This document shows, one piece after another, positions 1 through 64,000 of a stretch of DNA of 64,000 nucleotides. The stretch comes from Sulfurimonas sp. HSL3-2 (GTDB lineage Bacteria > Campylobacterota > Campylobacteria > Campylobacterales > Sulfurimonadaceae): contig NZ_CP147917.1 of NCBI RefSeq assembly GCF_039645965.1, positions 1,302,001 to 1,366,000 of the forward strand, in the 5' to 3' direction. The notes under the pieces were generated by a model. The model was not told where the DNA came from, searched no databases, and worked only from the letters and a program-made list of their open reading frames with translations. The number at the start of each line of letters is the position of its first letter. Position 1 is the first letter of the stretch. The position numbers were made by a program, and so were the translations under genes.

Positions 1-1
1 A

Positions 2-148
2 ACTATCCGTACCGCTATGGTAAAACCTTCAAGCGTTATACTACAGGCAGGAGCGGGCATCGTCGCTGACTCAGTCAATGAGCTTGAGTATCTAGAGGTC
101 ACAAATAAACTTGGTGCTCTTATGAGTTCATTAAAAGATCTCGACTAA
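2..148 (+). CDS. trpE: Anthranilate synthase component I, C-terminal end (partial)
   Basis: The window opens inside this gene; only the last 48 codons and the TAA stop are present. The visible protein carries the TIRTAMV stretch followed by QAGAGIVADSV, the C-terminal chorismate-binding signature shared by TrpE, PabB and isochorismate synthases. The variant with IVADSV and a following ExxNK segment is most typical of TrpE, which converts chorismate and glutamine-derived ammonia to anthranilate in tryptophan synthesis. PabB cannot be fully excluded from the tail alone. Only two bases separate its stop from the aroE start, so the two chorismate-pathway genes are probably co-transcribed. Confidence 0.8.
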   Translation, partial: TIRTAMVKPSSVILQAGAGIVADSVNELEYLEVTNKLGALMSSLKDLD

Positions 149-150
149 TA

Positions 151-942
151 ATGAAACTTTTTGCTATCTTTGGAGACCCCGTGTCTCATTCACGTTCCCC
201 GCTTATGCACAATTTTCTTTTTAAGACTCTGCGTGAAGACTCTTGCTACACAAGAGTCCACCTGACAGACGGATCAAAACTAAGAGAAACATTTTTCAAT
301 CTTGATCTTAGCGGTGCGAATATTACCGTTCCTCATAAAGAAGCGGCATATGAAGCCTGCGATGAGATAAGAGGATTTGCAAAAGCAATAGGTGTCGTAA
401 ATACTATTATACTTGAAGACGGCAGGCTCATAGGCTACAACACGGATGCCGACGGTTTTATGGAAGCTGTCAAACCTTTTGGAAAGATACAAAAAGTCCT
501 TATATTAGGTGCCGGTGGGACTGCAAAAGCCTTGGCAAGCAGATTTCTTCAAGATGATGTACATGTAAGTGTGTTAAACAGAAGTGAATCTAGACTCGAT
601 TACTTTAAAGAGTTAGGTCTTACATGTAACAGTTGGGACAGTTTTATCTGTGAAGATTATGATCTTGTCGTAAACACTACAAGTGCCGGACTCAAAGATG
701 ATGCCTACCCTGCTCCAAAAGAGATGATAGAAGATATCCTTTCTCATACATCATATGCAGCAGATGCCATCTACGGAAAAGTGACGCCGTTTTTACAACT
801 GACGCAGGAAAAAGGTATAACTTATAAAGACGGGGCAGATATGCTTTTATATCAAGGTGTACTGGCAAACCATCTTTTTTGCAATAAAAGATATGACTTA
901 AAAATTACTGCAGAGATCATGCAAAAGAGCTTTGCTATCTAA
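151..942 (+). CDS. aroE: Shikimate dehydrogenase
   Basis: AroE reduces 3-dehydroshikimate to shikimate with NADPH in the cytoplasmic shikimate pathway. At 263 residues it has normal length. The N-terminal substrate domain shows GDPVSHSRSPLMHN (residues 9-21) and NITVPHKE with the catalytic lysine at about K63. NTDADGF supplies the paired aspartate at about D99. A Rossmann nucleotide-binding loop, GAGGTAKA, lies at about 120-127. The gene starts two bases after the trpE stop, which suggests an aromatic amino acid operon and translational coupling. Confidence 0.95.
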   Translation: MKLFAIFGDPVSHSRSPLMHNFLFKTLREDSCYTRVHLTDGSKLRETFFNLDLSGANITVPHKEAAYEACDEIRGFAKAIGVVNTIILEDGRLIGYNTDADGFMEAVKPFGKIQKVLILGAGGTAKALASRFLQDDVHVSVLNRSESRLDYFKELGLTCNSWDSFICEDYDLVVNTTSAGLKDDAYPAPKEMIEDILSHTSYAADAIYGKVTPFLQLTQEKGITYKDGADMLLYQGVLANHLFCNKRYDLKITAEIMQKSFAI

Positions 943-1052
943 CAAATCTATTAACTCTGGTTAAATAGTAAAATACAACCGATATATTAGATTAACTAAA
1001 AAAATGATATTATCAAACATCATACAAAAAAGAAGAAAAGAGCCGGAGGACC

Positions 1053-2546
1053 ATGTTTTTTAGATCTATAATAAATATATTTAAATACAATTTTAACTTG
1101 GACTACAAAGCTATTGAGCATGAACAGTTGCTGGCTGCAGGCGAAAAGTTACCGATTATTATTTTCATAAATATATTTATCGGAGCCATTACCATTATGA
1201 TGATGTGGAGTGATGTCCCGTATAGATATCTGCTTAGTTGGATCGCATTACTGATCAGCTCCCTGCTACTGAGACTGGCATTGTATTTGACATACAAAAG
1301 ATCGACTGTGGAGACGACACCGGTATGGAACAGATACTTCATTATTACATCATTCTTCTCGGGTATTGTCTGGGGAATGGTCGGACTGCTTATCGAGTTT
1401 TATGTTGCAGAAGCACATCAAGGGTTCGAAGTCTTTATTCTCGGTGCAATGGCTGTAGGTTCTATCGTCACGGCTACATATATTAGATGGAACTATCTGG
1501 CATTTATGATCCCGATGCTTCTGTTCCCAAGTATTTATTATTTTTTACAAATTGACGTTTACCACCATTTTATGGGTGTTATGATACTTTTTTTTATGGT
1601 TGTCCTCAGCATATCTTCCATAAACTTCAGAAATATCCAAGCAGAAAGAGTGATCTCATTCAAAAAGCTCAGTAACTCAGAACAGCGCTTAAAAGAGATA
1701 ACTTCAAGTATGGGTGAAGGTATTTTGGTAATAGATAAAAACGGTATCTTAGAGTTTATGAATGCAGAAGCGGAACATATACTAGGATGGAATTTTGATG
1801 AGATAAAAAACACGGACCTGCACGACCTGATCCACTTACATGCTCATGGAGCGGATAATAGTTGTATAGTAAAAAAAGCCTATCTTCACGGTGAAAAAAA
1901 CCATTCTGAAGATGATCACTTTAAACGTAAAAACGGTGAGATTTTTCCTATATCATTAACTGCAGCACCGATCAATGACGATCATAAGACATCAGGTGCC
2001 GTTATTATTTTCAGAGATATCACAGAACGTAAAGAGATCGAGAAACAGCTTTCTGATCTGGCACTAACGGACAGGTTGACCGGACTGTATAATCGCGGAA
2101 GTTTTGACGAGACACTCAGTTATGAGCTTGAACGTGCACAGAGATACAACAGAAGCCTGTCTCTTTTGATGCTTGATCTGGATTATTTTAAAAAGATCAA
2201 TGACACATACGGGCATCAAGCAGGTGATGACGTTCTTAAAAAGATCGCAAATGTTATAAAACAATCAATACGCGGCAGTGATTATCCAGCCCGTTTCGGC
2301 GGAGAAGAGTTCATAATAATTCTTCCTGAGACAGAGAATAGCAAAGCAGTTGAACTAGCCCAAAGGATAAGAAAAACGCTTGAAAACGAACCTATTGCGA
2401 TATCTGAAAACGAGACTATTCATGTGACTACAAGTATCGGTGTAGTGACAAGCCGTCAGGGAATTACAACTCAGACATTGCTGTATTTAGTCGACAAAGC
2501 TCTCTATAAAGCGAAACGAAACGGTCGTAATCAAGTGTCCTTATAA
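1053..2546 (+). CDS. Membrane PAS-GGDEF diguanylate cyclase
   Basis: A 497-residue protein with about six hydrophobic helices in residues 35-195, a PAS domain at about 206-325 and a C-terminal GGDEF domain. The active-site motif is GGEEF (about 416-420), an active form, and an RGSD sequence five residues before it matches the allosteric I-site (RxxD) that gives product inhibition by c-di-GMP. It is therefore expected to make c-di-GMP at the inner membrane in response to a PAS ligand or redox signal. The N-terminal membrane module was not assigned to a named family. GGAGG lies just upstream of the ATG. It stands alone after a 110-bp gap and is followed by sulP on the same strand. Confidence 0.85.
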   Translation: MFFRSIINIFKYNFNLDYKAIEHEQLLAAGEKLPIIIFINIFIGAITIMMMWSDVPYRYLLSWIALLISSLLLRLALYLTYKRSTVETTPVWNRYFIITSFFSGIVWGMVGLLIEFYVAEAHQGFEVFILGAMAVGSIVTATYIRWNYLAFMIPMLLFPSIYYFLQIDVYHHFMGVMILFFMVVLSISSINFRNIQAERVISFKKLSNSEQRLKEITSSMGEGILVIDKNGILEFMNAEAEHILGWNFDEIKNTDLHDLIHLHAHGADNSCIVKKAYLHGEKNHSEDDHFKRKNGEIFPISLTAAPINDDHKTSGAVIIFRDITERKEIEKQLSDLALTDRLTGLYNRGSFDETLSYELERAQRYNRSLSLLMLDLDYFKKINDTYGHQAGDDVLKKIANVIKQSIRGSDYPARFGGEEFIIILPETENSKAVELAQRIRKTLENEPIAISENETIHVTTSIGVVTSRQGITTQTLLYLVDKALYKAKRNGRNQVSL

Positions 2547-2618
2547 AAAATTTGATGTATACTTCTCATTCTAAAACTGTTTAAGTACTATCTTAGATCA
2601 GCGAAGGATGCTGAAACC

Positions 2619-4316
2619 ATGAAAAATTTTTTTGAAATATTTTCTCCAAAATCATTTATCGTCTTAAAAGAGGGGTATAAAAGTTCATACTTTATGCCGG
2701 ATCTTATTGCAGGTATAACCGTAGGAGTCGTCGCTCTTCCACTAGCTATGGCATTTGCTATCGCCAGTGGTGTCGGACCTGAAAAAGGGTTATATACTGC
2801 AATCGTAGCAGGTATACTGATCTCTCTTCTTGGCGGAAGCCGTTTTCAGATCGGAGGACCGACGGGAGCTTTCGTAGTCATCATCTATGATATTGTTATG
2901 CGTCATGGGTATGAGGGGCTTGCGATTGCTACTCTAATGGCAGGTATGCTGTTGATCGTTATGGGACTGCTTCGCTTCGGTGCTATTATCAAATACATCC
3001 CCTACCCTGTGATCACAGGTTTTACAAGCGGTATCGCTCTCATCATATTTACATCCCAAGTAAACGATTTTCTAGGTTTAAACATACAAAATCTCCCATC
3101 AGATTTTCTCTTAAAATGGGAAAGTTATTTTAAATATATCGACCATATAAATCTCTATAACCTTTTACTCGCACTCATCTCCATAGCTATCATTCTGACT
3201 ATAAAGCGTTATGTACCAAAAATACCCGGTCCGATCATCGCCGTAATATTCGGGGCTGTTACCGTGTCTATATTCAATATACCGGTAGACACTATCGAAT
3301 CTCGTTTTGGAGATATCCCACGTACTCTGCCTTCTCCGTCACTACCTATATTTGATCTAACACTTATAAAATCTCTTATTCCTGATGCATTGACGATCGC
3401 ACTTTTAGCAGCGATAGAATCACTTTTAAGTGCAGTCGTTGCAGATGGGATGACGGGACGCTCACATAAGTCCGATACAGAGCTGATCGCTCAAGGTGCT
3501 GCCAATATAGGTTCTATCTTTTTTGGCGGTATTCCTGCAACAGGAGCCATCGCAAGAACAGCTACAAATATAAAGTCAGGTGCTAAAACTCCGCTAGCAG
3601 GAATTATCCACGGCATTGTCATAGCCCTGTTTATGTTTTTATTTGCAGAGTGGATCGTAAAAGTACCTATGGCTGTCATGGCGGCAATACTCATTATTAT
3701 CGCTTGGAATATGAGTGAAGTACACCACTTTAAACACATATTACGAGGTCCAAGAAGTGATGCGATGGTTCTGCTTACGACATTTATTCTTACTGTTTTG
3801 GTTGATTTGACCGTTGCCGTTCAAGTCGGAGTCGTACTGGCATCGCTGCTCTTTATTAAACGTGTTATAGAAGTGACGCAGGTTCAAAACAGCAGGTTTA
3901 AACTAAGCGGATTTGAATCTCAGACAGAGGAACGGCTCGATGATCCTGATATGCTTACAAAAAAAACCATTCCCGAAGATACCGAAATCTATGAGATAGA
4001 CGGACCCTTTTTCTTTGGCGTGGCAGACAGCCTCAAAAGAGTCATGGAGACACTTGGTTACACACCGAAAGTCTTTATTCTAAGAATGCGCAAGGTACCT
4101 GTCATAGATGCTTCAGGCATGCATGCACTAGAAGAGTTTTATCTTCGCTGTAAAAAACAAAACACAAGATTCATCCTCTCAGGAGTAAATCCTAATCTGG
4201 AAAGTATGCTGAAAAAGTTCGGTTTTTATGCGATGATAGGAGAGGAAAATGTTTTTGACCATATAGATAAAGCGATCCGTGCCTCTGAAGAGGAGATATC
4301 AAAGAAAGAGGATTAA
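2619..4316 (+). CDS. SulP-family anion transporter with STAS domain
   Basis: A 565-residue inner-membrane transporter. The first ~430 residues hold many transmembrane helices, with the SulP core visible as DLIAGITVGVVALPLAMAFA near the N-terminus and a QIGGPTGAF stretch. Residues ~450-550 form a cytoplasmic STAS domain containing VPVIDASGMHALEE. SulP members carry sulfate, bicarbonate or other anions; the sequence alone does not fix the substrate. In an autotrophic Campylobacterota bicarbonate or sulfate are both plausible. The gene sits between two diguanylate cyclase genes and its last four bases overlap the convergent one. Confidence 0.88.
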   Translation: MKNFFEIFSPKSFIVLKEGYKSSYFMPDLIAGITVGVVALPLAMAFAIASGVGPEKGLYTAIVAGILISLLGGSRFQIGGPTGAFVVIIYDIVMRHGYEGLAIATLMAGMLLIVMGLLRFGAIIKYIPYPVITGFTSGIALIIFTSQVNDFLGLNIQNLPSDFLLKWESYFKYIDHINLYNLLLALISIAIILTIKRYVPKIPGPIIAVIFGAVTVSIFNIPVDTIESRFGDIPRTLPSPSLPIFDLTLIKSLIPDALTIALLAAIESLLSAVVADGMTGRSHKSDTELIAQGAANIGSIFFGGIPATGAIARTATNIKSGAKTPLAGIIHGIVIALFMFLFAEWIVKVPMAVMAAILIIIAWNMSEVHHFKHILRGPRSDAMVLLTTFILTVLVDLTVAVQVGVVLASLLFIKRVIEVTQVQNSRFKLSGFESQTEERLDDPDMLTKKTIPEDTEIYEIDGPFFFGVADSLKRVMETLGYTPKVFILRMRKVPVIDASGMHALEEFYLRCKKQNTRFILSGVNPNLESMLKKFGFYAMIGEENVFDHIDKAIRASEEEISKKED

Positions 4317-6076
4317 GAATCCACAATCACAGTATTTCTCCCACTATGTTTAGCATTGTATAATGCTAAATCAACTCTTTTTAAAAGTTCTTCATTGTTC
4401 TCATTTTCTTTATATTGGACCAGACCTATACTGATCGTTATATGTTCTATCTCTTCAAAGGTATAGTTATCGACAGCTGTTCTGATCCTTTCAACGATTG
4501 TCGCCGCCATTTCTAATGTTGTCTTTGGCAGTATTATCATAAACTCTTCACCGCCGACTCTTGCAAAAATATCGCTCTTGCGCAGATGCTGTTTTACGAG
4601 ATCAACTACCGATTTTAAAATTTTGTCTCCAACATCATGCCCGTATGTATCATTGACATCTTTAAAATAATCCAGATCAAACATACATAATGAAAATGTC
4701 GTATGATACCTATTTGCTCTATCTATCTCATTTTTTAGAGCATCATTGAAGTAGTACCTATTATATATCTCAGTCAGTGAATCTTTCATAGCTATCTCTC
4801 TCATATTTTCATATGCTTGATTCAGCTCTTTTGTCCTCTCTACTACTGTCTTTTCCAAAGAGGCATTAAGATTCATCAATTCACTGTTTTTTTGTTTGAT
4901 CTCTTTTGAATACTTTAACAGCCTGTTTTTTAAAGCGATGGAAATAAGATAAGATACAAATAAAGATAAGACGATCAATACTAATGAAAAGATCATGATC
5001 CGTACATACTGTTTTTTATACATCTTTGTTAAGGATTCCGCTTTTTCCTGTAACTTGTCGTTAAAAGCGTTATAATAAAACCCATTCCCGACGATCCAGT
5101 CACTTCCGGGCACTTTTTTTACATAAGAAAACTTTTCTTCTACTTGACCTGTCAGAGGATTTTTTAATTTATATGATACAAAATAGGGATCTTTTGACTT
5201 TGCACTTTTTATGAGCTCTTTTATAAACTCTTTTCCGTCTTCATCTTTTAAAGAAAGGACGTTCTCGTTTCTCGGAAAGAGACCCTGCCCGTTCATTATA
5301 TTGTTTCCATTCTCATCTATAACAAAAAAATACTCACTTTCATTTATAGACATATTGCGTAATGTCTTTAGTGCATGCTCTTTCATCTGAGACATTACCG
5401 TATCCAAGTACTCGGCAGATCCCATGTACCAATCAAAATCATCAAATCTTTTAACGTATGCAAGCTGTTCATACTGTTTATTCGGGTCAGTGTTTGGACG
5501 AGTGAACGTATCCCATATAAACCCTTCACCTTTCTCTTTTGCCAGTGCTATCTCTTCACGGATAATATGCCTTTGATCCGCATCTTGAAGGTCTAAAATA
5601 TTTTTTCCTTCAAAATGTTTCAAATAACTTGGTGAAAGGTGCGATACGCCGTTAAAATCCACTATGAATATATAGCATTCGCCATTGTTCCATGTAAGAG
5701 ATCTTAAAGAATCGATTATCTCTTTTTGCAGCTCTTTTTTTGTATGATTTTTTATATTTTTTTCATAAATGTTTTTTGCGATGGAGTAAGCCGTATCTAC
5801 TCTGTTTTTGACTGTCTCTTTTAAGATCTCCGTCGTTACGGATTTTTTGTATTCAAGCAGTTTTGCGGCAATATCGACTTTTGAGATGACTTTGTTTTTT
5901 TGTGCCTCGACATATACCGTTTCCATATCTTCCAGAGAATCTTGATACTGAAGTTCATTTATATGCAATAAGAACAACGAGACCATTGTTACGACTAAAG
6001 GTATGAATATAAAAGGGCCGTAAGCGATTATGGAGACAAGACTCTTTTCGCTCAAAAAATTAAATATATGTTTCAT
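4313..6076 (-). CDS. Double-Cache GGDEF diguanylate cyclase
   Basis: A 587-residue sensor. One membrane helix lies at about 14-38 and another at about 360-385. Between them is a large periplasmic region with two Cache-like modules; each ends in an FDWYMGSAEY- or SDWIVGNGFYY-type strand typical of sCache_2 domains. A coiled-coil linker leads to a C-terminal GGDEF domain with an active GGEEF motif (about 508-512) and an upstream RKSD I-site. It should couple an extracellular small molecule to c-di-GMP synthesis. Its stop overlaps the convergent sulP stop by four bases. Confidence 0.87.
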   Translation of the reverse strand: MKHIFNFLSEKSLVSIIAYGPFIFIPLVVTMVSLFLLHINELQYQDSLEDMETVYVEAQKNKVISKVDIAAKLLEYKKSVTTEILKETVKNRVDTAYSIAKNIYEKNIKNHTKKELQKEIIDSLRSLTWNNGECYIFIVDFNGVSHLSPSYLKHFEGKNILDLQDADQRHIIREEIALAKEKGEGFIWDTFTRPNTDPNKQYEQLAYVKRFDDFDWYMGSAEYLDTVMSQMKEHALKTLRNMSINESEYFFVIDENGNNIMNGQGLFPRNENVLSLKDEDGKEFIKELIKSAKSKDPYFVSYKLKNPLTGQVEEKFSYVKKVPGSDWIVGNGFYYNAFNDKLQEKAESLTKMYKKQYVRIMIFSLVLIVLSLFVSYLISIALKNRLLKYSKEIKQKNSELMNLNASLEKTVVERTKELNQAYENMREIAMKDSLTEIYNRYYFNDALKNEIDRANRYHTTFSLCMFDLDYFKDVNDTYGHDVGDKILKSVVDLVKQHLRKSDIFARVGGEEFMIILPKTTLEMAATIVERIRTAVDNYTFEEIEHITISIGLVQYKENENNEELLKRVDLALYNAKHSGRNTVIVDS

Positions 6077-6159
6077 CGGACAACTTTCAAGTATAACTTT
6101 ACTCTATAATACCGAATCTATACAAAAAAAAATATAATTTATTACATAAAGTGTGATAT

Positions 6160-6729
6160 TTAGATCTTCACTCTATCTTCTAATGCCCTTGTCAGCGAAA
6201 GTATATCGATATTTTCAAGACTTACACCTGTCGGTACGCCTTGGGCGATTTTAGTAAATCTGACATCATAATCACACAGTTTATCCTCTATATAGAGAAT
6301 GACCGCGTCATTTTGGATCGACGGAGTAAGTGCAAATATCACTTCGCTGACCCCGCTTGAGACAATATCTTGAAGATGGGAAATATCTAGCTGGTCTAAC
6401 GAATCAAGAACAAAATATCTACCCTCAAAGAGCCCGTTTTCTTCAAAAGTGAGTATGTCTTTTGCATTTTCGACAATACATAAAACCTCTATATCTCTTG
6501 AGGTGTCGCTGCAGATGGCACAAAGCTCATCTTCACTCATACCGCCGCATGAGATACATTTTTTCAGACTTCCGACGGCATTTTCTATGGCATGGGCAAG
6601 TTTTATGGCGCTGAAACTGTCTTTCATAACCATATGGTATGCGAGTCTAATGGCTGATTTTTTGCCGATTGTAGGCAGTTCTTCCAGACATTCGACAAGA
6701 CGGTTAAACTTTTCCAGCGATCTTTTCAT
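6160..6729 (-). CDS. recR: Recombination mediator protein RecR
   Basis: RecR works with RecO to load RecA onto SSB-coated single-stranded DNA. The 189-residue protein has the N-terminal helix-hairpin-helix region (ECLEELPTIGKKSAIRLAYH), a C4 zinc finger (CISCGG...CAIC) at about 57-71, and a Toprim domain beginning IEVLCIVENAKDI. It is slightly shorter than the ~198-residue E. coli protein. Its ATG overlaps the mltA stop as ATGA, so translation is probably coupled in the uvrA-mltA-recR operon. Its partner recO is in this window at 50.6 kb. Confidence 0.95.
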   Translation of the reverse strand: MKRSLEKFNRLVECLEELPTIGKKSAIRLAYHMVMKDSFSAIKLAHAIENAVGSLKKCISCGGMSEDELCAICSDTSRDIEVLCIVENAKDILTFEENGLFEGRYFVLDSLDQLDISHLQDIVSSGVSEVIFALTPSIQNDAVILYIEDKLCDYDVRFTKIAQGVPTGVSLENIDILSLTRALEDRVKI

Positions 6730-7805
6730 CTTACATCTACTTTAGGTAAAAATATCCATATTTTCAGCTTTGCCTTTAGGTTTCCGGCAATATCAAGAGC
6801 TTTATCTCCAAAGCCCGTAAACAGGTCGGCTCTGATAGGAGACTTGATAGCAGAACCTCTGTCCTGGGCGAAAACCACTCTGTCTATATTATGATATATA
6901 TCCTTAGCATCAATATAAAGCATACTGCCCAGCGGAATATATTTGCTGTCAACGGCTGCTGAACGCATAGGTGTCAATGCAACGCCTAAAGCTCCTCTGA
7001 CATCAGTCACTTGTTTCTTTTTAAAATACACGACTCTTGGATTATGATTTAAGACATCATCCACTTTTTGCGGGTTCTTTTCTGCCCACTCTTTTATCTT
7101 TTGCAGCGACATATTTTTTTTCTCAATAGTCCCGCTTGATATCAGGTATTTCCCTACAGATTGGTATTTATGACCGTTATTACCGCCGTATCCGACAAAA
7201 AGGGTATCGTTATTGTCCAGTCTGATACGTCCCGAACCCTGTATCTCCAAGAAAAATGCATCGATCTTATTATCTACATAACAGATAACAGAAGCGTTAA
7301 TATCTTTTTGCTCTGCTCTTGTGTAATATGGAAGGACTTTACCGTCTTTCAGCCTGCCTTTGAGATGATAGTTTTTCAGCTCCGGATAATAAGCGCTAAA
7401 ATCTATATCATATATATCGTTGGGCTTTGTATACAGCGGATACTGATACTCGTCATGCTGTGTCAAAGAACCGTGAAGTTCAGGCTCATAATAGCCTGTT
7501 AAGACTCCCGTATCTTTCTCTTTATCCATAATCTGGTAGAGTTCAAAGTTCTCTTCTACGAACTCTTTTTTATCACTTACATGTAAGGCATCTTTACAAA
7601 GTGATCCATAGAGTTCCTGCGTCTTTTTAGTCTTACAGTTTGCAATAAATCCCTCTACTACCTCATCAAAGTTCTCATCATTAAATCCGTCCAGATCTGA
7701 AAGGTCAGCTTTTTGCAATGTTGTATCGGGCATCGCAGGGACTACGACTTTACTGGAACATCCGACAAAAAACAGCACTACAAAAAAAGGTAAAATGAAT
7801 CTCAT
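6726..7805 (-). CDS. mltA: Membrane-bound lytic murein transglycosylase A
   Basis: A 359-residue lipoprotein: a short hydrophobic signal ends in the lipobox FFVGC (Cys at about 16). The MltA domain is recognisable from VLTGYYEPELHGS, LEIQGSGRIRL and VGYGGNNGH. The C-terminal 3D domain follows, with FAQDRGSAIKSPIRADLF carrying the catalytic aspartate region. The enzyme cleaves peptidoglycan to 1,6-anhydromuramic products at the periplasmic face of the outer membrane. Its start codon overlaps the uvrA stop by one base (TAATG) and its stop overlaps recR, so this cell-wall gene is embedded between two DNA repair genes. Confidence 0.93.
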   Translation of the reverse strand: MRFILPFFVVLFFVGCSSKVVVPAMPDTTLQKADLSDLDGFNDENFDEVVEGFIANCKTKKTQELYGSLCKDALHVSDKKEFVEENFELYQIMDKEKDTGVLTGYYEPELHGSLTQHDEYQYPLYTKPNDIYDIDFSAYYPELKNYHLKGRLKDGKVLPYYTRAEQKDINASVICYVDNKIDAFFLEIQGSGRIRLDNNDTLFVGYGGNNGHKYQSVGKYLISSGTIEKKNMSLQKIKEWAEKNPQKVDDVLNHNPRVVYFKKKQVTDVRGALGVALTPMRSAAVDSKYIPLGSMLYIDAKDIYHNIDRVVFAQDRGSAIKSPIRADLFTGFGDKALDIAGNLKAKLKIWIFLPKVDVR

Positions 7806-10615
7806 TACTTTCTTTCCAACTCTTTTTTAAGATACATACCTGTATAACTTCCGGTTTTTTTATGATCACGCGCTACTTCTTCTGGAGTTCCGACAGCGAT
7901 GATATCTCCGCCGCCGCTTCCGCCTTCTGGTCCCATATCTATGATGTAGTCAGCATTTTTTATCATATCAAGGTTATGTTCGATGACAAGAACGCTGTTT
8001 CCAAGCTCTACAAAGTTATGAAGCACTTTTGTCAGACGGTTTACATCGTCAAAGTGAAGGCCCGTAGTCGGTTCATCAAGGATATAAAGTGTCTTACCCG
8101 TATCTTTACGACTTAACTCTTTAGAGAGTTTTATACGCTGCGCCTCACCGCCTGAGAGTGTCGTCGCATTTTGTCCAAGAGTGATGTAACCAAGACCTAC
8201 GTCATAAAGTGTCTGAATCTTTATCTTTATCTTCGGGATCGGATCAAAGAACTCCAACGCTTCGCTTACGCTCATATTTAAGACATCGGAGATACTTTTA
8301 CCCTTATAATGCACTTCTAAAGTCTGAGCATTGTAACGAGTCCCCTTACATGAGTCACATTTGACCATAATGTCAGGCAGGAAGTGCATCTCTATCTTTA
8401 TCTCGCCCTCACCCTGACACTTCTCACAACGTCCGCCTTTAACATTAAAACTAAAACGTGATGAGCTGTATCCACGGATATTTGCCTCTTTTGTCTTTGC
8501 AAAAAGATTACGTATCTCATCCATCACTCCGGTATATGTCGCCGGGTTACTTCTAGGTGTTCTTCCTATCGGGCTTTGATCCAGATAGATCACCTTGTCG
8601 ACATGCTCCAGCCCCTCTATCTCGACACCTGCTACTTTTTTGACTTTTCTTGCGTGGTTAAGTATCTCTCTTGCTGTCGGCAGAAGTGTCTGAAGGATCA
8701 ACGAACTTTTTCCGCTTCCGCTCACTCCTGTGATACATGTAAAGTTATTAAGAGGTATTTTCGCACTCAGATCGTTGATATTGTTGAGTGTTACGTTCTT
8801 TATCTCAATAAAATTCTCTTGCGGGCGTCTGTAAAAATACTCTATCTTCTTACGTCCGACAATATAATCAGCCGTTAGAGTATCTGCTTTTTTCAGTTCC
8901 TCGAATGTCCCTGCAAAAACGACCTCTCCACCGAATTTTCCGGCACCAGGACCGATATCGACAATGTAGTCTGCCTGTTCTATCGTCTCTTTGTCATGCT
9001 CGACGACTATAACGCTGTTGCCCTTCTCCTGAAGAGAACGAAGCGTACGGATAAGCTTTAACGTATCGCGCTCATGAAGACCGATGCTCGGTTCGTCAAG
9101 GACATACATGACTCCTGTCAGTCCGCTTCCTATCTGCGAAGCGATACGGATACGCTGTGCTTCACCGCCGCTTATCGTCCTTGCATCACGACCCAGAGTG
9201 ATGTAACCAAGTCCAACGTCAAACAAGAAGTAAAGGCGCTCACGTATCTCATTTAGTATCGGTGCTGCTATCATCTTGCCCTGAGCATTTAGATGAGAGA
9301 AATTCTCCTCCGATTTAAACCACTCATAGCTTTTGTTGATAGGCATATCAAGTATTGACGCGATACCCTGATCCGAGACTTTTACTGCGAGACTCTCCTG
9401 TTTTAAACGGTATGAGTTGCAGACGTTACACACCTTCTCGCTCATATAATCAGCAAGTTCTTTCTCATCTTTGAACATATCGTATGCTATCTTGATGATA
9501 CCCGGCCATACGCGCTTGACCGGATGCCCTTTCCAAAGAAATGTGACTTCATCTATGCCGCCGTGAAGGATCGCTTTTTTCTGATACTCTTCCAGCTCAG
9601 AGAACGGTACTGTCATATTGATGTTGTTCTCTGTACAAAAACCTTTTAAGAACGTAAAATAGTATCCCTTGTTAAAACCGTAGACTATCTTTACCGCACC
9701 CGTTTCAATCGTCAGGTCTTTATCTATTATCTTGTCATGGTCCAATGCATAACGCACACCTAGACCGTCACACTCAGGACATGCTCCCTTTGGTGAGTTA
9801 AATGAAAAAGAGAGAGGTTCAAGTTCGTCAAAACTTATCTTACAGTCAAAACAGGCATTGTGTTCGCTGTAATGGATAGTAGACTCTTTCATCCCCAACT
9901 CTTCATGGTTTAAGATATCTACCTCTACTTCACCATAGCTTTGTTTTAACGCTTTTTCGACATCCTGAGCTATACGGTCTTTGTTCTCTTCACTGATGAC
10001 TAAACGGTCTATGACTACTTTAATGGTATGTTTTTTCGTTTTTGAGAGTTCTATCTCCTCATCCAGTCTTGTCATCACTCCGTCGATCATCGCTCTTACG
10101 TAGCCTTTTTGAACAAGAGACTCTATCATCTCGTTAAACGATCCTTTTTTCTCATTTACTAAAGGAGCCAGAATCACGACTTTTGCATTTTCTGGAAGTT
10201 TAAGGACCTCGTTTATAATATCCTCGGCACTCATATGAGTGATCTTTTTGCCACACTTGTGACAGTGCTGCACACCTACACGAGCATATAGAAGACGGAG
10301 GTAGTCATAGATCTCCGTAATAGTCCCGACGGTCGAACGAGGATTTTTAGAGGTCGTCTTCTGGTCTATGGCGATAGCCGGAGTAAGTCCCTCTATCTTG
10401 TCGATATCCGGTTTTCCTATACGGTCAAGGAACTGTCTTGCATAAGAGGATAAAGACTCTATATATCTTCGCTGCCCCTCTGCATAAAGTGTATCAAACG
10501 CCAGTGTAGATTTACCGCTTCCGCTGAGCCCCGTACAGACGACCAGTTTGTTCTTCGGTATCTCTAAAGAGATATTTTTTAAATTATTTTCACGTGCACC
10601 AAAAATTTTTATCAT
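7805..10615 (-). CDS. uvrA: Excinuclease ABC subunit A
   Basis: UvrA is the damage-sensing ATPase of nucleotide excision repair. The 936-residue protein has two ABC modules. The first has Walker [10 protein letters not shown] near residue 30 and signature ISGGEAQR; the second has GVSGSGKSS and LSGGEAQR. Zinc-binding cysteine sets are seen at CHKCGKK, at [14 protein letters not shown], and at CEKCQGEGE...CDSCKG. Length is normal. It is the first gene of the uvrA-mltA-recR operon; the 19-bp gap to the next upstream gene on the same strand suggests read-through from the TauE/SafE gene is possible. Confidence 0.97.
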
Positions 10616-10634
10616 TATCTATCCTAAATATATT

Positions 10635-11369
10635 CTATAAAAAAAATGTTCTATAAGTTAAATAGCCGACAACACCTATGTAAAATAGCACAAGCAGGTC
10701 TTTTTGCAAAGATTCGCTCGTAGAGTGTTTCAGCATAACACCGAAATATACACCAACCAGTGATGCTATACCTATGATCAAGCCGCTATGGAAGTCTATG
10801 ACTCCGTGCAGACTTTGGGAAATAAAACCCGATATCGAAGAAAAGACTACAAAAAAGAGTCCCGCCGATGTCGCATTTTTAAGCTTTACATGTAAGAATC
10901 CGACTAATATCGGAACAAGTAAAACTGATCCCCCGACCCCTATGGAAACGCTGAACATTCCCAAAAGAAATCCTATTATAAAGAGTATCACCGGATTGAC
11001 CGTTTTTTGACTTCTATGTTCTTTTACTTTAAAGAAGAGCCTTAAAAGTGCAAAGACCGTAAATGCCAAAAAGATACCCTGTAGTATTATTGCATCTACA
11101 TTTGCAACTATCATACCACTAAAAAGAGCACCGACAAAACCTCCGGCACCTATTATAAAGACCATCTTTACATCTAGAGTACCTTTTCTCAGGTTTAAAT
11201 AGCTTCCATAAATGGAACTGAAAACCATTTGAACGACTGAGATACCGATAGAGGTCTTCATATCAAATCCATGAAACAAAAGTAACGGCACTAAGATCGT
11301 CCCGCCGCCGATACCAAAGAAACCTGATAGCAATCCGACAAAACTACCAAGGAAAACAAGTTCAAGCAT
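10635..11369 (-). CDS. TauE/SafE family sulfite exporter-like permease
   Basis: A ~244-residue inner-membrane protein with about eight hydrophobic helices in two similar halves. Each half opens with a glycine-rich segment, [19 protein letters not shown] at the N-terminus and [19 protein letters not shown] in the middle, the TauE/SafE hallmark. Family members export sulfite, organosulfonates or related anions; the substrate here is unknown, though sulfite export would fit a sulfur oxidiser. I chose the ATG at 11369 over a TTG one codon upstream. Confidence 0.88.
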
Positions 11370-11510
11370 CAATACTCTTTATATTGGTTCAAATTTCGCC
11401 CGATTATACCCAAGAATTGCTTACGAAGATACATAGAGAGCCACTGTATTAATTTATTTTTAGGTTTGTATAACGTATAATCTACTAAATTTTGTATATT
11501 GGATTAAAAA

Positions 11511-11942
11511 ATGTTATCTACCATCACTAAAGCAGCTACAAACTTTTGTGAGCATCAAATAAGAAAACCTTATTCATTATCAGATGAGATGCCCAAAATG
11601 AGAATGTTTATTGCTTCTATAAACATATTGGAGAACAATAACACGCATAAAGTGTATGTTGCAGCGCCGACAGAACTGCTGCAGACACTGTGTGAAATTT
11701 TTCTTTTTGAAGATGATTGTGATGAAGAGACACTCAAAGATATGTTGTTAGAGATGACAAATATGATAGTAGGAAGTGCAAAAGTGATAGCTCAAGAAGA
11801 AAATGGAGCAAAGAAGTTTGATATAAGGACTCCGGTCTTTTTAGATATAAATGACTTTAACTATCCATATGATTCTGAAGTAAATATCAGTATAGGTGAC
11901 ACAAATATACTAGTAGCGATCAAGGAAAACGATGCCGCATAA
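11511..11942 (+). CDS. CheX/CheC-like chemotaxis phosphatase-type protein
   Basis: A 143-residue protein with the CheC/CheX-type segment EMTNMIVGSAKVIA at about 83-96, resembling the E-x2-N-x3-G phosphatase motif of that family. The family dephosphorylates CheY-P or acts at the flagellar switch. The gene overlaps fliN by 11 bases, so the product probably works at the C-ring. Similarity is judged from motif and length only, so the catalytic role is inferred. A TATAAT-like element occurs upstream at about 11470-11490. Confidence 0.65.
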   Translation: MLSTITKAATNFCEHQIRKPYSLSDEMPKMRMFIASINILENNNTHKVYVAAPTELLQTLCEIFLFEDDCDEETLKDMLLEMTNMIVGSAKVIAQEENGAKKFDIRTPVFLDINDFNYPYDSEVNISIGDTNILVAIKENDAA

Positions 11943-12252
11943 CGATGAAACTGAATTCGATGAGACAAAAGAACTTTCATGGATGAACTATGAGGGTTTG
12001 CTGGATATGGAGGTCGAGTTCGTCGCTGATCTTGGTGAAACGGAGCTTAGTATCGGTGATATACTTAAACTTGAAAAAGGTTCTGTCATCGATTTGAAAA
12101 AACCTGCCGGAGAGAGTGTGGAGTCTTATGTAAACGGGCGTATCTTGGGAAAAGGTGAAGTCATGGTATATGAAAAGAACCTTGCTATCCGTATTAACGA
12201 GATCTTAAACTCCAGTGCCGTCTTATACCATCTGTCGAAGGAACGATTATGA
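11932..12252 (+). CDS. fliN: Flagellar motor switch protein FliN
   Basis: A 106-residue C-ring protein. After a short acidic N-terminus it has the SpoA (surface presentation) domain: LLDMEVEFVADLGETELSIG, LKLEKGSVIDLKKPAGESV and a VNGRILGKGEV strand, all typical of FliN. It binds FliM/FliG in the switch and helps recruit export chaperones. The start overlaps the preceding CheX-like gene by 11 bases, and its TGA overlaps the next ATG by four bases, giving a translationally coupled flagellar trio. Confidence 0.93.
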   Translation: MPHNDETEFDETKELSWMNYEGLLDMEVEFVADLGETELSIGDILKLEKGSVIDLKKPAGESVESYVNGRILGKGEVMVYEKNLAIRINEILNSSAVLYHLSKERL

Positions 12253-13112
12253 AGAAGATACTCTTTTTACTGTTTATACCGCTGGCACTTTTTGCATCGA
12301 AGATACTAAGCTACAACGTATATGACAGAAGCGACAGAGTCGATGTGATGTTTACGTTTGATACTCCGTATGACGGTGTCATAAGCCAGCAGACACAAAA
12401 CTCGAAGATCATAATCAAACTTGATGATGCGACCATAGAGTCTCAAAAAATAAAAAAACTCTCATCTCAGTACCTGACACAACTGACCATCACACCGGTA
12501 ACGAACTATACGCAGATAGTCGCTTATGTTCCGACAGATGTACAACTTCAAGCATCAAAGACCGCAGATGCTTACGGTCTGCGTTTGAGATTTAACAAAG
12601 CGGCTCCGGCACTTCAAGCTGCCGGGACGACTGCAACTTCTGCTTTACCGACAAAAAAAGATATTCAGATCTCAACAGGATACTATATAGTCATAGCGGT
12701 TTTACTGGCTAGCCTTGTCTTTGTGTACTATCTAAAAAGAAAGATAACAAATGCGACAAACGCTAAAAAGAGTCCCGGTATGATTAAACCTGCGAGAAAA
12801 TCTTGGCTGTTCAATCCTAAAGATGAGAACCAAGAGGATGTAAATATCCGCTTTTCAAAACAGATAGATCAAGTAAACAGAGTGATCATGGTCGATTACG
12901 GAAATCTAAGCTACCTTATCCTAGCAGGAAACGACAATATACTTCTTGATAAGTTTGAAGACAATAAGCCTGTCACAAATAATGAGTTTGAAGAGATACT
13001 AAAATCTCGTAATGAAGAACTTACAGAGCTGCTGCAGCTAAACAACAACAAAGAAAAAGAACCTTTTCAGACATACAAGGAAAAAGCCGCTTCCATAGCG
13101 TATGACGTTTAA
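12249..13112 (+). CDS. fliO: Putative flagellar biosynthesis protein FliO
   Basis: A 287-residue membrane protein. It begins with a cleavable signal (KKILFLLFIPLALFASK), then a periplasmic beta-rich domain of ~130 residues resembling AMIN-like folds. One strong transmembrane helix lies at about 143-164 (YYIVIAVLLASLVFVYYL), and a positively charged cytoplasmic tail of ~120 residues follows. The FliO described in Helicobacter pylori lies just after fliN and has the same extended periplasmic region, so position and topology support FliO, an assembly factor for FliP in the type III export gate. No strong sequence motif proves this. Confidence 0.65.
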   Translation: MKKILFLLFIPLALFASKILSYNVYDRSDRVDVMFTFDTPYDGVISQQTQNSKIIIKLDDATIESQKIKKLSSQYLTQLTITPVTNYTQIVAYVPTDVQLQASKTADAYGLRLRFNKAAPALQAAGTTATSALPTKKDIQISTGYYIVIAVLLASLVFVYYLKRKITNATNAKKSPGMIKPARKSWLFNPKDENQEDVNIRFSKQIDQVNRVIMVDYGNLSYLILAGNDNILLDKFEDNKPVTNNEFEEILKSRNEELTELLQLNNNKEKEPFQTYKEKAASIAYDV

Positions 13113-13125
13113 TCTTTAATCCCAG

Positions 13126-13163
13126 AATACTTTACATGTAGAGCTTACATGTAAAGTATTTTT
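13126..13163. terminator. Bidirectional terminator between fliO and the guanidine operon
   Basis: A perfect 15-bp inverted repeat (arms 13126-13140 and 13146-13160, 5-nt loop GAGCT) is followed by TTT on the plus strand and, read on the minus strand, by an A/T-rich tail. It sits between two convergent gene ends (13112 and 13174). Both arms contain TTACATGTA, so this terminator is built from two copies of the over-represented palindrome. Confidence 0.75.
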
Positions 13164-13173
13164 CTACAAAGAT

Positions 13174-13563
13174 CTATCTAGCCAGATAATCTCTCCAGCC
13201 TCCGTATTTCGTGATCTCCTCTGCGCCCAAAAGAGCATTGTTCTCACATAAAAACCCGTAAACACTGCTTCCGTCTTCTAAAAAAACAGTCCCGATACAA
13301 AGCGGCGATGCGATCTGGATCATAAATGCACCGAAGTTTTCCAAAGGCATCTCCCATACTTCAAGCTCCAATGATGCATCGCTTGTCTCATCACGGATCA
13401 TTCCGGGACGAGGCGGTACTTTTTCAGGCACGTTGTAAAGGCGGTAACCTTTGGCTGTCAATGTCTTTTTTTCAAGACGGGCATCCAGCTCGGTCAACTG
13501 ATGGTTAAGCGGCAGTCCGCTCATATGTGCGCCGCATACGGCGATCTTGATAGTTTTAGACAT
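13174..13563 (-). CDS. Allophanate hydrolase, separate C-terminal domain protein
   Basis: A ~129-residue protein matching the C-terminal, gamma-glutamyl-cyclotransferase-like domain of allophanate hydrolase (AtzF/DUR2): it opens IKIAVCGAHMSGLPLNHQL and ends with the GFLCENNALLGAEEITKYGGWRDYL segment. In most bacteria this domain is fused to the amidase, where it assists hydrolysis of the decarboxylated intermediate. Here it is encoded separately, with its ATG (13563) overlapping the amidase stop by eight bases; AGGGG five bases before the ATG favours it over the GTG at 13566. Last gene of the guanidine operon. Confidence 0.82.
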   Translation of the reverse strand: MSKTIKIAVCGAHMSGLPLNHQLTELDARLEKKTLTAKGYRLYNVPEKVPPRPGMIRDETSDASLELEVWEMPLENFGAFMIQIASPLCIGTVFLEDGSSVYGFLCENNALLGAEEITKYGGWRDYLAR

Positions 13564-14908
13564 CACTGCCCCTTTGCATATAATTTTCCCCTATCTGTAA
13601 CAGTTTTCTATCTTCAAAAGCCTCTGCAAACAGTGTAATACCAAACGGCAGACCGTTTTTTCTAAAACCGGCAGGAACCGCATAAGCCGAGAAGTCCAGA
13701 AGATTCATAAAGTTTGTATAGTATCCGAGGTTAGAATTCAGCTGTATCGGATCGGCGTTTACTTCATCTATCGTATAGATAGTCCCCGTCGTCGGAGTCA
13801 ATGCAAAATCGATGTCTTCCATCACGATATCCGCTTTACGTCTGTAGGCTTTTAGCTTGTACTCTGCATTAAAGTAATCCTCCGCACTCTTACTTTTTCC
13901 CGACTCAATGATCGTACGAGTGACATCTATAAGACTTTGGGGAGAGTTTTCTATCATATCCTTTACGGCTACGTAACGTTCAGCCACCCAAGGTCCGTAG
14001 TAAAGCAGGTTTGCCGCTTCAAGCATAGGCGAAAAATCGGTCTCGACCGCGGTTCCGCCCATCTCTTCAAATCTTTGAACCGCTTTATAAAAAAGCTCCT
14101 CTGCTTCAACGTCACCGAAAAATTTCAGCTGATCGGCTCTTGGAACGGCAAAACGAAAGCTTGAAGGCACACTTTTTTGCATCTCAGGCATCTTACGGCT
14201 GTATGGATCGCCTTCATCAAAAGAAGCCGCGACGTCAAACACCTTTTGAGCATCCTCAGTGCTTTTTGCAAAGATTGAGATACAGTCTAGACTTCTACAT
14301 GCAGGCACTACACCCGATGTACTGAGCACTCCTTTAGAGGGTTTGAGCCCTACAAGGTTGTTAAAAGCAGCCGGTACGCGTCCTGATCCCGCAGTGTCCG
14401 TTCCAAGTGAGAATGCTGCCATCTCTAAAGCGACGCTTACCGCACTTCCCGAACTCGAACCGCCGGAGATATACTTAGGGTCGATGCTGTTTTGACAAGC
14501 CCCAAAAGGAGAACGTGTCCCTACAAGTCCCGTCGCAAACTGATCAAGAGTCGTCTTTCCTACAGGAATAGCACCCGCTTTTATGAGAGCCTCTACGGCA
14601 AAAGCCGATCTTTCAGGCATATAACTGTAATCAAGACACCCTGCCGTTGTCGGTATACCAGCAAGGTCGATATTGTCCTTAATGGCAAAAGGGATCCCGT
14701 AAAGAGGCAATGAAGAGGGTTCGCACGCTTCAAGTCTTTGAAGGTATGGTTCAAGTTCATCGTCACTTAGTATATGTATCCAGATAGGATTAGCGCTGTG
14801 TTGTTCTATACGCTTTTTTATCTGTGCCATCAACTCTCTTGGAGTAAGTGTTTTATTTATATATGATTTTTTTAGATCAGAGATATTCATTTGTTTTCCT
14901 TTAGTCAA
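13556..14908 (-). CDS. atzF: Allophanate hydrolase, amidase domain
   Basis: A 450-residue amidase-signature enzyme. The Ser-cisSer-Lys triad is visible: lysine in FAIKDNIDLAGIPTTAG, cis-serine in GGSSSGSAVSVA and nucleophile serine in GTDTAGSGRVPAA. It cleaves allophanate to CO2 and ammonia, the last step of guanidine (or urea carboxylase) nitrogen release. Compared with the usual ~600-residue allophanate hydrolase it lacks the C-terminal domain, which is the next gene. Position at the end of the carboxylase operon supports allophanate over other amides. The start is at MTKGKQMN; an internal ATG six codons later is an alternative. Confidence 0.88.
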   Translation of the reverse strand: MTKGKQMNISDLKKSYINKTLTPRELMAQIKKRIEQHSANPIWIHILSDDELEPYLQRLEACEPSSLPLYGIPFAIKDNIDLAGIPTTAGCLDYSYMPERSAFAVEALIKAGAIPVGKTTLDQFATGLVGTRSPFGACQNSIDPKYISGGSSSGSAVSVALEMAAFSLGTDTAGSGRVPAAFNNLVGLKPSKGVLSTSGVVPACRSLDCISIFAKSTEDAQKVFDVAASFDEGDPYSRKMPEMQKSVPSSFRFAVPRADQLKFFGDVEAEELFYKAVQRFEEMGGTAVETDFSPMLEAANLLYYGPWVAERYVAVKDMIENSPQSLIDVTRTIIESGKSKSAEDYFNAEYKLKAYRRKADIVMEDIDFALTPTTGTIYTIDEVNADPIQLNSNLGYYTNFMNLLDFSAYAVPAGFRKNGLPFGITLFAEAFEDRKLLQIGENYMQRGSDV

Positions 14909-15788
14909 TAGTTGTTAGAGGTATTTCGTCATCTTTTGTACGAAACGCTTCGATAAAAGCCGCCATCATAATAAGCGCGCCGCCCGTCCATTCGACGTAC
15001 GTCATCGTCTCACCCGCGATCAATGTCGCCGAGATAACCGCAGTGATAAGTTCCAAGATAATAATGATCGATGAACGCCCTGCTTCCATATGCGTCACTC
15101 CCCACTGAGAGCCTATATTTGCTAAAAGCAGCCAGAAAAGTGCATACATCACTAGCATAAGCCATGCATTTTCGCCGATGCCTAAAGGAAACTGTTCTAT
15201 GCCTGCAAGTAAGAACATCCCCGCAAGAGCAAAACAGCCAAAGAACATACTGCCTATTTTCGATCCGACCGGTACGGCTTGAACTGCACGAAAAAGCAGG
15301 TTGTTCATAGCAAAGAAAAGACCCGATGCCAAAGCGATAAGGTCGATCCATGACGGCGGAGAATCGAGTACGTCAAAACCACCCAGAATCAAGAAAGCTC
15401 CGCTTATAGCCAAGAAAACACCCAGATAACGCCAACGGTCTATCTCCTCTTTTAAAAAGAAGCGTCCTCCCGCTACTCCCCATACAGGCAGCAGGTAAAA
15501 AAGCACCATCACACGGATCACTTCACCGTTGATGAGAGCATAAGTAAAAGCAAGGTTCGCCCCGCCGCCAAAAAGTGCGATCAAAAGCATTATCCTTTTA
15601 TGCCCTTTCCATAAAGAGAACTGTTTAAGCAGCAGCGGAGTCAATGCAAGAGCCAGCATACCGTAAGCTAAAAAGATAAGTCCGATCCCGTCAATACCCA
15701 TCTCGTTTATAGCTTTAAGCGGCAGCCATGTAAGACCCCACAGTACAGAGGCTCCAAGCAGTACAAAAACAGGAAGATGCGCTCTCAT
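14901..15788 (-). CDS. EamA/DMT-family transporter
   Basis: A 295-residue inner-membrane protein with about ten hydrophobic helices in two EamA repeats. It begins with LLGASVLWGLTWLPLKAINE, the usual first-helix pattern of the drug/metabolite transporter superfamily. Its last bases overlap the next gene (amidase) by eight, and its ATG overlaps the stop of the TIM-barrel gene by four, so it belongs to the guanidine operon. The substrate is unknown; a metabolite or cation exporter related to guanidine breakdown is an inference from position only. Confidence 0.8.
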   Translation of the reverse strand: MRAHLPVFVLLGASVLWGLTWLPLKAINEMGIDGIGLIFLAYGMLALALTPLLLKQFSLWKGHKRIMLLIALFGGGANLAFTYALINGEVIRVMVLFYLLPVWGVAGGRFFLKEEIDRWRYLGVFLAISGAFLILGGFDVLDSPPSWIDLIALASGLFFAMNNLLFRAVQAVPVGSKIGSMFFGCFALAGMFLLAGIEQFPLGIGENAWLMLVMYALFWLLLANIGSQWGVTHMEAGRSSIIIILELITAVISATLIAGETMTYVEWTGGALIMMAAFIEAFRTKDDEIPLTTID

Positions 15789-16639
15789 AATAGTCCTTTT
15801 TTTTCAGCGTAAGTATTGAAATGTCTCATCTCAGTCTCTGCCATCCAGCAGTTGATCTCCCATAGATCGGCGATCGGGGCATTCGTAAAAGGGAGAGTAT
15901 GCAGATATCCGTCAGGTCCGAATTCCGGTGTCATCGTTGTGATCTGCATCCCTTTTACATTTTGCGCATCCCAAACGATCTCCCATATCTCTTGATGAGA
16001 AAGTAAAGCCTCTTTGTATTCAGGTGCTCCGGGATGAGGCACTTGAGGACCCTGTGCATAACCCACACGGGAATGGATATGGTGCACGTTTGCTGCGATA
16101 GCTTTCATAGTATCGAGTTCCGTAGTCATCAGACGTTCGCAGACCACGCACCAGTGGCTCATATCGAGTGTCAGTTTGATCTCAGGGATCGCATCTACTA
16201 TACTTTTTGTCATCCAGGGAGTAAACAAAGATCGGCTGCGGTGCGTCTCAAAAGAGATCTCTATATTATACTTTTTTGCCAGCTCCATAGAGCTTTTAAA
16301 AAACTCTATGCTCTGCTCTTGGCTCCATGCATCACATCCGCCTATGCAGGTCATAAAACGAGGGTTTAGTTCCAAAGAGTTCTTTATAGCCTCTTCGACA
16401 TCGTTGATATGCCCCTGCAAAGTATGATGACGTGAGGGGACATAGTCGCCTCCCGTCACGATCTCGCCTATGAAAGCGAGATCATACTTCTCTAGACATT
16501 CTTTCCAACGTGCTTTCTCTTCCGACACTTGGGGCACTTTTCCTTCGATCCCTTCAAAACCTGCTTCTTTTACCTCTTTACAGGCAGTTTCAAAGTCTCC
16601 CGTAAATCCCCACATGGTCTTAAAATTCTCTACTTTCAT
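15785..16639 (-). CDS. Sugar phosphate isomerase/epimerase-like TIM-barrel protein
   Basis: A 284-residue protein of the xylose isomerase-like TIM-barrel family (AP endonuclease 2 fold). It has likely metal ligands in ISFETHRSR, LTLDMSHWCVV and HIHSRVGYAQGPQVPHP, and an early GFEGIEGKVP segment typical of the family. The reaction is unknown. It lies directly downstream of the carboxylase (11-bp gap) and is translationally coupled to the EamA transporter, so it should act on something made in or entering this pathway. It is not one of the standard guanidine-degradation enzymes. Confidence 0.7.
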   Translation of the reverse strand: MKVENFKTMWGFTGDFETACKEVKEAGFEGIEGKVPQVSEEKARWKECLEKYDLAFIGEIVTGGDYVPSRHHTLQGHINDVEEAIKNSLELNPRFMTCIGGCDAWSQEQSIEFFKSSMELAKKYNIEISFETHRSRSLFTPWMTKSIVDAIPEIKLTLDMSHWCVVCERLMTTELDTMKAIAANVHHIHSRVGYAQGPQVPHPGAPEYKEALLSHQEIWEIVWDAQNVKGMQITTMTPEFGPDGYLHTLPFTNAPIADLWEINCWMAETEMRHFNTYAEKKGLL

Positions 16640-16650
16640 CTTCTCTTCTT

Positions 16651-19600
16651 TTACAAAGGCTCGATAACAAACAGCATCTTGCCTGCTTGAATATTTTCGC
16701 CTTCATGACAAAGGACCTGTGTGATCTTTCCGTGCTCAGGTGCTTCGATATCGACTTCCATCTTCATCGATTCCGCGATCGCAAGAACTTCACCCTCTTC
16801 TACCACATCACCGAGCTTACACATCACTTTCCACAGGCTTCCCTGAACAGGAGACTCGACTGCCTCGGCATTCTCACCGATCTCGATATGCTCCATATTC
16901 TGTTTTTCAACATCTGCGCTCTCAGTCCTGAAGTTAGCAAGACCCGTGCGTTCCCACATCTGGCGCTCCTCTTCAAAAGCGTCCTGCTGTGTCTTTTTAA
17001 ATGTCTGGATCGAATCGTCGTTTTGCTCTAAGAACTCTTTATACGCTTTAAGACTGAACGTCGTTTCCTCGATTTTGAGGTTAAAACGCCCTCTTGGAAA
17101 ATCTTCACGCATCTGATGAAGTTCGTCTGAGCTGACCTCATAGAACTTGATCTGATCAAAGAAATTTAAAAGCCATGGTTTACCCGCACTAAAATCTTTT
17201 GTCTGACGGTAACGGTTCCACATCTGTACCGTACGTCCGACGAACTGGTAACCTCCAGGTCCTTCCATACCGTAGACACACATGTATGCCCCGCCGATTC
17301 CTACGGCGTTTTCCGGCGTCCATGTACGTGCAGGATTATATTTTGTCGTTACAAGACGGTGACGAGGGTCAAGCGGTGTCGCAACAGGAGCACCAAGATA
17401 GACATCTCCAAGCCCCATTACAAGATAGTTTGCTCCAAAGACGATCTTTTTGACCTCTTCTATGCTACCCAGTCCATTGATACGTCTGATGAACTCGATG
17501 TTGCTAGGACACCACGGTGCATCAGGACGGACAGTTCTCATATACTTGTCGATCGCTATACGTGTCGACTCATCATCCCATGAAAGCGGTAGATGCACGA
17601 TACGTGCAGGGACCTCGATATCATCGACTGAAGGAAGTGTGAGCTCTATCTCTTTTAATCTCTCGATGAGTGCCGCACGGTCACATACTCTAGGTTCGAA
17701 ATGGATCTGTAAAGAGCGGATGCCCGGTGTTATATCCGTAACACCTTCTATATCTGCCTCTTTCAATGCTTCCATCAATACATGCACGCGAAAACGCAAA
17801 CTGATATCGAGTTCCATCTCACCGTATTCGACTAGAAGATTGCTGTCACCCGATTGACGAACGACGATAGCAGGAAGATCTTTTTCCCCCTCATCGCTGT
17901 AAAGGATAGGCGAACCTATCGGCTTAGGTGCTAAGAAAACTGCTTCATCATAGCTTTTGAGTCCATTGATTGCATCATCTTGTGCTTTGATCATCTCTTG
18001 CGCTGTCTCATGTTCCACAGGAACGAATTTCACTCTGTCGCCCGCACGAAGCTGACCCATTTTCCACAGTTCCGCATTGATTATCGTCACCGGGCACACA
18101 AAACCACCAAGGCTCGGACCGTCAGGTCCAAGGATCACAGGCATATCTCCCGTAAAGTCCACTGCACCGATAGCATATGCGTTATCATGAATGTTTGAAG
18201 GGTGAAGTCCCGCCTCGCCTCCAGATGTTCTCGCCCACTCAGGTTTTGGACCGATGAGACGGATACCCGTTCTGTTTGAGTTGTAATGGATCTCCCACTC
18301 AGTCTCAAAGAATGTCTTGATGTCGTTATCGGTAAAAAAGTCAGGAGCACCGTGAGGTCCGTAAAGTACCCCTATCTCCCAACTGTTCTTAAACTCTTTG
18401 TGAGGGATCACCACTTTGTCTGCCGCTTCACCTTTTATGAGACTGCCGATATGCAGTACGTCACCCGATATTAACGTACGTCCTGCATGCCCGCCGAACT
18501 GTCCGAGTGTAAACGTCGAACGGCTTCCCAGATACTCAGGCACATCAAAACCGCCGCGAACCGCAAGGTATGTTCTAAACCCTTGTGCATGGACTTTTTT
18601 AAGTTTAAGCGTACTGCCTGCTTTCACATGTACGGCTTCGTTCATAGCGATCGTCTCGCCCTCTAGGGAAGCATCTATCTTTGCACCGCATAGAGCGATA
18701 ACAGTATCTGAATTAAAACGAAGTGTCGGTCCTGCAATAGCGATCTCTAAGCCCGCAGCCGCTTCATCATTTCCTACGATGCGGTTGGCATAACGGAAAC
18801 TGAAGTTGTCAAATGGCCCTGAAGGCGGTACACCGATATCCCAAAACCCTGTACGTCCCGGGAAATCCTGTACAGTCGTCTGCGTACCCGGACGAAGAAC
18901 ATCTATACTGCTTGTAGAAAACTCAAAACTGTTCAGATATTTTGTCGTCTGCTGTGCGTTTTTAAACACTTCCGATTTTACGATAGCACCCAGATAACGC
19001 AGGTTTGTCTCTATACCGTCTATTGCCGTGTTGTCTATCGCCTCGGCTATCTTTACAAGTGCTTCCTTGCGGTCATCTGCTTTGATGATAAGTTTTGCGA
19101 TCATCGGATCGTAAAATGCAGAGACATTAAGTCCCGTCTCGATGAATGTGTCGCATCTGATACCCTCTGCAAACTTCACATTAGTCAGTACGCCTGAACT
19201 CGGCTGAAAGTTTTTAGACGGGTCTTCTGCATAGATACGTACCTGTATAGAGTGCCCTTTTGGTGCATGGACATACTCGTAAAGTGCCGGATTTTCTCCA
19301 TACGCCTGAGTGATCATCCACTCGACAAGATCGACACCAGTGACCTCTTCGGTGATACCGTGTTCGACCTGAAGGCGTGTGTTTACTTCAAGAAAATAGA
19401 ACTCGTCAGTAGTCGTGTCATAGACAAACTCTACCGTTCCGGCTGAAAGATAAGCCACAGATGATGTAAGAGCGACAGCCGCTGCATACAACGCTTCTCT
19501 GGTCTCATCCGATATTCCCGGAGCAGGAGTCTCTTCGATCACTTTTTGGTTACGGCGCTGAACGGAACAGTCTCTGTCACCCAAAGCTGCTATGAAGCCT

Positions 19601-20250
19601 TTACCGTCTCCAAATACCTGTACTTCGATATGGCGAGCTAATGCGACATATTTTTCTAAGAACATCCCTCCGTCTGAGAAGTTATTCTCACTCAGACGTT
19701 TAACCGACTCATATGCACTGCATAGTTCAGTTTCATCATAACACAGCTGCATACCGATACCGCCGCCGCCAGCCGTACTTTTTAGCATAACCGGATAACC
19801 GATACGTGTCGCCTCTTTTTTTGCTTCTTCAAGGTCTGCAAGGATTGAAGAACCAGGTAGGAGGGGAACATTGTTTTGCTCAGCGAGTGCACGTGCCGTA
19901 TGTTTAAGACCAAACTGCTTCATATGTTCCGTACTCGGCCCGATAAATCTGATGCCCGCTGTTTCACACTCCTGTGCGAACGCTGCATTTTCACTTAAAA
20001 AACCATATCCGGGATGGATCGCCTCTGCACCGCTCTCTTTAGCGACCTCAAGGATCTTTTTCGTATCTAGATAACTCTCACTTGCAACGCCGTGACCTAT
20101 GAAATATGCCTCATCGGCAAGGCTTACATGTAATGAATCTGCATCTGCAGCCGTATAAACAGCGACAGAGCTGATACCCATCTTTCTTAGAGTACGTATA
20201 ACACGGCAAGCTATCTCACCACGATTGGCAATTAGTACTTTTGTAAACAT
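16651..20250 (-). CDS. Biotin-dependent guanidine carboxylase (urea carboxylase family)
   Basis: A 1199-residue biotin enzyme. Domain order: biotin carboxylase (~1-450, with [20 protein letters not shown] and the ATP-grasp lid), then a KipA/KipI-like carboxyltransferase pair (~460-1040, starting [21 protein letters not shown]), then a C-terminal biotin carboxyl carrier domain with biotinyl lysine in ESMKME. This layout belongs to the urea carboxylase family. Two facts argue for guanidine as the real substrate: the operon is headed by a guanidine-I riboswitch, and it encodes paired DUF1989 proteins known to act as carboxyguanidine deiminase. ATP-dependent carboxylation would give carboxyguanidine. 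The substrate-defining residues were not checked. A 93-bp gap with a hairpin precedes it. Confidence 0.88.
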
Positions 20251-20296
20251 TTTTTGTCCTTAGAATTATGTTTGCGGGCCGTCCCGATTATTTACA

Positions 20297-20318
20297 TCTC
20301 ACAAGTCGTCTTGTGAGA
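20297..20318 (-). other. Intercistronic hairpin upstream of the carboxylase gene
   Basis: A perfect 9-bp stem (TCTCACAAG / CTTGTGAGA) with a four-base loop sits in the 93-bp gap between the MBL-fold gene and the carboxylase, the largest gap within the operon. On the transcribed minus strand it is not followed by a T-run, so it is unlikely to be a strong terminator. It may be an mRNA processing or stabilising element that sets carboxylase expression apart from the upstream genes. Confidence 0.45.
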
Positions 20319-20343
20319 CGGAGAAGATAGGCTTTCTCAGGCC

Positions 20344-21126
20344 TTATGAAAAAAACTTTGGAAAACAGTTTTTTGACTCAAAATATTTCATATCATGGTT
20401 GGGCCAGATCTCTGCACCCGTCCGATATGCAAGCTCTTTGAGCTTACGTATGCTTTCTATCGCCATCGCTTCGTTATCCTGCCAACACAGCCCCGGTGCG
20501 ATCTCTTTTTCAAGGTTCTCGCTCAGGTCTGCGGCATCACCGGCAAGCAGGATCGGTTTTCCTTTTGGGAGTTCTATTAACATAGACATATGTCCTGCCG
20601 TATGACCCGGCGTCTCTATCGCACGGACACCATCAATAAGGTCATACTCTTTATCATAGATACGCCAGTTGATCGGACAGTCCAGATCTTCTGCAAAATA
20701 TGCTTCATCTGCCAGCGCTCTGGCCGCTTCAAGCTCTTTTTTATGCACATGCACCTCTGCATGACACATCTCGCAAACTCCGCCCGCATGATCAAAATGC
20801 AGATGGCCGCAAAAGACCACATCCACATCCTCTTTTAAAAGACCAAGCTCGGCGAGTCTGTTTGGCAGACGCTGTTCTTCACTCATCTGAGGAGGTCCGA
20901 AAGGAAATCCTTCATGTTCGTAGAAGGCTTTTCGTTTTTTCTCATCTGCGATCTTATTATAATCACACCCCACATCGTAAAGAATACGTCCGTTAGACGT
21001 CTCTATCAGATACGCCAGTATCGGTGCATCTATGATGATACCTTTACCGTGACCGCGGGTAGAAAGTGTCTTCTCATAACGATGTGTCCCGGTCAAGATA
21101 GGCCAAAATTTTTTTACTTGTGTCAT
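20344..21126 (-). CDS. MBL-fold hydrolase, AHL-lactonase-like
   Basis: A 260-residue metallo-beta-lactamase-fold protein. The dinuclear zinc motif HLHFDH (HxHxDH) lies at about 106-111, a second histidine in ETPGHTAGHMS, the bridging aspartate in LLAGDAADL and a late histidine in WPNHDMKYF. The overall pattern resembles N-acyl-homoserine lactonases of the AttM/AhlD type. The role in a guanidine operon is not obvious; hydrolysis of a cyclic or amide intermediate is as likely as quorum quenching. It lies 21 bp after the DUF1989 gene and before the carboxylase. Confidence 0.8.
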   Translation of the reverse strand: MTQVKKFWPILTGTHRYEKTLSTRGHGKGIIIDAPILAYLIETSNGRILYDVGCDYNKIADEKKRKAFYEHEGFPFGPPQMSEEQRLPNRLAELGLLKEDVDVVFCGHLHFDHAGGVCEMCHAEVHVHKKELEAARALADEAYFAEDLDCPINWRIYDKEYDLIDGVRAIETPGHTAGHMSMLIELPKGKPILLAGDAADLSENLEKEIAPGLCWQDNEAMAIESIRKLKELAYRTGAEIWPNHDMKYFESKNCFPKFFS

Positions 21127-21147
21127 CTCTGTTCTTTTTATAAAAGA

Positions 21148-21768
21148 TTATGCATCCCAGACGATCATCTGAATAGGCGTCGGATTGTATGCATTACACG
21201 GATTGTTGAGCTGCGGACAGTTTGATACCAGTACCAAAGTGTCCATCTCTGCTTTCATCTCCACATAATCACCCGGCTTTGAGATACCGTCTACGATCGC
21301 CAAGTGACCGTTTTCCTCGACTGGTACGTTCATAAAGAAGTTGATGTTGTTTGTTAGATCACGCGGATCCATCTCCAACTCACCTATCTCATAAAGGTAG
21401 TTGTCTCTACAGCTGTGCATATATTTTTTATCATGACCGAAACGTACCGTATTGCTCTCAGCACTACAGTGACCGCCTAAAGTATCGTGGTTCCCGCATG
21501 TGTCTTCTGTGATCTCCATCATAATGTTATCATCACTAGAGATAAGTTTCGTGCCTTTTGTTACAAAGATACTGCCTTGTTCTCTTACCGTATCGGTAGC
21601 AGAGTAACGCTCTTCATGATCATTTGCATTATAAAAAAGCGTATCGACGGCCTGACATCCTTCAAGATCGACGATGCGAAGTGTCTGGCCTTTTTTTACG
21701 ACATAAGACCATGGCACGCCTGCCGCTATTTTTTCATTATAAATTGCATTTGAAATATCTTTTTTCAT
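21148..21768 (-). CDS. DUF1989 protein UAAP2-type, carboxyguanidine deiminase subunit (cysteine-bearing)
   Basis: A ~206-residue DUF1989 (urea amidolyase-associated) protein. Related paired proteins, CgdA and CgdB, form carboxyguanidine deiminase, which converts carboxyguanidine to allophanate and ammonia. This subunit keeps a DTCGNHDTLGGHCS segment whose cysteines and histidine look like the metal or catalytic site of the family. The start is placed at ATG 21768, where AAGGAG lies six bases upstream; longer reading-frame versions run into the preceding gene. It follows its paralogue by 10 bp, as expected for a heterodimer. Confidence 0.85.
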   Translation of the reverse strand: MKKDISNAIYNEKIAAGVPWSYVVKKGQTLRIVDLEGCQAVDTLFYNANDHEERYSATDTVREQGSIFVTKGTKLISSDDNIMMEITEDTCGNHDTLGGHCSAESNTVRFGHDKKYMHSCRDNYLYEIGELEMDPRDLTNNINFFMNVPVEENGHLAIVDGISKPGDYVEMKAEMDTLVLVSNCPQLNNPCNAYNPTPIQMIVWDA

Positions 21769-21778
21769 CTTCTTCTCC

Positions 21779-22516
21779 TTAAGCAAAGTATCTTGCATTG
21801 TTTTCAAAGCCGCGTTTAGCTTGAGGTGTAAAGTTCATACAAAAGTCATCTGCCGTGACCGGTTCTGCATTATAGATAGTCAACTGGACCGGACTCGGAT
21901 CATACTCACCTGACTCCATGACATGCGGCGTGTTTGAGAGTACTAAAAGGACGTTCATCTCGGCACGAAGTTCTATGTAGCTTCCCGGCATCGGACGTTT
22001 TGGTGAAAGTTCAAGCTTACTGCCCTCTTTTACGTCTACTTTTCTAAACAGGTTCAGACAAGGAATGATGTCACGTTTACCCATACCGTATTTTCCAAGT
22101 TCTACAAGAAAGTTTTCTCTGTCACTTTTGTAATAACGGTTACGGATATCGTTGAAACTTCCCTTTCCGAAGTTCTTTTCGACTATGCGAGGATTACTCA
22201 TCCCGGCGATCGCATCAAAAAGACCGTCAGTCGTATCTTCAGTGATCGAAAACAGGATATGTCCCAATTCCGAATAAAGTACTTTTCCTTTCCCGAAGAA
22301 TGCGTTGTACTGTATCTTTACCGTATCAGCAGAGTTAAAACGTTCTGCGATATTGTCGGCATTGTAAAAAAGTGCAGAGAGTGAGCCAAGCCCGTCTTCT
22401 GTGCTTATACGTATTTTTTGACCGCGTTTAATGATCTTTGACCATTTTCCGCCTCCCGGAAGAACTTCATCAAGAACGATAGATTCGGGTTTTAAATTTA
22501 TATGTTCAGTTATCAT
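21779..22516 (-). CDS. DUF1989 protein UAAP1-type, carboxyguanidine deiminase subunit (degenerate site)
   Basis: A ~245-residue paralogue of the next gene, sharing the order of conserved segments (IKRGQKIRISTEDG, LFYNADNIAERFNSADTV, a final pair of beta strands). In the place where the partner has DTCGNHDTLGGHCS, this protein reads EDTTDGLFDAIAGMS, losing the cysteines and the histidine. It is therefore probably the non-catalytic or structural half of the CgdA/CgdB-type carboxyguanidine deiminase. The ATG at 22516 overlaps the ABC ATPase stop by 11 bases; a longer start at 22549 would add 11 residues and overlap by 44 bases. Confidence 0.83.
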   Translation of the reverse strand: MITEHINLKPESIVLDEVLPGGGKWSKIIKRGQKIRISTEDGLGSLSALFYNADNIAERFNSADTVKIQYNAFFGKGKVLYSELGHILFSITEDTTDGLFDAIAGMSNPRIVEKNFGKGSFNDIRNRYYKSDRENFLVELGKYGMGKRDIIPCLNLFRKVDVKEGSKLELSPKRPMPGSYIELRAEMNVLLVLSNTPHVMESGEYDPSPVQLTIYNAEPVTADDFCMNFTPQAKRGFENNARYFA

Positions 22517-23291
22517 AATTATTAGTTTCCTTTTTTCTAGATTTATCAACTTTTGTTAAAATTGCCCCTTTTTCATTGCCTACCGGAATATCGTAGGTAA
22601 TGCGGGCACCGTAAGCATTCGGCGCTTGCTCGTCATATCTCACCTTGTCAAAGACAAGCAGACGGCTTCCCAGATAGAAACTCTCATGCAGGTCATGGGT
22701 GACCATGATGACTGTCAGATTGTTCTTCTTCCAGAGATCCAGGATCAGCTGATGCATATCTGCACGTATCCCCGGATCAAGTGCCCCGAAAGGTTCATCC
22801 AGCAACAGAATCTTCGGTTTGATTACCAAAGACTGTGCAATGGAAAGACGTTGCTGCATCCCGCCTGAAAGTTCACTCGGATACTTATGAGCTGCATCGC
22901 CAAGACCGACAGATTCGAGCATCTGCATCGCTTTTGCTTTTGCTTCTTTACGTTTTTTTCCAAAAAGTCTTCCAAAAAATTTAGACTCTTTTAATTCCAT
23001 AGACAACAGTACGTTTCCAAGTACACTCAAGTGTTCAAAGACGGAATAACGCTGAAATACGATCCCTCTTTCAATACTAGGCTCATCCGGAAACGGTTTA
23101 CCGTCAAGTAAAAAAGTTCCTCTTGTCGGTGTTTCCTGCCCAAGCAGCATCTTTAAAAAAGTCGTCTTACCGCAGCCCGAAGGTCCTACCAGTGTACAAA
23201 ACTCACCCTCTTCTATATTAAGGTTCAGCTTTTCCAAAACGACATTGTCTCCATACTCTTTCCAGAGATTTTTTATGGTTATAAGACTCAT
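22506..23291 (-). CDS. ABC transporter ATPase, guanidine/urea-carboxylase-associated importer
   Basis: A 261-residue NitT/TauT-class ABC ATPase. Walker A is GPSGCGKTT, the Q-loop lies in [14 protein letters not shown], the signature is [10 protein letters not shown] and Walker B is [12 protein letters not shown]. It energises the importer formed with the permease and binding protein encoded just upstream. ATPases of this subgroup recur beside urea/guanidine carboxylase genes, so the cargo is probably guanidine; this is inferred from the riboswitch and neighbours. It overlaps the permease stop by four bases. Confidence 0.88.
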
Positions 23292-24112
23292 GCGTTATCC
23301 TTTCCTGCGCTGTACCAAGGAAAAAGCTTATATGTCAGCTTTTTCAGTAGATAATCAAACAGGAATGCAAGGAATGTGATCCATGCAACATACGGCAAAA
23401 TTACATCCATAGACATATAACGGCGTACCAAAAAGATACGGTATCCAAGCCCTTCTGTCGCAGAGATCGCTTCAGCAGAGATAAGGAATATCCATGCTGT
23501 TCCAAGCGTCAGACGCACCGAATCAAGAAGCCTAGGAAAGATCTGAGGCAATATGACACGGACCACGATACTCCATGAAGAACCGCCTAAGGTCTGAGCT
23601 TTTATAAGCTGCTCAGCCGGTATCTCAGCCACACGCTGCTGCAGATCACGCACGATAAGCGGTGTGACACCGATAACGATAAGAGCGACTTTTGCTATCT
23701 CACCCATACCAAAAACTATGAACAGTATGGGTAGTATCGCCATAGGCGGCACCATAGAAAAGGCCGCGACAAACGGTGAAAAACCTGCTCTTACAAAGGG
23801 AATAAATCCTAAAGGAATACCGATAAGCATTGCCAAGACAGCACTTATGAGGATTCCGAGCCCAAGACGATGAAGTGAAGCAGATGTATCTTCTATGAAA
23901 AGAATCTCACCTGTACGCTTACTCGGTGTTAAAGCCATTCTATCGATAGCTTCTGAAAAGCTTGCCATTGAAGGCAGAAGCTTATCATTTGGGTTCTCTG
24001 CGAGACGCAGGTCGGATGCCACGATATAGAACATTCCGGCAATAAAGAACGGCAATAATCCTAGAAAAAAGGCCGTTACTTTTGACGGCCTAAGGTTCAT
24101 AAATCGTTTCAT
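23288..24112 (-). CDS. ABC transporter permease, guanidine/urea-carboxylase-associated importer
   Basis: A 274-residue inner-membrane permease with about six helices and a binding-protein-dependent transport signature around AEQLIKAQTLGGSSWSIVVRVILPQIFPRLLDS (EAA-type loop; key residues A, G and LP). It is of the SsuC/TauC/NrtB type. Together with the ATPase and periplasmic binding protein it would import the operon's substrate, most likely guanidine or guanidinium. The gap to the upstream binding-protein gene is only nine bases. Confidence 0.87.
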   Translation of the reverse strand: MKRFMNLRPSKVTAFFLGLLPFFIAGMFYIVASDLRLAENPNDKLLPSMASFSEAIDRMALTPSKRTGEILFIEDTSASLHRLGLGILISAVLAMLIGIPLGFIPFVRAGFSPFVAAFSMVPPMAILPILFIVFGMGEIAKVALIVIGVTPLIVRDLQQRVAEIPAEQLIKAQTLGGSSWSIVVRVILPQIFPRLLDSVRLTLGTAWIFLISAEAISATEGLGYRIFLVRRYMSMDVILPYVAWITFLAFLFDYLLKKLTYKLFPWYSAGKDNA

Positions 24113-24121
24113 AGGAGTACC

Positions 24122-25189
24122 TTACAGTTTCCCTTCAGCAGCCATCTTTACATAAGTATCAATGAAACGAAGTTTAATGTTTTTTGGATCACCGAATGTT
24201 TTACCGTTTGGAAATTCCATACCGATAAATCCTGCATCCGGTGCACCTTCACCTAAAAGACCGTGATTAAATGAGAACTCGCTCACTTTTTTCATTGTGT
24301 TTGGCAATGCACTACTGTCTGCAAACTCTACCGCTTCTTTTGGATCATAGAACATCTTTGTAGATTTTAGCTGGCTTTTATAACCCGCAAGGTCCGTACC
24401 TGATGCTTCAGCCATAAATGTAAGAGCTTTTGTATCGCCTTTTTTCATTAATGCCATTACTTCAAACCATGCTCCGGTCAATGCTTTAGCAAGTTTTGGA
24501 TTATCTTTAAGCGTTTCAGTATTAAGAACTAACATATCGATGATCTCACCCGGGATTTTGCTTGAATCAAAAACAAGATTTGCATCTTTTTTTGTCATGA
24601 TCTCGCTCAATTGAGGATTCCATGGAACTAATGCAGTTACATCGTTAGAAGAGTAAGCTGCTACGATGTCGGCATCTGAAGTGTTTACTACTTTTACATC
24701 ACGCTCACTAAGACCGACAGTCTCTAACCCGCGTGCTAAAAGATAATGTGAAACAGAAAGTTCGACAAGGTTAACGTTCTGGCCTTTGATATCAGCTAAG
24801 TTCTTTTTGCCTTTAAGGATGATACCGTCGTTTCCGTTTGAAAAGTCACCCATAATAAGTGCCGTTGAGTCAACACCGCCGGCAGCAGGAATCGTCAATG
24901 CATCCATATTTGTCATAAGACAACCGTCAAATTTACCTGCCGTATACTGGTTGATAGATTCAATATAGTCATTGACCTGTACAAGATCGATTTGGATTCC
25001 GTATTTTTTAGCCCATTTATCGACAATGCCTTTTTGCTGAGCGTAATCCCACGGCATCCAACCGACATAGATAGTCCAAGAGACTGTAAACTTGTCTTTT
25101 ACTTCTGCCATAAGTGATGATGCACTTAGACCCATGACCAATGTTGCGGCAACTAAGAGTTTTGATGTGGATTGAAAGATATTTTTCAT
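24122..25189 (-). CDS. ABC transporter substrate-binding protein, putative guanidine-binding
   Basis: A 355-residue periplasmic binding protein of the NitT/TauT (NMT1-like) class with a clear signal peptide (KNIFQSTSKLLVAATLVMGLSASSLMA). The mature part has YVGWMPWDYAQQKGIVDKWA and a DGCLMTNMDALTIPAAGG segment that lines the ligand site in this family. It is the first gene of the operon and lies just behind the guanidine-I riboswitch. I placed the start at ATG 25189, which has AGGAG six bases upstream; the same frame is open to 25303, but that extension lies inside the riboswitch. Guanidine as ligand is inferred from regulation. Confidence 0.87.
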   Translation of the reverse strand: MKNIFQSTSKLLVAATLVMGLSASSLMAEVKDKFTVSWTIYVGWMPWDYAQQKGIVDKWAKKYGIQIDLVQVNDYIESINQYTAGKFDGCLMTNMDALTIPAAGGVDSTALIMGDFSNGNDGIILKGKKNLADIKGQNVNLVELSVSHYLLARGLETVGLSERDVKVVNTSDADIVAAYSSNDVTALVPWNPQLSEIMTKKDANLVFDSSKIPGEIIDMLVLNTETLKDNPKLAKALTGAWFEVMALMKKGDTKALTFMAEASGTDLAGYKSQLKSTKMFYDPKEAVEFADSSALPNTMKKVSEFSFNHGLLGEGAPDAGFIGMEFPNGKTFGDPKNIKLRFIDTYVKMAAEGKL

Positions 25190-25210
25190 TTGAGACTCCT
25201 GAATAGGTTT

Positions 25211-25360
25211 AATTAAAACACGGCAAGAGGTTGTAACCTCCCGGGCTTTTATCCCTCCGTGTAACCTCCTATTCAAGAGGTCGACAACTCTCGGACCTGA
25301 CACAGAATATTCTGCCGGAACCCTAGTCGTCTGTTATTGCATTAGAGGTCTTTCAACCTC
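25211..25360 (-). promoter_or_regulatory. Guanidine-I (ykkC) riboswitch with transcription attenuator
   Basis: The minus-strand leader contains the conserved blocks of the ykkC class in order: CTAGGGTTCCG, GGTCCGAGAG, then ACACGG(A)GGGATAAAAGCCCGGGAG in two adjoining parts. P1 is closed by GAGGTTG (25360-25354) with CAACCTC (25233-25227). The aptamer block ACACGG (25262-25257) is also complementary to CCGTGT (25223-25218), which runs straight into TTTT. This gives a terminator that forms only when ACACGG is not held in the aptamer. Guanidine binding should thus allow transcription of the importer and degradation operon. The binding-protein gene starts 22 bases further on. Confidence 0.95.
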
Positions 25361-25381
25361 ATGTCATGTTTTATACAGATA

Positions 25382-25435
25382 ATTGTACCAGAAGAAATTA
25401 TCTCGATAATTAAGTTACTGATTAAATTTTAATCA
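25382..25435 (-). promoter_or_regulatory. Promoter and nitrogen-operator palindrome of the guanidine operon
   Basis: A perfect 17-bp palindrome TGATTAAATTTTAATCA lies at 25419-25435 (centre 25427). A -10 box TACAAT on the minus strand begins exactly 40 bases further on (25387-25382). Transcription would start near 25375, about 15 bases before the riboswitch aptamer. The same palindrome and spacing recur at six other promoters in the window. With the -10 at its usual place the operator is centred near -52, which suits an activator; the regulator is unknown. Confidence 0.75.
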
Positions 25436-25510
25436 AAAAGGAAAAATAAAGATATAAAATAGAACAATGCACTGTTTTTTAGAAGATTTTATGTATTAAG
25501 TTAAGATAGG

Positions 25511-25539
25511 AACTCCCTTTTCTAAAAAAAAAGGGAGTT
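25511..25539 (-). terminator. Putative terminator after the porin gene
   Basis: An inverted repeat, AACTCCCTTTT and AAAAGGGAGTT, lies 18 bases after the porin stop. The A-run in the plus strand becomes a T-run in the loop on the minus strand; the tail after the stem is A/T-rich but has no long T-run, so strength is uncertain. It lies between the porin and the promoter of the guanidine operon and would keep the two transcripts apart. Confidence 0.6.
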
Positions 25540-25556
25540 GGTTTATAGCATTTAAA

Positions 25557-26825
25557 TTAGAAGTTGTAAGTAAGATATACTTGAAATGAAGTCAGATCTT
25601 CATTATCTCCAATTGATGTTCCACCTTTATAACCGAATGAATCATGAATAAGAGCAACAGTAGAATCCAATGGGCCAAAAGACTTACTTGCAGTAAATGC
25701 AATTTCATCTACACTGTTATTAGTCCCTGCTGTGATCCCTTTAGGAGCAATATCACATGTATAGTATCCTAAGAAAAAGTCAATATCAGCAAGAGTTGTC
25801 TCTGCAGAAACAGCGAGTGTATCAGCACCTGTTTGGCTTACAGTACCGTACCACCACCACATCTCAGTATAAAGTTGAGACGCAGCACCTGCTGCCTGAC
25901 CACGTGTTGCCAAGTTTGCAACGCCAAGTGTTCCTTCATCGTCTACAGAAGAGTATGCAACTTTAAGTGTTCCGACATCTTTCATCGAATAACCAAGCAT
26001 AACGCCATAAGCAGAATCATTTTTAGCACCAGTTGCATCAGAGTCAATATTTACATATTGTGCACCGGCAAGAACACCGTCCATATCTAAATCAGCTTGT
26101 AGCCAATATGCTTTTGCAACACGAGTTACATCGTAGTACCATGCTTTTGCCGTTAACGGTGCAAAAGAGTTATTGATCACACCTACTGCATACGCACCAT
26201 CTGTTGCGAATGTATTGAATTTTCCATTGACAGAAGTAACATTTCCGATATTAAGACTGCTATTGACATCATCACCTGTGCCGTTTGATGTACCGATCCA
26301 TGCACCGATTACTTGAGTATCAGGAATATCTTCGTTTATTACTACTGCTGCTTCAAAAGTATTTGTAGTAATATTCCATGTCTCAGTAAATGCAAGTGGC
26401 GTATCAAGTGATTGACGTCCTACTTTTGCAGTAGTCTTACCGAAAGTTCCTGCGATCCATGCTTCAGAGAAAAATGATGCATCCTCTACTTGAGCACCAT
26501 AAGAACTACCATTAGCAGTTGCAGTGTGAGCACCAGACCATACACCAGATACAAGGTTGTTTTCTAAGCCAAGTGTAGAAACTCCCTGAAATGTTGCACC
26601 GGCAGAAACACCTTCTGTAAGATCAGCTGTTGCCCCTAGAGTTAATCCTGCATCAGCATAACTTGCATCTTTATGGAACATATCCGCATTTGATACACCT
26701 TTAGTATTTACAGCATCACTACCATAAAAAAGACTTGCCGTCCCGTTTACTTTTACATTATCGATAGCATATACATTTGCCCCTAATAGTAGCGCTGCCG
26801 CCAAACTCATTTTTGCTAATTTCAT
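25557..26825 (-). CDS. Campylobacterota-type outer-membrane porin under guanidine riboswitch control
   Basis: A 422-residue protein with a signal peptide (AKMSLAAALLLGANVYA) and a long series of alternating-hydrophobic beta strands ending in VYLTYNF, a C-terminal aromatic typical of outer-membrane barrels. It resembles the Opr-type major porins of Sulfurimonas-like bacteria. Its mRNA leader holds a complete guanidine-I riboswitch with a terminator, so the porin should be made only when guanidine is present. An AGGAG lies seven bases before the ATG. A role in letting guanidinium cross the outer membrane is a strong inference, not shown by the protein itself. Confidence 0.87.
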   Translation of the reverse strand: MKLAKMSLAAALLLGANVYAIDNVKVNGTASLFYGSDAVNTKGVSNADMFHKDASYADAGLTLGATADLTEGVSAGATFQGVSTLGLENNLVSGVWSGAHTATANGSSYGAQVEDASFFSEAWIAGTFGKTTAKVGRQSLDTPLAFTETWNITTNTFEAAVVINEDIPDTQVIGAWIGTSNGTGDDVNSSLNIGNVTSVNGKFNTFATDGAYAVGVINNSFAPLTAKAWYYDVTRVAKAYWLQADLDMDGVLAGAQYVNIDSDATGAKNDSAYGVMLGYSMKDVGTLKVAYSSVDDEGTLGVANLATRGQAAGAASQLYTEMWWWYGTVSQTGADTLAVSAETTLADIDFFLGYYTCDIAPKGITAGTNNSVDEIAFTASKSFGPLDSTVALIHDSFGYKGGTSIGDNEDLTSFQVYLTYNF

Positions 26826-26850
26826 ACTGTCTCCTGGACTAAATTAATTT

Positions 26851-26994
26851 TAAAACACGGCAAGAGGTTTTTAGTCTCCCGGGCTTTTATCCCTCCGTGT
26901 AACCTTTTATTTAAGGTCGATAACTCTCGGTCCAGTCACAAATACTTTGCCGGAACCCTAGTAATCTATTAATGTTATAAGATTTTACAACCTC
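26851..26994 (-). promoter_or_regulatory. Second guanidine-I (ykkC) riboswitch with attenuator, upstream of the porin
   Basis: The conserved blocks seen in the first riboswitch recur on the minus strand: CTAGGGTTCCGGC, GGACCGAGAG and ACACGGAGGGATAAAAGCCC followed by GGGAG. P1 is formed by GAGGTT (26994-26989) with AACCTC (26869-26864). ACACGG (26900-26895) can instead pair with CCGTGT (26860-26855), followed by TTTT, giving a terminator. The mechanism is the same as at the neighbouring operon but the spacer helices differ in sequence, so this is not a very recent copy. The porin ATG is 26 bases downstream. Confidence 0.95.
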
Positions 26995-27022
26995 ATAGCT
27001 CAAGTCATGTTTTATCACAAGG

Positions 27023-27076
27023 ATTATATATAACGTAGATGATAAATAATACATATTAATGATTAAATTTTAATCA
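27023..27076 (-). promoter_or_regulatory. Promoter and nitrogen-operator palindrome of the guanidine porin
   Basis: The perfect palindrome TGATTAAATTTTAATCA occurs at 27060-27076 (centre 27068). The minus-strand -10 TATAAT begins 40 bases further on (27028-27023). The predicted transcription start near 27016 puts the riboswitch P1 about 22 bases into the RNA. Identical operator spacing to the guanidine operon promoter implies shared control by one activator. Confidence 0.75.
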
Positions 27077-27220
27077 TATTGTAAATTTATATCTAAATTT
27101 AAAATTTAACAGGATTTACAATAAACTATATATAGTAAATAAGAAGTTTAGATAAATGAAAGGTACAGTTGTTTGTCTACAACGCAATCTTTATAGGATA
27201 ACGCTGTAGGTAAGGAGATG

Positions 27221-27293
27221 AAAAAGGGGCTTACCTGACTGACATAACAGTGCCCTATTGAATGATAACGAAAAGTAGTGTTGCATTAACACG
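27221..27293 (-). ncRNA. Candidate nitrogen-regulated small RNA
   Basis: An orphan operator (27337-27353) with a CATAAT -10 box (27305-27300) points into a gene-free stretch on the minus strand. The RNA starting near 27293 would open with a small hairpin (GTGTT/AACAC, 27292-27278). A ~22-base unstructured A/U-rich segment follows. It would end in a GGGC...GCCC hairpin (27255-27252 with 27230-27227) containing an inner ACTG/CAGT stem, then CTTTTT at 27226-27221. This hairpin-seed-terminator layout is typical of a trans-acting sRNA of ~73 nt. No homology to a known RNA is recognised. A competing GGTAAG/CTTACC pairing overlaps the end. Confidence 0.45.
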
Positions 27294-27299
27294 AAAAAA

Positions 27300-27353
27300 A
27301 TTATGACATTTTTTTTAAAAATAGCCGCAAGCATAATGATTAAATTTTAATCA
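27300..27353 (-). promoter_or_regulatory. Orphan nitrogen-operator palindrome with -10 box
   Basis: A third perfect copy of TGATTAAATTTTAATCA lies at 27337-27353 (centre 27345). A CATAAT box on the minus strand begins exactly 40 bases away (27305-27300). No protein gene follows on that strand until the porin riboswitch, so this promoter appears to drive the candidate sRNA. A plus-strand TACAAT at 27382 is 37 bases from the centre and would give a transcript antisense to the kinase gene. Confidence 0.65.
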
Positions 27354-27472
27354 ATTTTATATTTATAATGCTTATTCTTAATACAATCAAGTATATTGGT
27401 GAAATAACGTATAATAGAACAGTAAATGATTTAAAGAAGTGGGAGTGAAAGTATTATCGTATTATTATCTGT

Positions 27473-29110
27473 CTAATCAAGATTATAGTATATGATCAGG
27501 ATTATATTTAACAAAAACATAACAGTAAAAGCAGTTCTATAAAAGAGTAACGGAGAACGTTCTATAATAGAACTGTTTTTTGGAAAGAAAGGCTTAACAT
27601 TTTGAGGGAACTGCAGTTCATACATCATCTCGGAATAATGCTGATATCTTCTCTCAGGCTCTATAGCGATAGCACGAAGTACAACACTGTCAAGCCAAGC
27701 CGGAATATTTTTATTGTAAATACTCGGTTTTTTGGCTTCTTTAAATATCGGATTTGAGAAAGGTTCTATCTCTCCATAGGGATATTTTTTTGTCAATGCC
27801 ATATAAAGTGTTACCCCTATAGCAAAAATCTCCGTTGTCTCACTTATAGCCTCATCTTTGAATCTTTGAGGAGAAAGATAGCTCGGCGTTCCGGCTCTTG
27901 AACTTGTCGAAAATATCTCAGTGATACTTCCGAAATCTATCATCTGAAAGCCCAGCTCACTGCCGTTTACTACGACCATGATGTTTTCAGGCTTGATATC
28001 ACCGTGTACAAGATCATATTTTAAAAGATACTGTGACATATCTAAAAGCATCTTTGAAAGCTTTATGGCATCGTCTATACTGATATTTTTTACGGAGATA
28101 TGGCTTTTAAGGTCTTCACCCTCAAGAAACTGCATTATATAGTAGCGGTATGTTCTCTTTTTTGGGATGACCGCTTTAGGAAAAAACTCCGATCGTAACC
28201 TCTTTGCATTCCACGCTTCCTTTACAAAAAGATCTAAAAACATCTCGTTATCGACAGCCTCAAGAGGAGGAAACTTTATGACATACTGTTTGGATTTTTT
28301 TGAACATATCCAAGTTCTGTCGTTTTGGATAAGAGACCTCTCTAATATATATCCGTCTATATCCTGACCTTTTTTCAGACTTTGCGGGATCAAAAGCTCC
28401 TGCTGTTTTAGTATCTCAAACTCATCTGCTTGTATTATGTCCAAGACTACGGCTGTCGTATCATCGGGAAGATGGTGCTGAGTGATCTTGCTCGCCTTTT
28501 TTACCAGACCGTGTGCACCAAATAGTATGCCGCTTTCCAAGCGGCTTGTCTCCATTATATTATAAAGGCCGTCACTGCACAACAGTATCTTGTCATCTTC
28601 TTGAATGATGTTCTCAAAATAGTAAGGTTCTGCCTCCTCTTCTATGCCTATCGCTTTTGTAAGTACATTTTCATACCCTTTTTCCTGCATAACATGGTCT
28701 TGTGAAAGCTGATTGATGCGCTTGTCCCGGTAAAGATAAATACGGCTGTCGCCTACATTGGCTCCATAGAGACGGTTTCCCTCTATGACCACTAAAGCCA
28801 GAGTCGTGACAAGTTCCGGGCGTTCATACTGGATGATCGATTCTTTATAAAGGATGGAATTGATGGATTTTATAAATGTAATGATAGATTTTTCGATGCT
28901 CCAGCTCTTTGGACGCATCTTGAAGTTGTTTATGAGATAGGAAGTGACCCTTGAAGCAGCCTGAGCTCCTTCTGCGGCACTTCCTACTCCGTCACAGACG
29001 ATCGCTACAGTAAGATCGCCTATGGTCTTTATATCATAAAAGTCATCACCGACGAGTTCTTTACCTTTAGCAAGTGTAAATCCTGAACTTTTTATGTTGG
29101 TCGATGACAT
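27473..29110 (-). CDS. Bifunctional PP2C phosphatase / Ser-Thr kinase fusion
   Basis: A 545-residue protein. Residues ~10-225 form a PP2C phosphatase with metal-site motifs VCDGVGSAAEG, GDSRIY, LLCSDGLYN and PDDTTAVV. Residues ~250-510 form a protein kinase with YVIKFPP (ATP lysine), LVHGDIKPENIM (catalytic loop, HGD instead of HRD), MIDFGS (metal aspartate) and GTPSYLSPQ. The glycine-rich loop is poor. A C-terminal hydrophobic helix (~520-541) anchors it to the membrane. Similar fusions recur beside assimilatory nitrate transporters in other proteobacteria. It lies 13 bp after the NarK-type gene, so it may adjust nitrate transport by phosphorylation; its target is unknown. Confidence 0.88.
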   Translation of the reverse strand: MSSTNIKSSGFTLAKGKELVGDDFYDIKTIGDLTVAIVCDGVGSAAEGAQAASRVTSYLINNFKMRPKSWSIEKSIITFIKSINSILYKESIIQYERPELVTTLALVVIEGNRLYGANVGDSRIYLYRDKRINQLSQDHVMQEKGYENVLTKAIGIEEEAEPYYFENIIQEDDKILLCSDGLYNIMETSRLESGILFGAHGLVKKASKITQHHLPDDTTAVVLDIIQADEFEILKQQELLIPQSLKKGQDIDGYILERSLIQNDRTWICSKKSKQYVIKFPPLEAVDNEMFLDLFVKEAWNAKRLRSEFFPKAVIPKKRTYRYYIMQFLEGEDLKSHISVKNISIDDAIKLSKMLLDMSQYLLKYDLVHGDIKPENIMVVVNGSELGFQMIDFGSITEIFSTSSRAGTPSYLSPQRFKDEAISETTEIFAIGVTLYMALTKKYPYGEIEPFSNPIFKEAKKPSIYNKNIPAWLDSVVLRAIAIEPERRYQHYSEMMYELQFPQNVKPFFPKNSSIIERSPLLFYRTAFTVMFLLNIILIIYYNLD

Positions 29111-29123
29111 CTTTTTCCTTGTA

Positions 29124-30404
29124 TTATATTCTACCGCCGGCTGTTACGCCCCATGTAGTTCTCCATCTTGTCTTGACAAGACTGATGCCGCTTAAAGCGA
29201 TGACTACCACTGCTGCAAATATCATAAAACCTGCAGCGTAACCGTCAAACGCTCCTTTGCTCCAGCCAAGAGTCTTGATGAGTGCCGTACCGCCAAGTCC
29301 GCCTGCAGCACCTATTATACCTGTCATTATACCAATATCTTTACCGAATCTCTGAGGGACAAGTTGAAAAACGGCACCGTTTGCCATTCCAAGATTTGCC
29401 ATGATCAAAAACAGGACTAATATAGCGACATAAAACGGCAACACAATATAAGCATTTATCATAGCCATAAGTGCGACAGTTCCGAAGAACAGATAAAGCG
29501 ACTTGATACCGCCCATCTTGTCTGCGATCGCTCCGCCTACCGGACGCAGTACCGCACCTGCAAATATACATAAAGCTCCAAAATATCCCGCGACCACTTT
29601 GACATTTCCCTCATCTAAAAAGTCAAGACCGAATGCACTCATATCAGCCTGATACGTGTTCATAAGATAAACTTTCATGTACCCTGCAAACCCGACAAAA
29701 CCGCCGAAACTCACTGCATAAAAAAGGTTGAACCACCAAGTGTCTTTGTCTTTTAAAAGTTTAAGATAATCTCCAAGTTTTTTAGGACGAGGCGTATATA
29801 CTTCCGCAGGTGCATCTTTTGCCATAAACATATATGCGATAAAGATGATGGTAGAAAGAACGCCGCCGACAAGAAAAACAGCTTCCCATCCCCAAAGTTC
29901 AGCGATCTTCGGAGCAAAGAGGAAGTCTATGACAACACCGATGTTGCCGGCTCCGGCAATCCCTAAAACGACTCCTTGAAGTTTTGGAGGATACCATTGA
30001 CCTGCTTGCGGCAGTGCCACGGCAAAAGAAGCACCTGCAAAACCAAGACCGAATGCAACAAGCAGAAGTTCATTATAAGTGATACCTACACCTCTAAAAT
30101 ATGCATAAAAAAGCACACCGATGACAACTGCCTGAGAGACAAGAGCTGTCGTTTTCGCTCCAAACTTATCGACACCAAAACCAAGAAGGATCCTTAAAAG
30201 TGCTCCTGCCAAGATAGGGATAGATAACAAAGTCGCTTTTTGTGAAGCACTCATGATAAATCCGCCAAGCGCTAACGCTTCACTTATCTCTGTTGAAAGT
30301 GGCCCTAACATAGTCCACACCATAAAACTAAAATCAAAATACAAAAATGCTGCCATAAGTGTCGGCCAGTGTCCTTGTCCTTTTAATGCTTTAAATCCTG
30401 CCAT
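29124..30404 (-). CDS. NarK/NasA-type nitrate/nitrite transporter (MFS)
   Basis: A 426-residue major facilitator protein with about twelve helices. Both nitrate signature regions are visible: GASFAVALPQAGQWYPPKLQG in the fifth-helix area and NLGMANGAVFQLVPQRFG in the second half, each glycine- and alanine-rich. Placement with siroheme synthase, nitrite reductase and nitrate reductase supports nitrate uptake for assimilation. It is the first gene of a two-gene operon with the PP2C-kinase gene and is divergent from the siroheme synthase gene, sharing one operator. Confidence 0.92.
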   Translation of the reverse strand: MAGFKALKGQGHWPTLMAAFLYFDFSFMVWTMLGPLSTEISEALALGGFIMSASQKATLLSIPILAGALLRILLGFGVDKFGAKTTALVSQAVVIGVLFYAYFRGVGITYNELLLVAFGLGFAGASFAVALPQAGQWYPPKLQGVVLGIAGAGNIGVVIDFLFAPKIAELWGWEAVFLVGGVLSTIIFIAYMFMAKDAPAEVYTPRPKKLGDYLKLLKDKDTWWFNLFYAVSFGGFVGFAGYMKVYLMNTYQADMSAFGLDFLDEGNVKVVAGYFGALCIFAGAVLRPVGGAIADKMGGIKSLYLFFGTVALMAMINAYIVLPFYVAILVLFLIMANLGMANGAVFQLVPQRFGKDIGIMTGIIGAAGGLGGTALIKTLGWSKGAFDGYAAGFMIFAAVVVIALSGISLVKTRWRTTWGVTAGGRI

Positions 30405-30453
30405 TTTGTTTTCCTTAAACTTAATTTTTCATTAACATTGTTCGAACATCAAA

Positions 30454-30545
30454 ATTATAACACTATAAAAACCCTAAATTACCCAGTCTATTGTTTAAAA
30501 TTTATACAACTTAATATTAATTTTACATTAAATTGATGTTACAAT
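30454..30545. promoter_or_regulatory. Divergent nitrogen-controlled promoters of the nitrate transporter and siroheme/nitrite reductase operons
   Basis: A near-perfect palindrome TGTTTAAAATTTATACA (30492-30508, centre 30500) lies in the 175-bp divergent region. On the minus strand a TATAAT box begins 41 bases away (30459-30454) for the transporter. On the plus strand a TACAAT box begins 40 bases away (30540-30545) for siroheme synthase. One operator therefore sits at the same distance from two divergent promoters, the geometry also seen at 37079. Confidence 0.7.
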
Positions 30546-30579
30546 TTTCCAACTAGATAAGTTAGTTGAGAGGAAAAAC

Positions 30580-31833
30580 ATGACGACTTTACCTATTATA
30601 TTACATAATAAGAAGATATTGCTTCTTGGTGCTTCAAATGTTGCACTTCAAAAAGCGCTGGTATTACATAGAAACAAGATCGAATTTGAAGTGATAGCAA
30701 AAGAGATCGATGAAAGAATAAAAGAGTTTACACAAAAGCTTACATGTAAAGAGTTTGAGCCAAGCGATGTGGCAGACTATGAGATAGTCGTCGATGCGAC
30801 GGGAGATAAAAAAGTCTCCGATATGCTGCTAAAGATAAAAAAAGAAAAAAATATCCTTATAAATATAGTAGATATCCCCGAACTTTGCGATTTTTTCTTT
30901 GCTTCGCTTTTAGAGTACGGCGACTTGAAGATCGCGGTTAGCTCAGGCGGAGCTTCTCCTACCATCACACAAGTAGTGCGCGACAAGATAAAAGAGATCG
31001 TTCCAAAAGAGATAGCGCTTCTCACAGAGGAGAAACGCGTCGAGAGAGAAAACGGCATCATCAATAAAGAGGATGCAAGACTCAAAACTAAACAACTTCT
31101 CTCCAAAGTATATCTTGTCGGATGCGGAACGGGTGATGTGGAGCTTCTGACACTCAAAGCATACAGGATCATCCAGAGCGTGGACGTCGTCTTTATAGAC
31201 CACCTCATAGCAGATGAGATCATCGACATTATCCCTAAAGAAACAAAACGTGTCTTTGTAGGAAAACAAAAAGGGTTTCACTCCGTCAAGCAGGAGGAGA
31301 TTAACAGACTTCTTTTAGAGTATGCACAAGAGGGCTATACGATAGCAAGACTTAAAAGCGGTGACCCGTATATCTTCGGACGCGGAAGCGAAGAGGCTAT
31401 CTCTATGGTCGAAAACGGCATAAGAGTAGAAGTGATACCGGGTATCTCTTCAGCGATCGCAGGACCTCTTCTATCAGGCATCGCCCCTACTGCAAGAGGG
31501 TATGCTACAAACCTATCCATCGTATCGGCGCACCTGGCAGGCAATAGAGTCAACCTTGAATGGATACCGCTCTTAAAATATGAGAACCATACTGTCGTAG
31601 TGCTAATGGGAGTATCACGTGCAAAAGAGATAAAAAAATGTGCGGCAAACATTGGTGTAAGTATGGACAAAGATGTAGCGATCATCTCAAATGCATCTAG
31701 AGTAGATCAGAGTGTGGCTATCGGAAAGTTAAGTAAGTTAGAGGAGTTGTGCAAAGACGCTATGCGTCCTGCACTCATAGTTTTCGGCGATGTGGTTAAT
31801 CTGCACAATGTATTACCTAAATATGGAGAATAA
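30580..31833 (+). CDS. cysG: Siroheme synthase, CysG-like (precorrin-2 dehydrogenase plus uroporphyrinogen-III methyltransferase)
   Basis: A 417-residue fusion. The N-terminal ~150 residues match the NAD-dependent precorrin-2 dehydrogenase/ferrochelatase module, with KILLLGASNVALQKA near the start and SSGGASPTITQVVRDKI later. The C-terminal ~240 residues match the SAM-dependent uroporphyrinogen-III C-methyltransferase: VYLVGCGTGDVELLTLKA, RLKSGDPYIFGRGSEE and VEVIPGISSAIAGP. It should make siroheme for the nitrite reductase encoded three bases downstream. It is somewhat shorter than E. coli CysG (457 residues), mainly in the first module. Confidence 0.92.
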   Translation: MTTLPIILHNKKILLLGASNVALQKALVLHRNKIEFEVIAKEIDERIKEFTQKLTCKEFEPSDVADYEIVVDATGDKKVSDMLLKIKKEKNILINIVDIPELCDFFFASLLEYGDLKIAVSSGGASPTITQVVRDKIKEIVPKEIALLTEEKRVERENGIINKEDARLKTKQLLSKVYLVGCGTGDVELLTLKAYRIIQSVDVVFIDHLIADEIIDIIPKETKRVFVGKQKGFHSVKQEEINRLLLEYAQEGYTIARLKSGDPYIFGRGSEEAISMVENGIRVEVIPGISSAIAGPLLSGIAPTARGYATNLSIVSAHLAGNRVNLEWIPLLKYENHTVVVLMGVSRAKEIKKCAANIGVSMDKDVAIISNASRVDQSVAIGKLSKLEELCKDAMRPALIVFGDVVNLHNVLPKYGE

Positions 31834-31835
31834 AA

Positions 31836-33749
31836 ATGGAAATGTTACAAAAAGCATATGAAGCAAGAAGTAAAAAAATAAACAAGATAGAGGAGATCAA
31901 ACAACTAAAAAAACCGATGGATGTCTTTGCTAAACTGGATGACTATGCTAAAGGCGGTTACGATTCCATCCCGGATGAAGACAAAAAGTACTTTTTAAAA
32001 TGTTTCGGACTCTTTGACAAAAACGACCTTACTCCTAAACAGTTCATGATGCGTGTGCGCATTCCCGGAGGTCATCTAAACTCTGCTCAGGCAAAAGTCT
32101 TGGGAGAGGTCGCACGCGACTTTGGACAAGACTACATAGATATCACCACAAGAGCGCAGATCGAGCTTCGTTATCTTAATATCGAAAATATCCCAACGCT
32201 AATAAAAAGACTTCAAGAAGTCGGCATCGACTCCTATCAGACGGGTGTGGACAACTTTAGAAACATCGTAAACGATCCGCTGGACAAGTATGCATTTGAC
32301 AATGTCCTGCCCTCTCAAGACCTTTTAGTAAAGATACAAAGCAAGTTTTTACATGATCCAAAATGGATAAGCGCTCTTCCAAGAAAGTTCAATACGGCCA
32401 TATCGGGTTCACTTTCAAACAGATGCAACGTTTTTGGTCATGACTGCTGTTTTATACTCGCGCAAAAAGAGGGTGTGTACGGTTACAACATGTATCTTGG
32501 CGGAAAAGTCGGTGAAATCGCTAAAAGTGCAGACATATTTTTATCTTCTCATGAGGAAGTTCTCCAAGCTTATGCGTCGATCATCGATCTCTTTAAAAGA
32601 TTCGGCTTCAGAGACAACAGAAACAAGAACAGACTCCACTTTCTTATCCAAGAGGTCGGGATGAATGAGATCTCTGCTGCCATACGTCAAAATGCCGGTG
32701 TCGATTTTGCGACAGCGGGCGAGACAATGACGAGTCTTGATTTTACCGATGCAGACCACGGAAAAGTACAGCTGCGAGACGGCAGTTTTGGTTTACATGT
32801 AGTCGTACCTTCGGGGATATTCAGCGGAAGCGATCTCCTACATGTAAGTCTTCTGAGCCAAAAGTACGGAAACGGCGAGATAAGATTCAGTGTTGAGCAA
32901 AATCTGTATATCTTGGGTGTCAAAGATGTAGATGCGCTTTTAAAAGAGGAGTTTTTTAACAAATACAAAAACATCAATACGCCCTATTTTAACAATCTTA
33001 TCGCATGTGCCGGGACAAAACATTGCGCATTCGGCGTCATAGAAAACAAAGAGGATGCCATCAATATGGCGGACTACCTCAGCACTAATGTTCCACTAGA
33101 GTCTGGACGCGTGAGGATGTACTGGTCGGCTTGTGTCAAAGGATGCGGGCTTCACGGACTTGGGGACATTGGATTTGAGGGGTGTAAAGCAAAAGTCAAC
33201 GGCGTGACAGAAGACGGTGTTCATATCAGTCTTGGCGGAAAACTTGTGAGTGAAGGGGTCGAGGGCTACACAGTCATCAAAGGGGCACCGCTGAGATATG
33301 CACACCTCTTTGTCGAGAGTCTGATGCTGGAGTATAAAAAACTCCGCATAAAGAATGAACCGTTTGAAAAGTTTCACGACAGAGTCCTGACACTCTACAC
33401 TTCGGCATATATCGGTTTTTTCATGCAGTTAAAAGCCTATCTTAAAGCAAAGAACATTGAGCTTGAGCTCGATATTGACAGGATTACAAATACAGGGAAG
33501 AACGAGGAGTTCGAGCTTTTTGAACTCGGAAGAAGACTCTACTACCTCTTAACAAAGCAGGAACCCTATTTATCATATGAGAGATTTACAAATGCAAATC
33601 CACGGGAAAAACTTGAAGATATTAGAAAACTCTGTTCACAAGTAGATGAGAATCTTGCACAGATTATAGAAAGAATGATAGGGAATGAAAACAGAGCGCT
33701 TGTCTTTTCGGAACTATTGGCGTTTATAGAACTAAGCAGTGAAAGCTAA
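31836..33749 (+). CDS. nirA: Ferredoxin-type assimilatory nitrite reductase (NirA family)
   Basis: A 637-residue sulfite/nitrite reductase hemoprotein. The substrate half shows HLNSAQAKVLGEVARDFG and DITTRAQIELRY. The siroheme/4Fe-4S ligands lie in CAGTKHCAFG (C-x5-C) and SACVKGCGLHG (C-x3-C). It reduces nitrite to ammonium with six electrons from ferredoxin in the cytoplasm. Nitrite rather than sulfite is favoured by the nitrate transporter and nitrate reductase nearby. About 120 residues after the usual end are charged and predicted helical with no recognised domain, so the protein is longer than typical NirA (~510-560 residues). Probably co-transcribed with the siroheme gene. Confidence 0.88.
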   Translation: MEMLQKAYEARSKKINKIEEIKQLKKPMDVFAKLDDYAKGGYDSIPDEDKKYFLKCFGLFDKNDLTPKQFMMRVRIPGGHLNSAQAKVLGEVARDFGQDYIDITTRAQIELRYLNIENIPTLIKRLQEVGIDSYQTGVDNFRNIVNDPLDKYAFDNVLPSQDLLVKIQSKFLHDPKWISALPRKFNTAISGSLSNRCNVFGHDCCFILAQKEGVYGYNMYLGGKVGEIAKSADIFLSSHEEVLQAYASIIDLFKRFGFRDNRNKNRLHFLIQEVGMNEISAAIRQNAGVDFATAGETMTSLDFTDADHGKVQLRDGSFGLHVVVPSGIFSGSDLLHVSLLSQKYGNGEIRFSVEQNLYILGVKDVDALLKEEFFNKYKNINTPYFNNLIACAGTKHCAFGVIENKEDAINMADYLSTNVPLESGRVRMYWSACVKGCGLHGLGDIGFEGCKAKVNGVTEDGVHISLGGKLVSEGVEGYTVIKGAPLRYAHLFVESLMLEYKKLRIKNEPFEKFHDRVLTLYTSAYIGFFMQLKAYLKAKNIELELDIDRITNTGKNEEFELFELGRRLYYLLTKQEPYLSYERFTNANPREKLEDIRKLCSQVDENLAQIIERMIGNENRALVFSELLAFIELSSES

Positions 33750-33768
33750 ATCGGAGTTCCGATTTAGC
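33745..33768. terminator. Bidirectional hairpin at the nirA stop codon
   Basis: A 10-bp perfect stem (GCTAAATCGG / CCGATTTAGC, four-base loop AGTT) includes the nirA TAA stop and ends nine bases before the convergent ferritin-like gene stop. There is no clear T-run after either arm, so it may act as a weak or bidirectional terminator. Confidence 0.55.
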
Positions 33769-33776
33769 ACTACAAC

Positions 33777-34292
33777 CTACTGCAGATTTTTCTTGATCTC
33801 CGCTATAAACTCATGGATATCATCATAAAGTGCTTGCAGATCCTCCTCATGTTCCACCTCATCGGCCAGTATCTGAGAGACCATGTCATAAGTGACGATA
33901 TCTTTGTCTTTTGTGATATCCGCGATCTCTGAATAGATGCCGATAGCACACTGCTCACCCTTGATCGCCTGTTGTAAGATCGGCAGTACATTAGCATCAG
34001 TCGGTGCATCGTATCCGCAGTTTGTATGGGTGAACCACTCTTTTGGACTAAGCAGTGGTGTTCCTCCAAGCTGGATAATACGGTCGCATAACATCGTTGC
34101 ATGACGAAGTTCATCCGCTGCATGCTGCGTCAGTTCAGTAATAGCTGCATCTTTCATGATTCCCTGAATGACTTTACTTTCCGTAAAATATTGATAGTAT
34201 GCCAGCCACTCATCGGCGTAGGCTTTATTTAAAAGACGTGTAACGGTATCAGCCTCGATCCCTTTAAGTATCGATATTCCTCTCTTTGCCAT
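33777..34292 (-). CDS. Ferritin-like / Dps-type four-helix protein
   Basis: A 171-residue, all-helical ferritin-superfamily protein. Carboxylate/histidine iron ligands are visible as ADEWLAYYQYF, ADELRHATMLCDR, IKGEQCAIGIYSEI and ADEVEHEEDLQAL, matching the E-x-xH pattern of a di-iron centre. It probably stores iron or reduces peroxide. AAGGAG six bases before the ATG supports the start. It follows the desulforubrerythrin gene by 14 bp, so the two form an oxidative-stress operon within the nitrate region. Bacterioferritin-like versus Dps-like cannot be settled by eye. Confidence 0.82.
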   Translation of the reverse strand: MAKRGISILKGIEADTVTRLLNKAYADEWLAYYQYFTESKVIQGIMKDAAITELTQHAADELRHATMLCDRIIQLGGTPLLSPKEWFTHTNCGYDAPTDANVLPILQQAIKGEQCAIGIYSEIADITKDKDIVTYDMVSQILADEVEHEEDLQALYDDIHEFIAEIKKNLQ

Positions 34293-34306
34293 GTTGAACT
34301 CCTTTT

Positions 34307-34954
34307 TTAATACAGATGTTCTCTTTTGAAGTACTCTTGAGGCACTTTACATAATGGACATGCTTTTGGCGGTTTTTTGCCTCTGTGGACATGCCCGCAT
34401 ACTTCGCATACCCAATACTCATCCTCATCACTGCTAAAAAAGCCCTCCTCTTCAAGGGCACGTTTAAGCTCGCCGTATTCGCGTTCATGCTCGACTTCCA
34501 CTTTTGCGATCGCTTTTAACAGACGGGCAATATCTTTATGACCTTCTGCTTCAGCTATCTCCGCAAAGTTCGGGTACATCTGAGTGTGTTCATAGTTTTC
34601 ACCCGCCATCGCCATATCAAGGTTTTTTAGGGTCTCATGCATCTCTATACCGTACATCAGTTTATTGTAAGCCTCATACTCGGCTTTTGCATGATACTTT
34701 TCATTCATAGCAGACTCGGCAAAATGGTCGGCTATGGCGTGCCATCCCGCTTCGCGTGCAAGTTCTCCGAAAAACTCGTATTTGTTACGAGCCTGACTCT
34801 CTCCTGCAAACGCTTTCATCAGGTTTACTGCAGTTAAATCTGTAGTCGTACACTCCATGGGCTGCTGACAACAGGTAAGCTTACCGCCGCCTACATGCTG
34901 GACCTCTACTTCGTTTCCACAGACATTGCACTTATATGTCTCATACTGCCTCAT
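34307..34954 (-). CDS. Desulforubrerythrin
   Basis: A ~215-residue, three-domain iron protein. It has an N-terminal desulforedoxin-like module (CNVCGNEVEV...CC, residues ~8-28), then a rubrerythrin four-helix di-iron domain (ESQARNKYEFFGELA, NEKYHAKAEYEAY, EVEHEREYGEL). A C-terminal rubredoxin follows (CEVCGHVHRGKKPPKACPLC). This exact arrangement was described in Campylobacter jejuni as desulforubrerythrin, an NAD(P)H-linked hydrogen peroxide reductase. I chose ATG 34954, eight bases after AAGGAG, over a GTG three codons upstream that abuts the ribosome-binding site. Confidence 0.92.
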   Translation of the reverse strand: MRQYETYKCNVCGNEVEVQHVGGGKLTCCQQPMECTTTDLTAVNLMKAFAGESQARNKYEFFGELAREAGWHAIADHFAESAMNEKYHAKAEYEAYNKLMYGIEMHETLKNLDMAMAGENYEHTQMYPNFAEIAEAEGHKDIARLLKAIAKVEVEHEREYGELKRALEEEGFFSSDEDEYWVCEVCGHVHRGKKPPKACPLCKVPQEYFKREHLY

Positions 34955-35025
34955 ATATTGCACTCCTTCAAATTTGATATGCTATGAGTATAGAGCAGTT
35001 GTTCTTAAAAGAAAATAATTATCCT

Positions 35026-37005
35026 TTATAGCTTCTCAATTTTAACTGCACTGTGATTGTAATCAGGTTCCAGCGATTCACTGTCATACAAGTCATTAGT
35101 CAGATAGTTTATCTCTCTGTTACTTATAGGGATAAAGATGTTTTTTTCATTGATATCCTCCGTCACAAGAGCTTTAGTGACAAGCTCTCCTCTTTTTGAG
35201 ATCACTTTTATACTGTCTCCATCTTTTATATCCAGCTTCTGTGCATCAAGCGGATTTATCTCACAAAAGTTTAGTTCTTTGTACTTTAACAAAGTCGTGG
35301 GGAGGTTCGTCTTTGTCCCGCTGTGCCACTGGTCACGTGTACGTCCCGTCAAAAGGATAAACGGATACTCCAATGATGTTTTCTCGCTTAAAAGCCTGTT
35401 TTCCACGAAGTAAAGATTTCCTTTTTTATCAGGTGTCAGGAACTCTTTTATGTTTTGTCCCCAGATAAACGCACTGTTATACATCTCGTCATAATCGGCT
35501 TTATGAATATCCATATAACCGTTAAGCTTTGTCATCTCCTGATACTCTTTAAAGATCTCTTTTGGAGTTTTAAAATTAAAAGCCTCTTTATATCCCAACT
35601 CTCTTGCTATGAGCTGAAATATCTCCCAGTCGGGCTTAGAGTCGATTGACTGACGGGTTATCCTTTCCTGTCTTGTTATCGTCCTGTCCAGATTTGTCTG
35701 CGTCCCCTCCTTTTCTCCCCATGGAGATGCAGGAAGTCTTACATGTGCAAACTTTGAACTTTCAGAGTTCTCATAAGCGTTGATCTCCACGACAAAAGGG
35801 ATCTTCTTGATCAATTCCTCCATCTTGTTTCTGTTTGGCAGATGGTAGACCGGGTCCGTATGACAGATGATGAGTACGTCAAGATTCGCTTCTAGCATCT
35901 GTGTCGCAGTAAGTCCTGCGTGTGAAGCGACATTTTCGCTATTCCAGAACTTCGAGACTTTTTTGACGCTCTCTTTGTCAAATCCGAGATGCACGGCAAG
36001 CATCGTAGAGAGTCCTCCTACCTCACGTCCGCCCATCGCATTTGGCTGACCCGTAAGACTGAGCGGTCCGTTGCCCTCTGTAAATATCTTTCCGGTAAGC
36101 AGATGCGTATTAATTAGTGCCACGTTCTTGTCTACACCCTGAACTGACTGGTTAAGTCCCATAGTCCATGCTGTTATGATATTTTGACTGTTTTTATATA
36201 GCTCGAAGAACTCGTCAAACTGCTCTTGTGTGAGTCCAGTTCTTTTTATCATCTTGGTAGTCGGTACTCTTTTGAACTTGTTTTTTAAGAGTTCAAAATT
36301 GTTTACATGACCTTCTACAAACTCTTTGTCATAGAGTTCTTCATCTATAAGGCGCTTTGAGATCAGATTGAAAAAGTCGATGTCTCCCCCTGCTTTAATG
36401 GGCAGGTACAAGTCGGCTATCTTTGCGGTCTCGGTGTTTCTCGGATCGATGACCACCACTTTTAGACCATCTTTTTTTGCTTTTTTGATCTGATTATGAA
36501 ACACTACGTGAGCTTCGGCAGTGTTGGCTCCGGCTAAGATGAGCAGGTCTGATTTAAAAATATCATCCATTCTAAGAGGGACAAAATCTGCTCCTATCGT
36601 CTTTTTGTATGCTACTACCGCACTCGACATACATGTACGGCTGTTGGTATCGACATTTGGCGTGCCTATGAAACCTTTTCCGAGTTTGTTTGCTATATAG
36701 TAGTCCTCCGTTAAAAGCTGACCAGAGAGATAAAACCCTATCTTCTCTTTTGTACTCTCTTGTATCTTCCTAGCTATAAGTGCTATGGCATCTTCCCATT
36801 TCACTGTCGTAAACTCTTCATCTATACTGTTTCTATATACGGGTCTTAAAAGTCTTGTGTCGGTTTGTATGCTTACAAGCTCAGACACACCCTTTGAACA
36901 CACCTTGCCAAAGTTTGTAGGATAAGTAACATCGCCTATCAAATTTTTTTCATCATATTCCAAACCGCATCCAACACCGCAATATCCGCAAACAGACTTA
37001 ATCAT
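35026..37005 (-). CDS. Assimilatory nitrate reductase catalytic subunit (NarB/NasC type)
   Basis: A 659-residue molybdopterin oxidoreductase. The N-terminal 4Fe-4S site is CGYCGVGC...GKVCSKG (C-x2-C-x3-C-x24-C). Mo-bisMGD binding segments include NSRTCMSSAVVAYK, the region of the usual molybdenum ligand cysteine, and NAMGGREVGG. There is no signal peptide or Tat motif, so it is cytoplasmic, and there is no extra 2Fe-2S domain, as in ferredoxin- or flavodoxin-linked NarB. It would reduce nitrate to nitrite for NirA. It is divergent from a porin gene and shares its operator. A formate dehydrogenase-like role is less likely given the neighbours. Confidence 0.85.
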   Translation of the reverse strand: MIKSVCGYCGVGCGLEYDEKNLIGDVTYPTNFGKVCSKGVSELVSIQTDTRLLRPVYRNSIDEEFTTVKWEDAIALIARKIQESTKEKIGFYLSGQLLTEDYYIANKLGKGFIGTPNVDTNSRTCMSSAVVAYKKTIGADFVPLRMDDIFKSDLLILAGANTAEAHVVFHNQIKKAKKDGLKVVVIDPRNTETAKIADLYLPIKAGGDIDFFNLISKRLIDEELYDKEFVEGHVNNFELLKNKFKRVPTTKMIKRTGLTQEQFDEFFELYKNSQNIITAWTMGLNQSVQGVDKNVALINTHLLTGKIFTEGNGPLSLTGQPNAMGGREVGGLSTMLAVHLGFDKESVKKVSKFWNSENVASHAGLTATQMLEANLDVLIICHTDPVYHLPNRNKMEELIKKIPFVVEINAYENSESSKFAHVRLPASPWGEKEGTQTNLDRTITRQERITRQSIDSKPDWEIFQLIARELGYKEAFNFKTPKEIFKEYQEMTKLNGYMDIHKADYDEMYNSAFIWGQNIKEFLTPDKKGNLYFVENRLLSEKTSLEYPFILLTGRTRDQWHSGTKTNLPTTLLKYKELNFCEINPLDAQKLDIKDGDSIKVISKRGELVTKALVTEDINEKNIFIPISNREINYLTNDLYDSESLEPDYNHSAVKIEKL

Positions 37006-37034
37006 TCATAACCTCTATATAATACATTTTCAAA

Positions 37035-37124
37035 ATTGTAACATAATTAATGTAAAATTAAGAAATAAAATGATTAAAATTTAAACATATTTCCATAGTT
37101 ATCGCTATTGTTATCAGATACAAT
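37035..37124. promoter_or_regulatory. Divergent nitrogen-controlled promoters of nitrate reductase and porin
   Basis: A near-palindrome TGATTAAAATTTAAACA (37071-37087, centre 37079, one mismatch to symmetry) lies in the 175-bp divergent region. TACAAT boxes face outward on both sides: 37040-37035 on the minus strand (39 bases from the centre) and 37119-37124 on the plus strand (40 bases). The symmetrical layout copies that at 30500 and suggests one dimeric activator serving both genes. Confidence 0.7.
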
Positions 37125-37180
37125 TTTGGTGTAAAAAGTATTTTATGTAACTTTAAGAAAAATTAAATTGAGGAAAACAG

Positions 37181-38401
37181 ATGAAAAGATTGTTGCTATC
37201 AATGGCTGCCATGCCATTAATATTAGGCGGATTATCTATGGATGCAAATGCAGAAGATGGATTTAATATACTGAGTGATGTGAAGTTCTCGGGCGAGATA
37301 CGCCCGCGTTATGAGTATGCGGATATAAAAGATAATGCAAAAGATGCTGCCAATGCATTTACTGCACGTACCTCTTTGGGAATCAATGCAAAGCTTTTGG
37401 AGGTTGAGGGGTTATCTGCGTATCTCGAAGGTACATCTGTCAACAACTTCGGTTACGACAACTACAACAGTACGGCAAATGCCAAAACTCAGTATGACAT
37501 CATAGTAGACCCTCAGCAAGCCCGTATGACTCAAGCTTATATAGACTATAAACTAGATAAGACACTTGTACGTGCAGGCCGTCAGGATGTAAATATTGAC
37601 AATCAAAGATTCATAGGTACCGTCAACTGGCGCCAGATGAAACAGACATACGATGCTATCACCGTTGTAGACCACAGTATTGAGAATCTCTCGCTTTTAG
37701 GAGCATATGTCTACGGCTACCAGAGTGTCAAAGACCTTCCAACCACTGATACCGCCTCAGTCTTGTTACATGCTTCATACAAAGTGATGGATGAACTTAC
37801 CGTAACGGCATATGACTATATGCTCGCTTCAATCAGTGATACTTACGGCGTAGCACTGACAGGAAATATAAATGTAGATGATGCGAAACTGACTTACCGT
37901 GCAGAGTATGCAAAACAGACTGATCCCTCACTAGAGTACCAGATCAAAAACGTAAAAGCCGATGCGCAGTATTACAATCTGGACTTGGGTGCAAATATTT
38001 CAGGAGTATTGGCAGGTGTGAACTACGAATCACTCGGCAAAGCACAAGGCAGTGCGACAAGAGGGTTTTGGACTCCGCTTGCGACTTTACATGCGTTTAA
38101 CGGATGGGCAGACGTGTTTTTAGGAAGTACGAACAATGCAGGTCTAAATGATGCCAATGCACGTCTTGGATACACAGAAAAAGGTTTTGGAAAACTTCTT
38201 GCCGTATACCATAAGTTCGATGCACAGACAGGTTCAAACAAAGACCTCGGCTCTGAGATAGATGTTATGTACAGCAATGCCGTTTTTGGCATTAAAAACC
38301 TCAAAGGACTTGTAAAATATGCGGGCTACTTTAAAGGCGATACGGGCAACGATAAAGATGTAGCATGGCTTATGCTTGACTACACATTTGCTACGAAGTA
38401 G
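37181..38401 (+). CDS. Campylobacterota-type outer-membrane porin
   Basis: A 406-residue Opr-type porin with a signal peptide (KRLLLSMAAMPLILGGLSMDANA) and a beta-barrel of repeated amphipathic strands, including EIRPRYEYADI, LVRAGRQDVNIDNQRFIGTVNWRQ and a terminal YTFATK. The RAGRQxVxxDNxRFxGxVxWRQ pattern is common in Campylobacterota major porins. Its promoter shares a nitrogen operator with the nitrate reductase gene, so it may supply nitrate or another nitrogen source across the outer membrane; this is inferred from regulation only. Confidence 0.86.
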   Translation: MKRLLLSMAAMPLILGGLSMDANAEDGFNILSDVKFSGEIRPRYEYADIKDNAKDAANAFTARTSLGINAKLLEVEGLSAYLEGTSVNNFGYDNYNSTANAKTQYDIIVDPQQARMTQAYIDYKLDKTLVRAGRQDVNIDNQRFIGTVNWRQMKQTYDAITVVDHSIENLSLLGAYVYGYQSVKDLPTTDTASVLLHASYKVMDELTVTAYDYMLASISDTYGVALTGNINVDDAKLTYRAEYAKQTDPSLEYQIKNVKADAQYYNLDLGANISGVLAGVNYESLGKAQGSATRGFWTPLATLHAFNGWADVFLGSTNNAGLNDANARLGYTEKGFGKLLAVYHKFDAQTGSNKDLGSEIDVMYSNAVFGIKNLKGLVKYAGYFKGDTGNDKDVAWLMLDYTFATK

Positions 38402-38424
38402 ACAGAGTTTTACTCTGATCTACC
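38398..38424. terminator. Putative terminator hairpin after the porin
   Basis: An imperfect inverted repeat (GTAGA-AGAGT paired with ACTCT-TCTAC, TTT loop) begins at the porin stop codon and covers the end of the convergent gene (stop 38410). It lacks a clear T-run, so assignment is tentative. Confidence 0.4.
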
Positions 38425-39546
38425 GCCATTTGCAGAGAGAAAACTGTTTCGTAGAAGATTTTTGATAGTTTTTATATTATTAGCTGTGAATACAAAACTC
38501 TCATCCATCAGTTTTGTTATGTGGTAGACCTCAGTGACGGTAATGCCAAACGGGTCTTTTTTCTCGATGCTCATCACACCGTCGTCGTTAAATGATATAT
38601 AGTCAAGTTTCTTTCTGCTGTGCTGGATATAGTAGGTAAGAACTATCTCATCGGAATGTTTCTTCTCTAATGCTACAACCACTTTCGTGTCGTTTGGAAT
38701 ATCAACGATCTTTTTAAACTCTGAAGGTTCCATATATCCAAGATAGATCTTAGTATAGAGGTCATGATATCTTTGAGTAAGCGGGTCTAATAAAAACTTC
38801 ATATTGATAAGATGATTTTTATTTGAGCGCAGGGATTTTGTAATCCAAGCCATGGTGTTGTAATACCGAAACGGAAATACTCTTAGACTCTCAGCTTCAA
38901 CAAGCTTTTTACTGTTCATCACCTTCTTGGGTTTTCTGACGTAAGCTTTTTTATTTCTAAGATATTCCAGGACTTTTTTAGCTGAGAAAGGCTTTGTTAT
39001 CCATACTTTACAGTAGTCGGGAAGCTGTTTGACTCCACCGACACCGTCATTTAAAATTATAAGTGATTTTATCTCGTAATCGGGAAAAATCGTCTCTAAA
39101 AGCGCTTTTTTCTTACGAAGTCTTTTCTTGAGTTTTAAAACAGATTTGACAAGCGTCATCTCAACGAAGTACAGCTCTTTTTTTGTAAAAATAAGTGCAT
39201 CAAACTCACCTATCTCTCTACTTTTCGTACGATAAACTATCTGGGATTTTTCACTTATGGAAAGAGTGTTTGCATATGCCTTGTCTCTACTTTGATGATG
39301 CCCTTTTAAGATGAATTTTTCTACTTCATCCTGTACTTGGACGTAAGCCAGGAGCTTTTCATACATGTAGTTTTCAAAGACTTCACCCTCAAACGAACGG
39401 TATGAACTTAGAAATCTATTATCATCTTCAGGGACACCCTCTTTGATTAAAGAGAGCAGATGCCTTATATTGTAGTCATAATAAAGAACGTTATCGTCAA
39501 TATCATCTTCTTGCAGCTCTATTATCGATTCTGTTGCTTCAAGCAT
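38410..39546 (-). CDS. Uncharacterised protein with a PD-(D/E)XK nuclease-like core
   Basis: A 378-residue soluble protein not assigned to a named family. Residues ~110-185 contain GEFDALIFTKKELYFVEMT, with the spacing of an acidic residue, hydrophobic strand and E-x-T/K seen in PD-(D/E)XK nucleases. The lysine is replaced by threonine and many basic residues follow (KLKKRLRKKKALL). It may bind or cut nucleic acid, or be an inactive relative. The C-terminal half (~230-370) has no recognised motif. It lies 12 bp downstream of dusB on the same strand, which hints at an RNA-related or housekeeping operon role. Confidence 0.55.
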   Translation of the reverse strand: MLEATESIIELQEDDIDDNVLYYDYNIRHLLSLIKEGVPEDDNRFLSSYRSFEGEVFENYMYEKLLAYVQVQDEVEKFILKGHHQSRDKAYANTLSISEKSQIVYRTKSREIGEFDALIFTKKELYFVEMTLVKSVLKLKKRLRKKKALLETIFPDYEIKSLIILNDGVGGVKQLPDYCKVWITKPFSAKKVLEYLRNKKAYVRKPKKVMNSKKLVEAESLRVFPFRYYNTMAWITKSLRSNKNHLINMKFLLDPLTQRYHDLYTKIYLGYMEPSEFKKIVDIPNDTKVVVALEKKHSDEIVLTYYIQHSRKKLDYISFNDDGVMSIEKKDPFGITVTEVYHITKLMDESFVFTANNIKTIKNLLRNSFLSANGGRSE

Positions 39547-39557
39547 TACTCTCCCTA

Positions 39558-40514
39558 TTATCTTGCAACGATCTCATTCTCCAAGAAGAACTTATCTATT
39601 ACATCTCTGTATTCATTTATATCGTTTATGCGGTTTACCTGATCGCGAAGAGCAGATGCTCCCTGATACCCTTTAGAGTATGTGTGTGTATGCTTTCTGA
39701 ACATACTGACTCCGTGAGCACCGTAAAACTCTATCATCTTATCGAAATGTTCCATGATGATCTCATGCTTCAAAAGCCTGTCGATATCAGAAGAACCTGT
39801 TTTTAACTGGTGAAATATCCACGGTGCACCGACAGCACCGCGTCCTATCATCACACCGTTAGCTCCCGTGTGTTCTAAAACCCATTGAGCTTTTTCGTAA
39901 GAATCGATATCTCCGTTTGCGATAACGGGAATGCTGACAGTTTCTTTTATCTCACGTATAGCGTCATAGTCCACTTCGGCTTTGAACTTTCCTGCACGTG
40001 TACGACCGTGAACCGCTAAAAAATCAGCTCCGCTGTCTTCGACGATCTTTGCTATATCGATATGGTTTTTCTTCTCATATCCAAGACGTATCTTCACGCT
40101 CGTCATGGATTTATTTGAAGTATCTTTTATCGTTCGTATAATATCACCCATAAGAGGAAGGTTCAAAAGCAGTGAACTACCGCTTCCGTGCCCTACGACT
40201 TTTGGAACGGGACAGCCGCAGTTCAGGTCTATAATATCTATCCCTGTCTGCTCATTTAAGACTTCGACCGCTTCTTTTATGATGTCTGCCTGTGCACCTG
40301 CGATCTGCACAGAGTATGGGTCTTCATTCTCATTTTTTTCAAGCATCTGCAGAGTCTTTTTTGATCCGTGAGCCAAAGCGTTTGAACTTATCATCTCACT
40401 CACTGTCAGATCTGCACCGAATTTTTTTACGACACTTCTAAAAGGAAGGTCCGTATATCCGGCAAGAGGAGCTAATACATATATAGGTTTATCAAATGAT
40501 AATTTATTTTGCAT
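39558..40514 (-). CDS. dusB: tRNA-dihydrouridine synthase, DusB type
   Basis: A 318-residue FMN-dependent TIM-barrel enzyme that reduces uridine in the tRNA D-loop. The usual family segments are present: VLAPLAGYTDLPFRSVVKKFG, DLNCGCPVPKVVGHGSGSSLL with the catalytic cysteine, SVKIRLGYEKK, FLAVHGRTRAGKF, VIANGDIDS and GVMIGRGAVGAPW. Length is normal. It is followed at 12 bp by the PD-(D/E)XK-like gene and preceded by a 106-bp gap with a hairpin. Confidence 0.93.
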   Translation of the reverse strand: MQNKLSFDKPIYVLAPLAGYTDLPFRSVVKKFGADLTVSEMISSNALAHGSKKTLQMLEKNENEDPYSVQIAGAQADIIKEAVEVLNEQTGIDIIDLNCGCPVPKVVGHGSGSSLLLNLPLMGDIIRTIKDTSNKSMTSVKIRLGYEKKNHIDIAKIVEDSGADFLAVHGRTRAGKFKAEVDYDAIREIKETVSIPVIANGDIDSYEKAQWVLEHTGANGVMIGRGAVGAPWIFHQLKTGSSDIDRLLKHEIIMEHFDKMIEFYGAHGVSMFRKHTHTYSKGYQGASALRDQVNRINDINEYRDVIDKFFLENEIVAR

Positions 40515-40602
40515 ATAAAATTTTCCAGATTGTTTTTATAGAATTTTATCTAAAAAGTGATTTCTATTATATAAATAGCTGCTATGAAGAGGGAAAGTTT
40601 GC

Positions 40603-40624
40603 TTAAGAAGGCTATGCTTCTTAA
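40603..40624 (-). terminator. Hairpin at the end of the gltB-to-membrane-protein gene run
   Basis: An inverted repeat (TTAAGAAG / CTTCTTAA, loop ~6 bases) includes the TAA stop of the 40621 gene. On the minus strand it is followed by CAAAC rather than a T-run, so it may be a weak terminator or 3'-end stabiliser that separates this operon from dusB. Confidence 0.45.
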
Positions 40625-41634
40625 ACAAAAAGTGAAATATCATAATTTTTATTACACTCTTTTAAAGCGCGGTATGCTTTAAAATAGATGTATTCATCAG
40701 GCTGAGAGTTATCTAGTATCTCATCTGCCGGTGAAAGCATCTCTAAGTCGTAAAGCGTATAAAGATATCCACCCATAGCTTCTTCACACTTATCACTTAA
40801 AAGTTCGAAAAGCTTGATTCTCTGTTCAGGAACCATGTTTTTTGACAATATATGTGAAGCTTCAATAAAATCTTTCTCTTTAAGTTCAAGAAGAGAAAAT
40901 AGTTCTATTAACGATTCATTTGTGATTTCCAATGCATCTTTATCTACATTAATACGAGATAAGATGTTGTTAAGAGCTTCTTTACTCATAAACTCTTTAT
41001 ATTTTTCGATCACGCTTGACGAAGCGACTTTTGATAAATCGGCATAAGCCTTCATACAAAGTTCTTTCGGATATTTTGCCGGTTTATTTAAGATATCTTC
41101 CGCAGAAAGTTCTTTTGCGTCATATCTATTTTTGCTGTTTAAAACGACAAGTTCATTATCAGACTGCAGTCCGTATTTTCTAAGGTCGACTACTTCGCCC
41201 TCTTTGATCTTATTGATGATCTCCAGAGTAGCAGAAAGTTTCTCATCATCGATCTCAGTGATCTCCGTGTTTGTATATATAGAGACGTTGTCCAATACTT
41301 TTCCCAACTGCTTATATCTCTGAGTTTTAAATTCATAATGACGATTTTTTTTGCCAAGTAAAGCATCGCTGATAGAGTTGATCAGTTTTTCATAATCTTT
41401 CTCATACTTTCTTAGGTTCAAAGTACCGACTAATGAGTAAAAGCTCATATGTAAAACGCTTGCTAAATAAAGTAAAATTACAGGTAATACGACTAAAACA
41501 GCAACAGGTAAAGATGGCAGAAGGATTCCGAAGAACTCCATTTGAATACTTTGTTGTGACACAAAAGCATATACATACCATCCTAGTAAAATTGCAAATA
41601 AACTTACTGCTATAGTGTAGCGTTTAATATACAT
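40621..41634 (-). CDS. Uncharacterised two-helix membrane protein
   Basis: A ~337-residue protein with two N-terminal membrane helices (about 5-25 and 35-57) and a long, charged, helical cytoplasmic region. No known domain is recognised. I placed the start at ATG 41634, nine bases after AAGGA; a longer open frame to 41676 would overlap the DksA-like gene by 32 bases. It is the last gene of the run that starts with gltB. The cytoplasmic part is rich in leucine, lysine and glutamate and may be helical-repeat in nature. Confidence 0.6.
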   Translation of the reverse strand: MYIKRYTIAVSLFAILLGWYVYAFVSQQSIQMEFFGILLPSLPVAVLVVLPVILLYLASVLHMSFYSLVGTLNLRKYEKDYEKLINSISDALLGKKNRHYEFKTQRYKQLGKVLDNVSIYTNTEITEIDDEKLSATLEIINKIKEGEVVDLRKYGLQSDNELVVLNSKNRYDAKELSAEDILNKPAKYPKELCMKAYADLSKVASSSVIEKYKEFMSKEALNNILSRINVDKDALEITNESLIELFSLLELKEKDFIEASHILSKNMVPEQRIKLFELLSDKCEEAMGGYLYTLYDLEMLSPADEILDNSQPDEYIYFKAYRALKECNKNYDISLFV

Positions 41635-41644
41635 ATCTCTTTCC

Positions 41645-42001
41645 TTATTTTGATTCTTTTTTCTCCGCGATCTCACGGCAATCTATACAATATTTTGCAT
41701 GAGGTTTTACTTTTAAACGAGGGATACTGATCAGTTCCTCACACATCTCACATCTTCCGTATGACTGAGACACTATCTTATGTAAAGAGACCTCTATTTC
41801 GCGCAGCTCTTTGTTTTGTTGCTCACCTATTGCAGTCTCTACTAAATTATTATTGTTCATAACAGCATAATCCGCATCATCGTGCAACTCTTCTAAACGC
41901 AGCATACCCATCTCTTCTTCAACACCAAGAATATTTTTGATGATCTGTGTCTTACGCGTTTCTAACATCTCTTTGAAAAAATCAAGCTCACTCTGTCTCA
42001 C
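41645..42001 (-). CDS. DksA/TraR-family C4 zinc-finger protein
   Basis: A 118-residue protein starting at GTG 42001. The C-terminal zinc finger is CEMCEELISIPRLKVKPHAKYCIDC (C-x2-C-x17-C-x2-C), the hallmark of the DksA/TraR family. A helical N-terminal part contains LEELHDDADYAVMNNN, in the place of the DksA coiled-coil tip acidic pair. Family members bind the RNA polymerase secondary channel and act with ppGpp. Being shorter than E. coli DksA (151 residues), it may be a DksA2-like variant. It follows rlmH by 11 bp. Confidence 0.85.
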   Translation of the reverse strand: MRQSELDFFKEMLETRKTQIIKNILGVEEEMGMLRLEELHDDADYAVMNNNNLVETAIGEQQNKELREIEVSLHKIVSQSYGRCEMCEELISIPRLKVKPHAKYCIDCREIAEKKESK

Positions 42002-42012
42002 TAATTCCCCCG

Positions 42013-42471
42013 TTATTTATGGTATGGATGGTTCGATAAAATTGAAAACCCTCGATATATCTGCTCCAGCAAAACTGCCTTCGCTATCTTGTGACTCATT
42101 GTTATCTTCCCTAGACTTATCACCTTATCAGACTTTTGTAAAAACTTGTCCTCAAGGCCGTAAGCTCCACCAATATAGAATTGAACGGACATTTTACCAT
42201 CTAATAGCTTACTAAATTCAAAACTGTCGATTAATTTTCCATCAGGATGTAACGAAACTACATATCCGTTGTTTAAATATTGTTCAAAACTCTTGGTATA
42301 CGCGGCTTTTGAGGCATCTGGTCCAATATTGTGCGCTTTAGTGATATCTTTGGAAAATAGCTCGATATCATTCACTTTTGCAAATCGAGATATCATTTTT
42401 TCTAATTCTTTGTACAAAGGATCATAAGTCGAACGCTCTTTTTTTGCTATTGAGATGATATCTATATTCAT
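42013..42471 (-). CDS. rlmH: 23S rRNA pseudouridine-1915 N3-methyltransferase
   Basis: A 152-residue SPOUT methyltransferase. The SAM-binding knot region [11 protein letters not shown] and [27 protein letters not shown], followed by the terminal NHPYHK, are diagnostic of RlmH, which methylates the helix-69 pseudouridine of 23S rRNA. Its ATG overlaps the thiE stop by four bases. Confidence 0.95.
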
Positions 42472-43025
42472 AAAAGCCCGCTGCCTATTACGTGATAAGT
42501 GATATTTTTAAATTTGTCATCCAGTTTTACTCCGCCGATTGCTGCTACGGGATGAATAGACAACGATGCCAGTTCATCTAATTTATCGCCTAGAATACTA
42601 TCGACATCTTTTGTTCCTGTCGCTCTAAAAGCACCCAGACCGATGTAGTTGAGATCCAGTTCATTGGCTTTTATTATCTCATCTTTATTATGCGTAGAGA
42701 TACCGATGATCTTGTCTTTGCCTATCACTTCTTTAAGTATCTTTACCGCTTTTTTTGTATCGCTGTCAATACTTTGCAGATCTTCTTGACCTACATGAAC
42801 GCCGTCACAAAACTGCGCTAATTCAAAAGAGTCATTGACTATTAAAAACCCTTCAAAAAGTTGTCTGAGTTGGATGAGTTGCTGTTTTATAAAGGAGATG
42901 TCTGCGGTCTTGTTACGATACTGAATCACTTCAGCACCGTTTTTTTTAGCTATTGTCACAAAATCTTCCAGAGAAAGATCGTTTCTATCCAATAGTTCTT
43001 GATCGCAGAGTGCGTAAAGTCGCAT
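42468..43025 (-). CDS. thiE: Thiamine-phosphate synthase-like protein
   Basis: A 185-residue TIM-barrel protein of the ThiE/TenI family. It contains IQYRNKTAD (pyrophosphate/pyrimidine-binding region), [48 protein letters not shown] and PVAAIGGV. ThiE joins HMP-PP and HET-P to make thiamine phosphate. The slightly short length (usual ~210) and its place in a mixed operon leave TenI-like or additional thiamine-salvage function possible. It overlaps rlmH by four bases and follows accD by one base. Confidence 0.82.
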
Positions 43026-43026
43026 A

Positions 43027-43872
43027 TTATTTGTTAACTAACATCTTTAAAAGATCCGAAAGTGTCTGTTTTAAGTCATTTCTATTGACGACCATATCTA
43101 TCGATCCTTTTTCAAGAAGGAACTCTGCTCTTTGAAAACCTTCAGGAAGATCAGAACCGATAGTCTGCTTGATTACCCTCTGACCTGCGAAACCGATCAA
43201 TGCTCCCGGCTCTGCGATGATGATATCACCAAGCATAGCAAATGACGCACTGACACCACCCATAGTCGGATCAGTCAAAAGTGAGATATACGGAAGTTTA
43301 TGTTCTGCTAGTTTTGCCAAAGCAGCCGAAGTCTTGCTCATCTGCATTAAAGAGAACGTACTCTCCTGCATTCTAGCACCACCGCTGGCACTGATGATGA
43401 TAAGCCCTTCTCTCTTTTGGATCGCACGGTTTACTGCACGTACTATCTTCTCACCCTCGACAGAACCGAGAGATCCACCCATAAAAGAGAAATCAAAGAT
43501 GACTAACTGAGCACTCTCTCCGTTTATCTTACATTCGCCGCTTACGACTGAAGATTTGCGAGAAGTCTTAGAGTATGCTTCTTCAATACGTTTTGCATAA
43601 CTTTTTTTATCAACGAACTTGATCGGATCTACAGGTGCAAGATTTGCATCATGTTCTATAAACTCGCCGTTATCCGCCAACAGTGCTATACGCTCTTTTA
43701 CACCTACACGCAGGTGAAAACCACATTTTGGACAAACATAGTTTTGATTTTCAACCTCTTTATAATACATAAGTGATTGACAAGAGTTACATTTTATCCA
43801 GTGTGCAGGAGCTTCACTTTTTGTAGCTTGTTGTTTTTTTGAGCTTGAGCTAAAAAGGTTAAAAAGGTTCAA
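43027..43872 (-). CDS. accD: Acetyl-CoA carboxylase carboxyltransferase subunit beta
   Basis: A 281-residue AccD. The N-terminal C4 zinc finger ([23 protein letters not shown]) is followed by the crotonase-fold carboxyltransferase with [37 protein letters not shown] and [13 protein letters not shown]. It transfers CO2 from biotin to acetyl-CoA in fatty acid synthesis. Its start overlaps the preceding gene by four bases (ATGA). Confidence 0.96.
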
Positions 43873-44600
43873 ACCGTTTCCTTATTATATAATTTACATA
43901 ATTTTTTAAATAAATCATCATCTTTTGATATTATGACTATCTCGTCATCTTTATATACATTAAGATCCTTACACATATAAAGACCTGCCTGCATATCATA
44001 GATGCGTATTGTACCAAAAAAGAGCATATATTTAACATAATGTGCATATGCCAGAGATAATGCTATGGCTCCCGGTGATCTGAATTTCATATTCTTTTCT
44101 TTTAAAAGTGCCGCTTTTTGCGGATCTGCATAGGCTTTTTCAACTATCCCTACTGATGAGAGAGAACTATTAGTCACTACATCAGTCTTACATGTAAGGT
44201 TATTCAAATATGTTTTATAAAACTCTTTTTGAGTTTTTATAAAGACTTCTGAGGATATGAAGTTTACAATGATCGCAATTAGGGTCTCATCACCCTTACA
44301 AAGTGCGATCGACGAACCGTAGTATGGAAAATTGCTCTTAAAGTTGTCACTTCCATCCAGCGGATCAAGATAGACCGTGTATTCGCCTTCGCCTATGACA
44401 CCGGATTCTTCCGAGTCGATCTTTGCATGTTTTTGTAAATAGGAAACATAGATATCTTCAGCCATGATATCGGCACCGTAGCTTATATCACCGCCGGCAC
44501 CGACCTCAAGTCTTTCATATAAAGAGGAGGTATTTTGTAGTAGTTTTTCTTGTATCTTGATAGATGCCGATATGGCATCTTCAATAAATGAGGTAAACAT
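43869..44600 (-). CDS. Inositol monophosphatase / FBPase-family phosphatase
   Basis: A 243-residue Mg2+-dependent phosphatase. Metal-site motifs are [25 protein letters not shown] and, near the C-terminus, [13 protein letters not shown]. Substrates of this family include inositol phosphates, fructose-1,6-bisphosphate and PAP; in Campylobacterota this type often serves as the fructose-bisphosphatase or SuhB-like enzyme. The exact substrate is not evident. It sits between gltD and accD with one-base and four-base overlaps. Confidence 0.8.
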
Positions 44601-45985
44601 TATCCTAGAAGTGATTTAACTATACTTCTTGCTGCTTCACGGCCGTCAAACGCTGCAGTTACGACTAGGTCTGCTCCACGGTAACAATCTCCGCCTGCGT
44701 AAACACCTGAAGTAGTTGTCTCATGTGTTTCTTCATCAATGATGATTCCGCCCCATGAGTTTGTCTCGATCCCGTTTTCTGCTAAAAATGACGGTTTTGA
44801 AGGGTCAAAACCTAATGACATGATGATCACATCAGCGCTTACTCTGTATTCGCTGCCTTTGATCTCTTCCATCTTTTGACGTCCGCTTTCATCTTTTGCA
44901 CCAAGAGTCGTCTTTACGACTTCTACCGCGATCGCACGTCCGGATTCATTTAAAACGATATCTTTAGGAGAGACGCAGAATGTAAAATCAACACCCTCCT
45001 CCATAGCATTTTTATACTCTTTTTGACTTCCCGGCATATTGTGTGCATCACGGCGGTATAGACATGTGACACTTCTCGCACCTTCACGTTTTGCAGTACG
45101 AAGACAATCCATTGCAGTATCACCGCCCCCGATAACCACGACATCAAGGTCTTTAAAGTCAAACTTTTTATCGTATGTCAGCTTAAAGTTTTTACGTTGG
45201 ATGTTTGTAAGATAATCCATCGCTTTATATACGTTCGCTGCATTTTCACCCGAGATACCCGCTTTTTTACCTACAGTAGCACCTATACCGATGAACATAG
45301 CATCATGGTTATCCGCTATCTCGTCAAAAGAGATATCTTTACCCACTTCAGTATTTAGAACAAGTTTCATCCCTGCATCTTGAAGCAGTTTTACACGGCG
45401 GTCTACAACTTTTTTATCTAGTTTAAAGTTAGGGATACCGTAAGTCAGAAGTCCGCCTGCACGATCACTTCTTTCATACATAGTCACGGCTATACCTGAA
45501 CGAAGAAGGTATGTCGCAGCAGAAAGCCCAGCAGGTCCAGAACCGACTATCGCCACTTTTTTATCTGTTGTGATTCCAGGGAATTCAGGTTTAAGACCGT
45601 TTTTAAATCCCTCTTCTACGATAAAAGTCTCGATAGAACCGATAGTGATAGCACCGTGTCCGTCGTTTAACGTACAGTCACCCTCACAAAGTCTGTCATG
45701 AGGACAGACTCTTCCCATTACTTCAGGAAACGGTGAAGGCTCGTTTGAAAGACGGAATGCAAATTCAAGATCTTTTTCTGCCACGCTTTTTAACCACTGA
45801 GGGATGTAGTTATGAAGCGGACATTTGTTAAGACAGTATGGATCTCCACACTGGATACAACGGTCACTTTGAGATGATGCGCGGTCTTTATCAAATACTT
45901 CATAAATCTCTTTAAAATCTCTTACGCGCTCAACAACTAAACGTTTTTCAGGATTTATACGTCCTGTATTTAAAAATTCTTGCAT
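44600..45985 (-). CDS. gltD: Glutamate synthase small subunit
   Basis: A ~461-residue FAD/NADPH and Fe-S subunit of glutamate synthase. N-terminal iron-sulfur cysteines are in CIQCGDPYCLNKCPLHN and CPHDRLCEGDC; FAD binding is VAIVGSGPAGLSAATYLL and NAD(P) binding VVVIGGGDTAMDC. It passes electrons to GltB to make glutamate from 2-oxoglutarate and glutamine. I chose ATG 45985, two bases after the gltB stop with GGAG seven bases upstream; the frame remains open six codons further into gltB. Confidence 0.96.
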   Translation of the reverse strand: MQEFLNTGRINPEKRLVVERVRDFKEIYEVFDKDRASSQSDRCIQCGDPYCLNKCPLHNYIPQWLKSVAEKDLEFAFRLSNEPSPFPEVMGRVCPHDRLCEGDCTLNDGHGAITIGSIETFIVEEGFKNGLKPEFPGITTDKKVAIVGSGPAGLSAATYLLRSGIAVTMYERSDRAGGLLTYGIPNFKLDKKVVDRRVKLLQDAGMKLVLNTEVGKDISFDEIADNHDAMFIGIGATVGKKAGISGENAANVYKAMDYLTNIQRKNFKLTYDKKFDFKDLDVVVIGGGDTAMDCLRTAKREGARSVTCLYRRDAHNMPGSQKEYKNAMEEGVDFTFCVSPKDIVLNESGRAIAVEVVKTTLGAKDESGRQKMEEIKGSEYRVSADVIIMSLGFDPSKPSFLAENGIETNSWGGIIIDEETHETTTSGVYAGGDCYRGADLVVTAAFDGREAARSIVKSLLG

Positions 45986-45986
45986 C

Positions 45987-48900
45987 TTAGTCTCCTTTAT
46001 CAACGTTTAACGGTAATTTTTTAAGGTTTTTAGGGCGAACCAGCCAGAAGTTTCTTATATCTTCTCTAAAATTATCTAAAATATCTCTAGCTTTTTCACT
46101 TGATGTTTCAACCAAGTACTCTTTTAACAGACGTTTGAGGTAATGACGAGCTTCGTCACCGTCATCCGTATCTATTCTTACAGCTTCGACAAGTTCACGG
46201 TTTACATTCTCTATAAAGTCATGTTTTTTATCATATACGAATGCAACACCGCCTGTCATACCTGCACCGAAGTTGATACCTGTCTCACCAAGGATCACGA
46301 CTATACCGCCTGTCATATATTCACAAGCGTTATCTCCTGCACCCTCTACGATCGCTAATGCTCCTGAGTTACGGACAGCAAAACGCTCACCTACGTTTCC
46401 TGAGATAAACAGTTTTCCAGAAGTCGCACCGTAAAGACATGTGTTCCCGCCTGCACTGAACTCTTCACCCTCGTTTTTAGAAGTAACGACTATCTTACCG
46501 CCGTGAAGACCTTTTCCGATATAGTCATTTGCAACACCCTCTAGGTATAAAGAGACACCGTTGATCAAAAATGCACCGAATGCCTGACCTGCGATACCTT
46601 TTAGTTCCATAGTAATAGTGTCTTCTTTAAGACCTGCATCACCGTAATACTGTGCTATTTCACCGCTTATAAGCGCACCGAAACTTCTATGGATGTTTTT
46701 GATCTCTTTTGTTATTCTAATCGGATGATCAGGATGCTTGATAGCAGGCATCACTTCATTTAAGATAGATTTTTCAAACGAGTTGTCGTCAAAAGGCATA
46801 TTGAAAGGCTCTTGACAAGTATTTACACCCTCTACTTGGTGTAAAACCGATGAGAAGTCGAATTTTTGTGCGAACTTATCATCTACGACTTTAAGCAGAT
46901 CGCTTCTACCGATCAGCTCTTCCATCGTTTTATAACCAAGACCGGCCATGATAGCTCTTACATCTTCAGCAAGAAGAGTAAAATAGTTTACCACTTGGTG
47001 TACGTGACCTTTAAAGAAATCATTTCTCAGTTTTTCGTTTTGTGTAGCGACACCCACCGAACATTTGTTTAAATGACAGATACGAAGCATCTTACAACCG
47101 ACGATCGCAAGAACACCTGTACCGAATGCATAACTCTCAGCACCAAGCATCGCAGCTTTTACGACATCAAGACCTGTTTTTAATCCACCGTCAGTCTGAA
47201 CTTCGACAAGACGTCTAAGATCATTTACTTTAAGTGCATTGTGAGCCTCGCTAAGACCTATCTCCCAAGGGTTACCCGCATATTTGATAGATGTTAGAGG
47301 TGCAGCACCCGTACCACCGTCGCCGCCTGAGATAATGATCTTGTCAGCATACGCTTTAGCGACACCTGCCGCAATAGTCCCGACACCCGCAGTAGAAACA
47401 AGTTTCACTGCGATACGAGCTTTTGGATTCACCTGTTTAAGGTCAAATATCAACTGTGCCAGATCCTCGATAGAGTAGATATCGTGGTGAGGCGGAGGCG
47501 AGATAAGCGTTACACCAGGGATCGTATGACGAAGACGTGCGATAAGCTCAGTTACCTTATGCCCAGGAAGCTGTCCACCCTCACCCGGTTTTGCACCTTG
47601 AGCGACTTTGATCTGGATCTCTTCAGCTGAACGAAGATACGCAGGTGTAACACCAAAACGTCCCGAAGCGACCTGTTTGATCTTCGAGTTACGGTCAGTA
47701 TCGAAACGAACTGCGTCTTCTCCACCTTCTCCCGAGTTCGATTGTGCACCGATCTGATTCATAGCCATTGCTATCGTCTCATGTGCTTCAGGGCTGATAG
47801 AACCAAGACTCATAGCAGCAGATGCAAAACGTTTGAAAATAGCCTCTTTTGGTTCGACCTCTGAGATATCTATCGGAGCTCTGTCAGATTTAAACTCAAA
47901 GAAATCACGAATAAATTTAAGACCACGGTTATTGACTATCGATTTGAACTTCTCAAAATCTTTTTTATCACCCGATTTTACTACAGCATGAAGCGAGTGG
48001 ATAACGTCCGGACCGAAATCATGATACTCTTGACCGTTATAGAACTTGTAATATCCGCCAATTTTCAGAGGGAATATTTTGTTAAATCCATCCTCTTTAT
48101 ATGCCGCTTTATGGTTCTCTTGCAGTTTCGCATCTATATCAGCATAGCTAAGACCAGGAACTAAGATATGAGAACCTTCAAAACACTCAGCCGTAATATC
48201 TCTTCCAAGACCTATGATGTCAAAAAGACCTGTATTTCTATATGAAGCAACAGTAGAGATACCCATTTTTGACATGATTTTCAGGATCCCGGCATTGATC
48301 GCACCGTGAACAGATTTCAGTGCTTCTTGACAAGATGTACCGCTGTATTTTGTTTTTTCAAGCTCTTTTGCAACAGTGATGAAAAGCAGGCTTGGATATA
48401 CTGCACTTGCCCCGTAACCGATTAGTACCGCAGCACTATGAGAATCCACGACTTCTGAAGTCGAAGCGACTATAGATACAAGATGTCTCAATTTGACTTC
48501 AAGCAATGCATGGTTTAAACGTCCCACTGCCATTGCCATAGGGATAACACGCTTTGTCTGACTAAGTTCTACGTCATCAAGAATGACAATACGTACGTTG
48601 TCATTCTTTACGCTCTCTATTACATTTTTTACAAGATCATCCAGTGCTGATTTCAAATCTGTATCATACGCTGTTGAAAAAGTAGCATTTTTATAGAAGT
48701 CTTGGTAACTCGGTGACTTTTTATCTCCAAAAGATTTTAAGACCTCAAGTTTTTCAAAAGTGATCACAGGTGAGATAGCTTTTAATCTATGTGCATGTGA
48801 CGGAAGTTCACCAAGAATATTGTGAGCTTCACCGAACCCGGTATTTAAACTCATTACCACTTTTTCACGGATCGGGTCGATCGGCGGGTTTGTTACCTGA

Positions 48901-50426
48901 GCGAATTTTTGTTTAAAATAGTCAGTGAATGAACGTTGTTTATCACTAAACGCTGCAAGCGGAGTATCATCCCCCATAGAACCTACAGCTTCTTTACCGT
49001 CACGGATCATTGGTTCGATAACCTGTTCTACGACTTCATGAGTAATATTGAAATATCTTTGTCTTTTTATAAGATCTGACTCTTCAAAGTCACATTGACT
49101 TAAATATTGCTCTTCAACATGTTCTTGAAGATAGATCATATGCTCGTTAAGCCATTTCATATACGGGTTTGAACTTTTTAGATAATCATTGATCTGTTCA
49201 TCTTTAAGAACTTTTCCGTATTTGAGGTCAAGACCGATCATCTGTCCTGATTTTAGACGTCCACGCTCTTTAATGTTATCTTCGTCGATATCGATAACAC
49301 CGTATTCACTAGCGATCAATAACGTGTCATCTTTTGTAATAATATATTTTGATGGACGTAGTCCGTTTCTGTCAAGTACACATCCGATGTAACGACCGTC
49401 AGTCAGTGAGAATGCCGCAGGACCGTCCCATGCTTCAAATACAGTCGACTGATACTCGTAAAACGCGCGAAGCTCAGGATCCATATGCGGAGCGTTCTGC
49501 CAAGCACTAGGGATGACAGCACGAGCAGCTTTAAAGAAATCCATACCGTTTACAAGAAGGAATTCTAAAAAGTTATCCGCACTTGCACTGTCAGATGATG
49601 CAGGCTGAAGGATCGGAAGTATGCGAGAAAGCTCTTCATCTGTAAACACTTCACTTTTGATCGACTCAGATTTGATAGCTACATTAAATCTATTTCCCTC
49701 TACAGAGTTGATCTCACCGTTGTGTGCAACAGCACGGAACGGTTGAGCAAGACGCCATTCAGGAAGTGTGTTCGTCGAGAATCTTTGATGAAACAGTGCA
49801 AAAGAGATCTTGAACTCTTTATCTTGAAGGTCTTTATAGAACTCTTTGATATGCGTAGGCATAACAAGACCTTTATAAGACAACACTTTTGACGACATTG
49901 ATGAGATATAGAAGTTTCTATCATCTGTAAGTGCGTGTTCACACTCTTTTCTGCTTAGATATAAAAGTGCATCGAAACGCTCAGATGCCATAATTGAATT
50001 TGAAGCAATAAATAGTTGAATAATATTTGGTAAAGTTTGTTTTGCCTGTTCTCCTAAAGCGTTAATATCTACCGGTACATCACGTACCAATACAACCTTT
50101 AGGTCATTTTTCATACAAATTTTTTCGATTACGTCTATTTGATCTCTGTTTTTTGTAAATACAGATGCTACGGCAAATTGATCCGGAAGTTCGATTCCTG
50201 CAGCCTGCGCTTGTTTACGCATAAATTCTACAGGCATAGATAGTAAAAGTCCGCTACCGTCCCCTGTTTTTCCGTCAGCTGCAACTGCACCACGGTGCAT
50301 CATTCTTTCAAGTGCTGTAATGGCATTTTCTAGGTTTTCATGTGATGAGCGGTTTTTGATGTTAGCGATCAGACCAAAACCACAGTTATCTTTAAAAGAT
50401 CTTAATAAGTCATTATATTCAACCAT
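45987..50426 (-). CDS. gltB: Glutamate synthase large subunit
   Basis: A ~1479-residue enzyme. The class II glutaminase domain begins at CGFGLIANIKN, where the cysteine becomes the N-terminal nucleophile after removal of a short propeptide. The FMN-binding synthase domain includes GRFGVTPAYL, GAKPGEGGQLPGHKV and ISGGDGGTGAAP. The 3Fe-4S cysteines are in CKMLRICHLNKC, and a C-terminal beta-helix closes the protein. ATG 50426 has GGAG eight bases upstream and fits better than the 50456 start. It is the first gene of a long minus-strand operon and the sink for ammonia from the guanidine and nitrate pathways in this window. Confidence 0.96.
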   Translation of the reverse strand: MVEYNDLLRSFKDNCGFGLIANIKNRSSHENLENAITALERMMHRGAVAADGKTGDGSGLLLSMPVEFMRKQAQAAGIELPDQFAVASVFTKNRDQIDVIEKICMKNDLKVVLVRDVPVDINALGEQAKQTLPNIIQLFIASNSIMASERFDALLYLSRKECEHALTDDRNFYISSMSSKVLSYKGLVMPTHIKEFYKDLQDKEFKISFALFHQRFSTNTLPEWRLAQPFRAVAHNGEINSVEGNRFNVAIKSESIKSEVFTDEELSRILPILQPASSDSASADNFLEFLLVNGMDFFKAARAVIPSAWQNAPHMDPELRAFYEYQSTVFEAWDGPAAFSLTDGRYIGCVLDRNGLRPSKYIITKDDTLLIASEYGVIDIDEDNIKERGRLKSGQMIGLDLKYGKVLKDEQINDYLKSSNPYMKWLNEHMIYLQEHVEEQYLSQCDFEESDLIKRQRYFNITHEVVEQVIEPMIRDGKEAVGSMGDDTPLAAFSDKQRSFTDYFKQKFAQVTNPPIDPIREKVVMSLNTGFGEAHNILGELPSHAHRLKAISPVITFEKLEVLKSFGDKKSPSYQDFYKNATFSTAYDTDLKSALDDLVKNVIESVKNDNVRIVILDDVELSQTKRVIPMAMAVGRLNHALLEVKLRHLVSIVASTSEVVDSHSAAVLIGYGASAVYPSLLFITVAKELEKTKYSGTSCQEALKSVHGAINAGILKIMSKMGISTVASYRNTGLFDIIGLGRDITAECFEGSHILVPGLSYADIDAKLQENHKAAYKEDGFNKIFPLKIGGYYKFYNGQEYHDFGPDVIHSLHAVVKSGDKKDFEKFKSIVNNRGLKFIRDFFEFKSDRAPIDISEVEPKEAIFKRFASAAMSLGSISPEAHETIAMAMNQIGAQSNSGEGGEDAVRFDTDRNSKIKQVASGRFGVTPAYLRSAEEIQIKVAQGAKPGEGGQLPGHKVTELIARLRHTIPGVTLISPPPHHDIYSIEDLAQLIFDLKQVNPKARIAVKLVSTAGVGTIAAGVAKAYADKIIISGGDGGTGAAPLTSIKYAGNPWEIGLSEAHNALKVNDLRRLVEVQTDGGLKTGLDVVKAAMLGAESYAFGTGVLAIVGCKMLRICHLNKCSVGVATQNEKLRNDFFKGHVHQVVNYFTLLAEDVRAIMAGLGYKTMEELIGRSDLLKVVDDKFAQKFDFSSVLHQVEGVNTCQEPFNMPFDDNSFEKSILNEVMPAIKHPDHPIRITKEIKNIHRSFGALISGEIAQYYGDAGLKEDTITMELKGIAGQAFGAFLINGVSLYLEGVANDYIGKGLHGGKIVVTSKNEGEEFSAGGNTCLYGATSGKLFISGNVGERFAVRNSGALAIVEGAGDNACEYMTGGIVVILGETGINFGAGMTGGVAFVYDKKHDFIENVNRELVEAVRIDTDDGDEARHYLKRLLKEYLVETSSEKARDILDNFREDIRNFWLVRPKNLKKLPLNVDKGD

Positions 50427-50615
50427 ATATTCACTCCAAATTGTTATTTTTTTCAAATTTTCTTCAAAAAAAGAGAAAATTTAATCTATTTTTAAATAAA
50501 CTTAGTCTATTTAGAAAAATTACGTGTCAATTGTATCTAATAAAGAATTAAAAAAGTATTTAATCGTAATAATATTGTTTTAAAAATTTAAATTCGTGTA
50601 AAATGGAAGCACACT

Positions 50616-51233
50616 ATGCAGGGCTATATAATAAATATCAATCGGGCTAAAGATGAAGATCTTATAGTCACAATAATATCCAAGGATAACTTACAAATAG
50701 TTTATCGATTTTACGGTGCAAGACACGGTGTAATAAATCTTGGATTCAAGATAGACTATGAACTTGAAGGTTCGGTAAAAAGCTCCATTTCCAGATTAAG
50801 AGATGTGATCCATCTAAGTTTTAGATGGATATCCGACAGAAACCGACTAAGAGTATGGCAAGATTTTATAGCACTTTTTCATCAACACCTCAAACAAGCC
50901 GAAGATATCGGAGAGTTCTACTTTAAACTGATAGATGAAGCCGCACTGAAATGGGATAAACAAAATCCAAAACGTGTGGCCGTGGAATCTTACATCAAAC
51001 TTTTAAGGTATGAAGGACGCTTACATGTAGAGAACAGATGTTTTTTATGCAGTGAGAATATTCCTGAAAAAATATCTGTAATCAGAGGCTATCTGCCTAC
51101 GCATTTTGAGTGCTCACATACCTATGCGATCAATAAAGATGCTCTGAATGAACTCTTTGAAAACGACTCTTCACTCTTCTTAAACGACAAAGAAATCGAC
51201 AGACTTTGGTACGTATTGCTTGAAGGATTATAA
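50616..51233 (+). CDS. recO: DNA repair protein RecO (epsilon-type)
   Basis: A 205-residue RecO. The OB-fold start (MQGYIININRAKDEDLIVTIIS) and a C-terminal cysteine pair (CFLCSENIPEKISV, later HFECSH) fit the short RecO variants of Campylobacterota. It partners RecR in loading RecA. It is divergent from gltB across a 189-bp A/T-rich region and precedes the membrane response regulator by 58 bp. Confidence 0.85.
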   Translation: MQGYIININRAKDEDLIVTIISKDNLQIVYRFYGARHGVINLGFKIDYELEGSVKSSISRLRDVIHLSFRWISDRNRLRVWQDFIALFHQHLKQAEDIGEFYFKLIDEAALKWDKQNPKRVAVESYIKLLRYEGRLHVENRCFLCSENIPEKISVIRGYLPTHFECSHTYAINKDALNELFENDSSLFLNDKEIDRLWYVLLEGL

Positions 51234-51291
51234 AGTTTAAGAAAAAAGAGTTTATCATATAGAAGTCATTATTTGAAATCAAGGGAAACAA

Positions 51292-52404
51292 ATGAATAAA
51301 ATCAATGAGTTCTTCACACAATACCTCGCAGAAACAATCGTCTTAATCTTAGTTATTTTTTTAGTCTTGCTTTATGTCATCATCAAACAAAGAAGCGACA
51401 AACCAAAAGACCTGAAAGAGCATGAAGAACCAGAGAAAGATGAAAAAAGACATATTAATATATTTAGCACCACTCCAGAGGAAAAAACTGAAGAAGCAGT
51501 AGAAGAAGAGGTGGAAGAAGAACTCCAAGAGCCTGAAGAGATAGAAGAAGTACCGGCTAAAGCAGAGGCTGCACCGGCTATAAAGATCATCAAAAAGAAG
51601 CGTGAGTTTGTTTCACACGGGCCAATAACAAAAGAGAGTTTTAATATTTTTGCAGGTTCAAAACTACTTGTCGCAGAAGACAATATGATCAACCAGAAAG
51701 TCATCAACGGTATACTCGGTGATTCCGGGATGATCGTAGTAATGGCAGATGACGGTCAGGAGGCTTTAGATATCCTGCAAAAGGACAAAGATTTCTCTAT
51801 TGTCCTTATGGATGCACATATGCCTAGAGTCGATGGGTATGAAGCGACAAGACAGATAAGACAAGACAGCTCTTTAGATCATCTTCTTGTTGTTGCTCTA
51901 AGCGGTGATACTGCGGCAGACGACATCAGAAAGATGTACAATGTAGGTATGCAGGAGCATCTTGAAAAACCTTTAAAGATGGATAAACTTTTTGAAGTGA
52001 TCTATTGCTATATCGACATGAAAGATGATCCTCAGTCTTCTGAACAAGCAGATGAAAACCGAGAGTACGATGAGATACTCAATATCGAAGAGGGTCTTGA
52101 GATCTGTGGTGGAGACAATGATCTTTATAAAGAGGTACTGTCTGAGTTTACGACTATGTATCAAGACTCCGACCAAAAGATAAAACTCTTTATGGCAAAA
52201 GATGACATAGATTCCATACAAAGACTCCTTTTAGACATATCGGGGATTTCTGCGAATATCGGTGCTGATAGATTAGCTGATGTCTCAACGGAATTTAGAG
52301 AAGTTTTAAACAACCACCAAGAAAATAACTACTTTGAAGCTGAAGAAAAATTCAAAGACACTCTCTCTCAAGTCCTTACTAAAATAGAAGCTCATATGAG
52401 CTAA
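51292..52404 (+). CDS. Membrane-anchored response regulator with a degenerate Hpt domain
   Basis: A 370-residue protein. One membrane helix lies at about 12-32, followed by an acidic, proline-rich linker (~40-110). A receiver domain at ~122-245 has acidic pocket E129/D130, phosphoacceptor D174 in VLMDAHMP, S204 and K227. The C-terminal ~265-370 region has the shape of a histidine phosphotransfer domain, including SGISANIGADRLADV, but the usual phospho-histidine and lysine of A-H-x-x-K-G are leucine (~L314) and serine (~S317). It can accept phosphate at the receiver but not relay it through this Hpt. No output domain is seen. Confidence 0.8.
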   Translation: MNKINEFFTQYLAETIVLILVIFLVLLYVIIKQRSDKPKDLKEHEEPEKDEKRHINIFSTTPEEKTEEAVEEEVEEELQEPEEIEEVPAKAEAAPAIKIIKKKREFVSHGPITKESFNIFAGSKLLVAEDNMINQKVINGILGDSGMIVVMADDGQEALDILQKDKDFSIVLMDAHMPRVDGYEATRQIRQDSSLDHLLVVALSGDTAADDIRKMYNVGMQEHLEKPLKMDKLFEVIYCYIDMKDDPQSSEQADENREYDEILNIEEGLEICGGDNDLYKEVLSEFTTMYQDSDQKIKLFMAKDDIDSIQRLLLDISGISANIGADRLADVSTEFREVLNNHQENNYFEAEEKFKDTLSQVLTKIEAHMS

Positions 52405-52409
52405 ACAAT

Positions 52410-52430
52410 CTTTAGTCGCATAGACTAAAG
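52410..52430. terminator. Hairpin after the response regulator gene
   Basis: Perfect 8-bp stem CTTTAGTC / GACTAAAG with a five-base loop, six bases after the stop at 52404 and about 80 bases before htpG. The following bases are A-rich on the plus strand rather than T-rich, so it may stabilise the transcript end or terminate weakly. Confidence 0.45.
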
Positions 52431-52510
52431 AAAGCTAATGCAACTTGCATCTATTTACCTTTTTTTGATATACTTTCACTCAACTTTATATATCAAAAAA
52501 AGGAATTAAT

Positions 52511-54403
52511 ATGGCAAAACATAAGTTTCAAACTGAAGCAAATCAAATATTACATCTTATGATCCACTCTTTATATTCAAATAAAGAGATCTTTCTGCGT
52601 GAACTTATATCTAACGGCTCGGACGCATTAGATAAACTGAATATGTTAGTTCTGACAGATGAAAAATATAAAAATGTACAGTTCAATCCTCGTATAGATA
52701 TCATACCAAACAAAGAAAACAAGACATTAACTATCAAAGACAGCGGTATCGGTATGAATGAAGAGGACCTTATAAACAATATAGGTACGATCGCTAAATC
52801 AGGTACAAAAGCTTTTATCGAAAGTCTAAGCGGAGATCAAAAGAAAGATTCTCAACTTATCGGTCAGTTCGGTGTCGGTTTTTATGCAGCATTTATGGTA
52901 GCAGGTAAAGTCGAAGTCGTAACGAAAAAAGCGGGTGAAGATCAAGCATTTAAATGGACAAGTGCCGGCGACGGAGAATTTGAACTTGATTCTGCTGAAC
53001 GTGAAGGACATGGAACGACTATCACACTTTTTCTAAACGATGATGAGCATGAGTTCTTAGAAGAGCATAGAATCTCCAGCATAATCGAAAAATATTCTAA
53101 CCATATCCCGTTCCCGATCTTTATGGACAAAGAGCACTATACTCCTGCAAAAAAAGATGATGACGGAAAAGAGATAGAAGCAGCAAAGACTGAGATCGTC
53201 AATGAGCAGGTCAATAAAGCAAACGCTCTTTGGACTATCTCAAAATCAGAGGTCAGCGATGACGAGTATAAAGACTTCTATAAAAGTATCGCTCATGACT
53301 CGACAGACCCTCTTATGTGGACACATAACAAAGCTGAGGGTGCCATAGAGTATACGACACTGTTTTACATCCCTTCTAAAGCACCTATGGATATGTATCG
53401 TGTTGATTATCAGCCTGGTATCAAGCTTTATATCAACCGTGTATTTATCACAGATGACGAAAAAGAGTTGATGCCTACATACCTTCGTTTCTTAAGAGGT
53501 GTGATCGATTCAAAAGACCTGCCGTTAAACGTAAGCCGTGAGATACTTCAAAACAATGCGATTTTGGCAAAGATCAAAAGTGCATCTGTGAAAAAAGTTT
53601 TATCAGAACTCTCAAAAATGGCTAAAAACGATGCAGAAAAATATGATACTTTTATAAAAGAGTTCGGTAATGTCTTAAAAGAGGGTCTGTACTCTGACTA
53701 TGCAAACCGTGAAAGGATCTTAGACCTTTTAAGATTCAGCACACTCAACTCAGATGAGAAAACATCTCTTGAAGAGTTCGTTAAAAATGTCGATGCTGAG
53801 AAAAAAGAGATCTATTATATCACGGCAAAATCGACTGTAAGCATGCTTAAAAATAATCCTGCACTTGAAAGATTTAAAGCAAAAGGGATCGATGTACTTA
53901 TTTTAAACGAAGAGGTCGATACGATCGTCTTCCCAATGGTAAACGAATACAAAGAGTATAAGCTTGTAAATGTGACCGACGCTAAATTTGAAGAGAGCGA
54001 AGAGGATAAGAAAGCAAAAGAGGAAAGTAAAAAAGAGTATGAAGCGTTAACAAAAGAACTTAAAGATACTCTCGGTGAAGATATCAAAGACGTTGAAGTC
54101 ACATATGACCTTACAGACTCTGCCGTTGCTATAAAAGAGGATAAAGAAGATCCTTCATATATGATGGCACAGATGATGAGACAGATGGGTCAAGGCGGTG
54201 ATATCCCGATGCCAAAACCGATCCTTCAGATCAATCCAAATCATGAATTGATCAAGAAGCTCAAAGACTCTGCTGACCAAAATCTTATCAGCGACGCTGC
54301 ACATGTACTGCTTGATCAGGCAAAACTGTTTAACGGTATGGAGATAGATGATCTGCCTTCATTTATCGCTAAGCTTAACCGCATCATCACAAAAGCACTC
54401 TAA
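52511..54403 (+). CDS. htpG: Molecular chaperone HtpG (Hsp90)
   Basis: A 630-residue bacterial Hsp90. The GHKL ATPase domain shows FLRELISNGSDALDKL, IKDSGIGMNEEDL, IGTIAKSGTK and GQFGVGFYAAFMVA. The middle domain includes YINRVFITDD and LPLNVSREILQNN with the catalytic arginine. The C-terminal dimerisation region is usual. It is transcribed alone, between two hairpins. Confidence 0.97.
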   Translation: MAKHKFQTEANQILHLMIHSLYSNKEIFLRELISNGSDALDKLNMLVLTDEKYKNVQFNPRIDIIPNKENKTLTIKDSGIGMNEEDLINNIGTIAKSGTKAFIESLSGDQKKDSQLIGQFGVGFYAAFMVAGKVEVVTKKAGEDQAFKWTSAGDGEFELDSAEREGHGTTITLFLNDDEHEFLEEHRISSIIEKYSNHIPFPIFMDKEHYTPAKKDDDGKEIEAAKTEIVNEQVNKANALWTISKSEVSDDEYKDFYKSIAHDSTDPLMWTHNKAEGAIEYTTLFYIPSKAPMDMYRVDYQPGIKLYINRVFITDDEKELMPTYLRFLRGVIDSKDLPLNVSREILQNNAILAKIKSASVKKVLSELSKMAKNDAEKYDTFIKEFGNVLKEGLYSDYANRERILDLLRFSTLNSDEKTSLEEFVKNVDAEKKEIYYITAKSTVSMLKNNPALERFKAKGIDVLILNEEVDTIVFPMVNEYKEYKLVNVTDAKFEESEEDKKAKEESKKEYEALTKELKDTLGEDIKDVEVTYDLTDSAVAIKEDKEDPSYMMAQMMRQMGQGGDIPMPKPILQINPNHELIKKLKDSADQNLISDAAHVLLDQAKLFNGMEIDDLPSFIAKLNRIITKAL

Positions 54404-54426
54404 GCTAAAGGAACTTTTCCTTTAGC
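54404..54426 (+). terminator. htpG terminator hairpin
   Basis: A perfect 10-bp stem (GCTAAAGGAA / TTCCTTTAGC, loop CTT) begins directly after the htpG stop codon and is followed by CCTCCCTTTTAC, a weakly pyrimidine-rich tail. It fits an intrinsic terminator. Confidence 0.7.
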
Positions 54427-54552
54427 CCTCCCTTTTACAAAAACTCTCATCTGCTACAATTATCTTAAAAATCATTATAACAAAAATGTGATTTTGTCAA
54501 CTCTTCTATTGTATATTTTATAATCAAAATGCAAATTACATACTCAAAATAA

Positions 54553-54606
54553 TGTTTATTTTTTAATCAAACTACTACATAATTGTCGGACTTTTTATTA
54601 TAAAAT
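54553..54606 (+). promoter_or_regulatory. Weak nitrogen-operator-like site before the CheW sensor gene
   Basis: TGTTTATTTTTTAATCA at 54553-54569 has one perfect half (TTTAATCA) and a half with two mismatches. A TAAAAT -10-like box begins 40 bases from its centre (54601), the same geometry as at the stronger sites. The surroundings are very A/T-rich, so a chance match is quite possible. Confidence 0.3.
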
Positions 54607-54632
54607 TTCCTATCAAATTTATACTATGAAAG

Positions 54633-57251
54633 ATGAAAGATATGAAAAGCGAAAACTATAGATATAAAAACATGAATATCTCGAAAGAGATCGTCCCATT
54701 TATAAAATATATGGACAAAGTAGAAGACAACAGAGAGATGCTGCATGATCTTAGCAACAACTGGAACACACTTTCACTACTTAGTCAGCTTGGAGATGCC
54801 GGTGTCAATATGAGCGAGATAAAAAACAATTTCTCTACACTCTCTTCTGAACTTATCGACCACCTTGCAATAGAACTTTTAAATAAAAATATAAATGAGA
54901 TGAACTTTAAAGCGCAAGTCGCTGTTGATATAGTGATCAGGAATCTGTTTGAAAGAACGGCAGATATCGGGTTCTTAGCAACAGATGACGACATCAGAAA
55001 CTTTTTAAAAAATCATAATATCAAATACACGGCAAACTATACGGAAGATCTCCAAAATTTAAAAAACAGATTTATAGAATACATCAACAAATACAGTGTA
55101 TATTTTAATATCGTACTTATGAACACACATGGAGAGATCCTTGCCAACTTGGATGATGACCTTAAATTGTCGAAATCACAAGATTCGATCATTAAAGAGG
55201 TGTTGACAACATCAAAAGAGTATGTCGAGACATTCAAGTACCATGACTTTCTGCCTTCACATGACAAATCTCTTGTCTATTCGTATAAAGTGACTGAGAA
55301 TAATGATCCGAACTCTGAAGTGATCGGGATATTATCACTATGTTTTAAATTTCAAGACGAGATGGATGAGATATTTAAAAACTTGGTAAACACGACAAAA
55401 AAAGAGGCAATAACTCTTTTAGACAAAGAGGGTTATGTCATAGCGACAAGTGATAAGTACCATATTCCGTTAGGTTCAAAACTAGAAGTGATCCTAAACG
55501 ATAAATTTAAAATAGTGACTTTCGGCGGAAGAGACTATCTTGCAAAAAGCCGTAAGACAAACGGTTATCAAGAATTTTACGGACTTGGATGGTATGGACA
55601 TATCATGGTACCTATCGATAATGCGTTTGAAGATGTGGATAATAACAGTTTTGAGATAGATGAAGACCTTCTGCTTTATATACTTCAAAACGGCAAGCAG
55701 TTCAGTGATGCTCTAAAAAACATCCCTATTCAAGCCAGCAGCATCCAAAAAAACCTTAACCGTGCTATCTGGAACGGAAATATCAAACAGGGGAATTCAA
55801 AAAATCAGAATAAACAGTTCTCACGTGCTCTTATGCAGGAGATCCGTCAAACAGGAGAGAACACAAAAAGTATCATAGGTTCGTCCATTGCAAATCTTAC
55901 AAAGACCATCGTACTCGGTGACAGTGTCTTTTATGCCGACTTGATCGTCGATATCATGGATAGAAACCTTTATGAAAGGGCAAACGACTGTAGATGGTGG
56001 GCTCTTACTTCTGAGTTTAGAAAGATACTTGACAGCGACAATATTAGTGATAGCGATACACAAAGAATGAGCGATATCCTGCACTATATAAACGAACTTT
56101 ATACAGTGTACACCAATATCATCATATATGATGCACAAGGAGTCATCAGAGCCGTATCGAACAAGGATGAATCGCACCTCATCAGAAAAAGAATCGGTGA
56201 AAAATGGGTAAATGAGACCATCGAACTTTCTGATTCATCCAAGTATTGTGTAAGTGATTTTACGAACAGCAATCTTTATGATGAACAACACACATATATC
56301 TATAATGCAGCAATCAAGTCTTTAGATGATCAAAAGACGCTTGGCGGTATCGGCGTAGTCTTCGACTCTCAGATACAGTTTAAGAATATGATCGAAGAAG
56401 CTCTTCCAAAAAACAGTGACGGAACTGTCAAAGACGGCGTCTTTGCAACGATCGCGACTAAAGATATGATGGTCATCTCATCTAGTTATGATAAACATCA
56501 GGTAGGAAATCACCTTGATATAGACAGCAGCTACTTTGATCTTGATGTCGGAGAGTCAAAAAGCGAGATCATTGTCTATGAAGACAAGTATTACTCATTA
56601 GGTGTCAAATGTTCTAAAGGCTACCGTGAATTTAAAGGTCGTGATGACGACTATGTCAACAATGTATATGCTCTGTTTTTCTCATATATCAGCGATGTAA
56701 GCGACAGCGTTATCCAAAAAGATGATGAATTTAGAGTACAAAAAGAGATCTCTTTTGAAAGAAGTGACAACACTTTAGATATCGCGACGTTTATGATAGG
56801 TAAGCAGTGGCTTGGAGTCGATACAAAAGATGTCGTAGAAGCGGTAAATGTAAGTGAACTGAAATCTACCATTAAAATAGATCCGAACCACCACTTTAAA
56901 GGGACACTGATCTATGATGATAAAGCCGTGATGGTAATAGATATCAAAAAATATCTGCAAGAGGAACTAAAAGAGGACTACAAAGAGATCGTCATCATCA
57001 AATACGGGACACCTGAGACATATCTGGGCATCTTGGTCAACTGTTTGGAAGATATCTCGGAAGTAAGCGTTACAAATATTAAAATGCTTCAAGATGAGAT
57101 CGTAGGAGACGGGACACTAGTAGACAGTGTCGTCTTCCCTGATGAAGCTTCATCTTCAAAAGATGTACTTTCGGTACTTTCAGTCGATAAGATCATCAAA
57201 AAACTGGTACGTCCTGAACAATCCAGAATGCTGCACAGACAGGTAGCATAA
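54633..57251 (+). CDS. Soluble tandem-sensor protein with C-terminal CheW domain
   Basis: An 872-residue protein with no signal peptide or membrane helix. Two similar modules each start with a conserved helix: RNLFERTADIGFLAT (~103-117) and RNLYERANDCRWWALT (~444-459). Each continues into a Cache/PAS-like fold (VLMNTHGEILANL...LLDKEGYVIATSD; IIYDAQGVIRAVSN...ATKDMMVISSSYD). Residues ~730-860 form a CheW-like domain (IATFMIGKQWLGVDTKDVVEAV, VIDIKKYL). It probably brings a cytoplasmic signal directly to CheA arrays without a methylation domain. The ligand is unknown. Neither coiled-coil hairpin nor MCP signature is visible. Confidence 0.75.
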   Translation: MKDMKSENYRYKNMNISKEIVPFIKYMDKVEDNREMLHDLSNNWNTLSLLSQLGDAGVNMSEIKNNFSTLSSELIDHLAIELLNKNINEMNFKAQVAVDIVIRNLFERTADIGFLATDDDIRNFLKNHNIKYTANYTEDLQNLKNRFIEYINKYSVYFNIVLMNTHGEILANLDDDLKLSKSQDSIIKEVLTTSKEYVETFKYHDFLPSHDKSLVYSYKVTENNDPNSEVIGILSLCFKFQDEMDEIFKNLVNTTKKEAITLLDKEGYVIATSDKYHIPLGSKLEVILNDKFKIVTFGGRDYLAKSRKTNGYQEFYGLGWYGHIMVPIDNAFEDVDNNSFEIDEDLLLYILQNGKQFSDALKNIPIQASSIQKNLNRAIWNGNIKQGNSKNQNKQFSRALMQEIRQTGENTKSIIGSSIANLTKTIVLGDSVFYADLIVDIMDRNLYERANDCRWWALTSEFRKILDSDNISDSDTQRMSDILHYINELYTVYTNIIIYDAQGVIRAVSNKDESHLIRKRIGEKWVNETIELSDSSKYCVSDFTNSNLYDEQHTYIYNAAIKSLDDQKTLGGIGVVFDSQIQFKNMIEEALPKNSDGTVKDGVFATIATKDMMVISSSYDKHQVGNHLDIDSSYFDLDVGESKSEIIVYEDKYYSLGVKCSKGYREFKGRDDDYVNNVYALFFSYISDVSDSVIQKDDEFRVQKEISFERSDNTLDIATFMIGKQWLGVDTKDVVEAVNVSELKSTIKIDPNHHFKGTLIYDDKAVMVIDIKKYLQEELKEDYKEIVIIKYGTPETYLGILVNCLEDISEVSVTNIKMLQDEIVGDGTLVDSVVFPDEASSSKDVLSVLSVDKIIKKLVRPEQSRMLHRQVA

Positions 57252-57256
57252 ACCCA

Positions 57257-57279
57257 CTCTAAAGGCTTTTCCTTTAGAG
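57257..57279 (+). terminator. Hairpin terminator after the CheW sensor gene
   Basis: Perfect 9-bp stem CTCTAAAGG / CCTTTAGAG with loop CTTTT, six bases after the stop at 57251, followed by a pyrimidine-rich CTTCTCCCCC tail. It lies between two convergent genes and may serve both. Confidence 0.6.
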
Positions 57280-57321
57280 CTTCTCCCCCTATCTCAAGAC
57301 ATCAAGAAATAAAAATAAATG

Positions 57322-60102
57322 CTAATCAGCAAGTTCCTCTTGCGGTTTAGAGAAGAAGTACCCTTGAGAGAAATCAACTCCCAACTCATTTAACACATTG
57401 TAGATTGTCTCGTTCTCTACAAACTCCGCTATCGTTTTTATATTCATCTTTTTAGCAAAGTGTAAGATACTCTCAACAGTTGCCAATTGAGACTCGTCTT
57501 TATCTATATCTTTGACCAAAGAACCGTCTATCTTTATATAGTCTATATGCAGTTTTGAGAGATAGCTGAAATTCGAGTAACCTGTTCCAAAATCATCTAT
57601 CGCTATTTTACAGCCGAATGTCTTGACTCTGTTTATAAACTCCGACATCTTTTCAAAACTGTCGATCCCCTCTGATTCGACTATCTCCAAAACTACTCTG
57701 TCCCCGCACTTATACTTTTCTAGACTTTCTATCAATTGATTGACTACTTTTGAGGACTCGATATCCTGTAAAGAGAGGTTGATAGAAAACTCATATTCAA
57801 GGTCTGCAAACTTTTCAAACGATTTCCTGATCATCACCTCTGTAAGTCTTGTGTAAAGTCTTGATTTTTTCGCATGCTCTAAGAAAAAGTATGGAGACAC
57901 TATCTTGCCGTCATCCTCTTTTAAACGGATCAGTGATTCATACTTGACTATCTTTTTACTCTTGTTATCTACTATTCCCTGAAAGAACGGCACAAATCTA
58001 TCATATTTCAGTGCATCTTTAATGTTGGAAATGATCCTTATATTATCTTTTATCTGTTTATCCAGATTATCATTGTCATTATAAAAGACCACGTGTTTGT
58101 TTGATGTCTTGTTCTCTTTTAAAGCCATATGCGAAAATTTATATATCTCGCTTTTTCTACCGTATGCTACCCCGCAGGATAGAAATATCGAGACCGTGTC
58201 TTCATAAAGTCTGTATTCTGCATTTTCCAGATCCGTTATCATCTTAATGATCATATCTTTATTTTCATCGGCCAGATCATGTTCGCACAGTATCGCAAAC
58301 TCGTCTCCGCTTATTCTATATACCTGATTACGATGATTTTTTATTCTATTGGCAAACTCTTTTAACACTATATCGCCTGTCTCATATCCGAAATAATCAT
58401 TGATATCGGAGAAACGGTCAATATTGATAAGGATCAGCGAAGCGTACTCAGTTGGCTTAGTACTTAGTTGGTAAAGAAGAGACGCTCTGTTTTGCAAACC
58501 TGTCAGTGTATCTTCAAACTGTCTTTTTATGATCTTATCTTTATTTATCAGATCGGTCACATCAGTTCTAGCGGCAATATATTCCATAATATTGCCCTCA
58601 TCATCGAGTATTGGCATGATCACAGACTTCACATAGTATGAATGCCCGTCTTTTGCACGGTTTTGGATAGTACCCTGCCATATCTTTTTACTTGTGATAT
58701 CTCCCCACATCTGTATAAAGACAGAATCATCCATCTCAGGGTGTTTTACAATATTGTGTTTTTTTCCTAAAAGCTCTTCTCTGCTGTATCCCGAGACCTT
58801 ACAAAATGCATCATTGACATAAGTTATGACCCCCTTCGTATCTGTTTTTGAGACGATGGCACTGTTATCTAATATCTGTTTATATTGATTGAGTTTTACA
58901 AGATTAAGATTAAGCGCTTTTTCTGAAATATTTACAAGATTTGTAAGTGATTTAAGCATACACGACTTAGCTTTTCTTTCTTGAAGTTCAGACTTTTTAT
59001 GCAGACTTTTAGACTCTGAAAGACTAAGTGTCGTCGTAGTGATATTTAAAAGCTGGTTTTTTGTCTTTCCATGATAAAACTCTCCGTAGGTGAAAAAACC
59101 GACAGTAGGAGCTATCTCTTCTATCAGACCAAACTCATAGTTCAACTGCTCTTTTATAAACAGCTTTCTCACTGAACATGAGTATATATAAGTGGCTTCA
59201 ACAGGTGAGGCGATTATGTTATTATGAAGATATTTCGCTCTATTTAGCACCTCTTCGACATTTCCTATCGCAAACTTTACTCTGTCGCCGTTTTTAAAGT
59301 GCCCGGCATAGATATACCCCTCATCTTCTGTTTTGGCTACGATCGATCTCGCTATTACAACATTTTCATCTGTCTTGATCAAAGGAAACTCTACAACAGC
59401 AGCCGGAAAATCCAATAGGATCTCATCACCGAGATAGTGTCTGTATAGTTCTTCAACAGGAGTATTATCGATCTCATAGACAATATTCTTGTCTGCTTTT
59501 GTGATTACCATCTCTTTTCCGACAGGTGTCCATTCTAAAGAGTAGTTCGTCGATACGCTGAGTACATCACTGTCTATCGCACAGATGACAATACCATCAT
59601 GATATATACGATCTGCATGGATCAAAAATGTATCTTGAAAGGTAAGGTTATCTCCTGCATTACCGCCGGCTATCGGGATATTATGTTCTACCGATGAAAA
59701 ACCTTCTAAAAAAAGTTCCGAATCACTCTTTAATGCTTCACTGAATGCGATAACAGCTTTGGTATTCTCTTTTAGAAATTGGTTTGCGGCATCCACACCT
59801 GTCTGAAAAGTTGTTTGGGGGTAATATATAGTTCTTAGTGCAGAGTTCTCAAAAATAGAAAAAGAGAGCTGTATAGTATTGTCATGTATTATACCGCCGG
59901 ATATTTCACCTGCAGTCGATGCACCTATAATAGATGCTTGAGGGATTTTTTTTACCAATATATCTAGTACAGACTGAACTTTTTGAGTATCTAATACACC
60001 GCTGAATACCTGAACTAAAACACTCTTTTGATCAGCTATATTCTTTTGTATAAATTGTTCTAAATCTGCAGTATTGTCAAATGTATAATTAAGTAATTTC
60101 AA
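57322..60102 (-). CDS. FIST-PAS-GGDEF-EAL c-di-GMP signalling protein
   Basis: A ~926-residue cytoplasmic protein. FIST_N and FIST_C sensor domains cover ~20-370 (IGASTAGEISGG, GGNAGDNLTFQDT). A PAS domain at ~400-525 carries the LSKV-like TDTKGVITYVNDAFCKVSGYS pattern. A GGDEF domain with SGDEF follows and lacks an obvious RxxD I-site. The C-terminal EAL domain has ESL in place of EAL but keeps DDFGTGYSNFSYL and EFVEN, so phosphodiesterase activity is likely. FIST domains are thought to bind small molecules such as amino acids. The start is TTG either at 60108 or 60102; AAGGGG seven bases upstream favours 60102. Confidence 0.88.
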   Translation of the reverse strand: MKLLNYTFDNTADLEQFIQKNIADQKSVLVQVFSGVLDTQKVQSVLDILVKKIPQASIIGASTAGEISGGIIHDNTIQLSFSIFENSALRTIYYPQTTFQTGVDAANQFLKENTKAVIAFSEALKSDSELFLEGFSSVEHNIPIAGGNAGDNLTFQDTFLIHADRIYHDGIVICAIDSDVLSVSTNYSLEWTPVGKEMVITKADKNIVYEIDNTPVEELYRHYLGDEILLDFPAAVVEFPLIKTDENVVIARSIVAKTEDEGYIYAGHFKNGDRVKFAIGNVEEVLNRAKYLHNNIIASPVEATYIYSCSVRKLFIKEQLNYEFGLIEEIAPTVGFFTYGEFYHGKTKNQLLNITTTTLSLSESKSLHKKSELQERKAKSCMLKSLTNLVNISEKALNLNLVKLNQYKQILDNSAIVSKTDTKGVITYVNDAFCKVSGYSREELLGKKHNIVKHPEMDDSVFIQMWGDITSKKIWQGTIQNRAKDGHSYYVKSVIMPILDDEGNIMEYIAARTDVTDLINKDKIIKRQFEDTLTGLQNRASLLYQLSTKPTEYASLILINIDRFSDINDYFGYETGDIVLKEFANRIKNHRNQVYRISGDEFAILCEHDLADENKDMIIKMITDLENAEYRLYEDTVSIFLSCGVAYGRKSEIYKFSHMALKENKTSNKHVVFYNDNDNLDKQIKDNIRIISNIKDALKYDRFVPFFQGIVDNKSKKIVKYESLIRLKEDDGKIVSPYFFLEHAKKSRLYTRLTEVMIRKSFEKFADLEYEFSINLSLQDIESSKVVNQLIESLEKYKCGDRVVLEIVESEGIDSFEKMSEFINRVKTFGCKIAIDDFGTGYSNFSYLSKLHIDYIKIDGSLVKDIDKDESQLATVESILHFAKKMNIKTIAEFVENETIYNVLNELGVDFSQGYFFSKPQEELAD

Positions 60103-60140
60103 ATACAATCCCCTTCTCGTACAACAGTATAGTGCACATA

Positions 60141-60833
60141 TTATTCTTTAATTGTATCTAAATTCCATTCGATTTGTTTTATATTATTGTTCTTTAAATA
60201 ATCATTTGTCTTCGTAAAAGGTCTTGAACCGAAAAATCCTCTATATGATGATAAGGGTGACGGGTGCGGAGCTTTTAGTACAAGATGTCTGGTTCCATCT
60301 ATAAGTAATTCTTTTTTTTGTGCATCGGCTCCCCACAAAATAAAGACGACATGCTCTTTTTTTTCATTGATGATCTCTATCGTTTTTCTTACTAACTTTT
60401 CCCAGCCTCTCTTCTTATGCGAGTTGGGCTGAGCTTCACGTACACTAAGAACCGCATTGACCAAAAAAACACCCTCCTCTGCCCATTTAGTAAGATCGCC
60501 TTTTTTTGGCATCGGCAGGTTAAGATCAGTTGTATATTCGATAAAAATATTGCGTAGAGACGGAGGAAGAGGAGTATCGCCAAGAACGCTGAAAGCCAGA
60601 CCGTGAGCCTGAGAAGCTCCGTGATAAGGGTCCTGTCCTATTATCACGACTTTTAGTTTATCAAAAGGAGTAAGGTTAAAGGCATTAAAGAAGTTTTTCT
60701 CTTGCGGATAGATCTTGTAATGCTCTTTTTCCTCTTCCAAAAAGCTTTCCAGCTCTTTTATATAGGGCTTCTCCAGTTCATCGGACAGAAGCTCTTTCCA
60801 GCCGGGTTCAGTTAGAAGCTCTTTAAAGTCCAT
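60141..60833 (-). CDS. ung: Uracil-DNA glycosylase
   Basis: A 230-residue family 1 UDG that removes uracil from DNA. The active-site loop VVIIGQDPYHGASQAHGLAFSV holds the catalytic aspartate and histidine; VFLVNAVLSV is the motif usually written LLLNT, FILWGADAQKK follows, and the leucine loop is APHPSPLSSYRGF, with HPSPLS as its core. The start overlaps the dihydroorotase-like gene by 11 bases. Confidence 0.96.
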   Translation of the reverse strand: MDFKELLTEPGWKELLSDELEKPYIKELESFLEEEKEHYKIYPQEKNFFNAFNLTPFDKLKVVIIGQDPYHGASQAHGLAFSVLGDTPLPPSLRNIFIEYTTDLNLPMPKKGDLTKWAEEGVFLVNAVLSVREAQPNSHKKRGWEKLVRKTIEIINEKKEHVVFILWGADAQKKELLIDGTRHLVLKAPHPSPLSSYRGFFGSRPFTKTNDYLKNNNIKQIEWNLDTIKE

Positions 60834-62010
60834 CGATCTCTTTTATGACACCAAAAAGTTCTTCGCCGTTGTAAAGAGACTGCGAGTTGCTTACATGTAA
60901 AGATTCTTCTGTATTAAAGATCACAAAATCTTTTGTCCCTACTTCTATCTTTCCTCTTTGCTGACCTATCGCATTTGCAGGATTTTGTACACTTAAACGT
61001 ACAAACTCTTTCATACTGATGATACCCGGTTTAACAAGTTTCGTATAGTAAAGAGGCAGTGCATGATCTATGCTCTCACACCCGTATGTCGCATCAAAGA
61101 AAGCGACCTCTTTGTTTACCGGAGATGAAGGCTGATGAAGAGTGGTCAGCATATCTATCTCTCCGTTTTTCAGTGCTTCTTGCATAAGCTTCATGTCGTT
61201 TGTTGTAGCAAGCGGCGGGTATATTTTTGCTGTCGTGTTGAAGTTCTCACAAAGCTCGTCCGAGTGCAGAAGATGGTGGATACTTACCTCGCATCTCACA
61301 TCGACGCCCTCTTTTTTTGCTTTGCTTATCATCTCTATAGAACGTGGATTTGCGATGGATTTGAAAAGCACTTTTATGCCGTAGTAACGCGCAAGCTCTA
61401 TCATACGGCTTACATGTAAGAGCTCGCCGATCGCAGGTATGCCCGCAAGACCCAGATGAGCACTGACCTCGCCTTCTGTCATCACGCCCATATTGCTCAG
61501 GCTTCTGTCTTCGGCTCTACAAAACAGCGTCACACCATACATCTTGACATACTCTGCTATCTTGATCGCTAAATTGTTATGAGTCGTCGTACTCATAAAA
61601 GGAGCTACTGCACCTTTTTTAAGAAGGATGGCGATGTTGCTCAGTGTCGCATCTGATGATTTGATGGTATTAAAGGAGCAGTGTACATCAGCTCCGCCAT
61701 TTGGGATCGGATTGTTCTGAACAAATTCCAGGACGATCTCATCATCTATTGCAGGTGTTGATTCCGGATTTAATATAACATCTTTTACACCGCCTTTTGC
61801 GGCATTGCAAGAGATCTCCTCTATTCTTTTAGAGTTTAAGACATCGTCTTTGACTCTGACATTGAGGTCTATTAACGAAGGGATAAGGCATAAAGAACCC
61901 GCACTGCTCCCTTGTATCTCTTCTATATCGGTTATTACTCCGTTTTCCACTTTTATATTGGCAAATCTTTCGCCGTCGATATCGCAAATTTTAAGATTAG
62001 ATATTACCAT
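60823..62010 (-). CDS. Dihydroorotase-like protein, probably non-catalytic
   Basis: A 395-residue amidohydrolase-fold protein of the dihydroorotase type I family, with TVxNPxSTP-like VILNPESTPAIDDE and the RAEDRSLSNMGVMTEGEVSAHLG segment. The metal-binding D-x-H-x-H-x-R reads D-L-N-V-R-V-K (about D48, N50, R52), so both histidines are lost, and the late D-H-A-P-H is T-L-H-Q-P-S. It should not bind the usual zinc pair. Such proteins (PyrX/PyrC' type) are structural partners of aspartate carbamoyltransferase in some bacteria; that role is inferred. It overlaps ung and is divergent from lpxB. Confidence 0.8.
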   Translation of the reverse strand: MVISNLKICDIDGERFANIKVENGVITDIEEIQGSSAGSLCLIPSLIDLNVRVKDDVLNSKRIEEISCNAAKGGVKDVILNPESTPAIDDEIVLEFVQNNPIPNGGADVHCSFNTIKSSDATLSNIAILLKKGAVAPFMSTTTHNNLAIKIAEYVKMYGVTLFCRAEDRSLSNMGVMTEGEVSAHLGLAGIPAIGELLHVSRMIELARYYGIKVLFKSIANPRSIEMISKAKKEGVDVRCEVSIHHLLHSDELCENFNTTAKIYPPLATTNDMKLMQEALKNGEIDMLTTLHQPSSPVNKEVAFFDATYGCESIDHALPLYYTKLVKPGIISMKEFVRLSVQNPANAIGQQRGKIEVGTKDFVIFNTEESLHVSNSQSLYNGEELFGVIKEIDGL

Positions 62011-62065
62011 TTAAACAACACCTTTAGATATAATTGCAAAATTATATGATAAAAAGGTTTAAACT

Positions 62066-63118
62066 TTGAAACTTCTTGTCAGTGCTTTGGAGCACTCTGC
62101 AAATATCCATCTTAATGCTCTGAAAAAAGAGCTGAGTCCCGACGTCGAATTCATAGGGATATTTGACAAAAAGCTCGGAAATCCCATCATTGATCTCTCC
62201 TCTTTAGCGATCATGGGCTTTGTAGATGCCGTCAAAAAACTAAAGTTTTTTTTCAAACTCAATGCCCAGATGGTAGAGCTGGCAAAAGATGCCGACAAGA
62301 TACTTCTTATGGACTCATCAGGTTTTAACCTTCCTCTTGCCAAGAAGATCAAAAAAAGATATCCGGAAAAAGAGATCATCTACTATATCCTCCCGCAAGC
62401 CTGGGCATGGAAGCAAAAGCGTATACCGGTACTGGAAAAGACCATCACGCACCTTGCTTCGATACTGCCGTTTGAAAAAGATTATTACTCCAAAAATGCT
62501 CCTATCACCTATGTAGGGCATCCACTTTTAGATGAGATAAAAGAGTATAAAGAGACACTTTCAAACACGAATAAAATAGCATTTATGCCGGGAAGCCGCA
62601 GGGGCGAGATCAAAAAACTGATGCCGATCTTTACCGAACTAAGAGAAAAGCTTGACTGTGAGGCGTATATTATCGTCCCAAAACAGTTCACTAAAGAAGA
62701 TATAAAAGAAGTTTACGGTACCCTAACGAAATTTAAAATTGTTCATGATGCACATCAGACTTTAAGAGAGTGTGACTTTGCTTTTATCTGCAGCGGGACG
62801 GCTACACTTGAAGCAGCACTTATCGGTATTCCGTTTATTTTGAGCTACATCGCAAAACCGCTTGATTATTTTCTGGCAAGCCGTCTTGTGAAGCTGGATT
62901 ATATCGGTCTTGGCAATATCATGTTTGAGAAGTTCAAAGGCGAAGCACTTCATCCGGAGTTTATCCAAAACGAAGTAACCGTTGAAAACCTTTTAGAAGC
63001 ATATAAAAAGTTTGATAGAGAAACATTTCTGAACAATTCAAAAGAGTTACGAAAATACCTAAACCACGGAAGTTCAAAGACCGTAGCATCCATCATAGAG
63101 GGAAAGAATGAAAATTAA
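62066..63118 (+). CDS. lpxB: Lipid-A-disaccharide synthase
   Basis: A 350-residue GT19 glycosyltransferase that joins UDP-2,3-diacylglucosamine and lipid X in lipid A synthesis. Recognisable segments are VGHPLLDEI, FMPGSRRGEIKKLMPIF (UDP-binding), ICSGTATLEAALIGIPFILSY, LPQAWAWKQ and the final LVKLDYIGLGNIM. It starts at TTG 62066, with AAAAGG ten bases upstream. The next gene starts inside its last 11 bases. Confidence 0.94.
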   Translation: MKLLVSALEHSANIHLNALKKELSPDVEFIGIFDKKLGNPIIDLSSLAIMGFVDAVKKLKFFFKLNAQMVELAKDADKILLMDSSGFNLPLAKKIKKRYPEKEIIYYILPQAWAWKQKRIPVLEKTITHLASILPFEKDYYSKNAPITYVGHPLLDEIKEYKETLSNTNKIAFMPGSRRGEIKKLMPIFTELREKLDCEAYIIVPKQFTKEDIKEVYGTLTKFKIVHDAHQTLRECDFAFICSGTATLEAALIGIPFILSYIAKPLDYFLASRLVKLDYIGLGNIMFEKFKGEALHPEFIQNEVTVENLLEAYKKFDRETFLNNSKELRKYLNHGSSKTVASIIEGKNEN

Positions 63119-64000
63119 TTTTATAGATTTACAGGCGCAGTATCAAGAGTATAAAGCAGAGATAGACAAAGAGGTAAGCGAAGTCTTTACCAGTGCAGGT
63201 TTTATAGGCGGACCGAAACTTGACAGTTTTGAAAAGAACATCGCTGCATATACGGGTGTAAAACATGCTATCGGATGCAGCAGTGGAACTGACGCACTTT
63301 TACTCGCTCTTATGGCACTTGACATCAAAGCAGGCGATGAAGTGATCACGACTCCTTTTACTTTTATAGCGACTGCCGAAGTGATCGCATTCTTAGGTGC
63401 AAAACCTGTATTTGTCGATATTGATGAAAAGACTTACAATATCGATACATCTAAGATAGAAGATCTTATCACTGCAAACACAAAAGCGATCATCCCTGTA
63501 TCTCTTTACGGTCAATGTGCAGATATGAATGAGATAAACGCTATTGCTGACAGACACAATATTACAGTCATAGAAGACGCATGTCAAAGCTTCGGTGCCG
63601 AATATAAAGGCAAAAAGTCTTGTGCGCTTTCACACATAGGCTGTACAAGTTTCTTCCCTTCTAAACCGCTTGGTGCTTACGGTGACGGTGGAGCTATCTT
63701 TACCGACAACGACGAACTTGCTGCGAAGATGAGAATGCTTTTAAACCATGGACAGAATGAGAGATACAAACACAAATATATCGGTATCAACGGTCGTCTT
63801 GACGCTGTTCAAGCTGCTATCCTTGATGTAAAACTGCGCCATTTTGACAAAGAGGTAAAACTGCGCCAAGAGATAGGTCAAAGATACTCTCTTTTACTCT
63901 CAGGTGCAAATGTCGTGACTCCTCATGTAGAGGCTGACAGAACAAGCGTATATGCACAGTACTCGGTAAGAGTAAAAGACAGAGCTTCTATGGTAGCAAA
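63108..64000 (+). CDS. DegT/DnrJ/EryC1/StrS-family sugar aminotransferase (partial)
   Basis: The gene starts at ATG 63108, overlapping the lpxB stop by 11 bases, and runs off the window after ~297 codons. The PLP-dependent fold is clear: FIDLQAQYQEYK at the N-terminus, GCSSGTDALLLALMAL, TTPFTFIATAEVIAFLGAKPVFVDID, EDACQSFGAEY and the PLP lysine in SFFPSKPLGAYGDGG. It most resembles WbpE-type UDP-sugar aminotransferases of LPS synthesis, and coupling to lpxB fits that; GnnB-type (lipid A diamino sugar) is an alternative. The amino acceptor sugar cannot be told. Confidence 0.86.
   Translation, partial: MKINFIDLQAQYQEYKAEIDKEVSEVFTSAGFIGGPKLDSFEKNIAAYTGVKHAIGCSSGTDALLLALMALDIKAGDEVITTPFTFIATAEVIAFLGAKPVFVDIDEKTYNIDTSKIEDLITANTKAIIPVSLYGQCADMNEINAIADRHNITVIEDACQSFGAEYKGKKSCALSHIGCTSFFPSKPLGAYGDGGAIFTDNDELAAKMRMLLNHGQNERYKHKYIGINGRLDAVQAAILDVKLRHFDKEVKLRQEIGQRYSLLLSGANVVTPHVEADRTSVYAQYSVRVKDRASMVA

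Follow-up and report, generated by a model that had tools for sequence, protein, structure and literature searches.

A Sulfurimonas outer-membrane porin preceded by a putative Guanidine-I riboswitch of its own beside a guanidine operon

The window analysed here, a stretch of 64,000 nucleotides from Sulfurimonas sp. HSL3-2, carries a predicted outer-membrane porin gene with a Guanidine-I aptamer of its own in the leader, and directly downstream lies a tightly packed set of genes that by its content is a canonical guanidine operon. The aptamer and the operon are both of known kinds, and the porin appears to be a new type of target gene for this riboswitch class. To our knowledge, the described uptake of guanidine begins at the inner membrane, and the porin linkage suggests that guanidine induces a route across the outer membrane. 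Taken as a whole, it is quite probable that the porin belongs to a guanidine regulon, that its riboswitch acts as an ON switch by exchange of two alternative helices (T1 and P0), and that the pore feeds the importer.

The porin unit contains the following elements:

27023..27028, minus strand: inferred -10 element TATAAT, about 7 nt before GATAAAACATG
27006..27013, minus strand: AAAACATG, the 5' arm of P0, close to where the RNA is predicted to begin, pairing with 26859-26852
26874..26972, minus strand: Guanidine-I aptamer of the porin (RF00442)
26895..26900, minus strand: 5' arm of T1, ACACGG, within the aptamer, pairing with CCGTGT at 26860-26855
26852..26860, minus strand: CCGTGTTTT, the 3' arm shared by T1 and P0 as alternative partners
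26831..26835, minus strand: Shine-Dalgarno sequence AGGAG of the porin, 5 nt before the ATG at 26825
25557..26825, minus strand: porin gene (open reading frame of 422 aa), the guanidine-linked paralog
25511..25539, minus strand: terminator-like symmetric hairpin of 13 bp after the porin and before the operon (-15.1 kcal/mol)

With a TATAAT box ahead of it and a 13-bp hairpin behind, the porin has the look of a transcription unit of its own, composed of -10 box, aptamer, gene and strong hairpin and standing 361 bp ahead of the operon. A comparable spacing of the -10 element is found again in relatives. The stem of the hairpin at 25511-25539 is followed by no U-run.

The guanidine-I riboswitch that the original prediction placed in this leader is borne out by Rfam (cmscan): RF00442 (Guanidine-I, ykkC subtype 1) matches 26972-26874 on the minus strand with 86.7 bits (E = 4e-14; gathering score 63), and the match of 99 nt covers the full model from 1 to 107. 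A permissive search of 26780-27080 (E up to 5) found no family besides Guanidine-I (E = 1.9e-16); by the Rfam models, the leader belongs to none of the subtype 2 ykkC classes, whose ligands are different. The whole genome has exactly two RF00442 matches, one in the porin leader and the other in the operon leader (25337-25236). Among 27 aligned aptamers, the porin ones included, 50 columns are invariant, and the core positions are intact in every porin aptamer aligned. Control of the porin by its own Guanidine-I switch is well supported, while the aptamer is a putative binder of guanidine and the direction of the switch is presumably ON.

Downstream of the porin, the operon is arranged as follows:

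25236..25337, minus strand: second Guanidine-I aptamer, in the operon leader before the substrate-binding protein gene (RF00442, 93.5 bits)
24122..25195, minus strand: ABC substrate-binding protein (TIGR03427, 'putative urea'; 576.7 bits, cut-off 333.9)
23288..24112, minus strand: ABC permease (PF00528)
22506..23291, minus strand: ABC ATPase (PF00005)
21779..22513, minus strand: DUF1989 protein UAAP1 (TIGR03425; 280.2 bits, cut-off 205.95)
21148..21768, minus strand: DUF1989 protein UAAP2 (TIGR03424; 348.8 bits, cut-off 284.7)
20344..21126, minus strand: MBL-fold hydrolase, lactonase-like (PF00753), below all NCBIfam lactonase cut-offs
20275..20317, minus strand: Guanidine-II aptamer before the carboxylase gene (RF01068, 34.9 bits, cut-off 32)
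16651..20250, minus strand: guanidine carboxylase of the TIGR02712 family, 1199 aa (1933 bits, cut-off 1304)
15785..16639, minus strand: xylose isomerase-like TIM barrel (PF01261)
14901..15788, minus strand: EamA/DMT transporter (PF00892)
13556..14908, minus strand: allophanate hydrolase, amidase part (TIGR02713; 597 bits, cut-off 511)
13174..13566, minus strand: separate gene for the C-terminal domain of allophanate hydrolase (PF21986; 164 bits)

The two DUF1989 proteins together are likely the CgdA/CgdB pair (carboxyguanidine deiminase). In an alignment to 3va7, Asp698 and Asp949 of the carboxylase correspond to K. lactis positions 1330 and 1584; aspartates at both positions are the criteria for a guanidine carboxylase, and the one at 1330 marks it as against urea carboxylase (PMC11410670). 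Judged by these matches, the guanidine carboxylase pathway appears intact, with the CgdA/B-like pair, the carboxylase and the allophanate hydrolase over cut-off. Guanidine-II is matched in 22 of the 24 aptamer-bearing Campylobacterota genomes (above cut-off in 15), and two guanidine riboswitch classes per operon seem to be the rule in these Campylobacterota. The separate gene for the C-terminal domain of the allophanate hydrolase overlaps the amidase gene, and the same is seen in most related operons. Flanked by the DUF1989 pair and the MBL-fold gene is a gene of about 337 aa whose product has a fatty-acid-desaturase fold (PF00487; L036:9821-10834), and the operons of G190, G287, G396, G425 and G465 have a counterpart, recognised solely by its location and similar length. 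It is possibly an oxygenase for alkylguanidines, with the products of the MBL-fold and TIM-barrel genes as partners.

An importer, a full degradation pathway and an inducible pore together suggest a role of the porin in entry, and such an entry route is strengthened by the adjacency of the ABC importer and the guanidine carboxylase pathway; passage of guanidine itself through the porin is putative. The opposite direction, in which guanidine from an inner-membrane exporter such as the EamA protein leaves the periplasm through the porin, would accord with the EamA gene within the operon and with the exporters that Guanidine-I genes elsewhere often encode (PMC12186494). However, the operon has an importer with a substrate-binding protein and a complete degradation pathway, no SMR/Gdx gene was found among its genes, and the EamA gene is absent from the porin-bearing operons of G361, G389 and G448; we regard such an efflux role as very improbable.

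The linkage between riboswitch and porin was followed in samples of 397 Campylobacterota genomes and 228 genomes of the window's family, in which RF00442 is present in 24 and 25 genomes, respectively. A linked porin occurs in 14 of the 25 aptamer-bearing family genomes, eight times with its own Guanidine-I aptamer and six times without, and is known from 13 genomes besides that of the window. The porin after RF00442, for which relatives in Campylobacterota were searched, does recur: porins with their own aptamer are found in eight genomes of three genera, all belonging to one family. The linked porin takes three layouts, at the operon front, convergent at the far end, or as the last gene:

Front porin with its own aptamer: G000 and G367 (g1); G142, G281 and G507 (g2)
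Far-end porin with its own aptamer, convergent to the operon: G361, G389 and G448 (g5)
Front porin without an aptamer: G406 (g72) and G465 (g2)
Porin as the last gene, with no RNA match of its own: G190, G287, G304 and G359 (g6)

No porin was found near the operon in the fetched stretches of the other 11 family genomes, nor near the aptamers in those of all 12 genomes of the phylum sample outside the family, although a few of these stretches stop at contig ends; hence the pathway can do without the porin. A hidden aptamer was sought in the leaders of the g6 porins and of the unlinked G496 porin, with none detected. Among the 80 relatives kept from named genomes, aptamers occur in one contig only, apparently the same record as G367, indicating that the linkage is special to guanidine operons and is not a property of the porin family at large. 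The leader of the G465 front porin (L212:3207-3686), which has no aptamer, retains the P0 arms AAAACATGG and CCATGTTTT, and may represent a riboswitch in decay or no more than a simple hairpin.

In the leader tree, the five aptamers of front porins cluster together (95/97), while the g5 porin aptamers group with the g5 operon aptamers and are split from the front group at 100/100. The identity between porin and operon aptamers is 97-99% in g5 and 76-85% in g1/g2. The simple reading favoured by the trees is that the operon leader was duplicated onto a porin twice. However, gene conversion within g5 could be another way for the copies to become alike, which leaves two captures favoured and not proven; the g5 porin also differs in place and orientation, an independent argument for them. 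The front porins are one clade in the porin tree (96/92), apart from those of g5 and g6, and this clade also includes the unlinked G496 porin, whose genome has the operon, and a porin of Sulfurimonas SI060_bin9. The guanidine-linked label requires 5 changes on this tree against 11.3 expected by shuffling. A single origin of the linked porins is not rejected (AU p = 0.20; 10 rows), and separate capture therefore draws its support more from the aptamer tree and the layouts.

According to the mechanism that we propose, the porin would be a member of a guanidine-acquisition regulon with its own promoter, and its RNA would start with a Guanidine-I ON-switch aptamer. When guanidine is lacking, ACACGG would pair with the CCGTGT that precedes a short U-run, and little porin would be expressed; when guanidine is bound, the aptamer would retain ACACGG, the 5' end of the RNA would pair with the freed 3' arm (P0), and the porin would be made. 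Cells sensing guanidine would open more outer-membrane pores alongside the ABC importer and the carboxylase pathway, and the added pores would let entry of this scarce substrate into the periplasm keep pace with the importer.

Two partners are available to the 3' arm CCGTGT: ACACGG in the aptamer (T1) and, when the arm is extended to CGTGTTTT, the 5' end of the RNA (P0). Because ACACGG lies inside the aptamer, the T1 and aptamer folds exclude each other geometrically. In the nascent porin leader, the T1-forced fold has an approximate energy of -36.9 kcal/mol and the P0 fold one of -37.2, a gap of 0.3 kcal/mol as one would expect for a switch, and in the operon leader P0 is favoured over T1 by approximately 5.7 kcal/mol. 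The CCGTGT-TTTT terminator of the original prediction stays a candidate: it is present at 26860-26852, would exclude the aptamer and is near-isoenergetic with the alternative fold, but the T1 stem is imperfect in many leaders (9 of 30 have a perfect one), its 3' arm varies considerably among relatives, the U-run is only four long, and a search for T1 covariation across the leaders gave none, partly because the 5' arm is fixed by the aptamer. P0 does covary among 27 leaders, with 8 of its 16 pairs altered on both sides (27 cells), a level reached in none of 500 shuffles and by no slid version (at most 13 cells). T1 seems to be only a part of the mechanism, with P0 and, in operon leaders, an anti-Shine-Dalgarno helix covarying instead. 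The g5 leaders possess a GGGAG..CTCCC hairpin with a U-run that overlaps the 3' end of the aptamer and is apparently a better terminator than T1.

In 20 of the 24 operon leaders, 10-15 bases around the Shine-Dalgarno sequence can pair with the P2 strand, and this anti-Shine-Dalgarno helix has two pairs altered on both sides among the 27 leaders. In the operon leader of the window (25187-25337) it comprises 12 bp with the P2 strand of the aptamer, whereas in this porin's leader it is weak. When the aptamer is forced, the predicted accessibility of the Shine-Dalgarno sequence rises from a mean of 0.14 to 0.34 in operon leaders, from 0.57 to 0.77 in porin leaders, and from 0.75 to 0.84 in the leader of this porin. 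By these figures the operon leaders look translational, perhaps transcriptional too, and for the leader of this porin termination is the likelier means of control, if it is regulated at all. The Guanidine-I class is usually described as transcriptional, and the anti-Shine-Dalgarno helix of the operon leaders suggests translational control.

The weak helix and the high accessibility in both states would also fit a porin aptamer that is a non-functional leftover of the leader duplication, with the porin being constitutive, and so would the front porins of G406 and G465 that lack an aptamer. A remnant of this kind appears improbable to us, since the aptamer core is intact although porin and operon aptamers have diverged as far as they have in g1/g2, the porin aptamers still score 76-89 bits across genomes, and the g5 porin leaders retain their strong hairpin and U-run.

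Besides a signal-peptide-like start (judged by eye), the porin has a predicted beta-barrel fold with 18 long strands (AlphaFold; pLDDT 84.8, pTM 0.82), and the nearest solved folds are OprD/Occ porins and the C. jejuni MOMP (Foldseek, E down to 1e-17, TM 0.6-0.7). These share the predicted barrel fold at an identity of only about 10-16%. The porin matches no Pfam family and scores far below the NCBIfam cut-offs of the Opr porin models (NF033923, 42 against 150 bits; NF033922, 39.2 against 100 bits), and we therefore call it OprD/MOMP-like and not a member. A paralog about 50% identical is present in most of the family's genomes examined; it adjoins gap-pgk-tpiA-fabI in the four checked (G000, G162, G361 and G359) and is taken for a housekeeping porin, from which the guanidine-linked porins appear to be diverged paralogs. 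A charge signature of the linked porins was considered and rejected: the net charges are -25 for the window's porin against -18, but -32 against -29 to -33 in g6, and in g5 about -9 against -11 to -18 for the paralogs, so the linked porins are not distinct across genera.

Guanidinium is small enough for general porins, and a dedicated pore is not obligatory. The linked porin may accordingly be a general-purpose channel captured by the operon's riboswitch, which would raise the permeability to small nitrogen compounds with no preference for guanidine; such a channel would have the same regulation as the explanation preferred here and would differ in selectivity only. We give this a considerable chance, though somewhat short of even. 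The nearest paralogs being housekeeping porins, the linked porins having no charge signature, and a likely nitrate-assimilation cluster adjoining the porin in the window all agree with it. However, the linked porins stand in long-branched clades of their own, which implies divergence from the housekeeping copy, and in three genera the front clade goes with guanidine operons. At the other end, the linked porins could be guanidinium-selective channels that arose at least twice from the housekeeping porin in this one Campylobacterota family and came under the control of guanidine each time; the outer membrane would then be a step at which guanidine use is regulated. We think this rather unlikely. 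Our preferred explanation remains that of a porin in the guanidine regulon whose pore would feed the importer.

Compared with known Guanidine-I riboswitches (RF00442), the aptamer has the same sequence and structure, the same expected ON logic and the same linkage to guanidine importer and degradation genes, but the target here is an outer-membrane porin. In Raoultella/Klebsiella, Guanidine-I precedes the importer and carboxyguanidine deiminase genes, and Guanidine-II the carboxylase and allophanate hydrolase genes (PMC12186494). The operon in the window is split into the same Guanidine-I and Guanidine-II parts and differs by the added porin unit with its own Guanidine-I aptamer, by extra MBL-fold, TIM-barrel and EamA genes, and by the split allophanate hydrolase. 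Titles and abstracts searched for a link between guanidine/ykkC riboswitches and a porin or the outer membrane gave none, and neither porin nor outer membrane comes up in a review on riboswitches that were once orphans.

Two other systems are comparable in some respects. FmdC-type porins sit in amide/urea uptake clusters, where an ABC importer likewise takes up a small nitrogen compound; the likeness is one of gene placement, and cargo and control differ. The btuB gene encodes a TonB-dependent receptor that a cobalamin riboswitch turns OFF upon ligand binding. It shares with our case the riboswitch control of an outer-membrane transport protein, whereas the protein here is a passive porin and is predicted to be switched ON. 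A putatively guanidine-switched porin, probably captured separately in two lineages, suggests that flux across the outer membrane limits guanidine use in some bacteria, and it offers a clear case of a riboswitch class gaining a new type of target through leader duplication.

The region 27473-33749, which adjoins the porin, encodes a PP2C-kinase fusion and a nitrate/nitrite transporter of NarK type (below cut-off); it also holds two open reading frames that by eye are siroheme-synthase-like and nitrite/sulfite-reductase-like. It is probably a nitrate-assimilation cluster, and its place beside the porin implies that the region may be a nitrogen island.

Follow-up and report, generated by a model that had tools for sequence, protein, structure and literature searches.

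NsiR4 is transcribed from a regulator-driven intergenic promoter and stands under the control of NtcA. In cyanobacteria, it acts as a nitrogen-stress sRNA that represses gifA, and nitrogen-linked regulatory RNAs are also known in Pseudomonas and Methanosarcina (PMC9170634). A word search of the same review for Campylobacter, Helicobacter, and Epsilonproteobacteria returned nothing, and in a limited search of the open-licence literature, neither the operator discussed here nor nitrogen-regulated RNAs in Campylobacterota were found described. Noncoding RNAs (ncRNAs) of Campylobacter and Helicobacter are reported to be species-specific and linked to an unstable order of genes (PMC3847290). The locus under study lies in a 64-kb stretch of DNA (the window), and our comparisons point toward a nitrogen-regulon promoter at 27353-27300 that drives a noncoding, base-pairing RNA from ~27293 to at least ~27165, a reading to which we give a probability of roughly 0.6.

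At the orphan site, a perfect copy of the operator (TGATTAAAATTTAATCA, 27353-27337, minus strand) ends exactly 31 nt ahead of the minus-10 box CATAAT at 27305-27300, which faces the porin gene. The third perfect operator and the CATAAT box of the original prediction are therefore present, and the 40 bases given between them are obtained when one counts from the centre of the operator up to where the box starts; the strand, left unstated there, is the minus strand. Perfect operators occur three times in the window (25419-25435, 27060-27076, and 27337-27353) and four times in the genome, with the fourth preceding amtB outside the window. With up to three mismatches, 10 matches were observed in the window, compared to 0.9 expected. 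The 31-nt gap recurs at the operators of the porin, the substrate-binding protein, amtB, and the second porin.

The operator class extends far beyond this genome. Perfect copies were present in 33 of 120 genomes (own and relatives), with zero for the reversed pattern, and an operator and a loose box spaced by 31 nt occurred together in 133 of 228 family genomes, compared to ~3 hits in total for the reversed control. The distance to a TATAAT-like box, taken over 345 unique oriented operators, is most often 31 nt (116 sites, other gaps mostly in single digits), a peak whose height is inflated because the sites were partly retrieved with the 31-nt pattern itself; the perfect-operator set, retrieved without any spacing demand, obeys the same 30- to 32-nt rule. 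The genes behind the operator, named by reading ORF starts without a family search for each, are those for ammonium transporters (amtB), glutamine synthetase (glnA), and P-II (glnB), and furthermore genes for nitrate transport and reduction, small outer-membrane proteins, and guanidine-riboswitch operons. Since the gap peaks at 31 nt family-wide and the operator fronts nitrogen genes, the assignment of 27353-27300 (minus strand) as a promoter of the nitrogen-assimilation regulon is well supported by comparative genomics, and the comparison also speaks strongly for the nitrogen control that had been proposed for it (operator class, spacing, and genes fronted).

What distinguishes the orphan site is the distance to the next gene. 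It shares with its class the operator (a perfect match) and the 30- to 32-nt spacing to the minus-10 box (31 nt, CATAAT), but it lacks the start codon expected within ~20 to 60 nt of the box: among 163 promoters, the median from box to start is 31 nt, versus 474 nt here. Leaders longer than 120 nt were found at guanidine-type promoters (~160 to 197 nt), at the orphan site, where the porin is 474 nt away, and at three sites in another genus; a few additional cases probably represent the palindrome read from its reverse face, next to a box that arose by chance. Apart from the guanidine-riboswitch leaders, a near gene is absent among the 163 promoters only at the orphan site and at these three sites. 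In a set of 80 loci from that other genus, the start codon is almost always no more than ~110 nt away, and the single long leader is of the guanidine type.

The only short open frame behind the box starts at 27283, 16 nt downstream, and encodes 31 residues. A promoter for this short protein is largely refuted and very improbable: in G014, a relative from the same genus, two indels break the frame and the changes show no codon-position bias, and no Shine-Dalgarno sequence precedes the ORF. Promoters of this class very rarely have their start codon far away, and the sole short ORF is disrupted in G014; the product of the promoter is therefore best read as noncoding.

The claim that the site points to no protein gene is correct for its vicinity, but an outer-membrane porin-like gene (25557-26825, minus strand) is the next one downstream on the same strand, beginning 474 nt past the box. 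Between them lies the porin's own perfect operator (27060-27076, minus strand), 31 nt from the box TATAAT at 27028-27023, and the porin leader contains a guanidine-I riboswitch (26874-26972, minus strand). The orphan operator could be an additional tandem promoter upstream of the porin/guanidine operon; read-through would then pass 27221 and the porin operator and enter the guanidine-I leader, over a region that has no RNA function of its own. Identical strand and direction and the 277 bp between the two operators agree with this arrangement, whereas the standard promoter of the porin itself speaks against it.

Several further features surround the site. The guanidine/urea-carboxylase cluster carries two guanidine-I riboswitches (25236-25337 and 26874-26972) and one guanidine-II riboswitch (20275-20317), and both guanidine-I riboswitches are also located behind a nitrogen operator, a double control by nitrogen and guanidine. 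Imperfect operators lie at 37071-37087, between a nitrate-reductase-like gene and the second porin, and at 30492-30508, between an MFS transporter and siroheme/nitrite genes; both have boxes at 30 to 32 nt in both directions. A second motif, TTAATTTTACATTAA, was seen in the operator-box spacer of nitrate- and nitrite-reductase promoters only (L088, L089, L096, L097, and window 30492-30545) and may mark where a second, nitrate-linked regulator binds. An MFS transporter is adjoined by a PP2C phosphatase-Ser/Thr kinase fusion (27473-29110, minus strand), which is matched in 160 of the 228 family genomes and is itself found behind an operator in G132 (L226).

The RNA had been proposed to span 73 nt (27221-27293, minus strand), with its start deduced from the box and a 3' end that is doubtful. 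The hairpins described for it are indeed the minimum-energy fold of 27293-27221, namely, a predicted 5' hairpin (GTGTT..AACAC, 27278-27292, minus strand), whose left arm lies beyond the end of the G014 contig, and the claimed terminator stem (27227-27255, minus strand), which comprises GGGC/GCCC, ACTG/CAGT, and a bulge of 7 nt and is followed by CTTTTT. However, the fold as a whole is no better than that of shuffled sequences (z = −0.70; 48 of 200 shuffles as good), and the claimed terminator stem reaches −8.5 kcal/mol with a z of −0.92. A consensus terminator scan of 26800-27600 passed none, and no good terminator was found between the orphan operator and the porin operator. In G014, the stem is the least conserved part of its surroundings (19/29); it has lost one inner and two outer pairs, two outer pairs are changed on both sides, and no stem is predicted at this position. 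A terminator at 27221 that ends a 73-nt sRNA is hence not supported, and since no convincing terminator is conserved, transcription from the orphan promoter could read through into the porin gene, as the tandem arrangement would require. An Rfam covariance search of 26850-27480 (4227 models, E up to 5) returned guanidine-I alone; the RNA candidate at the orphan site belongs to no RNA family tested.

The sole homologue of the candidate, with ~76% identity, is located on contig C13 of G014, which is the same sequence as JAHJGM010000009.1 from a marine biofilm MAG. The contig opens inside the RNA, with the promoter beyond its end, and is then syntenic into the same guanidine-I porin; the far side of the contig break was looked for but not found. 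Identity amounts to 91/119 in the block 27282-27164 (minus strand) and 52/87 in the next spacer (Fisher p = 0.014, with the block boundary chosen after the alignment was seen), and the constraint on the block is modest because fourfold sites of the porin are already 74% identical between the two genomes. Conservation continues past 27221 through a second hairpin, which speaks against an extent of exactly 73 nt and supports a longer RNA, to ~27165, that would include a CU-rich segment and the second hairpin. The CU-rich segment (CCTTTTTCATCTCCTTAC, 27210-27227, minus strand) is conserved at 14 of 18 positions and resembles an anti-Shine-Dalgarno stretch. The second hairpin (CTACAGCGT..GCGTTGTAG, 27177-27209, minus strand) has a z of ~−4.2 when folded alone, and its inner part folds in both species.

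The covariance search in related genomes, recommended along with the original prediction, matched the orphan-site RNA in two of 228 family genomes only, that of the window and G014, under stricter filters with which very diverged copies may be missed. A nucleotide search of the 228 genomes gave the operator and chance hits only; it scored few candidates per genome and missed even G014, and it was therefore not taken as proof of absence, with the covariance model used instead. Neither kinase-anchored synteny (29 relatives) nor porin-anchored synteny (21 loci) revealed a homologue beyond G014/L181, and a plasmid collection contained no match. A match in G018 (C43:16575) was rejected as a homologue, since it appears to sit within a coding region. 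The gene order at the orphan site is recent, because kinase relatives carry different sequence there, including G019, whose kinase is 83% identical. Together with the occurrence of the RNA in only 2 of 228 genomes, this agrees with a relic or young promoter without function, whose RNA is made but does nothing. We consider this quite improbable, since operator and spacing are perfect and without decay, and G014 retains the block and the inner part of the second hairpin while its spacer has diverged. The preferred reading of the product is instead a lineage-specific, nitrogen-controlled noncoding RNA, as judged from the sequence comparisons.

A structured RNA of ~190 nt is found behind the same operator at the three sites in the other genus (G097, L144:1237-1426, minus strand; G099, L145:899-1090, plus strand; G205, L166:1456-1646, minus strand), with an operator-to-box gap of 31 to 32 nt. 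In G097 and G099, the operator lies ~310 bp upstream of another copy, which serves the gene of an outer-membrane protein, a tandem as in the window; in G205, it stands alone, without a protein gene to serve, and an apparently convergent gene follows the RNA. A hairpin at the 5' end, a long stem with interruptions, a CU-rich stretch that stays unpaired (CCCCUCCUAAG), and a hairpin at the 3' end make up the RNA; the 3' hairpin varies in sequence by species and has a U-tract in G205. The RNA folds far more stably than shuffled sequences (z = −4.95 and −3.08) and has no Rfam match; its covariance model (R2) found it in those three genomes only and gave no match in the genome of the window. Because these sites precede one conserved, strongly folded RNA, recruitment of an sRNA into the nitrogen regulon has probably taken place elsewhere in the family, and this RNA is a stronger sRNA candidate than that of the window. 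With this precedent, in which the tandem layout encloses a structured RNA that in G205 occurs without a gene behind it, and with the standard promoter of the porin, a mere tandem promoter at the orphan site becomes less likely; that the block 27164-27282 is better conserved than the adjoining spacer also counts against it, and we regard it as unlikely overall. Tentatively, we suggest that a family regulon with its own palindromic operator recruits different lineage-specific sRNAs, one in this genus and, in another, the 190-nt RNA that is unrelated to it; non-homologous RNAs would thus have filled the sRNA slot of the regulon independently.

In our model of the orphan site, a presumed activator would bind TGATTAAAnTTTAATCA, centred ~52 bp upstream of the transcription start, and the noncoding RNA would start at ~27293 and extend at least to ~27165. 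Its parts would be the 5' hairpin, the CU-rich segment as a single strand, and the second hairpin, which is stable. We expect it to build up when nitrogen is short and to work by base-pairing, with the CU-rich segment pairing most likely with ribosome-binding sites. Target prediction with 49 window ORFs and amtB, also recommended at the outset, gave no convincing target. The best hit, at −30 kcal/mol, was at the end of an ABC ATPase gene (equalled by 1 of 600 shuffles), but it failed the conservation test, since the pairing is lost in G014; its 13-nt perfect match is ordinary for shuffled RNA, and the hit was rejected as a target.

If real, the RNA would add a layer of RNA-level control to the nitrogen regulon of free-living Campylobacterota. 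The shared operator and the fixed 31-nt spacing provide a simple genome-wide test for members of the regulon, coding or not, and the RNA shared by G097, G099, and G205 is a clean candidate for experiment.

How does the locus compare to the described systems? An analogue of the nitrogen-stress sRNAs had been proposed, and this analogy gains weight because three species of another genus carry an unrelated operator-driven RNA, although the exact 73-nt form is unsupported; if transcribed as predicted, the window RNA may work like a nitrogen-stress sRNA. Like NsiR4, it would be a small RNA tied to nitrogen control, but NsiR4 belongs to another phylum, uses another operator, and has a known target, and no sequence likeness was seen. 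With sRNA154 of Methanosarcina mazei, it would share the link to nitrogen regulation, which in that case includes control of glutamine synthetase; sRNA154 is archaeal, strongly conserved, and experimentally proven (PMC9170634), whereas the window RNA is a candidate. The RNA of G097, G099, and G205 resembles it in the operator, the 31 to 32 nt to the box, the CU-rich unpaired segment, and, in two of the three species, the tandem layout ahead of an outer-membrane protein gene, but differs in being ~190 nt long, strongly folded, closed by a 3' hairpin, and unrelated in sequence. For the ncRNAs of Campylobacter and Helicobacter, the evidence came from dRNA-seq or Northern blots, and in the part of the report considered, they are not described as nitrogen controlled, but they too are short, intergenic, limited to close relatives, and associated with unstable gene order, and the narrow spread of the window RNA fits this species-specific pattern (PMC3847290).
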